64,000 nucleotides of DNA from Halichondria panicea. Lineage: Eukaryota > Porifera > Demospongiae > Suberitida > Halichondriidae. The notes below the pieces were generated by a model, which searched no databases, was not told the DNA's origin, and was given only the letters and a program-made list of their open reading frames with translations. This document shows positions 1-64,000 of the stretch, in pieces; positions within the stretch are counted from its first letter, which is position 1, and every line of letters starts with the position of its first letter. The stretch spans positions 13,388,198-13,452,197 of the forward strand of contig NC_087377.1 in the NCBI RefSeq assembly GCF_963675165.1, given 5' to 3'. A program made the position numbers and the translations under genes.

Positions 1-261
1 CAAACACAGAATAAAATTGAAGTCATGTGTTGAGTTGATTCTTGTGCTAAAAGAATTGTTGTATTCTGTACCACACACCTAGTGCTTGGCGTATTGCTTC
101 ATGGGGTGTGGAAGTGCCGGGGGTTCGTTGTTAGGGGCTGGTTTAGGGGGGCGGGGTGGAACCATCTCACCAGTTCTGCATGGGGAAGAGAGAAATAATG
201 TATAGCACGAAGTTAAGAGTAGATAAGAGTGATTAGTAGTTATAGTAGTGTAGTATACAGA

Positions 262-491
262 AGAACCTCGATTATTCGGACACCTTGGTTCCAAAGGAAG
301 ACCAGATAACTGAAAATGCCGGATAATCGAATTGATAAACCCACTTAATTGATAAAAATTGATAGTGCATGTGGGCGTCTGCGCATGCGCAGAAGATAAA
401 CATGCCTGCCTGAGTCTATGGTAACAGCTGTTAATTGTGCATGTACAGTAAGGGACACGCACATTTTCCATTGCCATGCAATCGAGGTTCT
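262..491. repeat. MITE with pogo/Tigger-like ends
   Basis: The left end AGAACCTCGATT (262-273) is matched in inverted orientation by AATCGAGGTTCT (480-491). A further half-match (CCGGATAATCGAAT) lies inside. The core CCTCGATTATTCGGAC resembles termini of pogo/Tigger-type DNA transposons (family knowledge), but no transposase is encoded. A 132-residue open frame on the minus strand across this interval is a by-product of the repeat. Confidence 0.6.
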
Positions 492-1755
492 GGATAATCA
501 GTTGAGATTCTATACTCTAATATTTGAACATTGTGTCATCACTGATAGTAATTTGTTATTGCAGACATGCTGATTGCGTAGTTTCACACACAGGTCACTG
601 AGGTCAGTGCTATAGGTCAACAACTCTAATAAACTCATAGAATAATGACGTAGACGTAGAGTTCGGCAAATTCATAGAGCAGTGTATAGTCCAGTTGCTC
701 ATTACCCCAACCTAGAGATACCACCACCTTTTAATTCGTTGGCTTATTAATTTTACTTATGACAACTTTAGTTGTGTGCTAAGGAATAAACTAGCTTCCA
801 TACAATTGTAGTGGTAAACATTAAATACAGTTATTACGAATTCGAATTAAGAATTACGAGTCTGTGCCAGTAACTGCACGAGTGCTGCCTGCAGAATCAT
901 TCAACTTACGATTTAGGAGGGCGTGAGGGTGTGAGTGTATTTAGTAGTCCCGGACTGTCATCTGTCACTGTGGGGGATTTAGAGGGGAGGAGTGGGGTTT
1001 TGTCGTACTTATACGAAGTATTTGGTGTTGCCAAGCAAGAGTTCAACTCCACAGGGAGACAACCTGTGTGTATGTGTGGAGCAAAGAATGTGTCATTGGA
1101 ATGATTCTCGCCATTTTAGTAGCGTAAAAACACAACTATGTAGTGCATGTACAGGCACTTAAGCTCTCTAAAATTCAGCAGAATACAACTACTTCTTGTA
1201 CAATAATATAAAAATAGTGGGTTTGGCCATTTGGCAAATCAAGGCGGGGTCACCAAAATTAAAAATCACCAGTTTTACTTTCGTACTCAGCCCCAGTACA
1301 TTGCACAAGATCAGCATGATAATTATGATTGTCAAATCAAATAGTTCAATAGCCTCATTGAAGTACATTGTGCTGATGATAGTCCCTACATTGTTCAGCA
1401 TGTGAACTATAATTATTGTCTACAAATACTATAAGTGAGGTAACATACGTACTACACAGAAAGCTTGTGTGTCAGCAAATAATAAATTACATAACGGACA
1501 CTGTCAGGTAGGTGTACACTATTATAGCATGGCATGCATGGTTTCCTTAAGGAATACAATAAGGAAGCATACGTACATGAACATACAATGTTACAACACA
1601 TACATACCCAATTAGAGTTCATTAGGTGTCTGATCTAGGTACAAATACTCAGCATAATTATAACTGCAACCACTTGAGATACAAGACTCTAACAATAACA
1701 GCAACTGATAATACAAGGAAAGGCCATGAAAAACATCAGTGATAATCATCTAATG
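492..1755. other. Intergenic, no gene seen
   Basis: AT-rich sequence with only short open frames (up to about 70 codons, on both strands at 1189-1405) that show no splice context, signal peptide or recognisable motif. I see no coding feature here. Confidence 0.5.
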
Positions 1756-2024
1756 TTTATTCATTGCAAAGTTCCTAAGGTCTGTGTTAGTTGTAAACAT
1801 GTTTTTGGTCAGAAACTTATCAAAATAGCATGAGAGGGAGTTCTCATTTCCATGATTCAATTATTGATGATGTCATAAAATACAAATTTCCTGTTTGACG
1901 TCATTAAATAATGGCTGACACCAGCAATATAATGGTAATTTTAAGCTGGCACTAAATGAGTATGCGGGAGGCTCACCTGAAACACGTTTGTAACTAACAC
2001 AGACCTTAGGAACTTTGCAATAAA
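1756..2024. repeat. MITE with ~47-bp terminal inverted repeats
   Basis: Arm 1756-1803 (contains CAAAGTTCCTAAGGTCTGTG) is inverted at 1981-2024 (contains CACAGACCTTAGGAACTTTG). The roughly 170-bp interior has no coding capacity. This is a typical short non-autonomous TIR element or foldback. Confidence 0.7.
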
Positions 2025-2219
2025 CAAAATTTAAGATTTAACAGTTTATACAACAGCATGTATTGTGGTTGTGACCTATGCTGGACAGACCACCTACTAC
2101 GTTTTAAGTGGAGTTGCGTTCCTAATGAACTCTTGATATATACGTAGAGCACAAGGGGCTTAATTTTCGCTGTATAGTGAATCAGAATGTGTAATGTGGT
2201 GGCTTAGAAGACAACACAC

Positions 2220-2655
2220 TACCGTATAGCGGGTATATTTCGAGGGTATAACATTTTCGCGGTGTTCGCGGATTGAGCATGTACCGCGAAAATTTATATT
2301 GAATAGTAGGCGTGTTTAGTATTATTGACCACACCTATTGACAATGAAAAAGGAATCAAGAGACAAGGACGCCGGTATAGCCAGCTAGCTTACTCTACGT
2401 CTACTGTATCCCCTGACTATGCACACAGCAAACGTTCTGCTAGAGGTGGAGGACATACATTGACTTGTAATGCCTCACCGATTCTATTATTTTATACAGG
2501 CTAGGCCTGGATTCGAGGCTAACGGTGTGAGGTACAGCTGCATGTTGATGTGCGCATGTGCCAAAAGGCTGGAATTCAGACCACGAAAATAAAATCCGTG
2601 AAATCCTTCCATCCGCGATAATTTATACCCCTCGAAATATACTCGCTATACGGTA
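2220..2655. repeat. MITE, family CGTATAGCGGG
   Basis: The left end TACCGTATAGCGGGTATATT pairs with an inverted right end finishing CTCGCTATACGGTA. The inverted repeat runs about 32 bp (2220-2251 and 2623-2655) and also includes TTCGAGGGTATAA. The ends carry TA, fitting TA-target insertion. Related copies lie at 47353-47705. There is no internal gene. The element lies just 3' of the receptor gene at 2856-6681. Confidence 0.75.
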
Positions 2656-2855
2656 TATATATCACCTATATACACACAGCAACTTGTGATAAGTGGGAAA
2701 AATGTACGAGTGCAACACTGATCGACGTTTTGTAAAAACATTGTACATGAGGGTTAAGTGAAATAAAAAGGCAAGTTAAGGATGCATCTTAGGCTGTTAT
2801 AAAACAAAACTACGTATGTGACAATATCAATCTTGCTTAAGATAGCATTGGAGTC

Positions 2856-3818
2856 TCAAATATTAAATTCAAGAAAAAGCAGGCAGTGTATGCACCGACT
2901 GTACTCACTAGTCCCGTGAATAGTCATGAGATCCTTTGACAGTTGCTCTTCTCCGATCTTACTGAGATGATCAGCCAGCTCCCTCCAGGTTATTGGTTGT
3001 TCAGAGCAACTCCATTGGTTAATCACCTCCGTTAAACAACCAGCACTGTCATTGCAACATGACTCCTCAATCTAAGTTGAGATTAAGGAAACAAGTTACT
3101 TCCATTTTGCCAGTAGAAAACAATGGTAAATCAGGAAATTTATTTTACACTGAAAGAACATGTAGCTCATACCATCAACCTATTAACAAGAGTACATAAG
3201 GAGAAGAGTGTGTCGAACTACCGATACTTCTACACAAAAACTGTGCACAAAGTAACATGACTTTGCACGTGATGAAGTATTGTAAACTTACTAGTAATCT
3301 CTTCTTAGTAGATGTTAACCGTGGCGTTTTAGGGGTGTGGTAAATTAAAAAATTATATGTTAGCTAGCTAGTCGTTCGCGTTTAGCGATCAGAGCTACTC
3401 ACTGCACACTGATAAAATCATCTAAATAGAGACAATTTAATCCTCTTCACTTGCACTCTTCACTCACTATTAACAAATTCTGTGTGTTGCGTAATTATGC
3501 GCAAACACCATCAATTGCGAGTTGCTCACGTGCAATTGACAGGATATCACGTTACTTTGTGCACAGTTTTTGTGTAGAGGTATTGGTAGTTCGACACTCT
3601 CCTCCTTATGCATGTACTCTTGCTATATATCCATCTGTATACTCCTGCTCACACTTGCAATTGATAATCAACATACCTCTTGATGGAATTACGTACCTGT
3701 TCAATCATTGTCTCTGGCAGCCTCACACTCTCAGCAAGCTCCCTCCACTTGTGCTTCATTGACCGGATCTGCACCAAGGCCTGGTCAATGTCCAGGAGCT
3801 TGTCCACATCTTCCGGGG
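2856..3818 (-). other. Death domain, split over two exons of the receptor
   Basis: Exon 3697-3818 gives helices 1-3 (PEDVDKLLDIDQALVQIRS, then WRELAESV and PETMIEQ). Exon 2856-3071 gives the rest (IEESCCND, then LTEVINQW, WRELADHL, EEQLSKDL). The spacing of the two W-R-E-L-A blocks, the W in the middle helix and the terminal L-x-x-x-L pattern match the death-domain fold of receptors and adaptors. The phase-0 junction falls after MIEQ. A foldback repeat (3188-3622) occupies the intron between them. Death domains self-associate; the partner is unknown. Confidence 0.8.
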
Positions 3819-6681
3819 CTGAGTATGTTTGTTGGTGAGAGTACACTGTATATATAGTGGGTAACGAATTATTTATCCCAAGGAAATTAACTGACAATTA
3901 TAGAGTCAAATTACCATAACTCAAAACAACCAGAACAGATAATTCTACATATACAAAACACTTCTTGTTAATCACAATATTGGGGAAATATAAATATAAG
4001 CCTATACTGAAAGGAGAAGACTATCTTGTATACAACTATCAATACCATTGACAATGATTATTCAAAGCAATGACTCATCCACACAAACAGGCTCACCTGT
4101 TGGGCTGGCTGGGAGGTTGGCTGCCTTGGCTGATTGTTTCTTAGTGGCATCAACATCCACAGTAGCGTAGGTCACCTGATGTTGGTTTACTGCGGCAGTA
4201 CTAGTCGTGTTGTTTTTCTGGCTGGAGCTAAGGACAGCATAGACGACTGGCTCCAATGTGGCCTGTGGTGTCAAGAAACAAGCAGAGTAAAGAAGTACAT
4301 TTCATCATTGCTCTGCGTTTACACAAACAAAAGAATGCAGTGTGTACTGCCTTCAACTAGCACTCATTTCCACTAACTAACTAATTTGGTGCGGTTATAA
4401 TAATTATACAAACCTATAAGCAAACGCCCTATAAAGTCACAATAATCTCACTATAATGAATGAACACATGCACTCACCACATTACCCAGCTGCCCATAGC
4501 CAGGTAGCCTCTGAGTGCTCTGCAGTAAATAGAGTATAATGATTGAGTCAAGATAAATTCTTCGTACCTGTCCACTGTTCATTACACTGTATCCCTCTGC
4601 ATTGACACCTATTTTCTGCATAACAATATATATATATACAAATAATGGAGCTATAGGAATCCAAAAATCATATGCATACAAAAATGTATGTGTATAGTTG
4701 GCGAGGTTCACTATCTATACCTTTTCACTGTTGATGGTAACCTCATCGTAGGTTAATGAAGCAGGGTTCTATGATAAAAAATAATAAATCTGCAGATTAA
4801 ATTCACAAGTGTCAAACACACCAAATCATGAGTAATCCTACTGTAATCTTCTTCGTCTGCTACTGGAGGCTGGTACTACATTAAAGAGAGTTAAATATTT
4901 TGTGCAAGAGTTAGTAGAAAACCGTATAAGAGCTTTCTTAGGCCTATTCTGTTGTAGCTCACTATAAATATATAGCGCCCTTTAATAAAAGCCATGGACA
5001 TAATGTACTGAGACAATACAACTAAAACCTACATTAAATGTATCCATACTGTCATTTGATTTGAGTCTTATGCTCTCTGTGAAAAAAGTGGTATTACGTA
5101 TATATATAATAGTCATTCTAAACTCACCTTTTCCCATTCGTCTGAGAACTATCAACAGAACTATTGCTCCTAAAATGATGAGTAACAGGGCTACTATACC
5201 ACCAATAACACCTCCAGCTACAGCAGCAACGTTCCCACGTGTTACTGCCACACCTATACAAATCATATAGGTCATTATTATATGCAGTATATACATGCAT
5301 GCATGCAGGTATGACATTAAGAACAAAAATAAACTTATAAGTATGTATATAAGTTAAGATGTAGCTTACTGGGTTCATTTCTGCAGACAATCTCCCCCGT
5401 GTTCCTGTCCCACTCTCCTGTAGCTAGACAGGTGACAGTCATTATTCCCTCAGGGAACAGTCCACCGTCACACTGGAAAGTCACTTGTGTACCAGGAATA
5501 GCTGGTACTGAATGATCACTGATGGTGCCATTATGTAGTGGGGATAGTTGAGCTGTGCAGTTTATTGGAGGAGCTGGAGAGATGCATGAAGAATTATCAA
5601 TACAACTAAGACGTACTAACTCACTAGTTGTGGGATAAGATAGAGTAAGTGGTGTACACGCAATAGCCTCAGGGTCTGGATTCCATATCAATGTGCTGCC
5701 CTCACATGTCACCATTGTAACAGGAGATACATACCCAGTGTCACACTGGATGGTTACCATGGATCCTGGCAAACTGCTGGAGACTGGTCCAAAGGCTCCG
5801 TTCATGGGGTTGGTCAACACAGGACAGCCACCTGAGAAGAGGGAGTCCGTATTGTGTACATTGATTACATTCACTGTCAACTCACCAATCCTAAACCTGC
5901 ACCCAGCTGTTGTACTGTTCCCAGCACAGTTGGTAGCCACAACACTGACAGTGTAGTCCACATTGTATTGAGCAGTCCCAGTGACAGAAGTGGATGTGAG
6001 GACAGTAGCAGAGAGCTGGGCCGGAGGTGAGATAGTCACTGTGTAGGTGGGGTTATCTCTACTACCAGTCTCAGTAGGAGAATCCCACTGTACGGATACA
6101 CTAACTTCATTGGCTGAGCTGCTTGAAACGGAGTGTCTTAGGATAGAAGGTAATCCTGGTGGATCTATACATGTATATATATATACATGTTTATAGCTTA
6201 TGTACAGACAAAGGACGAGACACTTACCAACCAATTGGATCGTCGAAGATCCTATAGTGGTTAGAGTAGGCAGTGGGTCCACACAGGACACATTGATCCC
6301 ATTCTCTGCTGTTCTTGACAGAGTAGACGTTAAAGTAGTGTCGTTGAATGCAATCAGTGTTACAGTGTAACCTGATACAACATTGGCTACATTGAGACCA
6401 GAGGTTGTAGGACGGATAGTGATGCGATCCGCATCTGATGGTATCCATCTCAAGGAATCTCCAGGAGCAGTGCAGGTGAAAGTGACTGTTTCCATTGGAC
6501 ATGGTCTCTCCACACTCACTGAATATTGTGCTGTAAAGAAAATAGGCAAGATTTACCACCTTCATCACAATTCCAATCTTCGAAAAGTGATTATTTTTAG
6601 TTTGATACCATGTCCAGTGATAGCACTCCTAGAAGCAATATAGAATATGACCACAAGGTCGCAGTATGGCCAACGAATCAT
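2856..6681 (-). CDS. Ig-FN3-CCP-CCP receptor with ITIM-like tail and death domain
   Basis: Fourteen exons by hand: 6609-6681, 6228-6530, 5886-6164, 5625-5831, 5370-5573, 5128-5253, 5033-5076, 4822-4875, 4721-4768, 4568-4615, 4478-4519, 4097-4262, 3697-3818, 2856-3071. The lengths sum to 644 codons without a frame break. In order they encode a signal peptide (MIRWPYCDLVVIFYIAS), an Ig-like domain (Cys-Trp-Cys), an FN3 domain, two four-Cys CCP/sushi domains, a TM segment (GGIVALLLIILGAIVLLIVL), a tail, and a death domain (KWRELAESVRLPETMIEQ through TWRELADHLSKIGEEQL). The tail motifs LTYDEV, VVYAVL and VTYATV fit the V/L/I-x-Y-x-x-V/L ITIM pattern, and YSRI, YSVM and YGQL are further tyrosine sites. 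It is probably a type I plasma-membrane receptor; inhibitory or death signalling is inference. The 3' end is uncertain: a good donor (GTGAGT, just after ATTCACGGGACTA near 2889) could splice to another exon instead of reading to the TGA at 2856. Confidence 0.82.
3188..3622. repeat. Inverted-repeat element inside the death-domain intron
   Basis: Arm 3188-3262 (contains GTCGAACTACCGATACTTC) is inverted at 3549-3622 (contains GAGGTATTGGTAGTTCGAC). About 75-bp arms flank about 285 bp of AT-rich spacer. The element lies wholly in the last intron of the minus-strand receptor, so it does not break the coding sequence, although its hairpin would be transcribed. Confidence 0.75.
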
Positions 6682-7292
6682 TTCAGCTAGGACACTGAGC
6701 TATAGCTACAATGTATTGAGTCTACAGAACACAGTCATATGCATTATTAAAGTATATTTTTATTTCCTGCCCAAATAAAAAATTATCTATCTAAAGTCTA
6801 TTTATAGACAATTTATTTTAGATCCCACACTAGAGTGAAATTACCAGTATAATTCCCAGGGAATTATATGCTTGAGGACACACATGACTCATGTTTCTAG
6901 TCTATATATATAGTTAGCCAATGAACAGTAAGATCTAGATAATGTGCATTTAGTATCCATGTCATGTTGCTAGAGTTAGCCACTATATTATTGTAGGGAG
7001 GCAGCTAGCTTGTTAATTCGTATCATATAGCTCTACTCTCTATATAGAGTCTCTTATATATATATATAGCTGAACGTACCTATACTAGATAGAGCCATGC
7101 TAATTATGAGCAAGCTATTTATAGTTAATTGCTAGCTAGCTATATCGGCAAAAAAGATTTGCAAGTTTTCTATATGAAGTAGGAAAATCCGATCAAGTAT
7201 GATGCCAATGTCAATGGTAAAAAAAGGCCCATTTAGATCTAGATCTAGATATTAAGTCATATTTTTTAACTCTCTGTGTTCAGGTAGTATCA
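6682..7292. promoter_or_regulatory. Shared 611-bp spacer between divergent receptor-type genes
   Basis: The initiator codons of the minus-strand death-domain receptor (6681) and the plus-strand Ig/FN3-like gene (7293) point away from each other across this AT-rich spacer. It would have to hold both promoters. Short palindromic TA and AGCTAGCTA tracts occur (near 7063-7145) but I see no clear TATA box for either gene. The regulatory role is inferred from position only. Confidence 0.4.
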
Positions 7293-8334
7293 ATGCGTTG
7301 TTCAGCGCTACTCTTAGGAGTGTGCCTAATCATAAATGTGTCTGGTCTGAGGATCACCTTTACGTCATCTCTGCAATCAACAAACAGAATCTACTCTTGT
7401 CCGGGGGAGATTGTTACCTATGTCTGCAGTGGAAATGGAAGTGAAATGGACCTATATGCCCCACCATACGTTTCTTCGACCTTTCCTTTGTCGTATGACA
7501 TTAACGACACTCCGGGGTTAAAACTTGGTGGCTCCGGCCCTATTGTAACGAATCTTTCTTCGATTAGTCCTCTCAAAGCAAATTTGGTAGTGCAAAATTC
7601 ATCGTTGCCAGAGTTTTCTGTTCATTGTATTGTTCGTGCACCACATTCATCTTCAAAAAGAGATGAAACCCGGTACAGGCCTTCAGGTACAATAGAATCA
7701 GCACTTTAATACAGACTCGCAATCCACTTTATTGCCTGGGAGGGAGTGTATATAGTGGGGACATGCATGCATTGATTTGTATAAATTATACATAAGGCAC
7801 GGTCATTATATACTGCAGGTTTTCCTTTAGATGTGATTTCTCTGAGGACATTTCACGAATTTAACACTGCTGGTGTTACCTGGAGGAATAATGATGGAAA
7901 TTATGATCCTAGTCACTACACAGTCCAGTTATTTGCAAATAATACTCTGACTGAATCCACTGTTATTTCTGCAGAAAGCAATAGATCAGTAGCAGAATTT
8001 ACTACGTCTTTCAGTGGCACTGTAGATGTCTATGCAAAGATAACAGTGACGTCCAAGTGTAACCAGACATCTAATGGAGTTTTCACTGACACCTTTACGA
8101 TAACTAGTGCAAGTTAGTTGCTAATAATAATAATTATGGCTTTTCTGTCATACAAACATATTTTAAAGCTACATATTAACTACATGGAGTAGCTGTTCAT
8201 CTAATCATCATGTCTTGTGACCACGTACTGTTACTACTACTTCATTTATTCATTCAGGTACAACAACGGAGTATGTGTTCTGGTTACTCCTTTCAACTGC
8301 AACATTCGTCCTATACAGCAATAGTATAGTGTAG
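7293..8334 (+). CDS. Secreted or GPI-anchored Ig/FN3-like surface protein
   Basis: Three exons, 7293-7686, 7819-8112 and 8258-8334, with phase-1 junctions and no frame break, give 254 residues. The start is the ATG before a clear signal peptide (MRCSALLLGVCLIINVSG). Exon 1 has an Ig-like pattern (YSCPGEIVTYVC, later FSVHCIV) resembling exon 2 of the neighbouring receptor (PCPMETVTFTC). Exon 2 resembles a divergent FN3 strand pattern (YTVQLFA, VDVYAKITVTSKC) with several N-x-S/T sites. Exon 3 ends in a hydrophobic stretch (EYVFWLLLSTATFVLYSN) right at the stop, as in GPI-anchor signals. There is no tail for signalling, so it could be a decoy, co-receptor or ligand of the divergent receptor (inference). 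Confidence 0.72.
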
Positions 8335-8700
8335 GTGTATATCTCTGCTTCAAAACTACAGCCTATATATATAGGTGTGCTCAGGAGTGCACTCCTGGTG
8401 TACTATAAATATTTTTATTTTCATGTAGCAATATTTTTTCATAGCTGATTTACTGTGATGTCTTCTCTAATGTATAGCTATAAACATTTACGACTCTTAC
8501 ATTTCTTTATTTTGTAGTACAATCCTACACTCTATGTTTTGTGCATGTACACTAATGCAGTGAGCGAGGAGAAATTTTTTTCAACTGCATTGCTGCTGAG
8601 ATTCCTTGTGGGAGCGTGCTGCTTTCGATATTGAACTCTGTGGTAGATTGGAGAGTGTCATGAATGTGATTATTTATGGGGGGGGGGCTTTTTATATAAG
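8335..8700. other. 3' flank of the Ig/FN3-like gene
   Basis: AT-rich sequence with a G9 homopolymer near 8679-8687. There is no obvious coding signal and no unambiguous poly(A) signal. Confidence 0.4.
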
Positions 8701-10154
8701 TACTATGATATTATCCTATGGATACTAAAGATTATCACAGTGCATGATAATCATCAGTATCCATGGGATAATGCATTTATTGCTTAGCAACCAAAATGCA
8801 GATTGAATTTGGGCATGCGCGACATGCGGTTGCTTTATCAACCAGAAGGATGCGTAGCAACAAAATTGAGTTTCTCCCAGTTGAAGACGAGTTTAAGAGA
8901 AAGAAAACGGCTAAAAGACAAAGAAATAATTAGACTCTAGAATCTTAACAGAAACAGCTTTACACATTAGCTATAGCTAGCTCGATCAGTTCAATAAGTG
9001 GGTGGGGCTCACTTACTGTGCAATTAATAATGACGTCATTGTTATTATGAGCATGCGCAGTGAGCTAGTGAAGCGAGCTGACAGTGATGTTACTCACATC
9101 TTCTTATGTACGGAATTAAGAGATATGAATTGTTGTTTTTGCACTGAAATTCAGAGTCATAACCCTCAAAATTTACCTTCTTCGCCCCCATGTTTTGTCC
9201 TCGAAATTTGGCTGGGGAAGTTGGCACCTATGGGTTTGTTTGTATACTCGAGGGCAGTTGTATGTCCAGATATGACTATGTTATGTATTATAGGATATAC
9301 CACAACTAGGAGGAGGATATAATTATATTTATTGCCTTTTAATAAGTGCTGACATCAGCGTTTTACATTCAAATTGCACAGGAAGTGACTCATCACCGAC
9401 TGTGCAGATATTTTTCCATATCGCACACCCGGAAGTATTATTGCACACTTGTTATTGCACACTAGGAAGTGATTCTTAATTGAAATGAAACGTTTTTCAG
9501 CAGAGAGATCAAGAAAAACAATAATTACACACTTATGATCATGCAATGCAATGTTTATCAGTCTCTTTTCATGTTTTCTGGTGCTCAGTAACTTCTTTGG
9601 TCTTTTGCAGTGAGGCTGAGGGTCAGGAGGTTGTCAGTGTTCAGTTTAGCAGTCATATTATTTAATGCATCTAACAGGCATCAGTGTTGGGAATGAGTGC
9701 TTTGAGCGGAATATTGCACATGTAGAAGTGTACTGCACCACCATTTAAGCCTGTTCAGGCTCTTGTAAGTAGTGTCACACTTTTCTTTTGCTATAGCGGT
9801 CCATGTTTCCTCCTCTGATACACTGGAGCATGATAGAAAGCAAGCACACACTGTTTATCCTTCAGAACTATACATTTTCAAAACGGGTTGCTGGTTGTCA
9901 ACGTTTTTCTTGTCTGTTCTCTACCAAATCTTTCAGTAGCCTTCTGCAAGCTCTCCTGGTGTTCTAGAGTCTTATTTCTTTGTCTTTTAGCCGTTTTCTT
10001 TCTCTTAAACTCGTCTTCAACTGGGAGAAACTCAATTTTGTTGCTACGCATCCTTCTGGTTGACAAAGCAACCGCATGTCGCGCATGCGCAGATTCAACC
10101 TGCATTTTGGTTGCTAAGCAATAAATGCATTGTCCATAGGATAATATCATAATA
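8701..10154. mobile_element. 1.45-kb foldback element with ~230-bp terminal inverted repeats
   Basis: The left end TACTATGATATTATCCTATG is matched in inverted form by the right end (TCCATAGGATAATATCATA). The two arms (8701-8940 and about 9955-10154) stay alignable over roughly 200 bp, including GCGCGACATGCGG and the tract TTGAGTTTCTCCCAGTTGAA. The left arm carries an extra hairpin near 8725-8770. The interior (8941-9954) has open frames of up to 106 codons with no transposase motif. It is best read as a non-autonomous DNA transposon or foldback. Confidence 0.7.
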
Positions 10155-10325
10155 TGGGGTGCATATCCTCCTGTATAGTTGTGGTACAGTGTTTGCACAA
10201 CAGTTGTCCAGAGCAAATTAAGGCAACACAGTCAACAGTAGAACCACAGTTATTTTTTTAAGGTAGTCAGCTATGATATCCTGATCAAGCATAATATAGT
10301 ATGCAGTGAGATTAGAATACCACAA

Positions 10326-10616
10326 TGTGTGAGTATAGTTGTACCTGTAGATTGAAACATTTCTAAGAAAATATGCTGATACCATTGTGTAGGTGAATGA
10401 ATAAGCTACAACTTAAATTTGTTCAAAAAGACTTTAGTTCCGGAGATAATTGTTACGATCACCATCACAACAGTTTTCACCTATTTCCAACCCTAGCTAT
10501 TTCCCACCGTAACAACTTTTGGGGGAATAATGTTGTAGCTTATATTCATTCACCTACACAATGGTACGTGTATCAGCACAATTTCTTAGAAACATTCTGG
10601 TACAACTACTCACACA
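10326..10616. repeat. MITE with ~85-bp inverted arms
   Basis: The left arm begins TGTGTGAGTATAGTTGTAC and includes CATTGTGTAGGTGAATGAAT. The right arm carries ATTCATTCACCTACACAATG and ends GTACAACTACTCACACA. It has no coding content. It abuts the next TIR element, separated by only a few bases. Confidence 0.75.
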
Positions 10617-10623
10617 TTTGTGG

Positions 10624-11067
10624 TACAGTGGAACCTCTTATAACGGACTCTCTAAATAGCGGATCCCTCTGTTGTAGCGGACAGTATGCCTTGTACCAAC
10701 TGCTTTTACTATCTAACTAGTGTACTTGCAACCCCGAATAGCGGACACCTCTAAACTCCGGACAACGGACGTCGCCCTTGCATGAAACATGCATTTAGTG
10801 CAAGAATTAACCTCCTATAACGGACGATGGGTGTGGTTATAGTCAATATAGATCTACAAGAATGGCATTCCCTACCTGCTGCTCTACAGCAGTGCAGTGT
10901 GAGTTCAAGGATAAATACCAGTAATTTGGACCCCCATGTCATTGTCTCATTAAACACATTTGGGGTAATGTAACCTTATATGGTATAACCTCCCAATAAA
11001 GAAAACCTCCGAATAGCGGACAAAACCCCCTGCACCAACTTGTCCGTTATTCGGAGGTTCCACTGTA
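10624..11067. repeat. Pogo/Tigger-like MITE with internal AATAGCGGAC repeats
   Basis: The ends TACAGTGGAACCTC and GAGGTTCCACTGTA are exact inverses that include a TA dinucleotide, as in pogo-type insertions. The interior repeats variants of ACCTCCGAATAGCGGACA several times on both strands (10650-10690, 10735-10770, 10985-11060). It has no transposase. Confidence 0.75.
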
Positions 11068-11127
11068 TTCTACTCTCCATAGACTGGGTGCTCTGACAGC
11101 ATACTTACTGTAACTAGCATCGTCCCC

Positions 11128-11238
11128 AGGCTTTACTTTTTCTTGTTCTTGTCTATAGCTCTCTCAATATAATTGAGCTAGAGATTATGGGAGGCACTAA
11201 AGAAGGAAATGATGGACGTGACAGAAAAAGTAAAGCCT
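11128..11238. repeat. Short inverted-repeat element
   Basis: AGGCTTTACTTTTTCT at the left is the exact inverse of AGAAAAAGTAAAGCCT at the right, with a smaller palindrome (AGCTCTCTCAATATAATTGAGCTAG) inside. The size and structure fit a MITE or a degenerate foldback. Confidence 0.65.
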
Positions 11239-12067
11239 AAATCGCATGATCCACATACATTTTTATGAACGTGGGCGATATGTAGCCCACAATCGTGACG
11301 TAAGGTATTCTTCCAGAGTTAATAAGACAATGCTAGAAAATCTACCGAAGTACGTAAGGGCCAGACCTAGATTGAGCAGAGACCAAGCTCAGAACCCAGC
11401 ATAGGCCTGCTGACGATAACGATGACTATGACAAAGCTATTTAATAGTCTAGCTCAGCATGACAACTGAATATAGTTAAATAACTGATTCTAGGTAAAAC
11501 ACACAATCTAATACTAGTAAGTAGGTCACGTATAGGTAGCTAGCTAACAGCTTGCCAATTCCAAGTCTATGGCCATGACCGGACCACCAGCCCTGCACAT
11601 AGTTTATTAGCCATAGATCGAGGTGGGCAGTCAATGTCTACCTGCCCATGCTCAATTTCACCCTTCTACCATCACACGACACTAGTGCCGTCCAAACCTG
11701 GCAGGTACTTGCATGATCAATGGCCTCACCCTTGTGTGTACTAAGTGGCCGGTTCAAAGGTCGTACGCATGCGCAATGTTGAGTGCCTGCTTAGTAATGG
11801 AAACAGAAGCCTATCTCATAGATTGATGAATGATAGAAGGCATAAATATTATAGCAATACTAGTGAATTCTGGTTACGGATGGATACACATTTTGTTAGG
11901 TAGTTCTGAGGAGGGCTAACCACGCATGATAAGATCATCATAACAGGGATTCTGGGCTAGCTTATCTTAAGTAATCTTATTGGTGTTTTAATTAAATTGC
12001 TTTAATCATACAAAGTGTTAGAGCAAACCTACATGTGTAACGATACTTGTAAATACTACAGTCATAA
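11239..12067. other. Intergenic, no gene seen
   Basis: No open frame with coding character and no strong repeat was found. Short TAGCTAGC palindromes are frequent, as in much of the window. Confidence 0.4.
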
Positions 12068-12075
12068 TAACTCAC

Positions 12076-13818
12076 CGTCAGTAGAAGATTGACTCCAGGA
12101 ACGGCTCGAGGTATCTCTTGAACACTCTCACCCGGCAACTGTGGACAGGGAGAGGGAGAAAAAATTAATGTTATAATAGAGCAATATTGAACACACTCAA
12201 GTACATGTAGTTACATGTAGATGATAGAGTTACTGTATAATCTGGTTAATAAGCGCTTAGCGCACATCAACTAATAGGCGCCTAGAAAGAGCCTTGATAG
12301 AAGGAAGGCGCATGGTTTTCTGCACAGTTCTCTGCCCAACAACTGGTCTCCACACTTCTTTATAGATGCTACGTTTCTTTCACTACTAGTAGTTATGTTA
12401 CTGCTGTCAGATATGACTATAAACTTTTTGCAGACAAACGATCGAGCTAGCTAATGGAGATTTGCTTCATTGAAACATCATGGGCATGGTTAATCTATAG
12501 CTCTATAAGGGCATCTCGATAATAGGGCCTGCTCTTTTCCCTATAGGCGCATGCGCTTACTAACCAGATTAGTACAATACAAGTAAACGTTCTGTATACA
12601 TGTAGAACCCTTTTTGAAAGTTTCTTACAGTGTCAGCTTTTTACATGTAGACATTTATAGGTACTCTGTTTTATTGAAGTAGTACAAGAAAATGTTACTC
12701 TATTTTACTTATCTCACAAGTTTGAGCAGTGTCTCCAGGAGGTTTATGTGTTGAGGGTAGTGTCTGTGTTGTAGTGTCTCAGCACAGAGGGGGAGGACAC
12801 TCGGTCACCACACCCACTCACACCACTCAGCTCTTCAAGCAAGAAAAGGGAACTGGAGGGGGCTACAAGATTAGATTCAGACAAATTAAAAACTGCCATA
12901 CTCTTTCTCAATTACATCACAACACATTTACAAGCTGTATATACTCAACACTAGGACACTTGGATCCTTGTGTGTCACTAGTAACCACCACATGCATGGA
13001 CATCTACAAAAGTACCCTTATCAAACACATCTTTGTACATGTAATATGAATATTCCTTTATCCCATACCCCATGCACTACACCCTCATCACATAGCATCT
13101 CCATACACATCACACACCCTCACCTTTCACTCTTCTCCCACGGCTTGTGATAGTGTGAGAGTCCATACATCCTCCTCTCCTCATTTTTGGGGCCAGTGAA
13201 CCACATGCATGAGTACATCTGCTGGTACAGGTCATCATGGATATACGATGCACCATGGTACCCCAAACACAGCTGGTCCAGGATCATTACCAGAGGAGCT
13301 GAGGAAGGGGGAGGATGAACAGTAGTAAACTATTGCATCTAATTTGCTTCTTAAAATGCAGCCTATTGATCAAAGCGTATTACATCACATACTATCTTTC
13401 AAACAGCTGTTCACAATCAAAGAGCTTTAAGCGCTCAATGTACAACACTATTGATTGCCTAGCAGCAGCTCACAAGGTAGCAAGAGATAGAGAAACTTTG
13501 AGTGCTGTAGAAGTGAAGTACAAGATGGAGATAAGACAAGGAATGTAGTGGTCACCCACAACTTAGTGATGTGTTACAGAACACAAAGATTTGGAAGGTG
13601 ATACTTCATACTAGCTAACTGCAACAGGTTTGCAAAATACAACCACAGCCAGTTAGGTCCCAGTCTTGACAGTACACCTCAAATTATCAGTACAGCCTAT
13701 TATATAGTCTGTACAGTATCTCACCATAGGCCTTGGTGACGCTGGTGAGTATCTAACTGAGGGTATGCTGTCCTCAAGGTTGGAAAAGAATAATGAGAAC
13801 AGGTCATCCAGCCACAAT
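12076..13818 (-). pseudogene. Exon-like fragments of an unrecognised multi-exon gene
   Basis: Three blocks with splice-like borders can be read. Block 13725-13818 contains WLDDLFSLFFSNLEDSIPS and has a GTGAGA donor. Block 13124-13298 contains MILDQLCLGYHGASYIHDD, then QQMYSCMWFTGPKNEERR, and has a GTGAGG donor. Block 12076-12138 is open in phase 0 with a GTGAGT donor. A further stretch at about 12725-12830 is interrupted by TAA. The second block looks strongly protein-like, but I do not recognise the family. The phases of neighbouring blocks do not join directly, so either exons are missing or this is a decayed gene. The 12076-12138 block recurs as relics near 37550 and 52050. Confidence 0.35.
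12238..12571. repeat. MITE with TAATCTGGTTAATAAGCGC ends
   Basis: The left end TAATCTGGTTAATAAGCGC is inverted at the right end as GCGCTTACTAACCAGATTA. The interior (CAACTGGTCTCCACACTTC and the following TTTATAGATG) recurs in a second, more decayed copy at about 51575-51890. No coding content. It lies between exon-like blocks of the unrecognised gene. Confidence 0.7.
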
Positions 13819-15283
13819 CTGAGGAGAAAAGGAAACACTAAAAGTATGCACCTGTAGTAGGTACCAGGCAGAGGAGGAACGCCAGGGTCAATAGGGTCAC
13901 GTTTAATGAAGGATTAAACATTCTTGTTCTGGACCTTTGCTGCATATAGCAGCTTAGCCCTTCTGTTCTTTATTTGCCTGCTCTTTTTATTTAGAGACTA
14001 TACTACATGCATGTACATGTACTTATACTATTTGTTTGCATAGCAACATTGTATGGTAGTTTTGTGGTACAAATGATTTAGTATTTTGCAAGGTCAATGC
14101 AAACAGCTGTACATGTAGACCATGGCCAAGGGATGGGAGTGTCTAATCCAATTACAACTGATAGATAATCTAGTTATGTACACTTCACTGATTACATGTA
14201 CAAACAATGCTGTAGTGCTGTGGAATCCAGGCAATTGCAAGTAAACTTAGAATCAAGCTCCTTAGCTTTTACTCGTTTTTATAACAACGAAGCTTTAACA
14301 TCGAAATCTGCCACTTTTAAAACTAATAACTTGTTGCTATCCATGCTGTAAACGCAGTGCTATGGCATCCAGGTGAGAAGAATTATTACAAACAAAAAAC
14401 AAACAACCCACTGACCGCGGCACGGCCTCAGGTAATAAATACAGGTTAGCTCGCACTGCCAGGGTGCTATCTAAAATACACTATACTATCCACGAGCTAT
14501 ACAGAAAAGATCCATACTTGAAAATTATACACTGTGGGCCCTAGCTAAAAATTGCCTAAAGTGTCATCTGCATACTGTACATGTGTATAGTGCTAGGGAG
14601 ACAGCACCTACGCTCCTCTACCAGCTGGTGGTGGAAGGCAAGCTTTAAACTATCTCTCTCCCTCCCCATCAGGTACTATGTGGTTGAGGGTGTGAGGCTC
14701 TACTCTCAGAAGACTCGGAGGGTGGTCACACATACCACCACAACATTTATTCACAAACATTATAGAGTTGCAAAGGAGGTTGGACACGCGTCTGTGTTTT
14801 ACAAATGTTTTACGGAGGAAATGTGTGTGCTTGGAAAAAAATATATAGTAGCAATCCAGCTAAGCCAAAAGACTGCAACCAATTTTAGCACTCCATACTA
14901 CTAGTAAACGAGTGCTGCAAGCTATGCTGTGCTAGCGCCTCTCACCATGTTTTGCTTTCGCTTAAAAACTATTAGAGTGGTATTCTGTCTCAGGATCTCA
15001 AACACGAATGCGTATGTGCAGAAAAGAGTTAAATATGCAATAATTATATTAAAGTTTGCAATGACTGCTGGCACTCTGGCATGCAGTACAAGCTTTCCAG
15101 CTCTTTTCTGACGCTTGTACAACAAAAAGCTAGCGCTTTAGTGCAAGGCTAACGCATAAGTTGAATAGAAAGTTTGTGCGAAAAGATGATACTACCAAAG
15201 ATTCCTTCACTGTAAATAGCCATAACTAGAGAACAAAGCTTTATAGTTAGCAAATCCACAAATCAAAATCCAAGAGAACGTGG
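13819..15283 (+). other. Mostly non-coding; possible exon pair at 14609-14740
   Basis: A plus-strand stretch reads APTLLYQLVVE before a possible GC donor near 14637. After a pyrimidine-rich acceptor (CCCCATCAG, to 14671) it reads YYVVEGVRLYSQKTRRVV. The two pieces look protein-like and would join across a 34-bp gap, too short for most introns, so this may be decayed. I do not recognise the family. The rest of the interval (13819-14600 and 14905-15283) shows no gene. Confidence 0.25.
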
Positions 15284-15895
15284 CTAGAAGCCTATAGAAG
15301 CTGTTCGATTTTCGTCACATAGCGACCATTGAGCAGTTATGGTAAAGACCCACCCACTCACTATACAATATGCACCCATTGCATATTCATCTGCAATGTC
15401 GTAGCTGGTCAGGAGTTCCTTTGCCAGTTGCTCCTCTTTGATCTTACTGAGATGATCGGTCAGCTCCCTCCAGGCTGGTCGTCCAGAGCAACTTTTATCA
15501 TCCATTGGTCAATCACTTCAGTCAAGCAATTAGCATTGTCATTGCAACACGAATTTTCAATCTAGTGGAGAAGATGAGATAGTATAATTGAGTGGGTAGT
15601 AGTACGATTAAACTAACAACATAACGGCACATGTATCTTATGAAACCACTCAAAGTAAGTAATGAAACGGCAAGATTTAAGAATTACTTAGTCACCACTT
15701 TTGGTAAAGACTATACAGTGGACAAGTAATAATCACACTGAGCCAAAACACAGACGGTAAAGATCTGCTATACAATAAACATTACGTGAGACAATAAAGG
15801 GGTATACATGTACACTTACCAAATGGCCGGTAGCAGTGTGGGCAGGTGTGGTTGTGTCTCCTCTGGAGGGAGGTGGACCAGAAACTCTCTCGTAG
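15284..15895 (-). pseudogene. Broken copy of the receptor tail and death-domain exons
   Basis: Exon 15820-15895 reads YERVSGPPPSRGDTTTPAH, a tail exon with a tyrosine motif, and ends at a GTAAGT donor. After an acceptor near 15562 the sequence reads IENSCCNDNANCLTEVIDQW, matching the second death-domain exon of the 2856-6681 receptor. It then loses frame: a 7-bp insertion relative to that gene (near ATGATAAAA) puts WRELTDHLSKIKEEQLAKEL in another frame. The first death-domain exon was not found nearby, and the expected donor after GACATTGCAG is mutated (ATGAAT). I read it as a duplicated, decayed paralogue. Confidence 0.6.
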
Positions 15896-16214
15896 CTGCA
15901 GAGGGGAGGGAATATAACAGGTGAGTGTACATGTTGTCTCAATGCTTGACACAGTGGAACCTCCAGACTAACATTGACCGTAATAAAGAGGTGTATGGTT
16001 GCACAAGATGTTTTGGGGGCTTTGGGCTGCATGGTAAACCTGGCTGTATGAAAATGGGTGACCACAAAACTGTTTTGAATGCTGTAACCTCATGTTCATC
16101 AGAGCATGAAATACACCTCAGCATGGAAATTTAACAAAAGACGGTACTGTCCAATTTTTCCGATCCAACTTAATGAGAAACTAACAATTAACTTTGCTTG
16201 GCTTATTTACATGT

Positions 16215-16621
16215 ACACTCATCAGCCTCACAGATACTCAGTTCCTTGCCAGTTGCTCCTCTCTAATCTTAGCTTACTGAGATGATCTGCCAGCTGTAGA
16301 CTCCATATTGTTGGTCCATCTTTGTCCATCATTGGTCATCATGTTGGTCACAACATAATAGCAAGGACGCCCTTGATAATATAATTCATGCATGCCTGGT
16401 CACAATCACTTTCGATTTTCATTAACAGCTGACACAAAACAGAGGGTAAAGACCCACTACCCAATAAACATTAAGTGAACAAAGGTACTAGGTAAAGGAT
16501 CCTACAACCTACAACCATTATTTTGATGGACATAAATATTACTGGTGGCTGGTAGCAGTGTGGGTAGGTGTGGTTGTCTTTCCTCTGGGGGGAGGTGGAC
16601 CAGAAACTCCTTCGTAAACCA
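16215..16621 (-). pseudogene. Second relic of the receptor tail and death-domain exons
   Basis: Exon 16546-16621 reads VVYEGVSGPPPPRGKTTTP, with the V-x-Y-x-x-V pattern and homology to the exon at 15820-15895. The death-domain counterpart at 16225-16335 keeps only scrambled pieces (TTGCCAGTTGCTCCTCT, then a GAGATGATCTGCCAGCTG block with an insertion). The order and spacing mirror the 15.3-15.9 kb copy, so this is a tandem duplicate further decayed. Confidence 0.55.
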
Positions 16622-16696
16622 CTGAAACTGAATAAAACGCAATTGGAAGGGAGAGGAGTTAGGGACGAAAAATAAAATGAATGTCTCATTTGATAC

Positions 16697-16839
16697 CAGA
16701 GGAGGTACGACAGGTGCGGTGCAGCTCAGGTAATTAGCCTTTGATTGAACAATAATTATCCGCCCACGTCGTATGTTTTTGCTGAGAGTAATCAGAGGCT
16801 AATTACTTGAGCTGCACCGCGCCTGTCGGACCTCCTCTG
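16697..16839. repeat. MULE-like MITE with 9-bp target duplication
   Basis: The terminal inverted repeats are about 50 bp: CAGAGGAGGTACGACAGG at the left, inverted at the right as CCTGTCGGACCTCCTCTG. The element is flanked on both sides by the same nine bases, ATTTGATAC (16688-16696 and 16840-16848). Nine-base duplications with long TIRs are typical of Mutator-like elements (family knowledge). A second copy is at 17425-17548. Confidence 0.8.
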
Positions 16840-17424
16840 ATTTGATACACAGGGGAGCGTCTAGCCTTGATTCCATGTTGTTTGTATTGTGGTATTGCGA
16901 CCTGGAATTGAGGCTAGAGAATTTTTAGACTAAACTGAGGTGATTGTATTATGAAGGCGTTGGGCTGATCATGCAATTTGACTGTACGAAAATCTATGGT
17001 GACCGTAATGAGACAAATTTCGGATGCTGTAACCTCAGAGCTAGCCTCATTCTCACTTCCTCTGAAATATGAGCATGCAAAAATCAACTATAGACTCAGA
17101 TTCTACAGCGTATTAGAAATCTCAATCTTGAGTTCGTCAATTATAGATGGATATGCAATTATTAAAAGCAATCAGTCTACAGATTATTCAGAGGCTCATA
17201 CATGATCAAGAGCTAAAAGCCCATCAGACAAAGGCTAACTCTACAACACGAGAAATAGCTAGTAGTGTACAAGTTACATCTTCAGTACACATGCAATACT
17301 AGTAAAAAAATATTCGTTACATCACACGAGCTCTTTTTATTTGAGCCAGTGACTCTGTGAGTGTGTACCATGATCTAAACAAAGCTGGGAAAGTCCCTCT
17401 CTTGCATAATGTATTGGACTGTGT

Positions 17425-17548
17425 CAGAGGAGGTACGACAGGCGCGGTGCAGCTCAAGCAATTAGCCTCTGATTTATAAACTAAGCAATAATACAAGACG
17501 TGGGTGGATAATTAGTATTCATACACTGCGCCTGTCGTACATCCTCTG
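17425..17548. repeat. Second copy of the MULE-like MITE
   Basis: It begins CAGAGGAGGTACGACAGGCG and ends GCGCCTGTCGTACATCCTCTG, closely matching the element at 16697-16839 but shorter inside. The flanks GGACTGTGT and GGACTAGTG are alike in their first five bases and may be a decayed 9-bp duplication. Confidence 0.7.
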
Positions 17549-18281
17549 GGACTAGTGCATGTGTACCAGTAAACAAAGTTGGGAGGGGGAGTCCCATGCT
17601 TGCAATAATACTACACCATACACAAACATTTGCAATGTGCAAGTCGCTAAAGGGCAGCACCAAAAAGCGTAGAAACAAGCGAGCGGGGAGAAGACTATGT
17701 CAATCTGTCACAACACTGAATTTATTTATATAAATGATACATTCACCCGTGTGTTAATCATCAGACCACTAAAAAACAACTCTACGTATACATCTGTATA
17801 CACCTATATTATTGCTATTGGTATACATTGACAAAGATATACAAATTAACTGTTCTGTAGATCTATTATGTCGTGGACATCTTTTTCACCTCCAACAAAA
17901 CCTTGTTAATTCTATTCCGCATGGCATGTATAGTAAAACCAGGAGCAGATAATCGGTAAAACACATACTCGTTGCTCTATATATCAGTGTATAAACCACC
18001 TTGTTATTCACATAGTAAATATTGTAGCCAGTATAGCTTTAAAGAATATATACATCATGCCACGTGAATGATGTTGTGTATATAGATTGACATACTCCTC
18101 AGGCTGTCCTCGTACGCTGCTAAGCAGCTAAGCTAGCTTTTTGATATTTGCCCTGGCCAAAACAATCGTAGCAACTTTCAGGTCTAGGGAGCATGCAAGC
18201 AAGGGACTCTTGTTTCCAATTGGTGCTACCCTTTAGCAACGTACTCGCACATTATAAATGTTTGCATGTATGGTGTAGTAT
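17549..18281. other. Intergenic, no gene seen
   Basis: AT-rich sequence with a short shared phrase (AGTCCCATGCTTGCAATAAT near 17592) that recurs in related form at 18199 and 18440. No coding feature is visible. Confidence 0.4.
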
Positions 18282-18435
18282 TACAGAGGATTTCAGGTTG
18301 GTTGGCAGAATTAAAAGTTGAAGTGCAGTCAACCATGACCACTAATTGCATTAGTAGAAGAAACACACAGTGTGTGGTCATGGTTGAGTGCAATTCAATT
18401 TTTAACTTCTGCCAATCAACATGAAATCCTCTGTA
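18282..18435. repeat. MITE with ~60-bp inverted arms
   Basis: TACAGAGGATTTCA with the following arm (through CAACCATGACCAC) is inverted in 18373-18435 (GTGGTCATGGTTG to TGAAATCCTCTGTA). The loop is about 30 bp. The phrase GCAAGCAAGGGACTC occurs near both sides (18193, 18437). Confidence 0.75.
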
Positions 18436-20244
18436 TTGCAAGCAAGGGACTCGGCCCCCCTCCCAGCTTTGTGTTTACCTACATCATGTATGGTATTATT
18501 ATATACACAGTCCCGCAAGCAATGGACTTTCCCATGCAGCTATGTTTAGATGATGGTACACACACAGAGTCACTGTGGTTCAAAGAAAAGAGCTAGTATG
18601 ATTAGCAAGCACTCTCATCATAGATCAGCAAGTACCCTCAATGTATATATGAAAACACACCTTCATAAGATCAGCAATGATCACCCTCACTGGCAGAAAT
18701 ACACCCTCATAAAATTAGCAAGCACCCTCACGCAGAAAAGACACCCTCATTGCAATATTGCAGTCACCCTAATTTTGACCCTAATATATATATCACACCA
18801 TGGCATATATCCCGTTTATCATTATTAGAATCGGCTAGCTCTTAGCTGAAGCTTTTATCTTCAATTCCCTAAGCTTAGAAAACATAATTATTCTGAACGC
18901 GGGACAAGTGAAAGCTATATAAAGCTTTGTCAAGCTTGTTAAGGTCAGATATTTTTGTGCGGTTTTGTTTGGCAAGATCTTAGTAGATCCACCATTGACA
19001 TGATGGTGGATCAAGTGAAGAGTGTGAGCTAGAGGACTTAGTGCTACCATCATCAGCTCAAACAGAGAGGGGTCGACAATGACACTATATAAACCTGTTT
19101 AATACGAGAAATTTAATATTTACACGTATTATAGAATATCTACTTCTCTGCACAGGAGCAATGGCTATTATCCATGCAACAGTGCTCCTCTTGGCTATAC
19201 TAATGGACGAGACTGGACAGTGAGGTAAGGGCTTAAATCCTCTTTTTGTCTTTGGTTTCTTTTTAATCTTGTCCTATACTCATAGGACTGTGTATGTCTG
19301 CTCGTTCGAGCGTTGTTTCGAGGCATTAAGAGAATCTACGTTTCTCAAGCAAGATTTAACTGAGTTTATATAAATAGGGGCCTAAATCAGAGAGGTCCAG
19401 CAGCCTGCTAAACCTTCTTGAAAAGTAATTTGGGGCATTCAATCATCCTGAAGTTTCCCTGGGTCACTATAATCGTGCTGCAGCACAACCGACAACTCTC
19501 CTTGTGAAGCACCTTCCTATATGTACATCTTTTTGTATACTCCACTCAGTGAAATTTCTATGTATAAATTTCAATTATTGAAATATTTTTACCGACTACA
19601 AATTAAATACATGAAAACTTTACGCATGCGCAGACAACTTGTACTAGGCCTAGTTGTTCGCCTATCCGTTATAAAAGCGAAAAACTCGCCCTGGGATCGA
19701 GGCTAGTGCATGCAGAGCTATTATAACTACTAAGTATAGAGTATAGCAACACTCCATGGAGAAGTTTTTCTACGCACTCAGTGACTACTCTAGAAACCTA
19801 TAGAAACTCTTACTTGACACACACACACACACAACTGTATATCTCGCTTGCGCATGTGCACTGCATGGGTTTTTAACTTACTAAATTCCTCAGTTGTATA
19901 TGTCTATATGCTCGTCAGAGCCCCAATATGATAATTGGCAGTGATCTTTGTGTTGATAAGATCCAATATATTATAGTTTTTCCACATTACCAATACAAGT
20001 GCGTAATTACATCAATTACATTTAAGTGCCAAATTTTCTGCTGATTTGACTAATTGTTTTTAATGTTTTTAGTTGCAGTAATCAATAATTATGGTAGTTG
20101 CTTTTCACCATCTACTTCCACTAAACAACATAATTATAGTCATTGCTTTGTATATTGATAAAAATTAAGCTATGCATGTATAAAGTTGCAATACTGAAGT
20201 ACAATGTTAGTACCTGCAGTTATTGGGAATTGTCTTGTAATGAT
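18436..20244 (+). other. Intergenic; possible orphan signal-peptide exon at 19161-19223
   Basis: At 19161 an ATG opens MAIIHATVLLLAILMDETGQ, an excellent signal peptide, immediately followed by TGA and then a donor-like GGTAAGG. This looks like the first exon of a receptor-type gene with a stop created at its 3' edge; no downstream exon was found. Repeated CACCCTCA phrases lie at 18650-18760. The rest shows no gene. Confidence 0.35.
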
Positions 20245-22548
20245 CTACTGACTTAAAGGATCCACGTAGTCGTACTCGTGTAGTAGTTCACATCCCCCTA
20301 TCTGACCCACAACACCTGTTAGCTGACCATACGACTGGTTAGACTTCAGCAATATCTGCTCCTGCTCAATATTTATTAGCTCAGGATGCTCACTCATTCT
20401 CTTTGCTTTCGGTTTCACTTTGATTTTGCTATACTGGTGACTCAATGATAAATCTTTTTGGCTGTTGCATTCTGGAGTAGCATATGTTGGGCAAGCAGTC
20501 GTAATACTCTTGTCTGTGTGCCCGTAAGACTCGTTAGCTTTTAACTCAACTTCTATCATATCCGAGACATTGCCTTTGACTTTTGCTAGATCAACCTCAT
20601 CGTACAAAACACTGTTGGAATGCTGACCTGATTTACTTTGTTTGGGAAGTGTGGAGGATGGACTTTTTCTGCTAGGTGTTGTAACTATGCTGTTGAGGAA
20701 AGCCTTGTGATTTAATTATTCAAATGACCAATTAACATATTGTATGAAAGAAGTAAATCTATGCATAATGTATCACATAGGGCTTACCAAGTATCTTTGT
20801 TTTCAAATCGCAATGTGAATTCTGAACAACACATGTACAAAGTGTAGTGTTCAAGACAAAGTTGCAACATAATAATTAATGAAGCTTTAATGAAAGTGAA
20901 ACTTACTACGATAGTTGTACACTCCGTGTCCGATAAAGCTCCAAATAGTAATCAAAATTGTTATTCCCAAACATGAAATGACTAACATTGTATCAAGCAT
21001 ACTGTCGCGAAGTGTCATCCTAACTGGACTGCATTGTGTACCTATGGGGATTTTTTAAGAATAACTTTACTTAATGAAAACATTGTTTACCATAGAAAAT
21101 GATCCCAAAGACAAATAGTGAAGAAATGCAAATGAAAAGCAGTACGAGTAGGATCACCATAGAAACAACAAGAGATTTCTTTCTAGAGACAAACACCTTC
21201 ACCTTACAAAAAGCTGCATTTCCAATTTTCAAAGTTATTATTTTTAGTTAATGGTAACTCACCTCCTATAAGTAGTAATAAGAAATGAATGACTGTCAAG
21301 AAAAGGTACAGTGAAGTTGTGCTAAGAATGGCAGTTGATTTAAACTCAACAGGGATTCCATCTATTTACAATTAACATTATAGAGGCATTATTGACTGAA
21401 AACTTGAACCTAACCTGTAACAGACATATTTTCTTTGATAAGTAAATTTTTGTTTGCCTTCATTGAAAACGCAAATGTGTGGACTGTACCAGGACTTGAA
21501 TGTGGAATTTTCAACACCTCCGTGCCATTAATAGGAGGCTGATTACTCAGTGTTGTGTGTTGTATAGTACAAGTAGAGTCGTTTTGAATGACTGCACAAC
21601 TGACCGAATAGAGACAGTTAGTTGAATTAACTTGAGTACGAAAGTAATCTTCACTTTTGAGTCCTATAGAATTAATAACTGCACTATAAGAAAGCACGAT
21701 GTAATATATTCATGTCTCACCTATTACGTATACAGATGCGTACATTTTTGTATTAATCCTAGACGATCTAGTATTAAACAAACTCAGTTCAATGTTGTGC
21801 TCTCCCATAATGGTTCTTATGGAGGAAAATCTGGCTTCGCAGAACAGACCGACACAAGTTTTCATAATTTTGACCTCATCTGATCCATTAATTGTCACGG
21901 TGTACATGAGAATTGAAGAGCATATCAGCTAAAGAGGTTCCATAGCAATTTGTAAATTTTATTACACTAAAACTTACTAAATTCCTTAGTTGTACTTTTA
22001 CGCTAGTCAAAACACCAAACTGGTAGATGGCAATAATTATCGTATTGACAGGATCCCAGACTATAATATCAGATACCAGTATCCTTATATAGGTAATGAC
22101 ATCGCCGCATGTTATGCTAGTAATGTTCTGCTTTTCTAGCGCCAACAGATCAACCGTAAGAATGGATGAATAATTTTCCATGTTTGACTCAAGAGAGCGA
22201 GAAATATTGACCAATTGAACGCTTAAGAATGCAGGATTGTTGTTATTAGTGATATTGCTAAGAAAAATTTGCCAAGAAGCATCCACAAGAATTTCGAGGA
22301 TGTTCACATATTCGGTTGAGTTAGGGCTACTGTAACGCCAACGTAATCCTACGAGATCCACTCCTTCACAGATCAGCTTAACTCTAGCCCTCTCCGAGCA
22401 AGCCTCACTTTTGACATTTAGGTACACTTCTGATGCTGTGCCAAATTTAATACGTGCGGTAAATAAACTAGCTGGCTGCACAAATGTACTTACCTTCGAC
22501 AAAAATAACAGTAGAAATTACTAAGAGAGAAGTAAAAAACATTGTCAT
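20245..22548 (-). CDS. Ig-like receptor with three hydrophobic exons and tyrosine-rich tail
   Basis: Nine exons by hand: 22494-22548, 21978-22435, 21721-21928, 21415-21678, 21263-21361, 21091-21213, 20907-21041, 20788-20821, 20245-20689. They are phase-consistent and give 606 residues. The start is the first of two in-frame ATGs before a signal peptide (MTMFFTSLLVISTVIFV). The ectodomain has an Ig-like pattern (VKLICEG, LRWRYSS, ITSITCGD) and many N-x-S/T sites. The next three exons each encode a hydrophobic segment: YLFLTVIHFLLLLIGG, then MVILLVLLFICISSLFVFG, then MLVISCLGITILITIWSFIG. The last exon is a tail of about 148 residues with VLYDEVDL (ITIM-like), ESYGHT, QYSKI, QSYGQL and EYDYVDPL. 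LYDEV also occurs in the death-domain receptor (TYDEV). The membrane topology is unclear. I do not recognise an established family name. Confidence 0.78.
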
Positions 22549-23286
22549 GGCAATAGATTTTGCTTAAGAATATTGATAGAATTTGGGCTGTATATTAAAT
22601 TTATATAGGCCATATAGCAAGAATGCAGGAAACTGGCTTTGTTATTTGTTGCCTCCAAAATAATTATTATGCCAACATTACTAATACTTCATGCATAATT
22701 ATGCTGAGAATAGATCTATGTAATTTATAGATCATGTCTATATTGAAACAGCAACGGACGTGTACAGTCTTAATTCACAGCAGATCAACAAATTAAACGG
22801 TATACGAGTATGCTCGAGATAATTTAAATTATTTATTATTATTATTTTTTTATGCTCAAGTTAACAGCCTATAATTATTTCTACATTATTCCTCGAAAGC
22901 ACAACATAGACCGGTCTATTAGACCCCATGTCCTTGCACAAAATTAACATCAAATTATAAATAATATTAATAGCCACATGACTCTATCTAGAACACCAAG
23001 GAGATACTTAACCACCCGCAAGTATTTCCAAAACCTGCCTGCCTGTTATTCTCATATATCTGTTATAATTATAGCTATAGGTGCCCATTATATGCCAGCA
23101 TGTGCCTATTACGCTCAAAATTATGTCAACATAATCTACCAACCCCTATTAAGTTAAAGCTCACAAAAACATGCAATGTAAAAATTGCTATTATATATAG
23201 GATTGGCTGGAGGAAACACCAAAAAGCGCAGCATAACTCCAATTTTATTAGCTGCTGAGTATAATAATTATTTCTCTCCCTGCTAT
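22549..23286. other. Upstream region of the 22548 receptor, no gene seen
   Basis: AT-rich sequence that must contain the promoter of the minus-strand receptor. A W-rich tract lies near 22830-22850. No confident TATA box or coding feature was identified. Confidence 0.4.
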
Positions 23287-23336
23287 ATGAATCAGCCGTC
23301 GTTCCTTGGGAATCAAAGGAACGGCGGCTGATTCAT
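23287..23336. repeat. Near-perfect 21-bp hairpin
   Basis: ATGAATCAGCCGTCGTTCCTT is followed after eight bases by its inverse, AAGGAACGGCGGCTGATTCAT, with one A-to-G change that would still pair as G-U in RNA. It could be a small-RNA precursor, a cruciform or a remnant of a tiny TIR element. No homologous copies were seen elsewhere in the window. Confidence 0.6.
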
Positions 23337-24384
23337 GAGACTATACTGCTATATATATGGCTATAAATTGTTAAATACCTCTGAAAGTTTGTCAATGGAT
23401 CCGAACCATCATCTGCTTATAATTATATACTGCCAAGAACCATTAAATTTAGCCCCCCTATATAGGAAATTAAAGGTTCCAAACAATTATATAGCTTGAC
23501 ACATTAAAATGTAACATGAAATGCAACATGAAATGCAAAAAATATGAAGATATAGCAATTATTATTCAGTCATTATAGTATTACACATAATTATTCTATT
23601 ATACAACTCATGAAATTGAAAGCAGATTTCAACAAAGCCTTTAAGTGAATTACCCCAAAAAACACCCTACTAATAAAATAGCTAGGGTACTTTTGAGGAA
23701 GCTGGTGTAACAGGAATTCCAATCCGCGGCTTCCTAAATCAACAGTTAAGGAAGGATACACAATCTACTATGATTATTATATGATGTTAATAATGATCAT
23801 TATGCTTATCGTAGTTAGTTCCTAACCCCCGATTGCAATGTTCAGGAGGGATCGACGGCGGAGAATTCATTTCATTACCATTTATTTCCGGATTTTCTAT
23901 GTGGCCTTACCTCGAAGCACACAATCATAGGCGTGACTTCTGGTCACAGGCATGCCTATACCGTATACATGCGCATCCATTAGCATCCTGGTTCCACGTG
24001 CTAAAGCACAGCTGCTGTCAGCAAGCCACAGACAAATTGGCTGCTCAAATCTTAAGCCTCCCCCATTCACGGAGGTTAAAACCTATATTTTCCTTCCGAT
24101 GATGTTGATATACAGTTTGGGGGGCTGAATGAGGGTCCCCAACACTTACGTGCTTATAATGCTAATCGCAGGGGCCCCTCTCTCAGTATACTCACCAAAA
24201 ACCTAACTGCAGTCACATGACTCCCAGCCTCTAGCATGACAGAGATAAATAATGGACATGTGACATCCGCTTAAATCTGTACTGCCAAACGATAGTAATA
24301 TCTTTGCGTAGGATCTGACGCATTATCTAGATCACAATCATCTATACGACCATGCACATAGTTAAATTGAGTTACTCACCTTTT
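23337..24384. other. Intergenic, no gene seen
   Basis: A plus-strand open frame at 23833-24102 (89 codons) lacks splice context, a signal peptide or motifs. I treat the interval as non-coding. Confidence 0.4.
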
Positions 24385-25017
24385 CTAGCTCATGGCTATG
24401 CAAGCAGTTATTACAGCAACGATTACGACAGTAAAAACCACTGCGATTACAATAAGGGCGATCCCCCAGCCTGGTAGCCTAGTGCCTATAATTATAATTA
24501 TTTATCAAGATGAAGACATTACTTACTAGCTTGAGCACTGAAACTGATACGGTCAACAACTTCGAGACTGCAGCAGATCTAGAGAGAGCTCAAGTAGTAC
24601 GTTGTATATCAGCACTAAGTTCTGGTATGCTAGCTAAATGGTGTGTCAAGAACTCATCCGACAATCCAGTAAAAAGTGGGTCAGTTGTATAATGTACACT
24701 GCAGGTCTGCACACTAGCGCTTAGAGCTGTAGATTTGCTCAAAAAGGATACTCGAGGTGTGCATGAAATATTGTTGGACCCAAGAGTCTGTATAAAATAC
24801 AAATGAGCCATATCTGGTTGTTAGAATGAACCTATACCGATAGTATAGGGATAACAAATAAGTTGACTAGGCCCCAGTTCGTTTGTTGCCAAAACAGAAA
24901 CTTTGATTGTTCCAATTTCATCAATATCTTCAAAAGTAGTATTACAGAAATTGTTTGGGCAGTCATTATAATATACTAATTCAGAAATTGATCTCTCAGC
25001 CGTAAGGTTAACTTGGT
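24385..25017 (-). pseudogene. Decayed 3' end of an FN3 receptor with a mucin-like TM junction
   Basis: Exon 24838-25017 (phase 1 at both ends) reads like the second half of an FN3 domain (TIKVSVLATNELGPSQLIC). Block 24590-24787 reads TLGSNNISCTPRVSF and VQTCSVHYTTDPLF, but its frame does not follow the preceding donor. It runs into a frame change and an in-frame TAG around 24570-24600. Block 24527-24570 reads EVVDRISFSAQA and splices (GTAAGT) to 24385-24485, which reads RLPGWGIALIVIAVVFTVVI and further hydrophobic residues, then stops after CIAMS. The juxtamembrane FSAQ and PGWGIAL words recall the MUC1 membrane junction. That resemblance is short and could be chance. The frame faults suggest a pseudogene. 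No upstream exons were found. Confidence 0.5.
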
Positions 25018-26300
25018 CTAGAGAACTACCTTTATCACACACACCCTAATTCACATACAATTAAGCACACCTATTATTCAAGGAATATTTGGCACAGGCC
25101 TATAGTCACATGCACAGACCAGATGAGTGCAAGCTGCATGGTTGAGCAGTACATTCACGGAGTGGTAATAATTATTATAAGTCTCTGTTTGAAATCAAAT
25201 TTGGGCAAACCAAATCCATGATAATTATTTCCGCAGCACAAATGTGTTAGTATAGTGGGGTATGTATAGGAAGTCTTTTTACAATTTGAATAATAGGCAC
25301 TGTGAAATTGAGTTGCACATGCGCAGTAGCTCAGAACACGCCCACATTTTACATGGCAGTAAATCACAGATTGGTCCAATCAATGTTGAAACCACATTTT
25401 TTGTGCTAAAGTTTATTATTTCGCTGTTGAAATTAAAAAGTAATGATTTACTCCCATTTTTTAGTGCTATATAATTTATAGGTTTTTTATTTCACTGCGT
25501 TGAATAATTTTAATAGCTAGGTGAAAAATGTGTGACCACCTTACAGGTCTCCTGAGAGTATATAGACCACCCTCAACACCATCCGCCATGCATGCATGCA
25601 CGCACATAATTATAGTATCTGAGGAAGAAGGATCGAGAGGGGACTAAAACAGACATTGGTTCCACCTCAATACTTTAGTCAAGTTTGAGACAAACAGCGG
25701 GTAAAGATCCACTACACAATAAACATCAACTGAGACAGAGGATTATAGCTCTGATAAAGGGTCATACAATCTACAACCATTATAATTGATGGACATACTA
25801 TTACCACATCGTTGGTAGCAGTGTGGTCAGGTGTAGTTGTCTCCTCTGGGGGAGGTGAACCAGGACTCTCTCATAACCACAGAGGCTGAAATATGCACAA
25901 TTGAAAGGGAGAGGAGTTAGGACGGAAAATAATATGTTTCATGGTTAATACAAGGGGAACCTGAGTCGATTCTCTAGTTAACAGTTATGGAGTGTAGAAT
26001 TGATAATTATTGTGATTCTTGCAATAAAAAAATTATGTTTTTAGTAGTTGAATGTACAATATAGTATGCACTATCTTTTAGTGTTGGCTTAATTGATTCA
26101 GTGTTTACAGCCAGATGATGATCGAGACTAAAACCACCATTAGTTGAAATGTTATTACAGAAACCTTATTACTTAAACAGAAACTATAACCCAACTATAC
26201 CACAAACAGACAATCTATCTTAGTCTTATAATAACTATCCCTTAGAGTGACAACAACTGCATGTATAATAGAAATCAACATTATTTTCATTGCACTATAC
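25018..26300. repeat. Duplicated non-coding segment with receptor tail-exon relic
   Basis: Several phrases recur elsewhere in the window: ACCTTTATCACACACACCC (also near 26790 and 47975), CAAATTTGGGCAAACCAAAT (also near 37387), the CAGGTCTCCTGAGAGTA phrase at 25544 (also 48165), and the block after GTGTTTACAGCCAGA at 26101 (also 47770 and 51085). At 25810-25890 the minus strand keeps a frameshifted relic of the YERV tail exon (GGTTATGAGAGAGTCCTGG). The segment is therefore part of a family of locally duplicated pieces. Confidence 0.55.
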
Positions 26301-26302
26301 AT

Positions 26303-26326
26303 TATATATATATATATATATATATA
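26303..26326. repeat. (TA)n microsatellite
   Basis: About twelve uninterrupted TA dinucleotides. Confidence 0.9.
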
Positions 26327-26399
26327 ATTATAGTGACCATACAATGTGTGTGCACTGTGGAGAACTTACGGATATGCACTGATAGAACTGCATATTTAT

Positions 26400-26617
26400 A
26401 CTTTTTGTGAACGTTCTAGAATAGTGATGTATTGTTTTAATTTGTGAATGTTCTAGAATAGTGATGTATTGTTTTTGTGAATGTTCTATGTAATGTTAGA
26501 GAATGTTCTAGATTTACCATGTGTTGTTGTGCAATACCCGGATATAAAAGGGTCAGTTATTGTTTTTGTAAGTGGGTTGTGTTTATTGCTGTGATAAATT
26601 ATTGAGAACTTGACAAT
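26400..26617 (+). promoter_or_regulatory. Heat-shock-element array followed by a TATA box
   Basis: GAACGTTCTAGAA (26409-26421) and GAATGTTCTAGAA (26446-26458) each fit the heat-shock-factor consensus GAAnnTTCnnGAA exactly. Two partial repeats (GAATGTTCTATG at 26479, GAATGTTCTAGA at 26501) follow in a degenerate tandem of about 35-45 bp. GATATAAAAGG (26541-26551) is a good TATA box, so a start near 26570 on the plus strand is expected. No coding frame follows. The piece could be a solo LTR: it ends GAACTTGACA near 26617, followed by a GCGCAAGCAGGCGC palindrome. Confidence 0.45.
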
Positions 26618-27842
26618 TAGCGCAAGCAGGCGCTGACATGAACATACAGTAAGTTAAATATAATACTGGAAACTTCCTATAGAGCTACAAACCAACCTCA
26701 TCACTAACACTTGTAGCACAAAAATGTTACGACAAAGTAGGTGACCTTTTACCCACCTCATTTTGTCTACCGCATGCACTCATCAGTCTAGAGAAATACC
26801 TTTATCACACACACCCTAATTCAGAAAAGAGGTGTACTGTTTTAGACCCTGAGCGTGTGCTATATTAGCATCGTGGTGTGCTAAACAGTTTGTAGGCAAT
26901 AGCACAGCCTACGTGTTGTATTGGTGTGCTTTTTCATGGCTTGTAATTTTGATATTCGATTAATGTGCTAAATGGACTGTGCTAAATGTAATGGGCAGTG
27001 GCGTGTACAATGGGGGGCTTTGGGGGCTTGAGCACCCCCCTGTCCTCCCAGACAACCATGAAACTAATCCTATCACTCAGTAGCTAGCAGTAGCTAGCTA
27101 TTATTAGTATAGCCATGCAGCTCTATCTTGACAAGTCATGACCAGGCCCAATTGAGCATGTGCAATCAGCATTGCCATTTCAATGTTGTTATGTAATGCA
27201 TAATACTAATAGATCCTCTGCAGTCACCTCTTGTCCACTGAGAGATACTGTGAAGTGTGTGAAGCAATGACTAACACTAGACTGACTGGACATCCACATT
27301 GCAGTGATTGACCAGTTTGCTAGGATGTACTCCAGGAGAATAGTGCATGGAGATCCTACAAGATGACTGACTCATAATTATGTCTTATTGTCACGCTATG
27401 CATGTAAAAGACACACCGCAATAAATGCGGGGGAGGAAAATCGCGCGCGCTATGCGCGCGACCTCATTTTTTTCTGTGCTCTTGAGCACCCCTCTGCTTC
27501 AATCTCTAGAAACGCCCCTGATGGGTGTGCTGAAACAGGTAAACATGCTAATTCAGCACAGTGTGCTGTTTTCAGTACCAAATAAGGGCATGCAGTACAA
27601 CAGGTGTGCAGCTGCAGCTGCATAGCAACAAACATTTTTTTTATTTGCTGTTCTTGCAAAGAAAAAAAGAAGTTGAGTTTAGACATGGTTTGAGAGCTGT
27701 TTGACAAAACTGTGGAACTAGGTAAGTTTTCCTCAACATGCTGTTGCACAGCTATTGTATTGTACCAGGGTGTCATACAGTACACAGGGGAGCATCTGTA
27801 CAATGTAATTGCACAGCTATTGTATTGTACCAGGGTGTCATA
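26618..27842. other. Repeat-rich, no gene seen
   Basis: 26836-27000 repeats the word GTGCTAA, as does 37148-37300. A likely MITE runs from about 26995 (GCAGTGGCGTGTACAATGGGG) to about 27520 (AACGCCCCTGATGGG), with a CGCGCGCGCTATGCGCGCG palindrome inside (27442-27460). A 65-bp direct repeat (CAGCTATTGTATTGTACCAG) lies at 27747 and 27812. Open frames here are repeat by-products. Confidence 0.45.
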
Positions 27843-28764
27843 TATGGAACGCCGTTTGCGACAAAATTCAGGCAGAATCTGATAGGCAGGCGTGTGCATC
27901 CAATATAAAATCGATTTATGAAGATCGATTTTTAATAATCGATTTTTTACAGTTGATTTTTGATTTACACGTGAACGATCTTTGACAATCGATCTGATAA
28001 TCGATTTTTAAAATTCGATTTTTGATAATCGATTATTGAAATTCGATTTTTGATAATCGATTTTTGATAATCGATTATTGAAATTCGATTTTTAATAATC
28101 GATTTTAGAACTGCTCTGAAGGTGGGCTGGGGGGCCACTGTCTAAAGCTGTATCACGTGATACTATCCTTAGAGAAATTTTGTATTGAAGTGAAGCCACT
28201 ATTCATGACTTCTATTCTCACCAAACTCTTTCTCAGCTCTTTCTCTAAGCACACACAAGATGGCCAAATAAAACAGTGCTGGCGAGAAAGCATACAAAAA
28301 TGGGTGCACGAAGAAACTAAATAAGATAGCACCAACTGAACAGTTCTAAAATTAATGATTTTTACTGTGACTTATGGCCCTCCTTTTAATGGTTCCAAAA
28401 AACAATAATGTTTCGCTTTTGCATTATAGTCTATCATGTGAGATAGCTAACCAAGCCAAGCTTTGATTCCAGGTCGCGGAGAAGGAGTTTGTGCATGTTC
28501 TGAGTTTCAAGGGCGGCCTAACTGTAGCCTTGAATCCATTTTAATCGGCCTGGATTCGAGGCTAGTATATCAATCAATTGCGATTTTTGTAATCGAATTT
28601 CAATAATCGATTATCAGATCGATTGTCAAAGATCGTTCACGTGTAAATCGAAAATCAACTGTAAAAAATCGATTATTAAAAATCGATCTTCAAAAATCGA
28701 TTTTATATTGGATGCACACGCCTATCAGATTCTGCCTGAATTTTGTCGCAAACGGCGTTCCATA
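27843..28764. mobile_element. 922-bp TIR element with TCGATT-repeat arms and 6-bp TSD
   Basis: The terminal 44 bp are perfect inverted repeats (left begins TATGGAACGCCGTTTGCGAC; right ends GTCGCAAACGGCGTTCCATA). The inversion continues imperfectly to about 165 bp through a run of ATCGATTTTT-type words. GTCATA flanks both sides (27837-27842 and 28765-28770). The element interrupts a copy of the CAGGGTGTCATACA MITE, an intact copy of which is at 36312. The interior has no recognisable protein and contains a GCCTGGATTCGAGGCTAG phrase seen at other sites. The superfamily is unassigned. Confidence 0.8.
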
Positions 28765-28770
28765 GTCATA

Positions 28771-29880
28771 CAGTACACAGGGGGAGTATCCCCCTCTGGC
28801 TCCAACCCCCCCCCCCCTAAAATGTGCATTCAGGTATTAGTAATGGTGTATGACTGAGTATCTATAGCCTGTATACTAACCAGGGTATTGAAATAACATG
28901 CAGTTGACTTTTTTTAGCTTAAAAGAATGCCTTATATTTCCCCCCTCTACTTTAAAATCCTTTAACCTGTAATAACTCTACAATATAATATGCAGGAAGG
29001 ACAAGCAAGTAAAAGGTTGAATGGGGCTCAAACAAAGTGCAAGTGGAGACCAATTGAAGCCTATAATTATTGCCCAAGTTTCATAGCACAATAAGTGAGT
29101 TATTTAATTACAGCGCCACTCTAATTGAAGGGCCAAATTCACATAAAAATTAAGCGCCAAGTTGCTAGCGCTTACATAATTAGAAATAACGCATCCTTAA
29201 TTCGAGGCTACATGTACATACAACTTTTTTTTTTTTTTTTTTTATTATAATAATTCAGCATAATTATAGCAATAGGATATATACACAATTAGCTAGTAGC
29301 TACATGTACAACTGATCTGATAGCCTTGTGGAAACAGCTATACTATAGTACTCTACGTTGCTAAGCACCACTCTAAATAATAATTATTATAAGTGCCAAA
29401 CTGGAATTATGGTTTTTTCTTGTTCTATTTGTGCGCCACTGAAAATCTTTAGCGGCACTGTAATTAGAAAAAAGACGGTATAGTAAGTGTGTTTGTTTGT
29501 GTGTGTATTTTCACTTCGATGCCATTGGCACTGCGTTTACAGCTAGCTAGGATAGATAGCCTCAGCAAAAAAAGTTGTTTGTTTTGACAGATTTTCAAAT
29601 GGTAAAAAGCTAAGTTGGGTAAAAGCTAAGAAGTATAAATTAAACCTTGTACACACATGCAGTGAAGCTAGCTAAATACAGAAAGCTTGATACATCAAAT
29701 GCGCACTATACAGCCACGCTTGAGTTCTGGCTTCTTTACTGTGAGACTACTCTGGTCCCGGTGAATGTTCGGAGCGCTATAGCTATTCGTTAACACATAA
29801 AGCTTAGTTCCATTGCATGCATGTCTGACCAAGAACCACTGCCGTTTTCGACTGTACTTGTCATAGCATACGTTGCACTA
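28771..29880. other. Intergenic, no gene seen
   Basis: A C-rich run (28807-28820), a poly-T tract (29225-29243) and possible ends of a decayed element (AGCGCCACTCTAATTG near 29113, GCGCCACTGAAAATC near 29434). No coding feature is visible. Confidence 0.4.
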
Positions 29881-29889
29881 TTATTGTAT

Positions 29890-31020
29890 AGATGCAGTAA
29901 GCGGTCAATATAAGTTCCGTTTATGTAGTACGCCAGTACGTTTACACTGTATTAAAAGCGTTGCAATTTACCGTTGCACGTTGCAAGTATACGTTTTGCA
30001 AAAAAACAAACAAAGAGACAATCCTAGTCACCTCGAGTATCGTAGCTAGACTATAGTTACTTAGCTATATGCTATACATACTTGATGCTATGTTTCAATA
30101 TATATTGTACATTGTACATTTATATTATTGTACATACTAGATCTACTGCTTATCACGTGTACATTATAGTTGTGAGACGCCAACTGCCAAGAGGGAAACC
30201 ACGCCATTCGCAAAAATACGCCTAATTCCCTCTCACATCTAAAGTTCTTTCAAAATGGTGGTCGTACTTTTTTGAAGGTACTATAATTATTGTTGTAAGA
30301 ATTGACATATTGCAGGATGATGTTGAAAGTGACACGTGTTGGAGAGAGCATTATACTGGACACCCTTGTATGACCAGACCACTGTAAAGTATTGACACAA
30401 TTGGAGGTATGTATTATTATGCTGCTGTATTGCCACAATGTTTTAATTTAATGGTATAGTGGCTTCGCCCAAAAAAACAATTGCAACAGTATACCATACT
30501 TATCTGACTTAAAGCCCCTCTCAAGTATAGTTCCCTTTCAAGTATAGTTATCTGCCTATATACGTATATAGCGGTCAAAATAATAAATTATCCCATTCCG
30601 TTTACGTAGTACGTTTAAAGCGTTTCCGTTTTGATACTGTATTAAAAGCGTATTTTACTGTACTGTTGCTATATACCATTGCACTTTACAAATGCGGTGT
30701 GCTGTGTTCTTGAATGCAAAGCGACAATCCCAGCTAAATTATGCTTAGCCTATAGTTCTACATAGATCTAACAAGAAATAGAACGCACCATTCACTGCAC
30801 TACTTAGCATAACTGCTATAGCTAACTTACATGTAGCAAAGCTAGCAAGCTGCAAAATGTCGTGATTACTATAGCTGCATGAGTGGCCAAAGTAAATTTA
30901 ACAACAGAAAAAAGCTCTTATCTTGAGCGTCCTTTTTAGTGTTTAATTTGCGCTGTATCAGTGTATTATGCACTTACTACGTAAACGGAACGGGGACTTT
31001 ATATTTACCACTTTGCAAGT
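29890..31020. repeat. Repeats of a GCGGTCAAAATAA/CCGTTTACGTAGTACG module
   Basis: A module with CCGTTTA(C/T)GTAGTACG and ACTGTATTAAAAGCG occurs directly at 29899-30000 and 30570-30690. It recurs in inverted orientation at about 30950-31020 (TACTACGTAAACGGAACGG). The inverted pair could delimit an element of about 450 bp. No coding capacity. Confidence 0.5.
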
Positions 31021-31710
31021 TAAAAATTGCTGCTACGGAAATCCCAAATTTCCTTGTGCGCACAAAACGATTTTCGATTGCCACACACCCTCCTAATTAA
31101 TGCAAATCTATACTGCCACCTGTAGCATATTGTCTCTGCCGGCCTTGCAGCTGTAGCTGTTCCTATTCAGCTAACAGTTCTATCTAATTACATGTTATAT
31201 AGGACAACGCAGTTTTCGTATTAAGCTTTGTTGTTTAGCCCTTACAACGAGTATTGTCGGTGGAAGACAACTTCTCAATCTGCTCTCTATATGAGATAAT
31301 TGATGGGCCCGAATATTGATGTGCTGCTCTATAATAGCATAACAAGAACTCATTTGCATTATTATAGTCTCGCAAACTTAATTGTGCGTAAAAACGACTA
31401 TAATGAGAGTTCATTAGGAAGAATATGCAACTCCCACTAACCGTAGTAAGCATTCTGTCTAACCTACATCACAACCACATGCTGTTGTATAAACTGTAAA
31501 ATCTTAAAATTAATCTGCGATGAATGGATGAATAAACGTTAGTGATGATTACCACTAATTTTATTCATTGCTTTTCCTTATCAGCATTGTTATTGTTATT
31601 GTTGTATCTCAAGTGGCTGTGGTTACATGCACTAGTGAGTTTGCCTCCTGTGTACAGTCTATTGGAGTAGCGTACTCTTCCTCTTGGTCTTATCTGCATT
31701 ATAATTATTA
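31021..31710. other. Intergenic, no gene seen
   Basis: No gene is visible. A fragment ATGAATGGATGAATAAACGT (31520-31539) is shared with the triplicated repeat at 36477-36905. Confidence 0.4.
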
Positions 31711-31985
31711 ACCCGAGGCGCGTGGGCGGCGACGGGTTATAGTAGTCGTTTAGTTTGTTAACCCGAGGCGCGTGGGCGGCCACGGGTTATAGTAGTCGTT
31801 TGGTTTGTTTGTTTGTTACCCGAGGCGCGTGGGCGGCCACGGGTATAGTAGTCTGTCTGTTTGTTACCCGAGGCGCGCGTGGGCGGCCACGGGTATAGTA
31901 GTATGTTGGTCTGTTTGTTACCCGAGGCGCGTGGGCGGCCACGGGTATAGTAGTTTGTTGGTTTGTTTGTTTGTTTGTTTGTCTG
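31711..31985. repeat. Tandem GC-rich palindromic repeat, five units of ~50-58 bp
   Basis: Each unit carries ACCCGAGGCGCGTGGGCGGC followed by CACGGGT and TATAGTAGT, then GTTTGTTTGT-type spacers of variable length. The ACCCG...CGGGT core is self-complementary. Its GC content stands out sharply from the AT-rich surroundings. Single copies lie at 43035-43070 (inverted) and about 52434 (decayed). Translations rich in RGRPRA arise from it and are not genes. Confidence 0.85.
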
Positions 31986-33639
31986 TTTGTCACGAGTATA
32001 TCTACTCACCTGGATGCCATAGCGCTGCGTTTGCAGCATAGGTAGCCTTCACATAACAATATCTTGGTTTAAATAGTGGCAGATTTTGATGTTAAAGCTT
32101 CTTTGTCGAGCAAAAGCTAAGAAGCTTAAATAAGCTTGTGACTAGGTCTGCTTACCTGGATGTTCTAGCACTGCGTTTACAGCATGAGTAGCCTCCACAC
32201 AACAAGTTAGTACTTTTGATAGTGGCAGCTTTCGGTGTTAAAGCTTCTTTGTCTAATAAAAGCGAGCAAAATGTAGCTTGAACAGAACTTGCACATGTGT
32301 TACTTATAACTGAAGTGATCCTGTACCAAGAACTATGGAACAGGGTCACTAAAGTAGAAAGCTGTATATACCAGGAACAATGGAACAGGGTCACTAAAGT
32401 AGAAGCTTAAATTATAGCTCCTGCTGCTGACTGGGATCCTACTCCATGCAGAACCTGGAGCCATACTTCTCTGAGACTCCAGGCTTCTTTACTGTGATCC
32501 TAATCCATAGTGCATATATCTATAGTACCACTACCTGTTCTCAAATGTTTCAGCATGCCTCCAGTCTGGTTTAGTTTTGTTGCTCCTGAGTTGCTGTGCA
32601 AGTCATACATGATAACAACATCACTATAATTATGGACTGCATTATATTTCTGGTTTCTTTATAATCATGTCACCAGCCGAGGGTTTGCACTTTAGTGCTC
32701 TAGTTTGTTTGTTTGTTTGTTTGTCACAGGTATATCTACTCACCTGGATGCCACAGCGCTGCGTTTACAGCATGGATAGCCTTCACAGAACAATATCTTG
32801 ATTTAAATAGTGGCAGATTTTTATGTTAAAGCTTCTTTGTCGAGCAAAAGCTAAGAAGCTTGAATAAGCTTGTGACTAGGTCTGCTTACCTGGATGTTCT
32901 AGCACTGCGTTTACAGCATAAGTAGCCTCCACACAACAAGTTAGTACTTTTGATAGTGGCAGCTTTCGGTGTTAAAGCTCCTTTGTCTAATAAAAGCGAG
33001 CAAAATGTAGCTTGAACAGAACTTGCACATGCGTTACTTATAACTGAAGTGATCCTGTACCAAGAACGATGGAACAGGGTCACTAAAGTAGAAAGCTGTA
33101 TATACCAGGAACAATGGAACAGGGTCACTAAAGTAAAAGCTTGAATTATAGCATAGATAGTAGCTCCTGCTGCTGGCTGGGATCCTACTCCATGCAGAAC
33201 CTGGAGCCATACTTCTCTGAGACTCCAGGCTTCTTTACTGTGATCCTAATCCACAGTGCTATAGTACCACTACCTGTTCTCAAATGTTTCAGCATGCCTC
33301 CAGTCTGGTTTAGTTTTATTGCTCCTGAGTTGCTGTGCAAGTCCTACATGATAACAACATCACTATATGCACTGCATTATATTTCTGGTTTCTTTTTAAT
33401 CATGTCACCAGCCGAGGGTTTGCACTTTAGTGCTCTAGTTTGTCTGTTTGTTTGTTTGTTTGTAACGAGTATATCTACTCACCTGGATGCCATAGCACTG
33501 CGTTTACAGCATAGATAGTCTTCACACAACAGTATCTTGGTTTAAATAGTGGCAGATTTTGATGTTAAAGCTTCTTTGTCGAGTAAAAGCGAGCAAAAGC
33601 TAAGAAGCTTAAACTTGCCACGTGGCCTTGAGTCAAGGT

Positions 33640-34527
33640 ACGGGATCACTTCAGCTGAAAATACGTAGTCAAGGCTTGATTTAGCCTCGACCCCCGGCCG
33701 ATCCGTCTCCAATTGAACGCTAGGTCGCCTACTAGGCCTGGTATTGATTGTATTTGGGCGTGATCTGGGCGTGGTTTTTTAGTACATAAAACAAATTGAC
33801 TTGTGGTACAACAAAAAATGAATCCTCCAACAGTGGTCTTCAACAACAGCCTCTGGGGCAGTATACAGCAGGAAATACTTCCCAGAAGACACTTCTTTGG
33901 CAGTGGCAACCAAATCTTTGTCGATTCCTTTATTGCTACTGAGGATGGCAGCAGAAACACCTCTATTGTTTAGACTCCTGATCTGGTCAATCATGAGTCT
34001 CATGATGAGAGATACAAGGGGAGAGACAATTAACAAGAACAACACTTTTGTCAACAGGAGGAGCCTTGGTCCTACCTAGCTTGTAGTCCATTAAAAAGGG
34101 TAGCAACTGATACAGCAGAGAGACTTGCCATACCCCGTTGGGAACCAGATAAACACGTCCCTTCCCTCAAACAGGAGCTTGAGAGCCTGGGCCTGTTCTG
34201 CCATGAGAGTGAGGCCATCTTGCTTCAAACAAGACAACGCGTTGCATGCCATAGCTAGCTAGCTATAAATTGAGAACATGACACGGAGCTAAATTACTGT
34301 AACTTTTACGGGAGTAAAATGCCTCTACGTACACCTTTAGTATTACAGAAAAAAAGCAGGAAACAAAATGTAAAGAATCACTGCTTTTGTTTCCGGTTCC
34401 TGCCACGCCCAGATACAATCAATACCAGGCCGTATTTTTCAACTTCGTTCTATTAAAAAAAAATCGGCCTGGGACCGAGGCTAGGCTTGATTATGTATTT
34501 TCAGCTGAAGTGATCCCTTACCAGGAA
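33640..34527. mobile_element. TIR element carrying a RecQ-helicase fragment
   Basis: The left end GGGATCACTTCAGCTGAAAA is the inverse of the right end TTTTCAGCTGAAGTGATCCC. The inversion extends discontinuously over about 120 bp, including CCTGGTATTGATTGTAT (33738) and ATACAATCAATACCAGG (34412). The element lies in the third unit of the 0.7-kb array. Between the arms is a broken helicase fragment. It could be a transposon that captured a gene piece, or an autonomous element's remnant. Confidence 0.65.
33779..34260 (-). pseudogene. RecQ-family helicase fragment, frameshifted
   Basis: Reading down from 34250, the frame gives MAEQAQALKLLFEGRDVF and PTGYGKSLC, a Walker A motif in RecQ context. 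Two extra bases after that word (near 34118) break the frame before the expected YQLLPF. The next frame carries LMDYKLG and then VSPLVSLIMR, SAAILSSNKGID and YTAPEAVV, the motif Ia to Ib region. Only the N-terminal part of the helicase core is present; there is no DEAH box, HRDC or second RecA lobe. It cannot be functional. Confidence 0.65.
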
Positions 34528-36311
34528 CAATTTAATACCGTCAAGAAAGTAGCATTGTGACTGGTTGTTGACTGACTCTGGATTCTATACCTACTCCAGC
34601 CTGGAAGGAGCCATACTTCTCTTAGTCTAAGAGTCCAGGATTCTTTGCTGTGATCCCAGTCCATAGTGCATGTCTCATGCATGTACGTTGTTAATTAGTT
34701 TAGTTTTATTGCTCTTGAGTTGCTGTGCTAGCGCATGCTAGTCATACATGCTACATGCACTGCATTATCACTCTTCTGGTTTCTTTATTATCATGTCACC
34801 AGCCGAGGGTTTGCACTTTAGTGCTCTAGTTTGTTTGTTTGTTTGTTTGTGACAGGTGAATCTACTCACCTGGATGCCACAGCACTGCGTTTACAGCATG
34901 GATAGCCTTCATACAACAAGTTATTAATTTTAATAGTGGCAGAATTTCATGTTAAACCTTCGTTGTCAAATAAAAACGAGCAAAAGCTAAGAAGCTTGTG
35001 ACTGGGTCTGCTTACCTGGATGCTCTAGCACTGCGTTAACAGCATGGGTAGCCTCCACACAACAAGTCAGTACTTCTAATAGTGGCAGCTTTTGGTGTTA
35101 AAGCTTCGTTGTCTAATAAAAGCGAGCAAAATGTAGCTTGAACAGAACTTGCACATGCGTTACTTATAACTGAAGTGATCCTGTACCAGGTCCAGAAACA
35201 ATGGAACAGGGTCACTAAAGTAGAAAGCTTGCTTTAGCTGACTGGGATCCATGTAGGACCTGGAGCCATACTTCTCTGAGACTCCAGGCTTCTTTGCCGT
35301 GATCCTAATCCACAGTGCATATATTTATAGTACTACTACCTGTTCTCAAATGTTTCAGCATGCCTCCAGTCTGGTTTAGTTTTATTGCTCCTGAGTTGCT
35401 GTGCAAGTCATGCATGATGATGATAACAACATCACTATATGCACTGCATTATATCAGTCTTCTGGTTTCTTTATAATCATGTCACCAGCCGAGGGTTTGC
35501 ACTTTAGTGCTCTAGTTTGTTTGTTTGTTTGTTTGTGATAGGTGAATCTACTCACCTGGATGCCACAGCACTGCGTTTACAGCATGGATAGCCTTCATAC
35601 AACAAGTTATTAATTTTAATAGTGGCAGAATTTCATGTTAAACCTTTGTTGTCAAATAAAAACGAGCAAAAGCTAAGAAGCTTGTGACTGGGTCTGCTTA
35701 CCTGGATGCTCTAGCACTGCGTTTACAGCATGGGTAGCCTCCACACAACAAGTCAGTACTTCTAATAGTGGCAGCTTTCGGTGTTAAAGCTTCGTTGTCT
35801 AATAAAAGCGAGCAAAATGTAGCTTGAAGAGAACTTGCACATGCGTTACTTATAACTGAAGTGATCCTGTACCAGGTCCAGAAACAATGGAACAGGGTCA
35901 CTAAAGTAGAAAGCTGTATATACCAGGAACAATATTGGAACAGGGTCACTAAAGCAGAAAGCTTGCTTTAGCTGACTGGGATCCATGCAGGACCTGGAGC
36001 CATACTTCTCTGAGACTCCATGCTTCTTTGCTGTGATCCTAATCCACAGTGCATATATTTATAGTACTACTACCTGTTCTCAAATGTTTCAGCATGCCTC
36101 CAGTCTGGTTTAGTTTTATTGCTCCTGAGTTGCTGTGCATGATGATGATAACAACATCACTATATGCACTGCATTATATCAGTCTTTTGGTTTCTTTATA
36201 ATCATGTCACCAGCCGAGGGTTTGCACTTTAGTGCTCTAGTTATGACTCTTTCTGTAGCTAGCTTTTGGCTCATGTACTTTTTTATGCACTCGGCATTTG
36301 TCATGGATCAC

Positions 36312-36465
36312 CAGGGTGTCATACAGGATTTTGAAGTAGAGGGGGGAAATGAGAAAAGTAATCAGAAAGTGTTGCTAAAAAAAAGGTCAATACCCAGCTA
36401 TGGACACTCAGTCATTATTGAAAGGGGGGATATCCCTCCTTCCCCCCCTGTATGACACCCTGATC
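36312..36465. repeat. MITE, family CAGGGTGTCATACA
   Basis: CAGGGTGTCATACAGGAT at the left is inverted at the right (CCCTGTATGACACCCTG). The interior has G-rich and C-rich tracts (GAAAGGGGGGATATCCCTCC). The same family is present near 27770 and 27832-28775, where it has been interrupted by the 922-bp TIR element. Confidence 0.7.
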
Positions 36466-36476
36466 ACAGCAAAGGT

Positions 36477-36905
36477 TTTTCTTATTTCGCCCCATAATAA
36501 TTATAAGTTTCATTGCAATGCTGTGAATAACCCCACCTCCTGTCAACAGACTAGTGAATGCTATCAGTGGAGAGGGGGGGTGGAACAACCTTACTTTGTT
36601 CATGCTATGAATGGATGAATAAGCGTTAGTGATGTCTTATTTCGCCCCTAAGTTTCATTGCAATGCTGTGAATAACCCCACCTCCTGTCAACAGACTAGT
36701 GAATGCTATCAGTGGAGAGGGGGGTGGAACAACCTTACTTTGTTCATGCTATGAATGGATGAATAAACGTTAGTGATGTCTTATTTCGCCCCATAATAAT
36801 TATAAGTTTCATTGCAATACTGTGAATAACCCCACCTCCTGTCAACAGACTAGTGAATGCTATCAGTCGAGAGGGGGGTGGAACAACCTTACTTTGTTCA
36901 TGCTA
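36477..36905. repeat. Triplicated ~150-bp tandem repeat
   Basis: Three consecutive units each contain CTTATTTCGCCCC, AATAACCCCACCTCCTGTC and GAGGGGGGTGGAACAACC, and the first two end ATGAATGGATGAATAA. Differences between units are small (one lacks ATAATTATA). The open frames inside are repeat by-products. Confidence 0.85.
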
Positions 36906-37147
36906 TGACTGATGTTATGTACCTAATCTATACGCACTTTAATCTTGGTTATAATTCTACTGGGTTTATGTGACATATTTTTCTACTAATTCACGCATGC
37001 AGGTGATGCTGAGAAGTCAAAGGCAGTATCTTACAATTGCAGTGAACTGAGGCAGACTTGCTATGGTTAACTAACTATGTTTAAAAAAACCTTCACTTTT
37101 ATATCCTCATCGTTTGTTTAATACAATTATTGATGTATTGTTGTTTC

Positions 37148-37300
37148 TAATGTGATTTAGCACAATACAATCAGCACAACTGTTTCAGCACATTAGAATT
37201 CAGCACATGTGCCGGTTTAGCACATCAGGAAACGTGCTAAAACTGGAGACATTCGTTTAGCACGGTTTTCTGTGCTAAATCAGCACGTCTTTTTTCTCTG
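37148..37300. repeat. GTGCTAA-rich inverted repeat
   Basis: GATTTAGCAC at the left is inverted as GTGCTAAATC at the right, with several more (T)TAGCACA/TGTGCTAA words between. A related, less ordered copy is at 26850-27000. Confidence 0.5.
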
Positions 37301-39023
37301 TGTAGTCACATGCATAGAACAGGTGAGTGCAAGCTGATTGAGCAGTATACATTCACGGAGTGCATGGTATATAAGTCTTGTTTGAAACCAAATTTGGGCA
37401 AACCAAATCCATGATAATTATTTCCGCATAAAAAATGCATGTGTTAGTATAGTGGGATAATAATTATGTATAGGGAGTCTTTTACATGGTTTCTACACAG
37501 TCTCACTAAATCCTAGTCCATAAAATTAATAGAGTCCATGCAGGAACAGCTCGGAGGTGTCTCTTGAGCATGCACTCTCCTATTCAGCGATTTGAAACTG
37601 TTTATACATGCAGAGAAAATACATAATTATTTTAGAGCAGAAAAATGTCATAATCTACATTGCTTACACACATCTGTGACTAGCTAGCTGTCAATGGAGT
37701 ACCACATGGCTTTGCACGATTCTGCTAGCTTCAACAAGTAAAATGTTATCGTGAAACACAGATCGATATCAAAACAGCTAAATCATGAGATTGTCTAGTC
37801 AGCAATGCAATTAACCTTCTAACTGTCGAGACTAAGATAGATAAAAATCCTTAGGGTTCAGTTTAGACTTGGTGCATAGGTACACTTTACTGTTTTTCAC
37901 CCATTATGCTGTTCTTTTATGCACTTATTTTTTAAATTAAACTACCCAATTATGCTTTTGAAAGTGACAGCAAAAATTTATCCTTTTGAAACTGACCCCA
38001 ATATGATTTTGAAAGTGACATTACGTTCAAATATTTCAGTAATTTCACGGTACCCTTATTGGATACAATTGTTGTAACATTACACTAGACAGCTGACTGT
38101 GTATAATTATAGTTATCTATAACTAGATATTATTTTGGCTTGACGATCTGAAAACAAGTTACTAAACTATAAATTTTAGATCAGATCCCCCATCAGGCAT
38201 GCATATAAGGACCTGCTACTGTGCAGTAAGTCTGTAAGACATCATGTTTGGCAGTGCTGTTGAACAAAGTGCCCATTGTAATTCTCAAATTATGGCATCA
38301 AAATTGATTATGCTCGACTGTCCCTATTATGCTCAAAACGGCTATATACATGCAGTAGACTTGGGACTATAATGACATTGCATAAACCTCAATATTCAGT
38401 GAGTGACGTAAAACCATGTTCACTGGAAACTACTGATGACGAACTGCCAGTTTCAGTATCTGCTGATGAAAAACTGTCAGTTTTCCAACATGGGAATCGT
38501 TTGACTTCCTTTTGTGACTGTCTGCAACACCTCTCCTTTTAATGCACATCGTGTTACTGATCGCAATTGCACGGCGACACTAAAATTATACTAATAAATT
38601 TAACATTTATATAATAGCAATTATGGTCACTGTGTCGTGTGGGGATCATGCCACTGAGTATCTTCAATAATCCGACTGACTGGTGAGTGTCTCGTCCATT
38701 ATCTATAATTATATACTCTAAACATTACATATATATCATTGGTAGAATATGCGTATACCTTCACCATGCATATACTGTCACAGCCCTGCAGATGGTTGGG
38801 GTCTATGTTTTTTTTAATCAGTTCAGTTATGTGTTCAAGTTGCATTCAAGGTGTGTGATCAAGACAACTCAAAGGGCTCTAGGGATCAATGAAAATTTTT
38901 ACAGATCTAGATCTATACGTACAGCGAAAGAGGCTATTCTATTATAACTACAAAAAGCTATGCCATTGTTAAACTTTTTATGTGGGTTCTCAGTTCAGCA
39001 CATAATTATAAAGTTGCCTTTCG
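37301..39023. repeat. Segment duplicated at 51.9-53.1 kb, 3' of the tyrosinase
   Basis: Blocks at 37490-37560 (TAGAGTCCATGCAGGAACA), 37710-37860 (CTAGTCAGCAAT; TTAACCT(T)CTAACTGT) and 38825-39023 (TATGTGTTCAAG; GGTGTGTGATCAAGA; ACAGCGAAAG) have direct counterparts at 52030, 52250-52380 and 52850-53110. The duplication continues through the tyrosinase gene. The intervening stretch 37900-38800 shows no gene. Confidence 0.65.
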
Positions 39024-40790
39024 CTAATTTTCGAGTACCAACGTGAGGAAGGCAATGAGCAGGAACAGTAGCAAGCTAGCTTTAAGCATCTTGGAACTTG
39101 AGCCCGGAGTAGGCCTCACTGTTGGCTCAATTGCCGAGCATACCCTCATATCTTCAGTCGAAAGCTCACAAGTTTCATACTTTCCGTTAATCTTATTTTG
39201 AGTGCATTGAGTATCAGCAGTACATACATGGCATTCTCCAATGTTTTGTGGATCATAGTTACAGTCTGGTATAGCACTATCACTCAGAGTGGCCTGGATA
39301 AGAGAATCGTACCTATACCCCCAGTTCTCACTTGTACTATATTGCTCATTCGGTGTTATAAGAGGAAAAAACGGTACCATATAGTCATTCAAATTATGGC
39401 CAATATGACCCCCACTGTTGGGTTGGTATGGAGGTCGATTGCCAGATGAAAAGCGTTGCATCCAACTTTCAAGAATTCGATCAATGTTGCTGTGATGCAG
39501 ACTAAATACAGGGTCATTTACGGCAGATGGTGGAACGCTCATGTGCCCATGTATCCAATCATGAACATTATTATGTAATCGTTGAAATTTTGACGACACC
39601 TGAGGCCCAACACACAAGTCGGAAGTTGAGCACATCAAACTCCAACCTTCCAGTCTACTCCTAAAACTACCTCGTGGACTGTCCTGACGATACTTGCCGT
39701 TAACATTTGGTACATCATATTGCGGGGCAGCTATCGCTATTTGAATCTCACGTGGATTTGGTAGGTATGTTTCAGCATTCCCTCTTTGAAGCTGATTGTC
39801 TGCACTACTCTTTAAATCATTGATAGGGTCACAAGGAGCCCAATACTCCGTACAATAAGTCGGATTTTCCTCTATCCAATAAGCTATTTCATCGTTTTCA
39901 GTCTTTCGTCTATATGTGATATCACAAACCGTTTTCCAATTTAATCCATTTGCAATATTTTGGTATACTCCTGATCTTGATGAAAATGTTCCAAAATATC
40001 GTTCATCAAATACCGAAAGGTCATTGCTCTCCCACTCCCAGTATGGTAAGCCAAAGTCAGGATTGCCTAGCACTCTTTGAAGTGCTCTTTCCACGATCAG
40101 CAGATATGTTCTGTGCCAGATTGGAAAATTTGACCCAGAATGTGCAAAGTCAACATTTATACCCCCATTAAGTACTTGACATGCCTTCGAGGCATCTCGG
40201 GACACGTGGTGGTGTATGTAGACAAGAAAATCATATGTAGAAACATCTTGCAGTGTAACTCTGCCAGATGCAGTTGGTGGCTCTTCAGTAACAACACTCC
40301 AATAACCCATTTCACTCTTTAGCATGAGCATACCGTTCGTAACACTTTCCTTTTCAGAACTCGATAGACTGCCAAAACTTCTTCGAACCACTAGTGTCTT
40401 ATTTTCACAATTTTCTCCAGACCAACCAAATGCACACTCACTGCAATCGACGCCATAGAAGTTTCCTGAGCAAATACAAACATTTTCAAACACCATCGTC
40501 GGCCAAAGATATCTGCTATCAATCGTTCCTTTTTGCAAAACATTCGGTGCATTTCTTAGAACTGCGACAATTTCTTGATCAGCACGATCAGATTGATCAT
40601 ATGCTGTTGAAGTAACGTTCACACAATCTCCTCTACCTCTGTCACGATTGCAGTTGTTAGGACAACACACTTTATTCTGAAGGTTTTCTGGAGTGTTGCA
40701 AACTGCTGAGAACTGTGCAAAATTGCAGTTTAGAAGACACACAAAAATAATTAGTGCCAAAAGCATTTGAAGTAGGTTTAGAGATGCCAT
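39024..40790 (-). CDS. Tyrosinase, secreted/membrane type with EGF-like module
   Basis: One uninterrupted exon of 588 residues. It encodes a signal peptide (residues 1-25), a Cys-rich stretch (31-56), an EGF-like module (CSGNFYGVDCSECAFGWSGE, about 107-128), and a tyrosinase domain. The type-3 copper centre is complete. CuA has His in IHHH (193-195), DFAH (217) and WHRTYL (226). CuB has His in LHNNVHDW (406, 410) and FSLHHSNIDRI (432-433). A terminal hydrophobic stretch (MLKASLLLFLLIAFLTLVLE) suggests membrane or GPI anchoring. The family oxidises phenols to quinones, for pigment, cross-linking or defence. The layout (signal, Cys-rich/EGF, copper sites, C-terminal anchor) resembles vertebrate tyrosinase and TYRP proteins. 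Intronlessness is unusual beside the finely split receptor genes. The paralogue is at 53111-54908. Confidence 0.95.
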   Translation of the reverse strand: MASLNLLQMLLALIIFVCLLNCNFAQFSAVCNTPENLQNKVCCPNNCNRDRGRGDCVNVTSTAYDQSDRADQEIVAVLRNAPNVLQKGTIDSRYLWPTMVFENVCICSGNFYGVDCSECAFGWSGENCENKTLVVRRSFGSLSSSEKESVTNGMLMLKSEMGYWSVVTEEPPTASGRVTLQDVSTYDFLVYIHHHVSRDASKACQVLNGGINVDFAHSGSNFPIWHRTYLLIVERALQRVLGNPDFGLPYWEWESNDLSVFDERYFGTFSSRSGVYQNIANGLNWKTVCDITYRRKTENDEIAYWIEENPTYCTEYWAPCDPINDLKSSADNQLQRGNAETYLPNPREIQIAIAAPQYDVPNVNGKYRQDSPRGSFRSRLEGWSLMCSTSDLCVGPQVSSKFQRLHNNVHDWIHGHMSVPPSAVNDPVFSLHHSNIDRILESWMQRFSSGNRPPYQPNSGGHIGHNLNDYMVPFFPLITPNEQYSTSENWGYRYDSLIQATLSDSAIPDCNYDPQNIGECHVCTADTQCTQNKINGKYETCELSTEDMRVCSAIEPTVRPTPGSSSKMLKASLLLFLLIAFLTLVLEN

Positions 40791-42600
40791 TTGCCTCTTA
40801 TAGCACTAACAGTTAATTGTAATAAATTTAGATATCATGCAGCTTATATGTAACGAATATTCTTACGAATAGGTGTGGTGTGGTGATGATTCAACCCACA
40901 TTTATGTTATGAATGTCATTTACATTGTCAGTGTAAAAAATTTAACCCCATGCACTCGCTATTTCCATGCATGAAGGTTCTTAAAGATTTTCCTGGCCAA
41001 TCCTATATAGCAAAACCGGATAAAACATTTGCAATGTGCAAGTTGCTAGGATTGGCCGAGGAAAACACCAATGACCAGCAAACATTGTCTTCAATGCGTT
41101 TTTATCCGACGAATAAATTAATCACCTGATCGATGCTTTTTGTGAAGGCTTAGAAACAGCACATACAGCAGGGAACTAAATGGAAAATTCAACAAAATCC
41201 AGAAGTATACATGGAATGCTTTCTTGCTAACAGCCCTTTCAAGAGGGCTTTAAGCATTGTATGTGTCCAAACACGCACGCTATGTGCAAGGGAGTATAGC
41301 CATTGATCGTCTTTAGATTGATAGGTGGTTCTGGAAAGATATAGTTTGGATTAGCTCCTTGCATTGGCTTACAGTGAGGAGGCTAGTGAAAGTAGGAATA
41401 TATTGTTTGGTTTCCAAGCAACAAATACATTGAAATGCGTGCCACAAATTGGTTTAATTATAATTATTGGCAGTTGTTATCTTACTGCTCTTACTCCAAT
41501 GAGCTTTGTATTATATAATTACGTTACATTGCAAAAAAGTTTCAGGTATAGCTTCGGGAATACTTCGGCATATAGCACATAATTATGTGGCTGCTGCAGG
41601 CCTAATTAAAAAATTTGCCCATTTCGTGTAGCTTCACAAAATAGTTTGGGAAAACTTTAATTCCTGAACTTCCTTAATGTGAGTATAGCTTCACGAAGCA
41701 GTTCGGGTATAGGACTTCCTGAAGAGTTAGAACCACAAAGCCTAACTTAACGAATCTTTATATGGCATATAAATGTACAAATCTCGGCACAAGAGATTGT
41801 GTGAAAATGAGCTATTGTTATGAGTACTCATAACATGGTTTACCCAATTTCATACGATGTTATTTTGTAGCCCTTTGAAAGGCCTAACTACTGATTGCTT
41901 TCTGTCAGATATTTCTTTAGAAGAAAGCATGAGCGTCATGTAGCCTTACATAGTTATAGTAATTTTACCGAACATGGCTATTAATTTTAATAGCTATAAC
42001 TTTGAGCACTCACTCAGTTTGTCCCAGTTTTAAATAGCTTGAACAACTCGCTGTAAATGAACATTAATTTGTACCGTAATAAATTATTAGTTCAGTATCA
42101 CACGAACAATATTTATAAAATTATACTTTCTTTCGTGATTTGAATAATTAATACTGCATTGTATAGATGATACCGCATGGTAATTATGAGGTGTGTCTGA
42201 GTGTGCGTGTGCTGCCACACTAGCGTCAATTAGCTGCAGCCATTCGTCTAGTATGTAAATTATACAGTCTCCGTTGTCAAGTAATTGTATTGTAGTTAAG
42301 CAGTTTGCGCATGCGCACTAGTATCTAGACACTTTTAAATAACATGGGAGAGGCAGTGCCATTACTTTATAAGGACCAAGTGTTTATTATGTCTGCGAAA
42401 TAGCCAAACAAAAAAAGATGTACAATGAAACACTTTAAGGTATGGCATAATGCCTTTAGTATACGTAACCATGCTGTCCCAGGGAACATGTGAGTTTGCC
42501 AGTAACAATCCTTAGAATTAATGAATGGCAATTTCTTGAACTCTATCCAACATTATAATGGGTGTACTCCAAAAACTAATTAATATAATTATGGTGACAC
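40791..42600. other. Tyrosinase 5' region and intergenic, no gene seen
   Basis: The first 130 bases, including GGTGTGGTGTGGTGATGA (40870-40887), are shared with the 5' flank of the second tyrosinase (about 55008-55025), so the promoter was duplicated with the gene. Beyond that I see no coding feature. Phrases with CTTCACGAAGCAGTTCGGG recur in short form at 41530-41700. Confidence 0.45.
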
Positions 42601-42657
42601 CCGCTATTAGAGGTGTTTACGTGCCAGAATCATCTTGAATATCTCCCCTACACTCAC

Positions 42658-42975
42658 CATGTACAGTCTCAGACAATCCTTGTTCACCTGTGTGTGTGCA
42701 TGTGTGTGTGTGTGTGTGTGGGTGTGTGGGTGCGCGAGTATGTGCAGGGGTGGTGGAGGATTGCTGAGCTGTAGTGTGTAAACATATGTGTGCTACTGAA
42801 GAAGTAGTCATGAAAAGAGTTTAGGGGATATGTGTAAAGCTCCAGTACATGTAGGTTACACATGCATGCATCATTATCACATAGCCACCCACTCACCTTA
42901 GCCCAGCTCTGCAGTACAGATGCAGGCTCTCACTGCATGGTTGACCGCCCTGCTCTGATAGATGTAGAAGTCCAC
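42658..42975 (-). pseudogene. Two exon-like fragments of an unrecognised gene
   Basis: Block 42897-42975 reads VDFYIYQSRAVNHAVRACIC before TAELG and a stop next to a GTGAGT donor. Block 42658-42687 reads VNKDCLRLYM, bordered by a CACAG acceptor and a GTGAGT donor. The TG-rich intron between them includes the microsatellite at 42690-42740. The words look protein-like but I cannot assign a family. The stop at the donor edge suggests a relic, possibly related to the fragments at 12.1-13.8 kb. Confidence 0.3.
42690..42740. repeat. (TG)n microsatellite
   Basis: An interrupted TG tract (TGTGTGTGCATGTGTG...) continuing into GGGTGTGTGGGTGCGCGAG. A second short GT tract is at 45236-45254. Confidence 0.85.
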
Positions 42976-43034
42976 CTGCTCACACATCAACATCACAATG
43001 ACTCATGTCACACACAAACAAACAAACCAGCGCA

Positions 43035-43072
43035 CTACTATACCCGTGGCCGCCCACGCGCGCCTCGGGTAC
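43035..43072. repeat. Single inverted copy of the GC-rich palindromic repeat
   Basis: CTACTATACCCGTGGCCGCC and then CACGCGCGCCTCGGGTA is the reverse complement of the unit tandemly repeated at 31711-31985. It is flanked by CAAACAAACAAAC, the inverse of the GTTTGTTTG spacer. Confidence 0.85.
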
Positions 43073-43484
43073 CAAAAAAAAACACATGATAGCAGGAGTG
43101 CATGAATGCATGCACTCTTGATGATAGCTATAGCTAATTATACCTAAACCAGCTCATGTGTAGCAAACAACAAAAGAAAACACAAACATAATCCTATAAT
43201 CTTCATAACTGGGGATTCTGGGTTAGCTATCTGGATTGTTGTGTTTTCACTATTGTTTGTGGGTGCAAGGTTTTTTAATTATAGCTTATACTAATTCAAT
43301 GTCATAGGTGACAACTGTCTCGGGATTTGGATGCTTTGTTCTGTGTCCCGTCCGGAATTCGCTATTTACCTGAGGACATGCACATTGGAGTAAACCCATA
43401 TTATGATATTTGTAAAGGTAAATAATGACTTCTACTTCTCCTAATAATCACTATGCAGTTCCTTAGAAGACGGAGCCCATGCAG

Positions 43485-43607
43485 GCTCAGTACATGCACA
43501 CTTAGTATACACACACTCAGTACACACATTCAGTACACACACTCAGTACAGTACACACACTCAGTACATTCAGTACACACACTCAGTACAGTATACACAC
43601 ATTTAGT
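43485..43607. repeat. Tandem CACTCAGTACACA repeat
   Basis: About eight imperfect copies of a 12-16-bp unit (ACACACTCAGTACA, with CATTCAGTACACA variants). Confidence 0.8.
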
Positions 43608-44105
43608 GCCTCAAAAATAACCAGCTATAATATATACGCTAGTTACATGTAGATGATAGAGTATTATAGTTACATGCAATACACAGTACAACAGTATTGA
43701 TTGCCAAGCAGCAGCTTACAAGGTTAGAGACAGAAACGTTTGAGTGCTGTACAAGTGAAGTACAAGATGGAGAAAAGACAAGGAATGTATAGTGATCACC
43801 CACAACTATCATCCATTGTTACATTCTGCAAGCCATGTATCAAGTGGTAAGGTCAATAAGCAAAAAGTACACAGGACTTGCAAATGGTAAGGATCAGCCA
43901 ACCAATAAACACATTCTGTACTAGGGTGGGTAGATTTTGGTAAAGACTTCAGAATAATAAGCAACAATCACACTGATCCAAAAGAGCCGGTAAAGATCCA
44001 CTATACAATAAGTGATATAATTATACAGCTTTGGTAGAGGACTACAACTATTAATTTTACAGATTGAGATGTTTCACTACTACAATTCAATCAACCCTAT
44101 TATCA
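43608..44105. other. Duplicated non-coding stretch
   Basis: GATTGCCAAGCAGCAGCTTA and AAGTACAAGATGGAGA (43698-43780) match 13450-13535 in the same orientation, tying this stretch to the 13.4-kb region. No gene is visible. Confidence 0.45.
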
Positions 44106-44109
44106 TGTG

Positions 44110-44955
44110 CACTGATTGCATACTCACCTGCAATCTCATAGTTCCTTTGCAAGTTGCTCCTCTCCAGTCTTACTGAGATGATCAGCCAGCTCCCTCCATG
44201 TTGGTCATCCAGAGTAACTCTTTATATCTATTGGTCAACCACTTTTGTCAAGCAACCAGCATAAATGTCATTGCGACATGAATCCTCCTCAATCTAGTGG
44301 AGAAAATGAGAGTGGGTAGCATGATTAAACTAACAACATAACTAGCGTATCACTTTTATTTTGCAAGTAGTGTGACAAAACAACATGCAGCATACAATGA
44401 AAAAATAATACAGTCTTAATGAGGATGTGTAGTGTAAATTGTTTTCGCATAGTCAGCATGACTTTTCCAATGAGCCAACAATAACTCTTGACAACATCAA
44501 CAGCTAGTACACCTCAAGTTAACAGTACAGGCCGGGAGGGTGGTTGGATTACTGAATTACTGAGCTGTACTATTAATCATGAGCAGTGCATGTTGTTACT
44601 TAGGAGACTCTATGATGATCGAGGAATTGGTCAGTTTAGAGGCTCTTTGACCAGCCAAGTCCATGAGCTACTGTACGTGTATCTTATGAAACCACTCAAA
44701 GTATAGTGATGAAATGGTAAATCTAACACTCAACACTTTTGAAAGACTAATACAGTGAACAAGTAATAATCGAGCAAAAAAACAGCCAGTATAAAGATCT
44801 GCTAGAGAATTAAGGGCTGATAAGGGTACCATTATTTGATGGACATGATTTATTACCGCATGGCTGGTAGCAGTGTGAGTAGGTGTGGTTGTCTTCCGGA
44901 TCCTCGGTTGTCTTCCGGATCCCTTTGAGGGGAGGTGGACCAGGAACTCAGGGGA
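44110..44955 (-). pseudogene. Third relic of the receptor tail and death-domain exons
   Basis: 44118-44298 aligns with the second death-domain exon (GGGAGCTGGCTGATCATCTC and the preceding Cys block). It carries an in-frame TAG where the intact gene has TGG (CAATAG) and several small indels. It keeps a donor-like GCAG|GTGAGTATG that the 15.3-kb copy has lost. 44868-44950 is the tail exon with an internal duplication of TCTTCCGGATCC. It cannot encode a protein. Confidence 0.55.
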
Positions 44956-45725
44956 TATAGCAGGTGGGTATGTCTGAATGCTTGAACCTCTAGACTAACA
45001 GTGACCGTAATAAAGAGGTGGTTTAAGTACATGTTTTGAGGGCTTTGGGCTGGTCAACCCGGCTGTATGAAAGTGAGTGACCACAACACTCTTTTTGAAT
45101 GCTGTAAACTCTTCTTCTTCAGAGCATGGAATACACCTCAGCATGGAAATGCTTGATATCCACCATTAAACATTATAACATTATAGTGTATGGATATGAT
45201 GGTACACCTATATACATACAAAACATTGCAAGGTGTGTGTGTGTGTGTGTGTGTGGAGGAGGATCAGTCAATAGATGCATTAAAAGGGAACGACAACTTA
45301 AAATCAAAGATCATTCATGCATGCAGGTGAATCTTACTGGGCATGTCAATTCAGTAGGAAAGATAGATGCAGTGCTAATTGATCCATGAATTTTCCTGAT
45401 TACGCTAAAACTTGGTAAAAGTATAAAAACCAGCTGTAAGAGGCGGATTACCCTCAATAACAGAATGAGGGACTGGTAAATATATATATTTATAAATAGT
45501 ATCTGCCTGATACTGAACAGCCGTCACTAGCTCTTATAGTAGAGTTTTACAAGCAACTGAGTAAACGCTAGCTATCGTTTCCACTAATTAAAAAGCGAAA
45601 CGCAGATGAGATCTAACAACAAAACATCAAGTCTATATGCATGTACGGTTACGTTAGCACGTGATCCGCTTCTGTTTCCAATCCCTCTTCTTCCTAATGC
45701 ATGTACTTAGTGAGTGCATAATTAT
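44956..45725. other. Duplicated 5' flank of the relic, no gene seen
   Basis: 44990-45145 (AGTGACCGTAATAAAGAGGT; GAATACACCTCAGCATGGAAA) matches 15969-16131 in the same order, extending the duplication of the broken receptor. The remainder, including a GT tract at 45236, has no gene. Confidence 0.45.
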
Positions 45726-45729
45726 ACTC

Positions 45730-46130
45730 ACCATGCCTCACAGATAGTCATGCAGTTGCTCCTCTCCACTCTTAGGCCAGCTTCAGCAACATCATCCATT
45801 GGTCAATCATCATTGCATACAGCTATATACAGCTAGCTGAAACAAAACAGGGTAAAGACCCACTACACAATAAACATCAAGTGAGACAAGGTCTGATAAA
45901 GGGTCATGCAATCTACAACCATATATTTGATGAACATGGGTCATGCATACTCTATTATTTTTCTGGATGGATGGATAATTATACTGGTTGGCAGGTATAG
46001 CAGTGTGGTTGTCTCTCCTCTGGGGGAGAAACTCCCTTATATACACAACTGGAGGGGAGAGAAGTTCGAACAGAAAATCAGTAAAACATCTCATGGTTGA
46101 CATGATACAGGCAGCCTGGAATCGAGGGTT
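45730..46130 (-). pseudogene. Fourth relic of the receptor tail and death-domain exons
   Basis: A heavily shortened death-domain exon (45735-45815, GTTGCTCCTCTCCACTCTTA then CATCATCCATTGGTCAATCA) is followed by the tail-exon relic at 45975-46050 (GCAGTGTGGTTGTCTCTCCT). The spacing follows the 16.2-16.6 kb copy. No open frame survives. Confidence 0.45.
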
Positions 46131-47352
46131 AGAGAACCTCTAGACTTACAGTGACTGTAATAAAGAGGTGAGACTTTGGGCTGGTCAATCTGGCTGCTGG
46201 TATGAAAATGGGGATCCCAAGTAACTATAGCTATATAATTATATAGGGCATACTGCATGACTTCCAGAGATTACATACTACACTAGCTAATCCCAGCTTC
46301 TAGTGGAAGAAATCTGGCCCAGACAAATCATGTCCACATTTAGTAATCTGATTCTATACCACATTAAATAGGTCAACAGCAAGGTGCATGAGTTCAAAGG
46401 GAAGTAATTAATGCACAATGCATTATTGCTTTATATAGTGGTGGTCAAGACGAAATATGTTGTTATCATAGAACTTACTGTTTTATCTCTTTCTCTGTTC
46501 CTATAGTTTCGTGATCACATGCATGCAGTCTCTTGTTTGTTGTTTTCTCTATAGTGCCTTAAATTTCCCATAAAGCTAGGGCACTATGACAAGAGCAACT
46601 ATAGTCCTGCTTTTCCTGCTCTACATTTATACTTCTCTAAAATTACCCTGGGATTGGTTAGACACACTGGTATCCTAAGTGACTATAATTATGGTAGTGC
46701 AGGACATCTGCTAGTTGCTCCTGTGCTCCTGAACTTGTTTCATTACAATCATAATTCTGGGCAAAAGAACGCTATAGTGTTGGTTAGAAATGTGAAGTAA
46801 TTAATCGAGGAACACTAAATTAACTTACACCAGTACATGAAAGTACTTGTACCATAAATTATGAGTTACTCCCAATGACACCCATGATTATAATTATTAT
46901 CACTGAAAGGTGACTAACCCAACTACCACAAACAGACGATTCATCTTCCTATCCCATGCATGCAGGTAGAGAATGAACATTGTCAACAACAAATTATAGA
47001 CATACTCATGGCCATACACCTTTAAAAATGGTGTGTTCACACTTAGTGTGCGCTGCAATTGATAATATAATTATTATTAAACTCACCATTGCATTTTGTA
47101 AAAAGGCTCTTTAGTCCTCTAAACTTACCTAGTAAAAGGGCGAGTAGATCTTACATTTGCAAATCGAGGGGTGCATGGGGAAATTTTTATCTTATTATTA
47201 GGAAAACTGTTCTTAGGCATTGGATTTATGAACTCAGACATTCAATTTGATGATGTATAAAGACTTGTTTGCGTATATATAGTTTGCTCGTAATTGCATA
47301 TCTGAGAGCATGCATGCACTCGGTAAATTTTCTGTACCCCCCCCCTAACATA
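46131..47352. repeat. Segment duplicated at 50.1-51.0 kb
   Basis: 46430-46800 (TTATATAGTGGTGGTCAAG; CTGCTTTTCCTGCTCTA; GGGATTGGTTAGACACA; GTGCAGGACATC) has a diverged direct counterpart at 50118-50890. No gene is visible in either. Confidence 0.5.
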
Positions 47353-47476
47353 TTATATAGCGGGTATATATTTCGAGGGTATAACTTTCGCGGAATAGCA
47401 GCCTTTCTGCATGCGATATTAAATTTATGTTCGCAGTACATGCTTGATCAGCGAAAACCATGATATACACGCTATA
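47353..47476. repeat. MITE, TATAGCGGGTATAT family, short copy
   Basis: TATAGCGGGTATATATTTCG at the left and GATATACACGCTATATA at the right are inverse. It is related to the element at 2220-2655 and directly abuts the next copy. Confidence 0.6.
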
Positions 47477-47705
47477 TACCGTATAGCGCGAAATTTTCGA
47501 GGCACTTATATTTCGTGGATTGGCCTCTAAAAGCCATTTCGTTGCACAATGTTCGCGGAATGACTGCTAACCGGAAGCCACGCCTTAAATCTTTGCACGT
47601 TATAGCAGGTAATTTAACAATTTTCGTGGACTTATTTTCGTGTAGAATTCTAACCCACGAAATCCGCGAAAATTAAGCCCCTCGAAAATTTTGCGCTATA
47701 CGGTA
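47477..47705. repeat. MITE, CGTATAGCGCGAAATTTTCG family
   Basis: TACCGTATAGCGCGAAATTT at the left is inverted as AAATTTTGCGCTATACGGTA at the right. The inverted arms continue through TTCGAGG. TA lies at both ends. It is related to the element at 2220-2655 and has no gene. Confidence 0.75.
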
Positions 47706-48547
47706 TACGGTATTTTGCTTGCTTCAGACCAGCTCCCCCACACTTTAAAACAATGAATGCACTTAGTGTTTTCAGCCAGATGCTAAAACTATAGTAGCTG
47801 AAGATAAACTAAGTAACCCAACTATATGCCACAAACTGACAATTATCTTCCTATAATAACTATCCCATGAGAATGAACAACAACATGGACACAGCTGCCT
47901 ATAGAGCTATACAAACCAACCTCTATAGCATAAAAATTGTATTACCATGCACCTAACCACATATACCGCTAGAGAAATACCCTTATCACACACACACACC
48001 CTAATTCACATACACATTGTGCAAGCATCCTTTATCACACATCTCACTATACTAACAAATTTGTGCTGCAGAAATAATTATCTGGATTTAGTTTGCCCAA
48101 TTTGCCACTCCATGGATTTACTGCTCAACCAGTCTGCACTCCCCTGGTTTGTGTGACCACCTTTCAGGTCTCCTGAGAGTAGAGCCCTGCACATTCTCAG
48201 CCATGCATGCACATTATAACTATATAGTACCTGTATGTATGTATGAGGAAAAGGGAGAGAGGAACTACAATATGGACTTGTTATCACCATACATTTTAAT
48301 TAACAAACATTGTGAAGTTGTATAAATTATATAGTGGCCATAATTATATATATAAACATGCAGCCATGCATATCATGTATAGTTCCATAGAATAAAGAGA
48401 AATACTGTCATAAGTATAATTATGCAGCCATATAATGCATTGTCGGTCTGCTCAATTACATTCAAGGGTGACTGCTAACCTCATCACATACATGCCACCT
48501 ATTATCACTTGTAGCTGGTAGAGCTAAGACAAGTACCGGTATAATAT
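47706..48547. repeat. Duplicated non-coding segment
   Basis: 47755-47890 (GTTTTCAGCCAGATGCTAAA) aligns with 26100-26260 and 51078-51160. 47970-48015 and 48140-48180 repeat phrases of 25020-25560. No coding feature is visible. Confidence 0.5.
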
Positions 48548-48700
48548 CAGTGGTGTAGGAAGGGGGGGCTCCATGCAGGGGCTGGAGCCCCCCATCTTTC
48601 TATATAGTTTATTATCAATTAAGATTAGTGCATAGATAGCCATACTTTTTCCACTCAAAAAACTAGAGCCCCCTTTGAGAAATTGCTTCCTACGCCACTG
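48548..48700. repeat. MITE with CAGTGG(C/T)GTAGGAAG ends
   Basis: CAGTGGTGTAGGAAG at the left is matched by CTTCCTACGCCACTG at the right. GGGGGGCTCCA and GGAGCCCCCC form an inner palindrome. Similar words near 26997 and 63636-63662 suggest further members. Confidence 0.75.
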
Positions 48701-48955
48701 AATAATTATTAGTGCATGATGCATGACCTTATTATACCCTCACACTTCATTTATTTACTGCATACATCTAGCCCTTTATCATACACACCCTAATCTATAC
48801 ATATTCACATATGCAGCATCCTTTGTCACATATATATATATACGATATCCCATTATATACGTACACTCCACATGCAAAAATATCACACACACATGCACAT
48901 TGAACCCGGCTTACACATTACCGGTGAAACCTCCTCTGCATGTATACTAAAAGTT

Positions 48956-49247
48956 TTAAGGAATCCCTTCAGGGGAAGTTTAAAAAACTTGCTTATGAAT
49001 TTTTTAAGCTTTTCTATTTAATTTCTATGCTTTCCCCTGAAAGGATTATTATACAGACAGTATATTATAGAAAAGACCATCTATAAATATTATGGTACAA
49101 CATGTGTTGCTAGTGAGCAGTTTCTGGTTCCTGGATGTTATGGATTGTGCAAGAGAGCAGCTCATTATCTAATGAATATTCATGAGCGTACACCCTAAGA
49201 ATTTTTTAAGAACCGTTTCTATACTTTCCCCTGAAGGAATTCCTTAG
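48956..49247. repeat. MITE with AAGGAATCCCTTCAGGGGAA ends
   Basis: The left end AAGGAATCCCTTCAGGGGAA is inverted at the right as TTCCCCTGAAGGAATTCCTT. An inner repeat TTTCCCCTGAAAGGATTATT at 49031 suggests two nested members. It has no gene. Confidence 0.75.
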
Positions 49248-49348
49248 TATCATAATGTTATAGAGCACATTTTTTTGTATAGGAAACACTTGTGAAAGCT
49301 TGTGTTGCAATTTGTTTAAGGTTGACCCAAAATGTTGCATAAAACGCT

Positions 49349-49501
49349 GTTATTTACATGGCAATTCGTGCCACAAGCAGTTTATTGGCTCTTGTATAAT
49401 TACTAAGTAGATAATGATCTCGGCCTATAATAAAAGGCCCTTGACCACAATATACTACGGGGCCAATAAACAGCTTGTGGCACTCATAGCCATGTAATAA
49501 C
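49349..49501. repeat. MITE with ~43-bp inverted arms
   Basis: GTTATTTACATGGCAATTCG at the left and the inverse at the right (GCCATGTAATAAC), with GTGCCACAAGCAGTTTATTG matching CAATAAACAGCTTGTGGCAC inside. No coding content. Confidence 0.75.
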
Positions 49502-50301
49502 TATTATATACAACACAACCATGAGTACTGTAACCACTTAGCTATAGGTGGTGTATATTGCATGTGTAGTGCAGTAATGTGGTGCATTAAGGCTTCCTGG
49601 TTTTCTAGCTGCCCACCAGACCCTCCACTCAGAAGCAGCTGCCTTATTGTTTCTTCCGTATGGAATGTCATGTGTGCATGCATATTAATGCTGACCGGAA
49701 AGTTAATGATACATGTAATTATTCACAGCCTTAATTACTGACTATTACGAGAGTCGTGCAGTTGCTGTACAAATTCTCTATTCAACCTTCTTGTACATCT
49801 TTGACTAATAATTATTATTGTGGTAATGAATTTGCTACAAATCCACCAAAATTAGTACCCTAGCTAAAAACAGAGAAAAATTTGAAAACGCTAAAATTAC
49901 TACCCGTCTATATAATAGTAACATTAAGGTATATAAGCTGATGTAGGTAAAGAGTGTTAGCATAAGCTTATAATTATGGACAAGGTGACCACATCTCAGC
50001 ATCACACACAATATTACATTGCTGACTATACATGTATATAATTATAGTGATTCTTACCACAGGCAAATAGGAATGAGCAGTTAATGTGTTCAAAGGCACA
50101 AATTTGCCCAGTATAATTTTATATAGTGGCCAAGATGAAGTGTGCTGCTTTTATAGCTTTCTTTCCCAACCTTTTCGATCCCTCCCTGTTTTTGTGTTTT
50201 GTTTTATTTTATCTAGTGCCTCACAGGGCATAGAAAACATACTGATGCTAACTTCCCCGTTTAAACTACTTGGAAAACTGTCGTCTCTGTTGCACTGTAT
50301 A

Positions 50302-50328
50302 TAGGGTTAGGGTTAGGGTTAGGGTTAG
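50302..50328. repeat. Interstitial telomere-like TTAGGG repeat
   Basis: Four uninterrupted copies of the animal telomere hexamer (TAGGGTTAGGGTTAGGGT...). Shorter runs are at 58408-58420, within the insertion that disrupts the retrotransposon gag. Confidence 0.85.
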
Positions 50329-52433
50329 CCAGTTCTTCACAGGTTATGGTCGATCGAACTACAAAAGCAAATGGCTTTCTCTTTCTTTTCAGATTATGAT
50401 AATTATAAGCTTTCTATACTATAATTATAGATTCACAATTTGAAACCTATAAGAATACCCACCCACCCCCTCCCACCCACACACTTATTATGCATACACC
50501 TCTTATAATGACTTGAATTTGTCGTTATGTACATACATGTCTTAGGCAATAGTTTGAGACTGTAAAATTGATAATGTGATTCTTGCAATAGTATACACAT
50601 GCATTGCTAGTAGCTAGTTGATATAATTATAGCATTATATTGAGAGAGGCTCCATAATACGTATACTGTGACAGAAGCGACTATATAGTGCTGCTTTTCC
50701 TGCTCTATACTCAATTTACTTTGCTAAAATGACCCTTCAGTTAATTGTTGGGATTGGTTTGACACACCACCGTATAACTATGGGAAATATTTGGTGCAGG
50801 ACATCATATACGGAGCGCTAGTTGGCCTAGCTGCTCCTGAATTACAATAATAATTCTGAAGTTCGCAGCCAGTGTTGAGTAGAAATGTGGAAGGATCAAC
50901 TTCCTTACTTGGGAGCTACTCCCCTTCCTAGCTGCACACTGTAAAAATTGATGTGGTTGTCACGCAAGTGCATGCATGACTATAAGGTGGTAAATATCAG
51001 GAAAAAAACTGACATTTGCCACAATAGTCAGCCACTTTGTGTGAAATGTCACTTTTTACGGTGTGGGCCAATGAATACGCTTAAAGTGTTTACAGCCAGA
51101 GACTAAAACCGTTGAAGTGGTATTACAGAACCTTATCACTAAACAGAAACTATAACACAACAGTCATTGCTTCCACCAAAAACTTAATTTCCATAAAGGA
51201 CAAACATCATGGAGTTGTATACACAGATACACCATGCAAACTCATAACTTCCATAAAGTACAGCATCAAGGGTGACTGCTATAAACAGGTTCACTGTACA
51301 ATTGATTACCATGCATCTACAATAAAAATAATTACAACTTTGATAATTATTACCGGTTACACAGATGGTTGGTAGCAGTGTGAGTGAAAAGGTGGACCGG
51401 GAATTATATAAAGTGAGTATACATATTTTCAATGTGAAACCTCTAAGACCACAGCTATATATATACAATTATTGGCTCTAATAGGTGCATGGTTGAAACA
51501 TTACTAGTCAATTTGGTTTAGGAAAACTAATAATATAGAGACAAATTGAAGATAATGTAACCTTATTTTTAATTTCTCAATAAGCGTACATCAACTAATA
51601 GGCGCATATACTGGTTAGCAGCCTAGAGCTAGAAGGCGCATATATAGTTCCAACAACTGGTCTCTACACTTCTTTATAGATGAGAAGTCTCCTTAACTAG
51701 TTGTGTTACTGCTGATATGACTATATACCTCTTGCAGACAACAATCGAGCCAGCTAATGGAGAAGTGTGTGCACATGCATGCGTCATTGAAACGTCATGG
51801 GCGTGGTTATTCTATAAGTGCATCTGGATAATAGCATATATATAGAGGTCTGCTCTTTCTTCAATAATTATAGGCGCATGCCAGATAAACTACATATATA
51901 TACACACCATAATTATTATGGGCTAACCCTATGATGAGCATAACATGGTACAAGACTAACTCACATGCGTATAAAATGAATGGTTTCTACGCAGTTTCAC
52001 TAAATCACTATAATTATGGTCTATAAGATAGAGTCCATGCATGCAGGAACATGCATGCTCAGGTGTCTCTTGAGCATGCATTCTCCTATATCCATGCATG
52101 CAGTGACTTGGAACTGTGTACAGGGAAAGTACACAATTAGAGCAGAAAAATGTCATAATTATTAATCATAATCTATACATTGCTTACTCTACATATCTGT
52201 GGCTAGCTATAGCTGTCAAAAATACCACATGATGGCAATGCACGATTCTGCATGCTAGCTCCAAAACAAGTCAAATGTTATGGTGAAACTAGCTAAACCA
52301 TGAGATTTTGTCTAGTCAGCAATCCCATGCATTTAACCTCTAACTGTTAGGATCAAGATAATTGCATGAAAATCATTAGGGTTACCCTAACCCAAGTCAG
52401 AAATTTAGGGTATCGAAATAATTATTATTAACC
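50329..52433. repeat. Duplicated segment with decayed MITE and tail-exon relic
   Basis: 50680-50900 pairs with 46600-46800. 51075-51160 pairs with 26100 and 47770. 51366-51410 is a remnant of the receptor tail exon (GGTAGCAGTGTGAGTGAAAA; GGTGGACCGGGAA). 51575-51890 is a decayed copy of the MITE at 12238-12571. 51980-52400 pairs with 37490-37870 and begins the duplication that includes the second tyrosinase. No gene is visible. Confidence 0.5.
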
Positions 52434-53110
52434 TGAGGCGCGCCGCAGTACCACGGGGTCTGTCTGTTGTTCTCTGTATTCTGAGTCTGCTCCTGGATGC
52501 GATAGCCTCAACACAGCAAGGTAGTAATACAGAGTTTGATGTTAAAGCTTTGTTGCGAATAAAGTGAGCAAAAGCTAAGAAGTTCGAACCTGCATGTTGG
52601 CCTAGATGTACACACGGCTTTGACACAAGGCTGTATAGACTACACTAAACCCCAAATTAATGCCGAGAATTTGTACTTTAGTGCTCTAGTTACCACGTGA
52701 GTGCGTAGCAGGGGTTAGAGTGATTGATGTGTGTGATATTTTCACGATCATTCCCAATAAAGTCATTATGGTAAAAAGTTGTTGTATCCGTTTTACCGCT
52801 GTGCACAACGCACAGGGTGAATGCATAGAATAATTATTTTTTTCTAGTTATGTGTTCAAAGGTGTGTGATCAAGATAATAAAGACAGTTTAAAGGATCAA
52901 ATGACAAAATTTTATAGCATTCGCTATTACTATACGTATCTAACAGCTAGATATAATACACACAGCGAAAGGGACTATAGCTGGCTACTTTAACAATAAT
53001 CTAAGAACAAAAAAGCTATGTATCTAGATTTAAGTGTACATTGCTAACAACTTTTATATATTTGGGTTCCTCAGTTCAGCATAGTTATAAAAGGTTGCAT
53101 TTAGCTAATC
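52434..53110. other. Relic of the 0.7-kb array plus tyrosinase 3' flank
   Basis: 52434-52620 contains a decayed palindromic unit (CCTGAGGCGCGCCGCAGTAC) followed by TTTGATGTTAAAGCTTTGTT and a GAGCAAAAGCTAAGAAG phrase from the array at 31986-36245. 52850-53110 matches 38825-39023. Confidence 0.5.
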
Positions 53111-54908
53111 TCAGAGTATCAACGTGAGGAAGACAATGAGCAGGAACGGTAGCAAGCTAGCTTTAAGCATCTTGGAACTTGAACCCGGAGTAGGCCTCAC
53201 TGTCGGCTCAGTTGCTGAGCATACCCTGATATCTTCGGTCGAAAGCGAGCAAGTTTGATACTCTCCGATACAAGCTATCGCATCGAATTCGTATTGAGTG
53301 CATTGAGTAGAGCTATCACTGCTATGAGCAGTACATATACGGCATTCCTGAATGTTTTCTTCAGTATAGGTGCAGTTTGGTATATCATTATCACTTATAG
53401 TAGCCTCAATAAGATAATCGTACTCATACCCCCAGTTATCACTTGTACTATATTGCTGATTCGGTGTTATAAGAGGAAGAAATGGTACCATGTAGTCTTG
53501 CGAATTATGTCCAATATGACCCCTACTGTCGGGTTTGTATTGAGGTATTTCACCAGATGGAAAGCGTTGCATCCAGCTTTCAAGAATTCGATTGATGTTG
53601 CTGTGATGCAGACTAAATACAGGATCATTTACGGCAGATGGTGGAACGCTCATGTGCCCATTTATCCAATCATGAACATTATTATGTAATCGTTGATACA
53701 TTGGTGATACCTGAGGCCCGACACACAAGTCAGAAGTTGAGCATATCAAACTCCAACCTTCCAGTCTACTTCTAAAACTATCTCGTAGACTGCGCTGACC
53801 ATACTTGCCGTTATCACCTGGTGCATCATATTCTGGCGCAGCTATCGCTATTTCAATCTCACGTACATTCGGTAGGTATCCTTTTAAATAAGCATTCCCT
53901 CTTTGAAGCCGATTACTATTCCCTAAATCAGTGATAGGGTCACAAGGAGCCCAATATTGCATACAATTACGCGGATCTTTGTCATTCCAATAAGCATCTA
54001 CTTCCCTTCCAACCTTATCTGTAGTTTTCAGTCTAAATGAGATGTCACAAACTGTTTTCCAATTTAATCCATTTGTAATATCTTGGCGTTCTCTTGATCT
54101 CGTTGGCAATGTACCAAAATATCGTTCATCAAATACCGAAAGGTCATTGCCCTCCCACTTCCAGTATGGTAGGCCAAAACTAGGATTGTCTAGCACTCTT
54201 TGAAGTGCTCTTTCCAAAATCAGCAGATATGTTCTGTGCCAGACTAGAAAATTTGGCCCAGAATGAGCAAAGTCAACATTTATACCGCCATTAAGAACTT
54301 TGCATGCCTCCGAGGCATCTCGGGACACGTAGTTGTGTATGTAGACAAGGAAATCATAAGTAGAAACATTTTGCAGTGTAACTGTGCCAGAAGCAGTTGG
54401 TGGCTCTTCAGTAACAACACTCCAATAACCCATTTCACTCTTTAGCATGAGCATACCGTTCACAACATTTTGCTTTTCAGAATCCAATAGACTGCCAAAA
54501 CTTTTTCTTTGAACGGCTTGTTTTTTCATTCCACAATTTTCTCCTGACCAACCAAACGCACACTCACTGCAATCGACTCCATAGAAGTTTCCTGAACAAT
54601 TACAAACATTTTCAAACACCATGCATCGTCGGCCAAAGATATCTGCTATCAATCGTACTTCCTTTCTCCATAACATTAGATGCCAGAATTGCGACAATTT
54701 CTGGATCAGAACCATTAGATTGACGCTCTGCTTCTGAAGCAACGTTCACACAATCTCCTCTACCATTGCAGTTGTTCGGACAACATACTTTACTCTGGAG
54801 GTTTTCCAGAGTGTTGCAAACTGCCGGGAACTGGGCAAAATTGCACCTTAGAAGGCACAACAAAATAACTAATGCCAGAAGCACGTGAAGGGGATTTAGA
54901 GATGCCAT
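53111..54908 (-). pseudogene. Second tyrosinase copy, disrupted by a 4-bp insertion
   Basis: This is a close paralogue of the gene at 39024-40790, also intronless, in the same orientation and about 14 kb away. The first frame (54908 down to about 54625) gives the signal peptide MASLNPLHVLLALVILLCLL and the Cys-rich region through RYLWPTM. There an extra TGCA, or equivalently ATGC (within 54621-54625, CACCATGCATCG against CACCATCG in the intact copy), shifts the frame to a stop shortly after. The other frame continues with the EGF-like module, CuA (DFAHSGPNFLVWHRTYLL), CuB (LHNNVHDWINGHM, FSLHHSNINRI) and a hydrophobic end. All copper ligands survive and the long frame is otherwise intact, so the lesion is recent, polymorphic or an assembly error. 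Initiation at an internal ATG would lack the signal peptide. Confidence 0.85.
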
Positions 54909-56107
54909 TTGCCTCGTAAAGCATGCACTTACTTTATAGTTGTAAACGTTTATCTAACTATATATGCAAGCTTATGTGTAATGAATATTGTTACCAAAAG
55001 CTGAATGGGTGTGGTGTGGTGATGACTCAACACTATTGTATACCACGGTACTTTTCGCACATTATATGCGTACAAAAGCACTATTGATTACTATATAATT
55101 ATTATTATTATATAATTATGAACTCAAATCTATAGCTAATTACAAAAATTTCGGTAAGAAATGTGAAAATCGGTACTTAGAACGTTATAATAAATGTTGT
55201 CTTATGAATGTCATTATAATTATGTGTGAGTTACTCCTCCATTCCCAATAAATACTGCATGCACTGTGTATGCTCAGAAATTAATGTGAATGGTTTAGGT
55301 TTCCTATAATTATATCCTCGAGACAATTTAACAGTAGATGTCCACTATTAAGGAAGTTTGTGGTTAATTGAAGCAGGGTTGGTTTTTGGTTAGCAGCTGT
55401 GATGTCAGCAAAACGGTATAGAAAATAGTAGAATGTGCCAGTAGTTTTTGTGTGTATCTCAACAGAGAATGTTGTTGGCATCAAAATGTAGTCCATTTAT
55501 AAGCTAGACATTTGAAAGTAAAGTTTTAATAGCTTAGCTTTCAATTATTAATTTCAGAACAATAAAAAAACTCATAATTATAATCACCTAAATACTTGTA
55601 AATTATAAAGAAGAGATTGTCAGGAAATCTAAATCATTTAACACAAAGTCTGAGAACTTAGCTGTTTAATGTTTAGTGTTTCATTACTCTAACCAATTAT
55701 ACCCACTATCATAATAATTATAACATTCTCACTATTGATCACCACAAACCCACCATAATTATGATGTTTTCATTTTTTACAATTGATAACTACTCACACC
55801 TTTGTAGTTATCTACTCTCTAGGCTGCAAGCACTGTACATCATGTAAACATTTAGACCGTGTTTGTCAGTGACGCATTGTTAAATTGGCCTTTGTGCATG
55901 TGCATATCTTTGACGTTGTGACAGAGATTGGTGTACGGCTCTCTCCCTCCCGCTTTCTTTTTCCATGCATGCACGCTTATAATTTTCAGTGCTTCCTTCG
56001 GCCAATCCTTGCCATTTTCACGTTGCAAATCATAAATGTGCCTGTTTTTTGGAAATTTAAAATAGATCTATCTTCCTACACCACATGCATGCACAGACCG
56101 ACTGTCT
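54909..56107. other. 5' flank of the second tyrosinase and intergenic
   Basis: The first ~130 bases match the 5' flank of the first tyrosinase (GGTGTGGTGTGGTGATGACT at 55008). The remainder is AT-rich with AATTATTATTATTATATAAT near 55095-55117 and shows no gene. Confidence 0.45.
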
Positions 56108-56455
56108 GCATGGGTTGATGTTGACTTTACCGGCATTAATTTTATATATCTAGCTTCATCCACCATGCACATGCATGTACCATAATTATGCATGGGTTGC
56201 TGTTGAACTTCCTATGTGATTATCTGCATATAGATCTATACTTAGTAACCATAATTCAATCGTGAAGGTAAATCCTACAGCTTCCCCAACCATATCATTA
56301 TGGACCATCTGGGATGACCAAGGATGTTGTTGAACTTCTCACATAGTTACTCCTATCTGATTTAGATCTACCCATAATTCAGGTAAATCCTACAGCTTCG
56401 CCCATGCACGATGCACATGGACCATCTGCAATAATGCCTGCATGGGCTGTTGTTA
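56108..56455. repeat. Imperfect tandem repeat, ~120-150-bp unit
   Basis: The phrases GGTAAATCCTACAGCTTC, CATGGACCATCTG or TATGGACCATCTGGG, and GTTGTTGAACTTCTCACAT or its variants recur two to three times in order. No coding content. Confidence 0.65.
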
Positions 56456-56825
56456 GTGACTCTTATCCAAGAGATGGCCAACTTTAAAACTGTCAAAATG
56501 AATTAATTAAAGTTTCTCGGTAGACACAACGTCGTTGCTGTAGTATAGCCACGCCTGCGACGCCAAATAAAAAACACCAAGTCGATTCAAATGGCTCATT
56601 CGCTAAATATAATACCCCCCAATATATAGGCTGTTTGAGTTACACAATTAACCTGGTGCTAGATCTAATACTTCAGTGCATGATTCTAGCAATACTATTA
56701 TAGGCAAGTGCATAAAAAACACTCATATAATTATGGATTATATATTGTATACATGCATGCACTCACTTATATGCTATATACAATAATTATTATAAGGTTT
56801 ATACCACCCTTTATTGTTCCTTAAT

Positions 56826-57470
56826 TGGACCGGGAGTGATCATGCATGTGTTTGAGGCTGATGGTGGAACTCTAACGTCCAGGACCACTCTTATCAACCT
56901 CAGTGAGGTAAAGTCAGTATCTGTACTGCATGCAGCAATGTTACCTGCATGTATACTGCTACCAATTAAAATGGTATTACATGCAGTTGCATGCAATACA
57001 GCAGACAATCTCTGTTGCTGGTGAGTATATTAACACACAGACTTTTGTTGCACATGCTGCTGATTGCATGTATAGGTAATTCAACCTCTCCATTAAACCC
57101 AAGAATATCATATCCCCCACTCAAAACCAGCTCAGCTCCCTCCTCTATACTGGTGGTGTGTCTGTCAGCTATATCCTCGTCATTTCTCCAACACCTCTCT
57201 CCGGATCACTAGTCACCGTGGAGACCACCTCGGCACCGTTCAATATCTCCAACATTCCCTGTTGGACATGACCATCAGACATGACCATCAGAGTAGTTAA
57301 CTGTGCAATGGCCGTGACAACATGCATGGTGATGATCCGTTCTATTGATTAGTTCATATTATAGTTGTGCTTGTTCCTAATAATTTTGTTTTTCTAATAC
57401 AGTTACCTGCCCCTCCAACCCCAACACCTGCGAACAGAGTGACTATCAATGGTTGTGAAAGACTATATGT
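56826..57470 (+). pseudogene. Decayed Ig/FN3 exons of a receptor, upstream of the retroelement
   Basis: 56836-56908 reads HVFEADGGTLTSRTTLINLS before a GTAAAG donor, like the end of an Ig-like domain. At 57075-57268 one frame reads TGGVSVSYILVISPTPLSGS and VTVETTSAPFNISNIPC, typical of the FN3 domains in the receptors at 2.9-8.3 kb. Its phase at the acceptor (TATAG at 57067-57075) does not match, and the domain ends early. A short Pro-rich exon start follows an acceptor at 57404. CCP exons of the same strand lie at 62050-62516, beyond the inserted retroelement, so they may once have been one gene. Confidence 0.5.
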
Positions 57471-57654
57471 TTCTTAGTTGGTTATTGTTTGTGCTTTTGT
57501 TCGTTATTGTACTGTTCATGTATGCCAGGCAAGGATTCTTGCCTTAGCTTGATTATAGCTGTTATAGTGTTAAATAGACTACATTCACTTATTTGGTATG
57601 TTGTGCAATAGTATACGACTGTACACCCAAGGTGTTAATCCCTCTCTCCTACCC

Positions 57655-57856
57655 TGTAAGATCCCGTCACACCAGTTTTAGAACCTGACAAACAGGAAGT
57701 GTTCAGGAGTGTATAAAAGGACAGTGTGTTAGATTTTGAGTTTTAGTTGTTTTTGTGATGTTAAAGTTTATGCGATGTTGTGGAATTGATGTTGTTAAAT
57801 GAAGATTGTTGAATTGAATTGTGAGAACTTAATAGTCTAGAAGTGGATCTTTTACA
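57655..57856 (+). promoter_or_regulatory. Probable 5' LTR of the gypsy element
   Basis: The interval can be bounded as TGTAAGATCCCG...TTTTACA. It contains a TATA box (GTATAAAAGG, 57711-57720) and is followed directly by TTTGGTGGCAGCGGTGGGAT, the kind of junction where a tRNA primer binds. The left boundary is a guess because no 3' LTR remains to compare. Confidence 0.5.
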
Positions 57857-57926
57857 TTTGGTGGCAGCGGTGGGATCCTATTGAGCTAGACGTGCTTGAG
57901 GCTCACTGTAATGGACTGGACAGTTT

Positions 57927-59264
57927 ATGAGTACACGATCTGGGAGAGTCTACAACGCATCTATGGCACAGGACGATGGCAGCATGGAGCGGATTCTACA
58001 GATGCTACTGGAAGAACGACAGTCGCGAGACCAGGAGAATGCTAGACGCGATGCCGAACGAGAGACTGCACATCAGCTGCAGATAAGGCAGATGCATGAG
58101 CAGATGGAAGCCATGCGGGGCTGGATGGAACAAGAGCGAGCTGGCCGAGAAAGCAGATGGAGGTACGGTTGTCGAAGTTATCGGAACGAATGATGTCGGT
58201 GTACGAAGTGCCTGAGGATCAGTGGGTCTTCAAGCTTGCCCCCCAGTTGACAGGAAAGGTGCAACAGGCGTATGCAGCATTGGGTGCGGAAGAGGCAGTT
58301 GACTATCAACGAGTTAAAGAGGCGATTCTGAGACGGTACGATGTTGTAGGCCTGGGCACAGGGTTAGACTTATGACAGCATTCAGCCTAGTCCATGTTTT
58401 GTTTAGGATTAGGGTTAGGGTTGCCCTAGGCCTATAGACAGCACATATATACTTATACTACAAGTGGTTTAGTCACAGTGGGTTGTGGGTTGTGGTTCAT
58501 TATAATGTTTGGCCAATAAAATGTTTTGTAAAAGACAGTTACAGGAAGTTATGTATAGGCTCACAGCACAGGGTTGATTACAGCTTAGCATCAAAATCTT
58601 GTTTAGGGTGAGGGTTATTGGTTGGGTTAATTAATGTTAATTGGGTAAGTAAAATGCATGGCAGAGGGTTACAGTGCCTAATTAACAACAGGCCTGGACT
58701 GAGCGAAGAGTGTTATCGCAGACGATTTCAAACGACCCGAAAAAGCGAGCTAGCAGTGAGGCTAGCAGACCTGGCAAAGAAGTGGATGGCCGGATGCGAG
58801 ACTTTGGAAGAAGTTTTGGACAAGCTGGTTGTTGAACAGTTGTTAGACACTCTGGGGGCATATCTCAAAATCTGGTTGTCGGAGAAGAAGCCCAAGTGTG
58901 GAAACGAAGCTGGAAGCCTGGCAGATGATTATGTGCAGGCGAGACGACGGTGCGATGGTGTGGATCGGGGACGGACAAAGGAGCAGACTGGAGAACCGAG
59001 AAAATGTCACAAGTGTGGAAAGCCTGGACATTTCGCTAGGGTGTGCTCAGAACAGAAGGAAACTTCAGAGAGGCTGAATTCGGACAAGAAGGAGAGCCCT
59101 AAGTTTGAACCCAAAAAGGTAAAATGTTTTAATTGTGGTGTATTGGGGCATATTTCTTCCAGGTGCCCAGAGAAAGGATTTTATTGTGCCGATCAGTTGA
59201 CAAAGCGGTCAAACGGTGGCGGATATTTACTGGGTGCTCGAGAACGATGGTGCATAAGAACCTG
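57927..59264 (+). pseudogene. gag: Gypsy gag, interrupted
   Basis: The frame opens MSTRSGRVYNASMAQDD with a charged coiled-coil-like stretch. It loses frame near 58155, continues in another frame (YEVPEDQWVFKLAPQLTGKV, YAALGAEEAVDYQRVKEAIL), and stops at 58375. About 315 bases of unrelated sequence (58376-58690, with telomere-like TTAGGG words) follow. Gag then resumes (ECYRRRFQTTRKSELAVRLA) and ends with two CCHC knuckles, CHKCGKPGHFARVC and CFNCGVLGHISSRC. Gag coats the RNA genome in family members. This copy is non-functional. Confidence 0.85.
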
Positions 59265-59630
59265 ATAGATAAGACGAAGTATCTGGAAGGAGAAGCAGTA
59301 ACAATACGATGTGCTCATGGAGACACCGCATTATACCCCTTGGGTGAAGTGGAAATGAAACTGGATAATAGGCCCCTGACAGTTGTGGCAGCAGTGTCCG
59401 AAACATTGCCTACATCAGTGTTGCTGGGAACGAATGTTCCAAATTTGCGTGGACTGTTGCAGGAAAACCCAAGTATCAGACATACAGCTGGCGTGGAAGC
59501 AGTGTATGTGGTGCGAACACGTGGTCAGACCAGACAGGAGGAAGCCGAAGATGCTATGCAACTCCAAAAAGAAAAAGAGAGTGGAGTAAGTACCAAAATG
59601 GTGGATGACGTTGAGACGACAGCTGAGTGA
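59205..59630 (+). pseudogene. Gypsy protease remnant lacking the catalytic Asp
   Basis: The frame reads FTGCSRTMVHKNLI where retropepsins have D-T/S-G followed by C-S/A-R-T. The aspartate appears to be lost in a small deletion at 59218-59235. Downstream words (GEAVTIRCAHGDTALYPLGE; LPTSVLLGTNVPNLRGLL) fit the retropepsin flap and the second conserved block of gypsy protease. It is out of frame with gag. Confidence 0.7.
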
Positions 59631-61020
59631 ATTCGATGACGATTTGTTTGAAGAGTCAAAACGGAATAAACCCTACTTGAGCCGGAGTCAGAAGAGAACA
59701 AAGAGGATAGAACATGGCCTAGTGCGTGCTCAAGATCCCCCACTAAACAAAAGTGAGGTACGTGGTATTGTGGACAGTAAAGAACTACGCAAGTTACAGC
59801 AAACTGACGACACTCTGAAGCATGTACGAGCTGAAGCCGCAGGAATGACTGAGCCAAGTAATACTGGGTTCTTTGAACGAGATGGATTGATTTATAGACG
59901 ATGGGTGCCAGCTAAGCGAGAGGCCGAGGAGTATCGAGATCAGTTGGTGTTGCCAAATGACTATCGTCATAATGTTTTACATATTGCCACACTAGTGGAC
60001 ACCTTGGAAAGAAGAAAACGGCCAGGAGAGTTATGGACAGGTTCTATTGGCCAACTTTGTTTGGTGACGTTAAAGACTATTGCCGTAGCTGTGAGCAGTG
60101 CCAGAAGTGTACCCTGAGGCGAGGTGCCAGAGCCTCATTAGTGCCACTCCCCTGTAATCTCCACCCCGTTTAAACGAATTGCCATGGACATCATTGGCCC
60201 ACTGCCAAGGAGCCGCTCAGGAAACCGGTACGTCCTTGGGATAATTATGTGATTATGGAACTAGATACCCAGAAACGATCCCAATGAAATCGATCGATGC
60301 GGAGCACGTGGCTGAGGAGCTAGTGAAGGTCTGTGCACGGGTAGGCCTCCCGAAAGAGATCCTCACAGATGTTGGCCGAACTCTACCGCCTGCTTGGAGT
60401 AAAAGCGATACGAACTAGCCCTTATCACCCCCAAACAGACGGGTTAGTCGAACGATTTAATCAGACACTGAAAGAGATGCTCAGAAAATCAGCAGCAGAG
60501 GATGGTAAGGATTGGGACAAGCTAATCCCATATGTTTTGTTTGCATACAGAGAAGTCCCACAAGAAAGTACAGGATACTCCCCATTTGAGCTGCTCTATG
60601 GCCGTGATGTTAGAGGACCACTGGATGTATTGAAGGAGGAATGGGGTTTGAACACAAAGGCTGATGAAAGTATTGCCGCCCATGTTCTGCTAATGCGAGA
60701 AAGAATGGAGAAGATGACTGACTTAGTGGAAAAGAACCTTCAGGCTGCACAAGTCTCAGAAGCGTTACTATGATCGAGGCACCAGAGAGAACATTTTAAA
60801 GCCTGGAGAACAGGTCCTCGTGCTACTTCCGACCACAAGCTCAAAATTGACTGTGAGATGGCAGGGTCCCTACGAGATTCTACGATCGATAGGCAAAGTG
60901 AACTATTTGGTAAACCTACACGATCGGCATAAAAGCAAACGAGTATTCCACGTGAATATGCTTCGAGAATGGCATGCACCGACAAGCACTAACTACTTTA
61001 TTGAAGAGGCGACCGATGAC
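59605..61020 (+). pseudogene. Gypsy integrase, multiply frameshifted, with GPY/F-type end
   Basis: The linker and zinc-binding region start at about 59605 (VLPNDYRHNVLHIA carries the first His pair); frame changes follow near 59990 and 60050. The catalytic core is split: MDIIGPLPRSRSGNRYVL (60185-60240) holds the first Asp. ILTDVGRT (60358) keeps the second Asp but the following block is deleted. TSPYHPQTDGLVERFNQTL (60415-60471) holds the Glu. A frame change near 60770 leads to VRWQGPYEILRSIGKVNYLV and FHVNMLREWH, the GPY/F module. The integrase comes before the reverse transcriptase. Confidence 0.85.
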
Positions 61021-62056
61021 ACTGACCTTGAAGACGTAATGCCGTCCTGGAGAGACAAGGAAGGCGGTCAGATTAAGTTTGGCGAAGAGTTAAGTTCAGA
61101 ACAAAAAGAAAAGTTGAAAGAAGTTCTTGACACCTACACAGATGTGTTAACGGCCACTCCTGGATGTACCAATCTGGCGTCGCACACTATTACAACGGGA
61201 GATGCTAGGCCCTACGACTACCACCCTATCGACTACCGCAGGCTTATCGAGCAGCCGTAAAACAAGAGCTAACAGAGATGCTAGATCATGGAATTATCGA
61301 ACCGTCATCCAGCGACTGGGCATCACCGATAGTTTTGGTTGGAAAGAAAGATGGAACTTTGAGATTATGCGTGGACTATCGAAAGTTGAACAGTGTGTCG
61401 AATATGGATGCATATCCAATGCCTAGAATTGAGGAACTGCTGGATAATCTAGGAGAGGCCAAGTTTATCAGTACCCTGGACTTGTCACGTGGCTATTGGC
61501 AAGTACCTGTGGAACCGGAGGCACAGGCAAAGACAGCGTTTACCACACCCTTTGGTTTGTTTCAGTTTCGGAGGATGCCATTTGGCCTACAAGGTGCTCC
61601 AGCCACGTTCCAGCGGATGGTCGACAAACTCCTGGATGGTCTGCAGCATTGTGCAAATGCTTACTTGGATGACATTGTGATATACAGTGGAACCTGGCAG
61701 GATCATGTCCAACACCTGGCCCTTGTACTGGATCGAATTCGAGCTGCTGGCCTCAGCCCAAAAAAGGCCAATTTGGAACAAATCAGTGTGTATATTTGGG
61801 GTTTGTTGTGGGCAATGGAACAGTGCAACCTGAACATCCGAAGATAGATGCAATTGAAAACTTTGAAAAGCCGAAAACGAAGAAGGCTGTACGCACATTC
61901 CTCGGAATGACGGGATATTATCGTAAATTTATTCCTGATTATTCTATGGTCGCTTGTTCCCTTACAGATTTAACACGAGGAAAAGCTCCCTCTCAGGTGA
62001 AATGGACCGCAGACTGTGAAACAGCATTTCAACACCTTAAAAAAGTATGTCCTTGT
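61021..62056 (+). pseudogene. Gypsy reverse transcriptase, truncated before RNase H
   Basis: After an acidic linker (SSEQKEKLKEVLDTYTDVLT), a frame change near 61255 leads to the RT core: HGIIEPSSSDWASPIVLVGK, LRLCVDYRKLN, FISTLDLSRGYWQVP, AFTTPFGLFQFRRMPFGL and AYLDDIVIYS, with the YLDD active site intact. A frame change near 61790 gives the thumb and connection words (KAVRTFLGMTGYYRKFIPDY, KWTADCETAFQHLK). The element ends at about 62056 inside AFQHLKK, so RNase H is missing. Confidence 0.9.
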
Positions 62057-62520
62057 CTCACTGGGTTCACAGGTCACCTACCACTGTGACGAGGGACTGT
62101 TCTTCCCTGATGTAAGGACCAGCACATGCACTGATGTGGGGGTAGGGGATAGTGGGTGGAGAATCTTGAGAGCTTGGGTGTGCAGGGAGAGGCCAGGTGA
62201 ATGTATATTATAGCTGTGTTGAGTCAGTGCATTTTGCAAATGTATAATTATGCATTAATTTATGAAGTACACCTTTTGACAGCATACACAATTACCGTCG
62301 CATGGATTATCAATTATGTTTGAGTGCAAACATGAATCACTGCTTTGACTGTCAATAATAGTCAACTTTCTGCTCTCTTCTTGCTGAGCACTGCAATGAT
62401 TGAACGAGACAGTGTTAGAGGGAACAGTGCTGACTTACCAATGTGACAATGGACTCTCACTGACTGGACCCAACACCATCACTTGCACTAATGCTGGAGT
62501 CTGGACTTCAAACTGATTAT
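62050..62520 (+). pseudogene. Two CCP/sushi exon relics downstream of the retroelement
   Basis: 62055-62196 reads SLGSQVTYHCDEGLFFPDVR and STCTDVGVGDSGW, then CRERPG with a GTGAAT donor; it keeps three sushi cysteines. 62396-62516 reads GTVLTYQCDNGLSLTGPNTI and TCTNAGVWTSN, then a stop where the fourth Cys is expected. The words resemble the CCP domains of the 2856-6681 receptor (GTQVTFQCDGGLFPEG). The intron between them is AT-rich. They are probably the continuation of the FN3 fragment at 56.8-57.3 kb. Confidence 0.6.
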
Positions 62521-62548
62521 ACACACACCATTGGGTAATGGTGTGTGT

Positions 62549-62597
62549 ATAATTAGTAATAATTAGTAATAATTAGTAATAATTAGTAATAATTCAA
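62549..62597. repeat. Tandem AATTAGTAAT repeat
   Basis: Five 10-bp units (ATAATTAGTAATAATTAGTA...), immediately upstream of the non-LTR fragment and possibly related to its insertion. Confidence 0.8.
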
Positions 62598-62639
62598 TAC
62601 TAGAGGATTAACATCTAATACAACATTGCCCAATCTCAA

Positions 62640-63470
62640 TAAGGCAGTGGGGATTTATGCGTGCACGCTCAACTGTCTCTGCACTAATACAAGTTGTGGA
62701 TGATTGGAGCAAAGCTATTGACAACAAAAGTGAGGTCGCTGTTGTTTTTCTGGACATACGTAAGACATTTGATACAGTACCACATTTACCACTACTTCGT
62801 CTTCTTCAAATAAACAGCTACCTCTTGAAGTGGCTTAAAAGTTACCTATTGAAGAGAGAGCAATTTGTAGTTGTGAATGGGCAAGCGTCTACCACTCTCC
62901 ATAACTATGTCAGGTGTGCCTCAAGGATCAGTCTTAGGCCCATTGCTCTTTATCATGTACATTAATAATGTCTCTGATGTAGTCTCAAGCGACACCCATC
63001 TAAATATGTTTGCAGATGACATGGCTATTTATAGAGTCATTAAATCCATTAAAGACTACGATACACTTCCGGAAGACATAAACAGTGTTGCTGCTTTCAT
63101 GTCTGGCAAACACCTTCATTTCAACGCATCAAAATGTAAAGTGATGTTAATATCAAACAAGAGAAGTAGGTCCATCGAGCCACCCACATTTACAGTCAAT
63201 GGCTTTTCCCTGGAGCGTGTGGAGACGTTCAAGTATCTAGGAATCCAATTTTCATCGGATCTCTCTTGGCATTCCCACACTAAGGCACTTTGTAAACAAT
63301 CGAGAAAACTTGTTGGACTGCTACACAGCAACTCATTCTCCCCCTACTGTTATGCTGAAACTATACAAATCTTTCATTAGACCAAATCTAGAGTATGCTT
63401 CAATTGTTTGGAACCCACACTTGAAATGCATTATCAAGGATATCCAGAAGTTTGCAATAAAGGTTTGAAC
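62640..63470 (+). pseudogene. 5'-truncated, frameshifted non-LTR reverse transcriptase
   Basis: Frame one gives AVVFLDIRKTFDTVPH (RT domain 3, Asp present), then a frame change near 62905. Frame two gives VPQGSVLGPLLFIMYIN, FADDMAIY (active-site A/FADD) and YLGIQFSSDLSWHSH. A further change near 63345 is followed by LYKSFIRPNLEYASIVWNPH and a stop at about 63468. The motif words are those of CR1/L2/jockey-type LINEs. The endonuclease, ORF1 and 3' tail are missing, as in dead-on-arrival copies. Confidence 0.85.
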
Positions 63471-64000
63471 TATACTCTATCAGCTATTTGGAACTTTTGA
63501 AACAAGCAGCAATCAATTATTGCAGCATGCAGAATAGCTGGAATAATTGATTGCTTCTCCTGGCTGCTCTAAGCCACACCCACTTCGTGAGCCAGCTCTG
63601 ATTCGATTCGCTGGTCAGAAAGGGGGGCACATGCCCCTTGTGCCCTGCACTGGATCCGCCACTAAGCTACACTGAGTCTGACAACTACCATTATAATTAT
63701 GGAGATATTTGCTCAAACCACTTAGACAACAACTCAGTTAGATGCTCCTTCCCTTTATGTGCTCCTGCTTCTAGCGATTTGTAATTATGTGGTTTCGCAC
63801 ATTGTTACTAACCACTGGCTTATCACTGCAAACAGTCACTGAGACCGCTGCACAAGTGGCGCTATAGCTATTTGCTATACAAGAGTCACAAAAAGAGCTG
63901 AAAGCTGCATGCATGTACTTCCAGAAGCAAGCCCTTGTGAACTCTGACCTCATTTCAGATACACACCTTTTCGAATTCATTGAGCGGAAACGCAAAATAC
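63471..64000. other. Window end, no gene seen
   Basis: A short inverted repeat (AGCAGCAATCAATTATT near 63505, AATAATTGATTGCTTCTC near 63542) and a GGGGGCACATGCCCC palindrome lie here. The 74-codon minus-strand frame at 63771-63995 reaches the window edge and shows no recognisable motif. Confidence 0.4.

Follow-up and report, generated by a model that had tools for sequence, protein, structure and literature searches.

Gene model and domain order of LOC135348062

The question raised by this locus of Halichondria panicea is whether an immune-type ectodomain, ITIM-like tyrosine motifs and a death domain (DD) are encoded on one chain, as a sequence-only reading of the 64,000-nucleotide stretch analyzed here (the window) had proposed, and, if so, to what kind of receptor that chain belongs. 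The gene, LOC135348062, lies on the minus strand and has 16 exons (6681-79; Table 1). A 16-exon model derived from the window DNA matched the RefSeq protein P0001 (LOC135348062 isoform X2, 709 aa) letter for letter, and the domains of P0001 run in the order signal peptide, Ig-like, FN3-like, two CCP, transmembrane (TM) helix, tyrosine motifs, DD and proline-rich end.

The 14-exon chain of the sequence-only reading was rebuilt on the minus strand and proved to be open and, as had been stated, phase-consistent, with GT-AG at each junction over 652 aa; the 644 codons that it was given, however, should be 709. Exons 1-12 of the rebuild are identical in P0001 and the DD exons are present there too, with exon 13 starting at 3845 in the rebuild versus 3818 in RefSeq X2. 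The linkage of ectodomain, ITIM-like motifs and DD was thus upheld by the exact RefSeq match, but exons 15-16 and the proline-rich C-terminus had been overlooked. A terminal position of the DD was ruled out, since both RefSeq and the paralogues run on past it: exon 14 stops at 2909 with a gtgagt donor, the stretch 2908-2856 (EYSRCIHC...) is intron in RefSeq, and exons 1063-910 and 175-79 come after. No tRNA or Rfam matches were found in the window.

Table 1. Exons of LOC135348062 and death-domain fragments, in window positions
Feature	Position	Strand	Evidence
Exon 1: signal peptide (MIRWPYCDLVVIFYIASRSAITGH)	6609..6681	-	Identical in P0001; predicted helix 5-20
Exon 2: Ig-like domain	6228..6530	-	AF2 beta-sandwich; Ig/FN3 proteins among Foldseek matches
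Exon 3: FN3-like domain	5886..6164	-	Pfam fn3, below cut-off
Exon 4: CCP/Sushi 1	5625..5831	-	Pfam Sushi, 2 stretches in protein
Exon 5: CCP/Sushi 2	5370..5573	-	Best Pfam Sushi stretch 300-345
Exon 6: transmembrane helix	5128..5253	-	Hydropathy 3.39; helix 365-401 in model
Exons 7-8 (5076-5033, 4875-4822): juxtamembrane, EDYSRI	4822..5076	-	Rebuild and P0001 match
Exon 9: LTYDEV, ITIM consensus	4721..4768	-	Exon in 12/15 DD-bearing loci
Exon 10: YSVM (YxxM)	4568..4615	-	YSVM/YSTM exon in 11/15 DD-bearing loci
Exon 11: PGYGQL	4478..4519	-	Rebuild; paralogous loci
Exon 12: VVYAVL and VTYATV, both ITIM consensus	4097..4262	-	Intact in 15/15 DD-bearing loci; dN/dS 0.23
Exon 13: DD first half	3697..3845	-	Pfam Death; dN/dS 0.14; acceptor 3845 or 3818 (RefSeq X2)
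Exon 14: DD second half, ends at gtgagt	2909..3071	-	RefSeq match; six-helix models; DD structures top fold lists
Exon 15: LPVELN..PLLPSKSP..SRPPK	910..1063	-	RefSeq match; missed by sequence-only reading
Exon 16: PPRPPKPAP..KQYAKH, stop	79..175	-	RefSeq match; missed by sequence-only reading
Orphan fragment of DD second exon	15398..15561	-	tblastn
Orphan, stop-broken fragment of DD second exon	44139..44287	-	tblastn

Tyrosine motifs, death domain and ectodomain

The three motifs originally noticed (LTYDEV, VVYAVL and VTYATV) are all present in the tail. P0001 carries the ITIM consensus, [ILVS]xYxx[ILV], in the tail of a TM receptor, and matches to it between the TM helix and the DD number 3 versus 0.3 expected in shuffles (p 0.002). 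Profile and structure, the two checks that had been suggested for the DD, both identified it: the Pfam Death match is above cut-off (7.5e-5, 23.2 bits versus 22.6; 3.4e-6 with the DD alone) and structure models predict six helices. Among 11 relatives, nine had a Pfam Death match at E<=0.01. When the DD was submitted to Foldseek, ranks 1-18 were death-domain entries (best E 0.008), the best neighbours including the DDs of Fas-FADD, TNFR1, RIPK1 and TRADD and also those of ankyrins. Sequence comparison of the DD with the PDB produced a single match at chance level (E 0.58), and the window's DD, which is split by an intron, was absent from a whole-genome Pfam Death scan in which 150 of 503 candidates were scored. 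In one of the 11 relatives there was a candidate match to Pfam SIT, an SHP2-interacting adaptor, at E 7e-4, which is given no weight here.

The immune-type character that had been ascribed to the ectodomain was sustained by Pfam for Sushi (3.5e-9, two stretches) and by predicted structure for the Ig-like domain, whereas the evidence for fn3 was weak (E 0.0034, 18 bits versus a cut-off of 25) and Pfam found no Ig match in the chain. Precomputed PF00041 assignments exist in the relatives P0011, P0027, P0033 and P0038. A beta-sandwich is predicted for the N-terminal domain, with pLDDT 75-94 over residues 21-130 (blocks of ten), and C44, W53 and C107 of the Ig-like exon are near-invariant across relatives. 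Variability (entropy) in this exon is highest at about residues 55-74, and dN/dS is 0.78 for residues 50-80 and 0.51 for the rest; since it is only 0.55 for residues 50-66, positive selection is not supported. Pfam at E<=1 yielded Sushi and a weak fn3 but no TNFR repeat in the chain, and a TNFR-type death receptor was ruled out on that basis.

Linkage and selection in paralogous loci

An ITIM-like exon together with both DD exons was found in 15 of the 17 loci examined (C1:11.4-13.8 Mb), from which we conclude that the linkage of motifs and DD is no modelling accident. The exon 12 motifs occur as V[VI]YA[AV]L and VTYATV in all 15 DD-bearing loci, and the exon 9 motif reads LTYNGV in one of the 12 loci with that exon. 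The ITIM and DD parts are under purifying selection, with dN/dS of 0.19 for the DD and 0.23 for the ITIM blocks (105 pairs, 15 loci); in the eight loci used for the ectodomain the values were 0.19 for the DD, 0.29 for ITIM, 0.62 for Ig and 0.69 for FN3 (28 pairs). Two loci, at 14.43 and 14.51 Mb, have two DDs each: in L055, the divergent locus 1 Mb away, the motif-DD unit occurs twice, in the order (read by eye) Ig-like, CCP, CCP, TM, VSYAMV, DD, LPVV, VDYTTV, DD, LPVEL.

The chain is known here from DNA and from RefSeq models that are themselves predictions, and tyrosine exons and DD exons of adjoining genes could in principle have been fused by prediction. Such an artefact is exceedingly improbable given that the reading phase is continuous across the P0001 exons, that the 15 loci share one exon order and strand (the gap in L044 being wider, about 6 kb), and that the divergent subfamily, with DDs 38-50% identical to that of LOC135348062, keeps the parts in the same order. 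Based on the exact RefSeq match, the linkage across loci, the purifying selection and the doubled unit in the divergent locus, it is virtually certain that ITIM-like motifs and a DD share one chain with an Ig-like/FN3-like/CCP ectodomain.

It is also conceivable that the receptor is an inflammation or death sensor, TNFR/Fas-like with another ectodomain, in which the DD is the sole output and the tyrosines merely tune it. Consistent with such a sensor are the Fas-FADD, TNFR1, RIPK1 and TRADD folds nearest to the DD, a DED followed by a DD at C7:1.623 Mb (by coordinates only; both matches partial), and an ITAM/ITIM-like motif described at Tyr291 of CD95 (PMC4572867). Nevertheless, we regard it as rather improbable, in view of the failure of Pfam to find a TNFR-type ectodomain and of the constraint on the tyrosine exon, which is close to that on the DD. 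The CD95 motif does show that it was too strong to describe ITIM and DD receptors as normally separate families, as the sequence-only reading had done, and the title of a reference in PMC4572867 reports SHP-1 binding for death receptors. CD95 thus resembles the sponge receptor as a death-domain receptor with an ITIM-like motif, but that motif lies within the DD, whereas the sponge motifs are in separate exons upstream of it, and the sponge chain further differs from CD95 and the TNFR superfamily in its ectodomain and its proline-rich end.

Short-tail relatives and family structure

The 37 classifiable RefSeq relatives fall into 11 with the long tail (ITIM-like tyrosines, DD and proline-rich end) and 26, overlooked previously, with a short tail of two tyrosines (GPVYEEV...NQAYGP[LV]); none has both. 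The spacing in the short tail is usually YEEV-x13-YGP[LV], with longer variants in P0015 and P0030, and a canonical ITAM (YxxL/I-x6-12-YxxL/I) was ruled out given the spacing of 13 and the V at +3. There are at least 150 short-tail exons, and those listed are all on C1:11.25-14.93 Mb (3.7 Mb). In an ectodomain tree of 34 members, long and short tails are intermixed, with 6 label changes of which at least 3 are forced by starred branches, and a single long-tail clade was rejected (AU p 0.021, a value to which cautions attach). The family accordingly resembles paired receptors in its organization, namely in having one ectodomain type, mutually exclusive tail classes and no separate clades, and LOC135348062 is very probably a long-tail member of a large, clustered, two-tail receptor family.

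KIR, LILR and FCRL are paired receptors of vertebrates, among which the activating forms typically have a charged residue in the TM segment and rely on an adaptor. The sponge family is like them in being clustered, with one ectodomain type on two tail classes and intermixed ectodomains; unlike the vertebrate activating members, its short tail has tyrosines of its own, and its inhibitory-type tail has a DD.

The tail could instead belong to an endocytic or phagocytic receptor for microbe capture rather than immune thresholds, with the tyrosines as YxxPhi (AP-2) signals, the proline-rich end bound by SH3 endocytic proteins and the DD a scaffold as in ankyrins. LTYDEV, YSVM, PGYGQL, VVYAVL and VTYATV all fit the YxxPhi consensus as well, ankyrin DDs rank among the best structural neighbours, and CCP/FN3 ectodomains would suit scavenging. 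YxxPhi signals, however, do not require I/L/V at -2, which is kept in both exon 12 motifs at every DD-bearing locus, and endocytosis leaves unexplained both the joint recurrence of the tyrosine unit and DD and the existence of two tail classes; we therefore consider it unlikely.

Comparison with allorecognition receptors and other sponges

The FcoR receptors of Botryllus schlosseri are described as a clustered multigene family of type I receptors in the fuhc allorecognition locus, with inhibitory and activating members, ectodomains of Ig and Sushi type, and long tails bearing ITIM, hemITAM or core Y-x-x-I/L/V motifs (PMC12065747). By that description they resemble the sponge family in clustering, in Ig and Sushi ectodomains and in tyrosine-motif tails; the order differs (V-Ig, Sushi and two C2-Ig versus Ig-FN3-CCP), and the term 'death domain' has 0 occurrences in the main text of that paper, whereas the sponge tail has a DD. 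No Botryllus names were among the matches listed in protein searches. In the cnidarian Hydractinia, the Alr genes are candidates for allorecognition and carry ITIM/ITAM motifs according to work cited in PMC12065747, a feature that by description they share with the sponge receptors. A literature search on sponge allorecognition clusters found nothing relevant. The Hydractinia Alr family is not known to have a DD.

The comparison with other sponge proteins that had been recommended yielded one weak homologue, Ephydatia muelleri EMCRGX_G012343 (P0068; E 4e-4), the sole named homologue beyond Halichondria among the matches listed. It is like LOC135348062 in having FN3 domains, a predicted TM helix and a tyrosine- and proline-rich tail that includes TYAVPDL, but it has no Sushi or Death match at E<=0.01.

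Proposed mechanism and significance

The explanation that we favor, with modest confidence, is that LOC135348062 encodes a long-tail receptor of a paired-receptor-like family in which tyrosines and DD signal together, and we infer that it is capable of both SH2/phosphatase recruitment and DD assembly. A ligand would cluster the receptor, a Src-family kinase would phosphorylate the ITIM-like tyrosines, and these would recruit an SHP-like phosphatase, to which the YxxM may add PI3K. SH2 recruitment by the tail appears somewhat likely. By coordinates only, candidate partners in the genome include an SH2-SH2-PTP order at C3:8.404-8.406 Mb and an SH2-SH2-kinase order at C9:5.255-5.259 Mb, as well as, for the DD, the partial DED and DD matches at C7:1.623 Mb. 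Clustering would also bring DDs together and seed a complex that includes a DD adaptor, although we consider the prospects of such a DD oligomer output to be evenly poised. The PPxRPPKP region may bind SH3 proteins, and the state of the tyrosines would gate DD assembly, so that inflammatory or death output is either released or held off. More tentatively, the short-tail sisters may work in opposition to the long-tail receptors on related ligands, probably as activating partners.

We speculate, as a doubtful extension, that the 3.7 Mb C1 region is a sponge self/non-self recognition complex in which the long-tail receptors are checkpoints and the ITIM-DD unit responds to engaged 'self' with silence held by a phosphatase, and to its loss with DD assembly; if true, inhibition and killing would be two states of one molecule. 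The counts on such a reading are at least 150 short-tail and about 15-17 long-tail receptors, whose Ig domains have a hypervariable middle.

ITIM/ITAM-type receptors are known from cnidarian and tunicate allorecognition loci (PMC12065747), and a comparable sponge cluster would extend this type of receptor to an animal lineage that is among the earliest to branch. Such a cluster would give candidates for sponge self/non-self or friend/foe discrimination, and the presence of ITIM-like motifs, a DD and SH3-ligand-like sequences on one constrained, recurring unit offers a compact test of coupling between phosphatase and DD.

Gene structure and linkage of tyrosine motifs to the death domain

A protein search matched the receptor in the window (C1:13388198-13452197; the genome comprises 131 Mb in 39 contigs) to the Halichondria panicea gene LOC135348062. 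The sequence-only reading had proposed a 14-exon receptor closing on a death domain (DD); once rebuilt, its exons gave an open, phase-consistent chain of 652 aa with GT-AG junctions, which was the same as RefSeq isoform X2 (P0001, 709 aa) through the second DD exon, except that P0001 uses a later exon 13 acceptor. The exon chain was therefore retained but its end was revised, as two exons had been missed: the second DD exon stops at 2909 with a gtgagt donor, the read-through past it is intronic, and P0001 runs on beyond the second DD exon into a proline-rich C-terminus (SRPPK, PPRPPKPAP) encoded by exons at 1063-910 and 175-79. The translation of the resulting 16-exon model from the window DNA was identical to P0001.

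With the tail and DD as query, the order ITIM exon (exon 12, encoding VVYAVL and VTYATV), first DD exon, second DD exon recurred over C1:11.4-13.8 Mb. Linkage was scored in the window and 16 of 18 fetched loci, the other two (L055 and L056) being divergent. All three exons occurred together in 15 of these 17 loci, and L053 and L054 had the first DD exon only, with no second. The motif pair V[VI]YA[AV]L and VTYATV was unbroken in 15/15 DD-bearing loci; LTYDEV was present in 11 of the 15, with LTYNGV in one further locus, and YSVM/YSTM was found in 11. The earlier proposal that ITIM-like motifs and a DD share one chain is supported by the common exon order in 15/17 loci and the exact RefSeq match.

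L055 and L056 (C1:14.43 and 14.51 Mb) each carry two DDs, 38-50% identical to the window DD, downstream of CCP exons. As read by eye, with splice phases partly checked, L055 consists of an Ig-like exon, two CCP exons, a TM exon, VSYAMVDIEAS-DD-LPVV and VDYTTVDFEAT-DD-LPVEL, so that a unit of tyrosine motif, DD and LPV occurs twice, with an ITIM-consensus motif directly before each DD. We regard this repetition as the strongest evidence that motif and DD function together. The L055 tail also holds GPVYSEVS, near the short-tail GPVYEEVS, hinting that long and short tails could derive from one ancestral tail. The DD is a single exon in L055 and L056; in the window family it is split by a phase-0 intron.

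Two tail classes in one cluster

Among 68 proteins gathered, 37 were classifiable, all of them named RefSeq H. panicea proteins: 11 had the long DD tail, 26 the short two-tyrosine tail and none had both. The short tail is ~50 residues and ends in GPVYEEVSPKEEIELNTNQAYGP[LV] or a variant. In an Ig-FN3 tree of 34 of the 37 proteins the classes were intermixed, with six changes, at least three of them forced by starred branches. Grouping the long-tail proteins as a single clade was rejected (AU p 0.021), to be read with the cautions that shuffled labels scored equally low in 72 and 53 of 500, that the bootstrap was unsettled and that there were long branches. The short-tail query gave at least 150 exon matches (150 of 286 candidates scored), all within C1 11,249,328-14,927,683 among the matches listed, two of the 150 with a stop codon. 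The cluster therefore extends over ~3.7 Mb and contains ~15 long-tail genes in addition to the short-tail exon matches, which number at least 150.

Pooled Nei-Gojobori dN/dS, for which pairs are non-independent and the figures therefore descriptive, across 15 loci was 0.19 (DD) and 0.23 (ITIM blocks); in the eight with alignable ectodomains it was 0.19 (DD), 0.29 (ITIM), 0.62 (Ig) and 0.69 (FN3). Variation in the Ig domain peaked mid-domain (1.6 bits at residues 55-74 versus 0.4 at 25-44). Between the window gene and L039, a related locus 863 kb away, silent divergence was 0.22-0.24 in the ectodomain and ~0.04-0.05 in the DD and ITIM blocks, as expected if signalling ends were exchanged or homogenised while ectodomains diverge.

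Other features of the window and genome

Additional features in the window
Feature	Position	Strand	Evidence
Gene-like stretch, signal-peptide-like start and further frames	7221-8340	+	
Receptor-like open frames	20245-20715 and 21888-22517	-	By eye: Ig-like stretch, tail with repeated tyrosine motifs
Tyrosinase open frame	39024-40805	-	Pfam tyrosinase, E 4.7e-37
Related open frame	53111-54745	-	Apparent close copy of the tyrosinase frame
Receptor-family FN3 and CCP fragments	57149-57331 and 62061-62507		
Retroelement-like stretch	~58600-62090	+	By eye: zinc-knuckle, integrase-like and reverse-transcriptase-like frames

The receptor-like frames carry LYDEV, NESYGHT, NQSYGQL (similar to short-tail NQAYGPL) and HEYDYV, and had no Pfam match. 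Neither did the first frame of the gene-like stretch, which lies directly upstream of LOC135348062, head to head on the opposite strand. Both tyrosinase-related frames lie within the receptor cluster. The retroelement-like stretch, where G+C reaches 47%, sits between the FN3 and CCP fragments as if inserted in an old receptor copy.

Elsewhere, C5:2.73-3.09 Mb holds a second cluster of DD matches, 21-28% identical to the query over the tail end and DD. A genome profile search placed 28 of the 148 Death-domain matches listed at C12:1.04-1.67 Mb, which points to tandemly arranged DD genes or to a repeated element. Dozens of PTP-domain matches cluster at C4:0.04-2.6 Mb, a predicted large tyrosine-phosphatase expansion.

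Proposed working and relation to known receptors

P0001 contains three ITIM-consensus motifs versus 0.3 by chance (p 0.002), and the excess of ITIM-like motifs held across the 11 long proteins (p 0.00005-0.006). Candidate partners, located by coordinates only, are an SH2-SH2-PTP arrangement on C3, an SH2-SH2-kinase arrangement on C9 (presumably of Syk or Shark type) and, on C7, partial DED and DD matches in that order; three adjoining SH2-kinase loci on C2, likewise by coordinates, are taken as putatively Src type. Because the motifs exceed chance and possible partners exist in the genome, we propose that ligand would cluster the receptor, a Src-type kinase would phosphorylate the tail tyrosines, the phosphorylated tail would recruit SHP and the phosphotyrosine state would gate DD assembly, with the short-tail sister receptors possibly acting in opposition. 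The chief alternative is that the receptor is endocytic and its tyrosines would serve as YxxPhi signals.

Botryllus FcoR receptors of the fuhc locus, as described in a review (PMC12065747), carry Ig and Sushi domains and tyrosine motifs (ITIM, hemITAM or core). The same review cites ITIM/ITAM motifs at the Hydractinia alr locus, and 'death domain' is absent from its main text. CD95 is described as having an ITAM/ITIM-like motif, Tyr291, within its DD (PMC4572867). The main text of an H. panicea immune-repertoire paper mentions neither 'death domain' nor 'ITIM', with DEATH in a figure legend and among kinase-gene domains (PMC8242945); a 2018 sponge paper lists FnIII-Sushi genes and DEATH genes apart (PMC6208332), and a 2025 review of invertebrate IgSF assigns adhesion and recognition roles to those of sponges (PMC11999971). 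The titles and abstract openings listed, mostly outside subscription journals, yielded no sponge receptor with ITIM and death domain. We regard the clustered, two-tailed family, with its inhibitory-type tail bearing a DD and SH3-ligand-like sequence, as a new form of a known kind of immune-type receptor.
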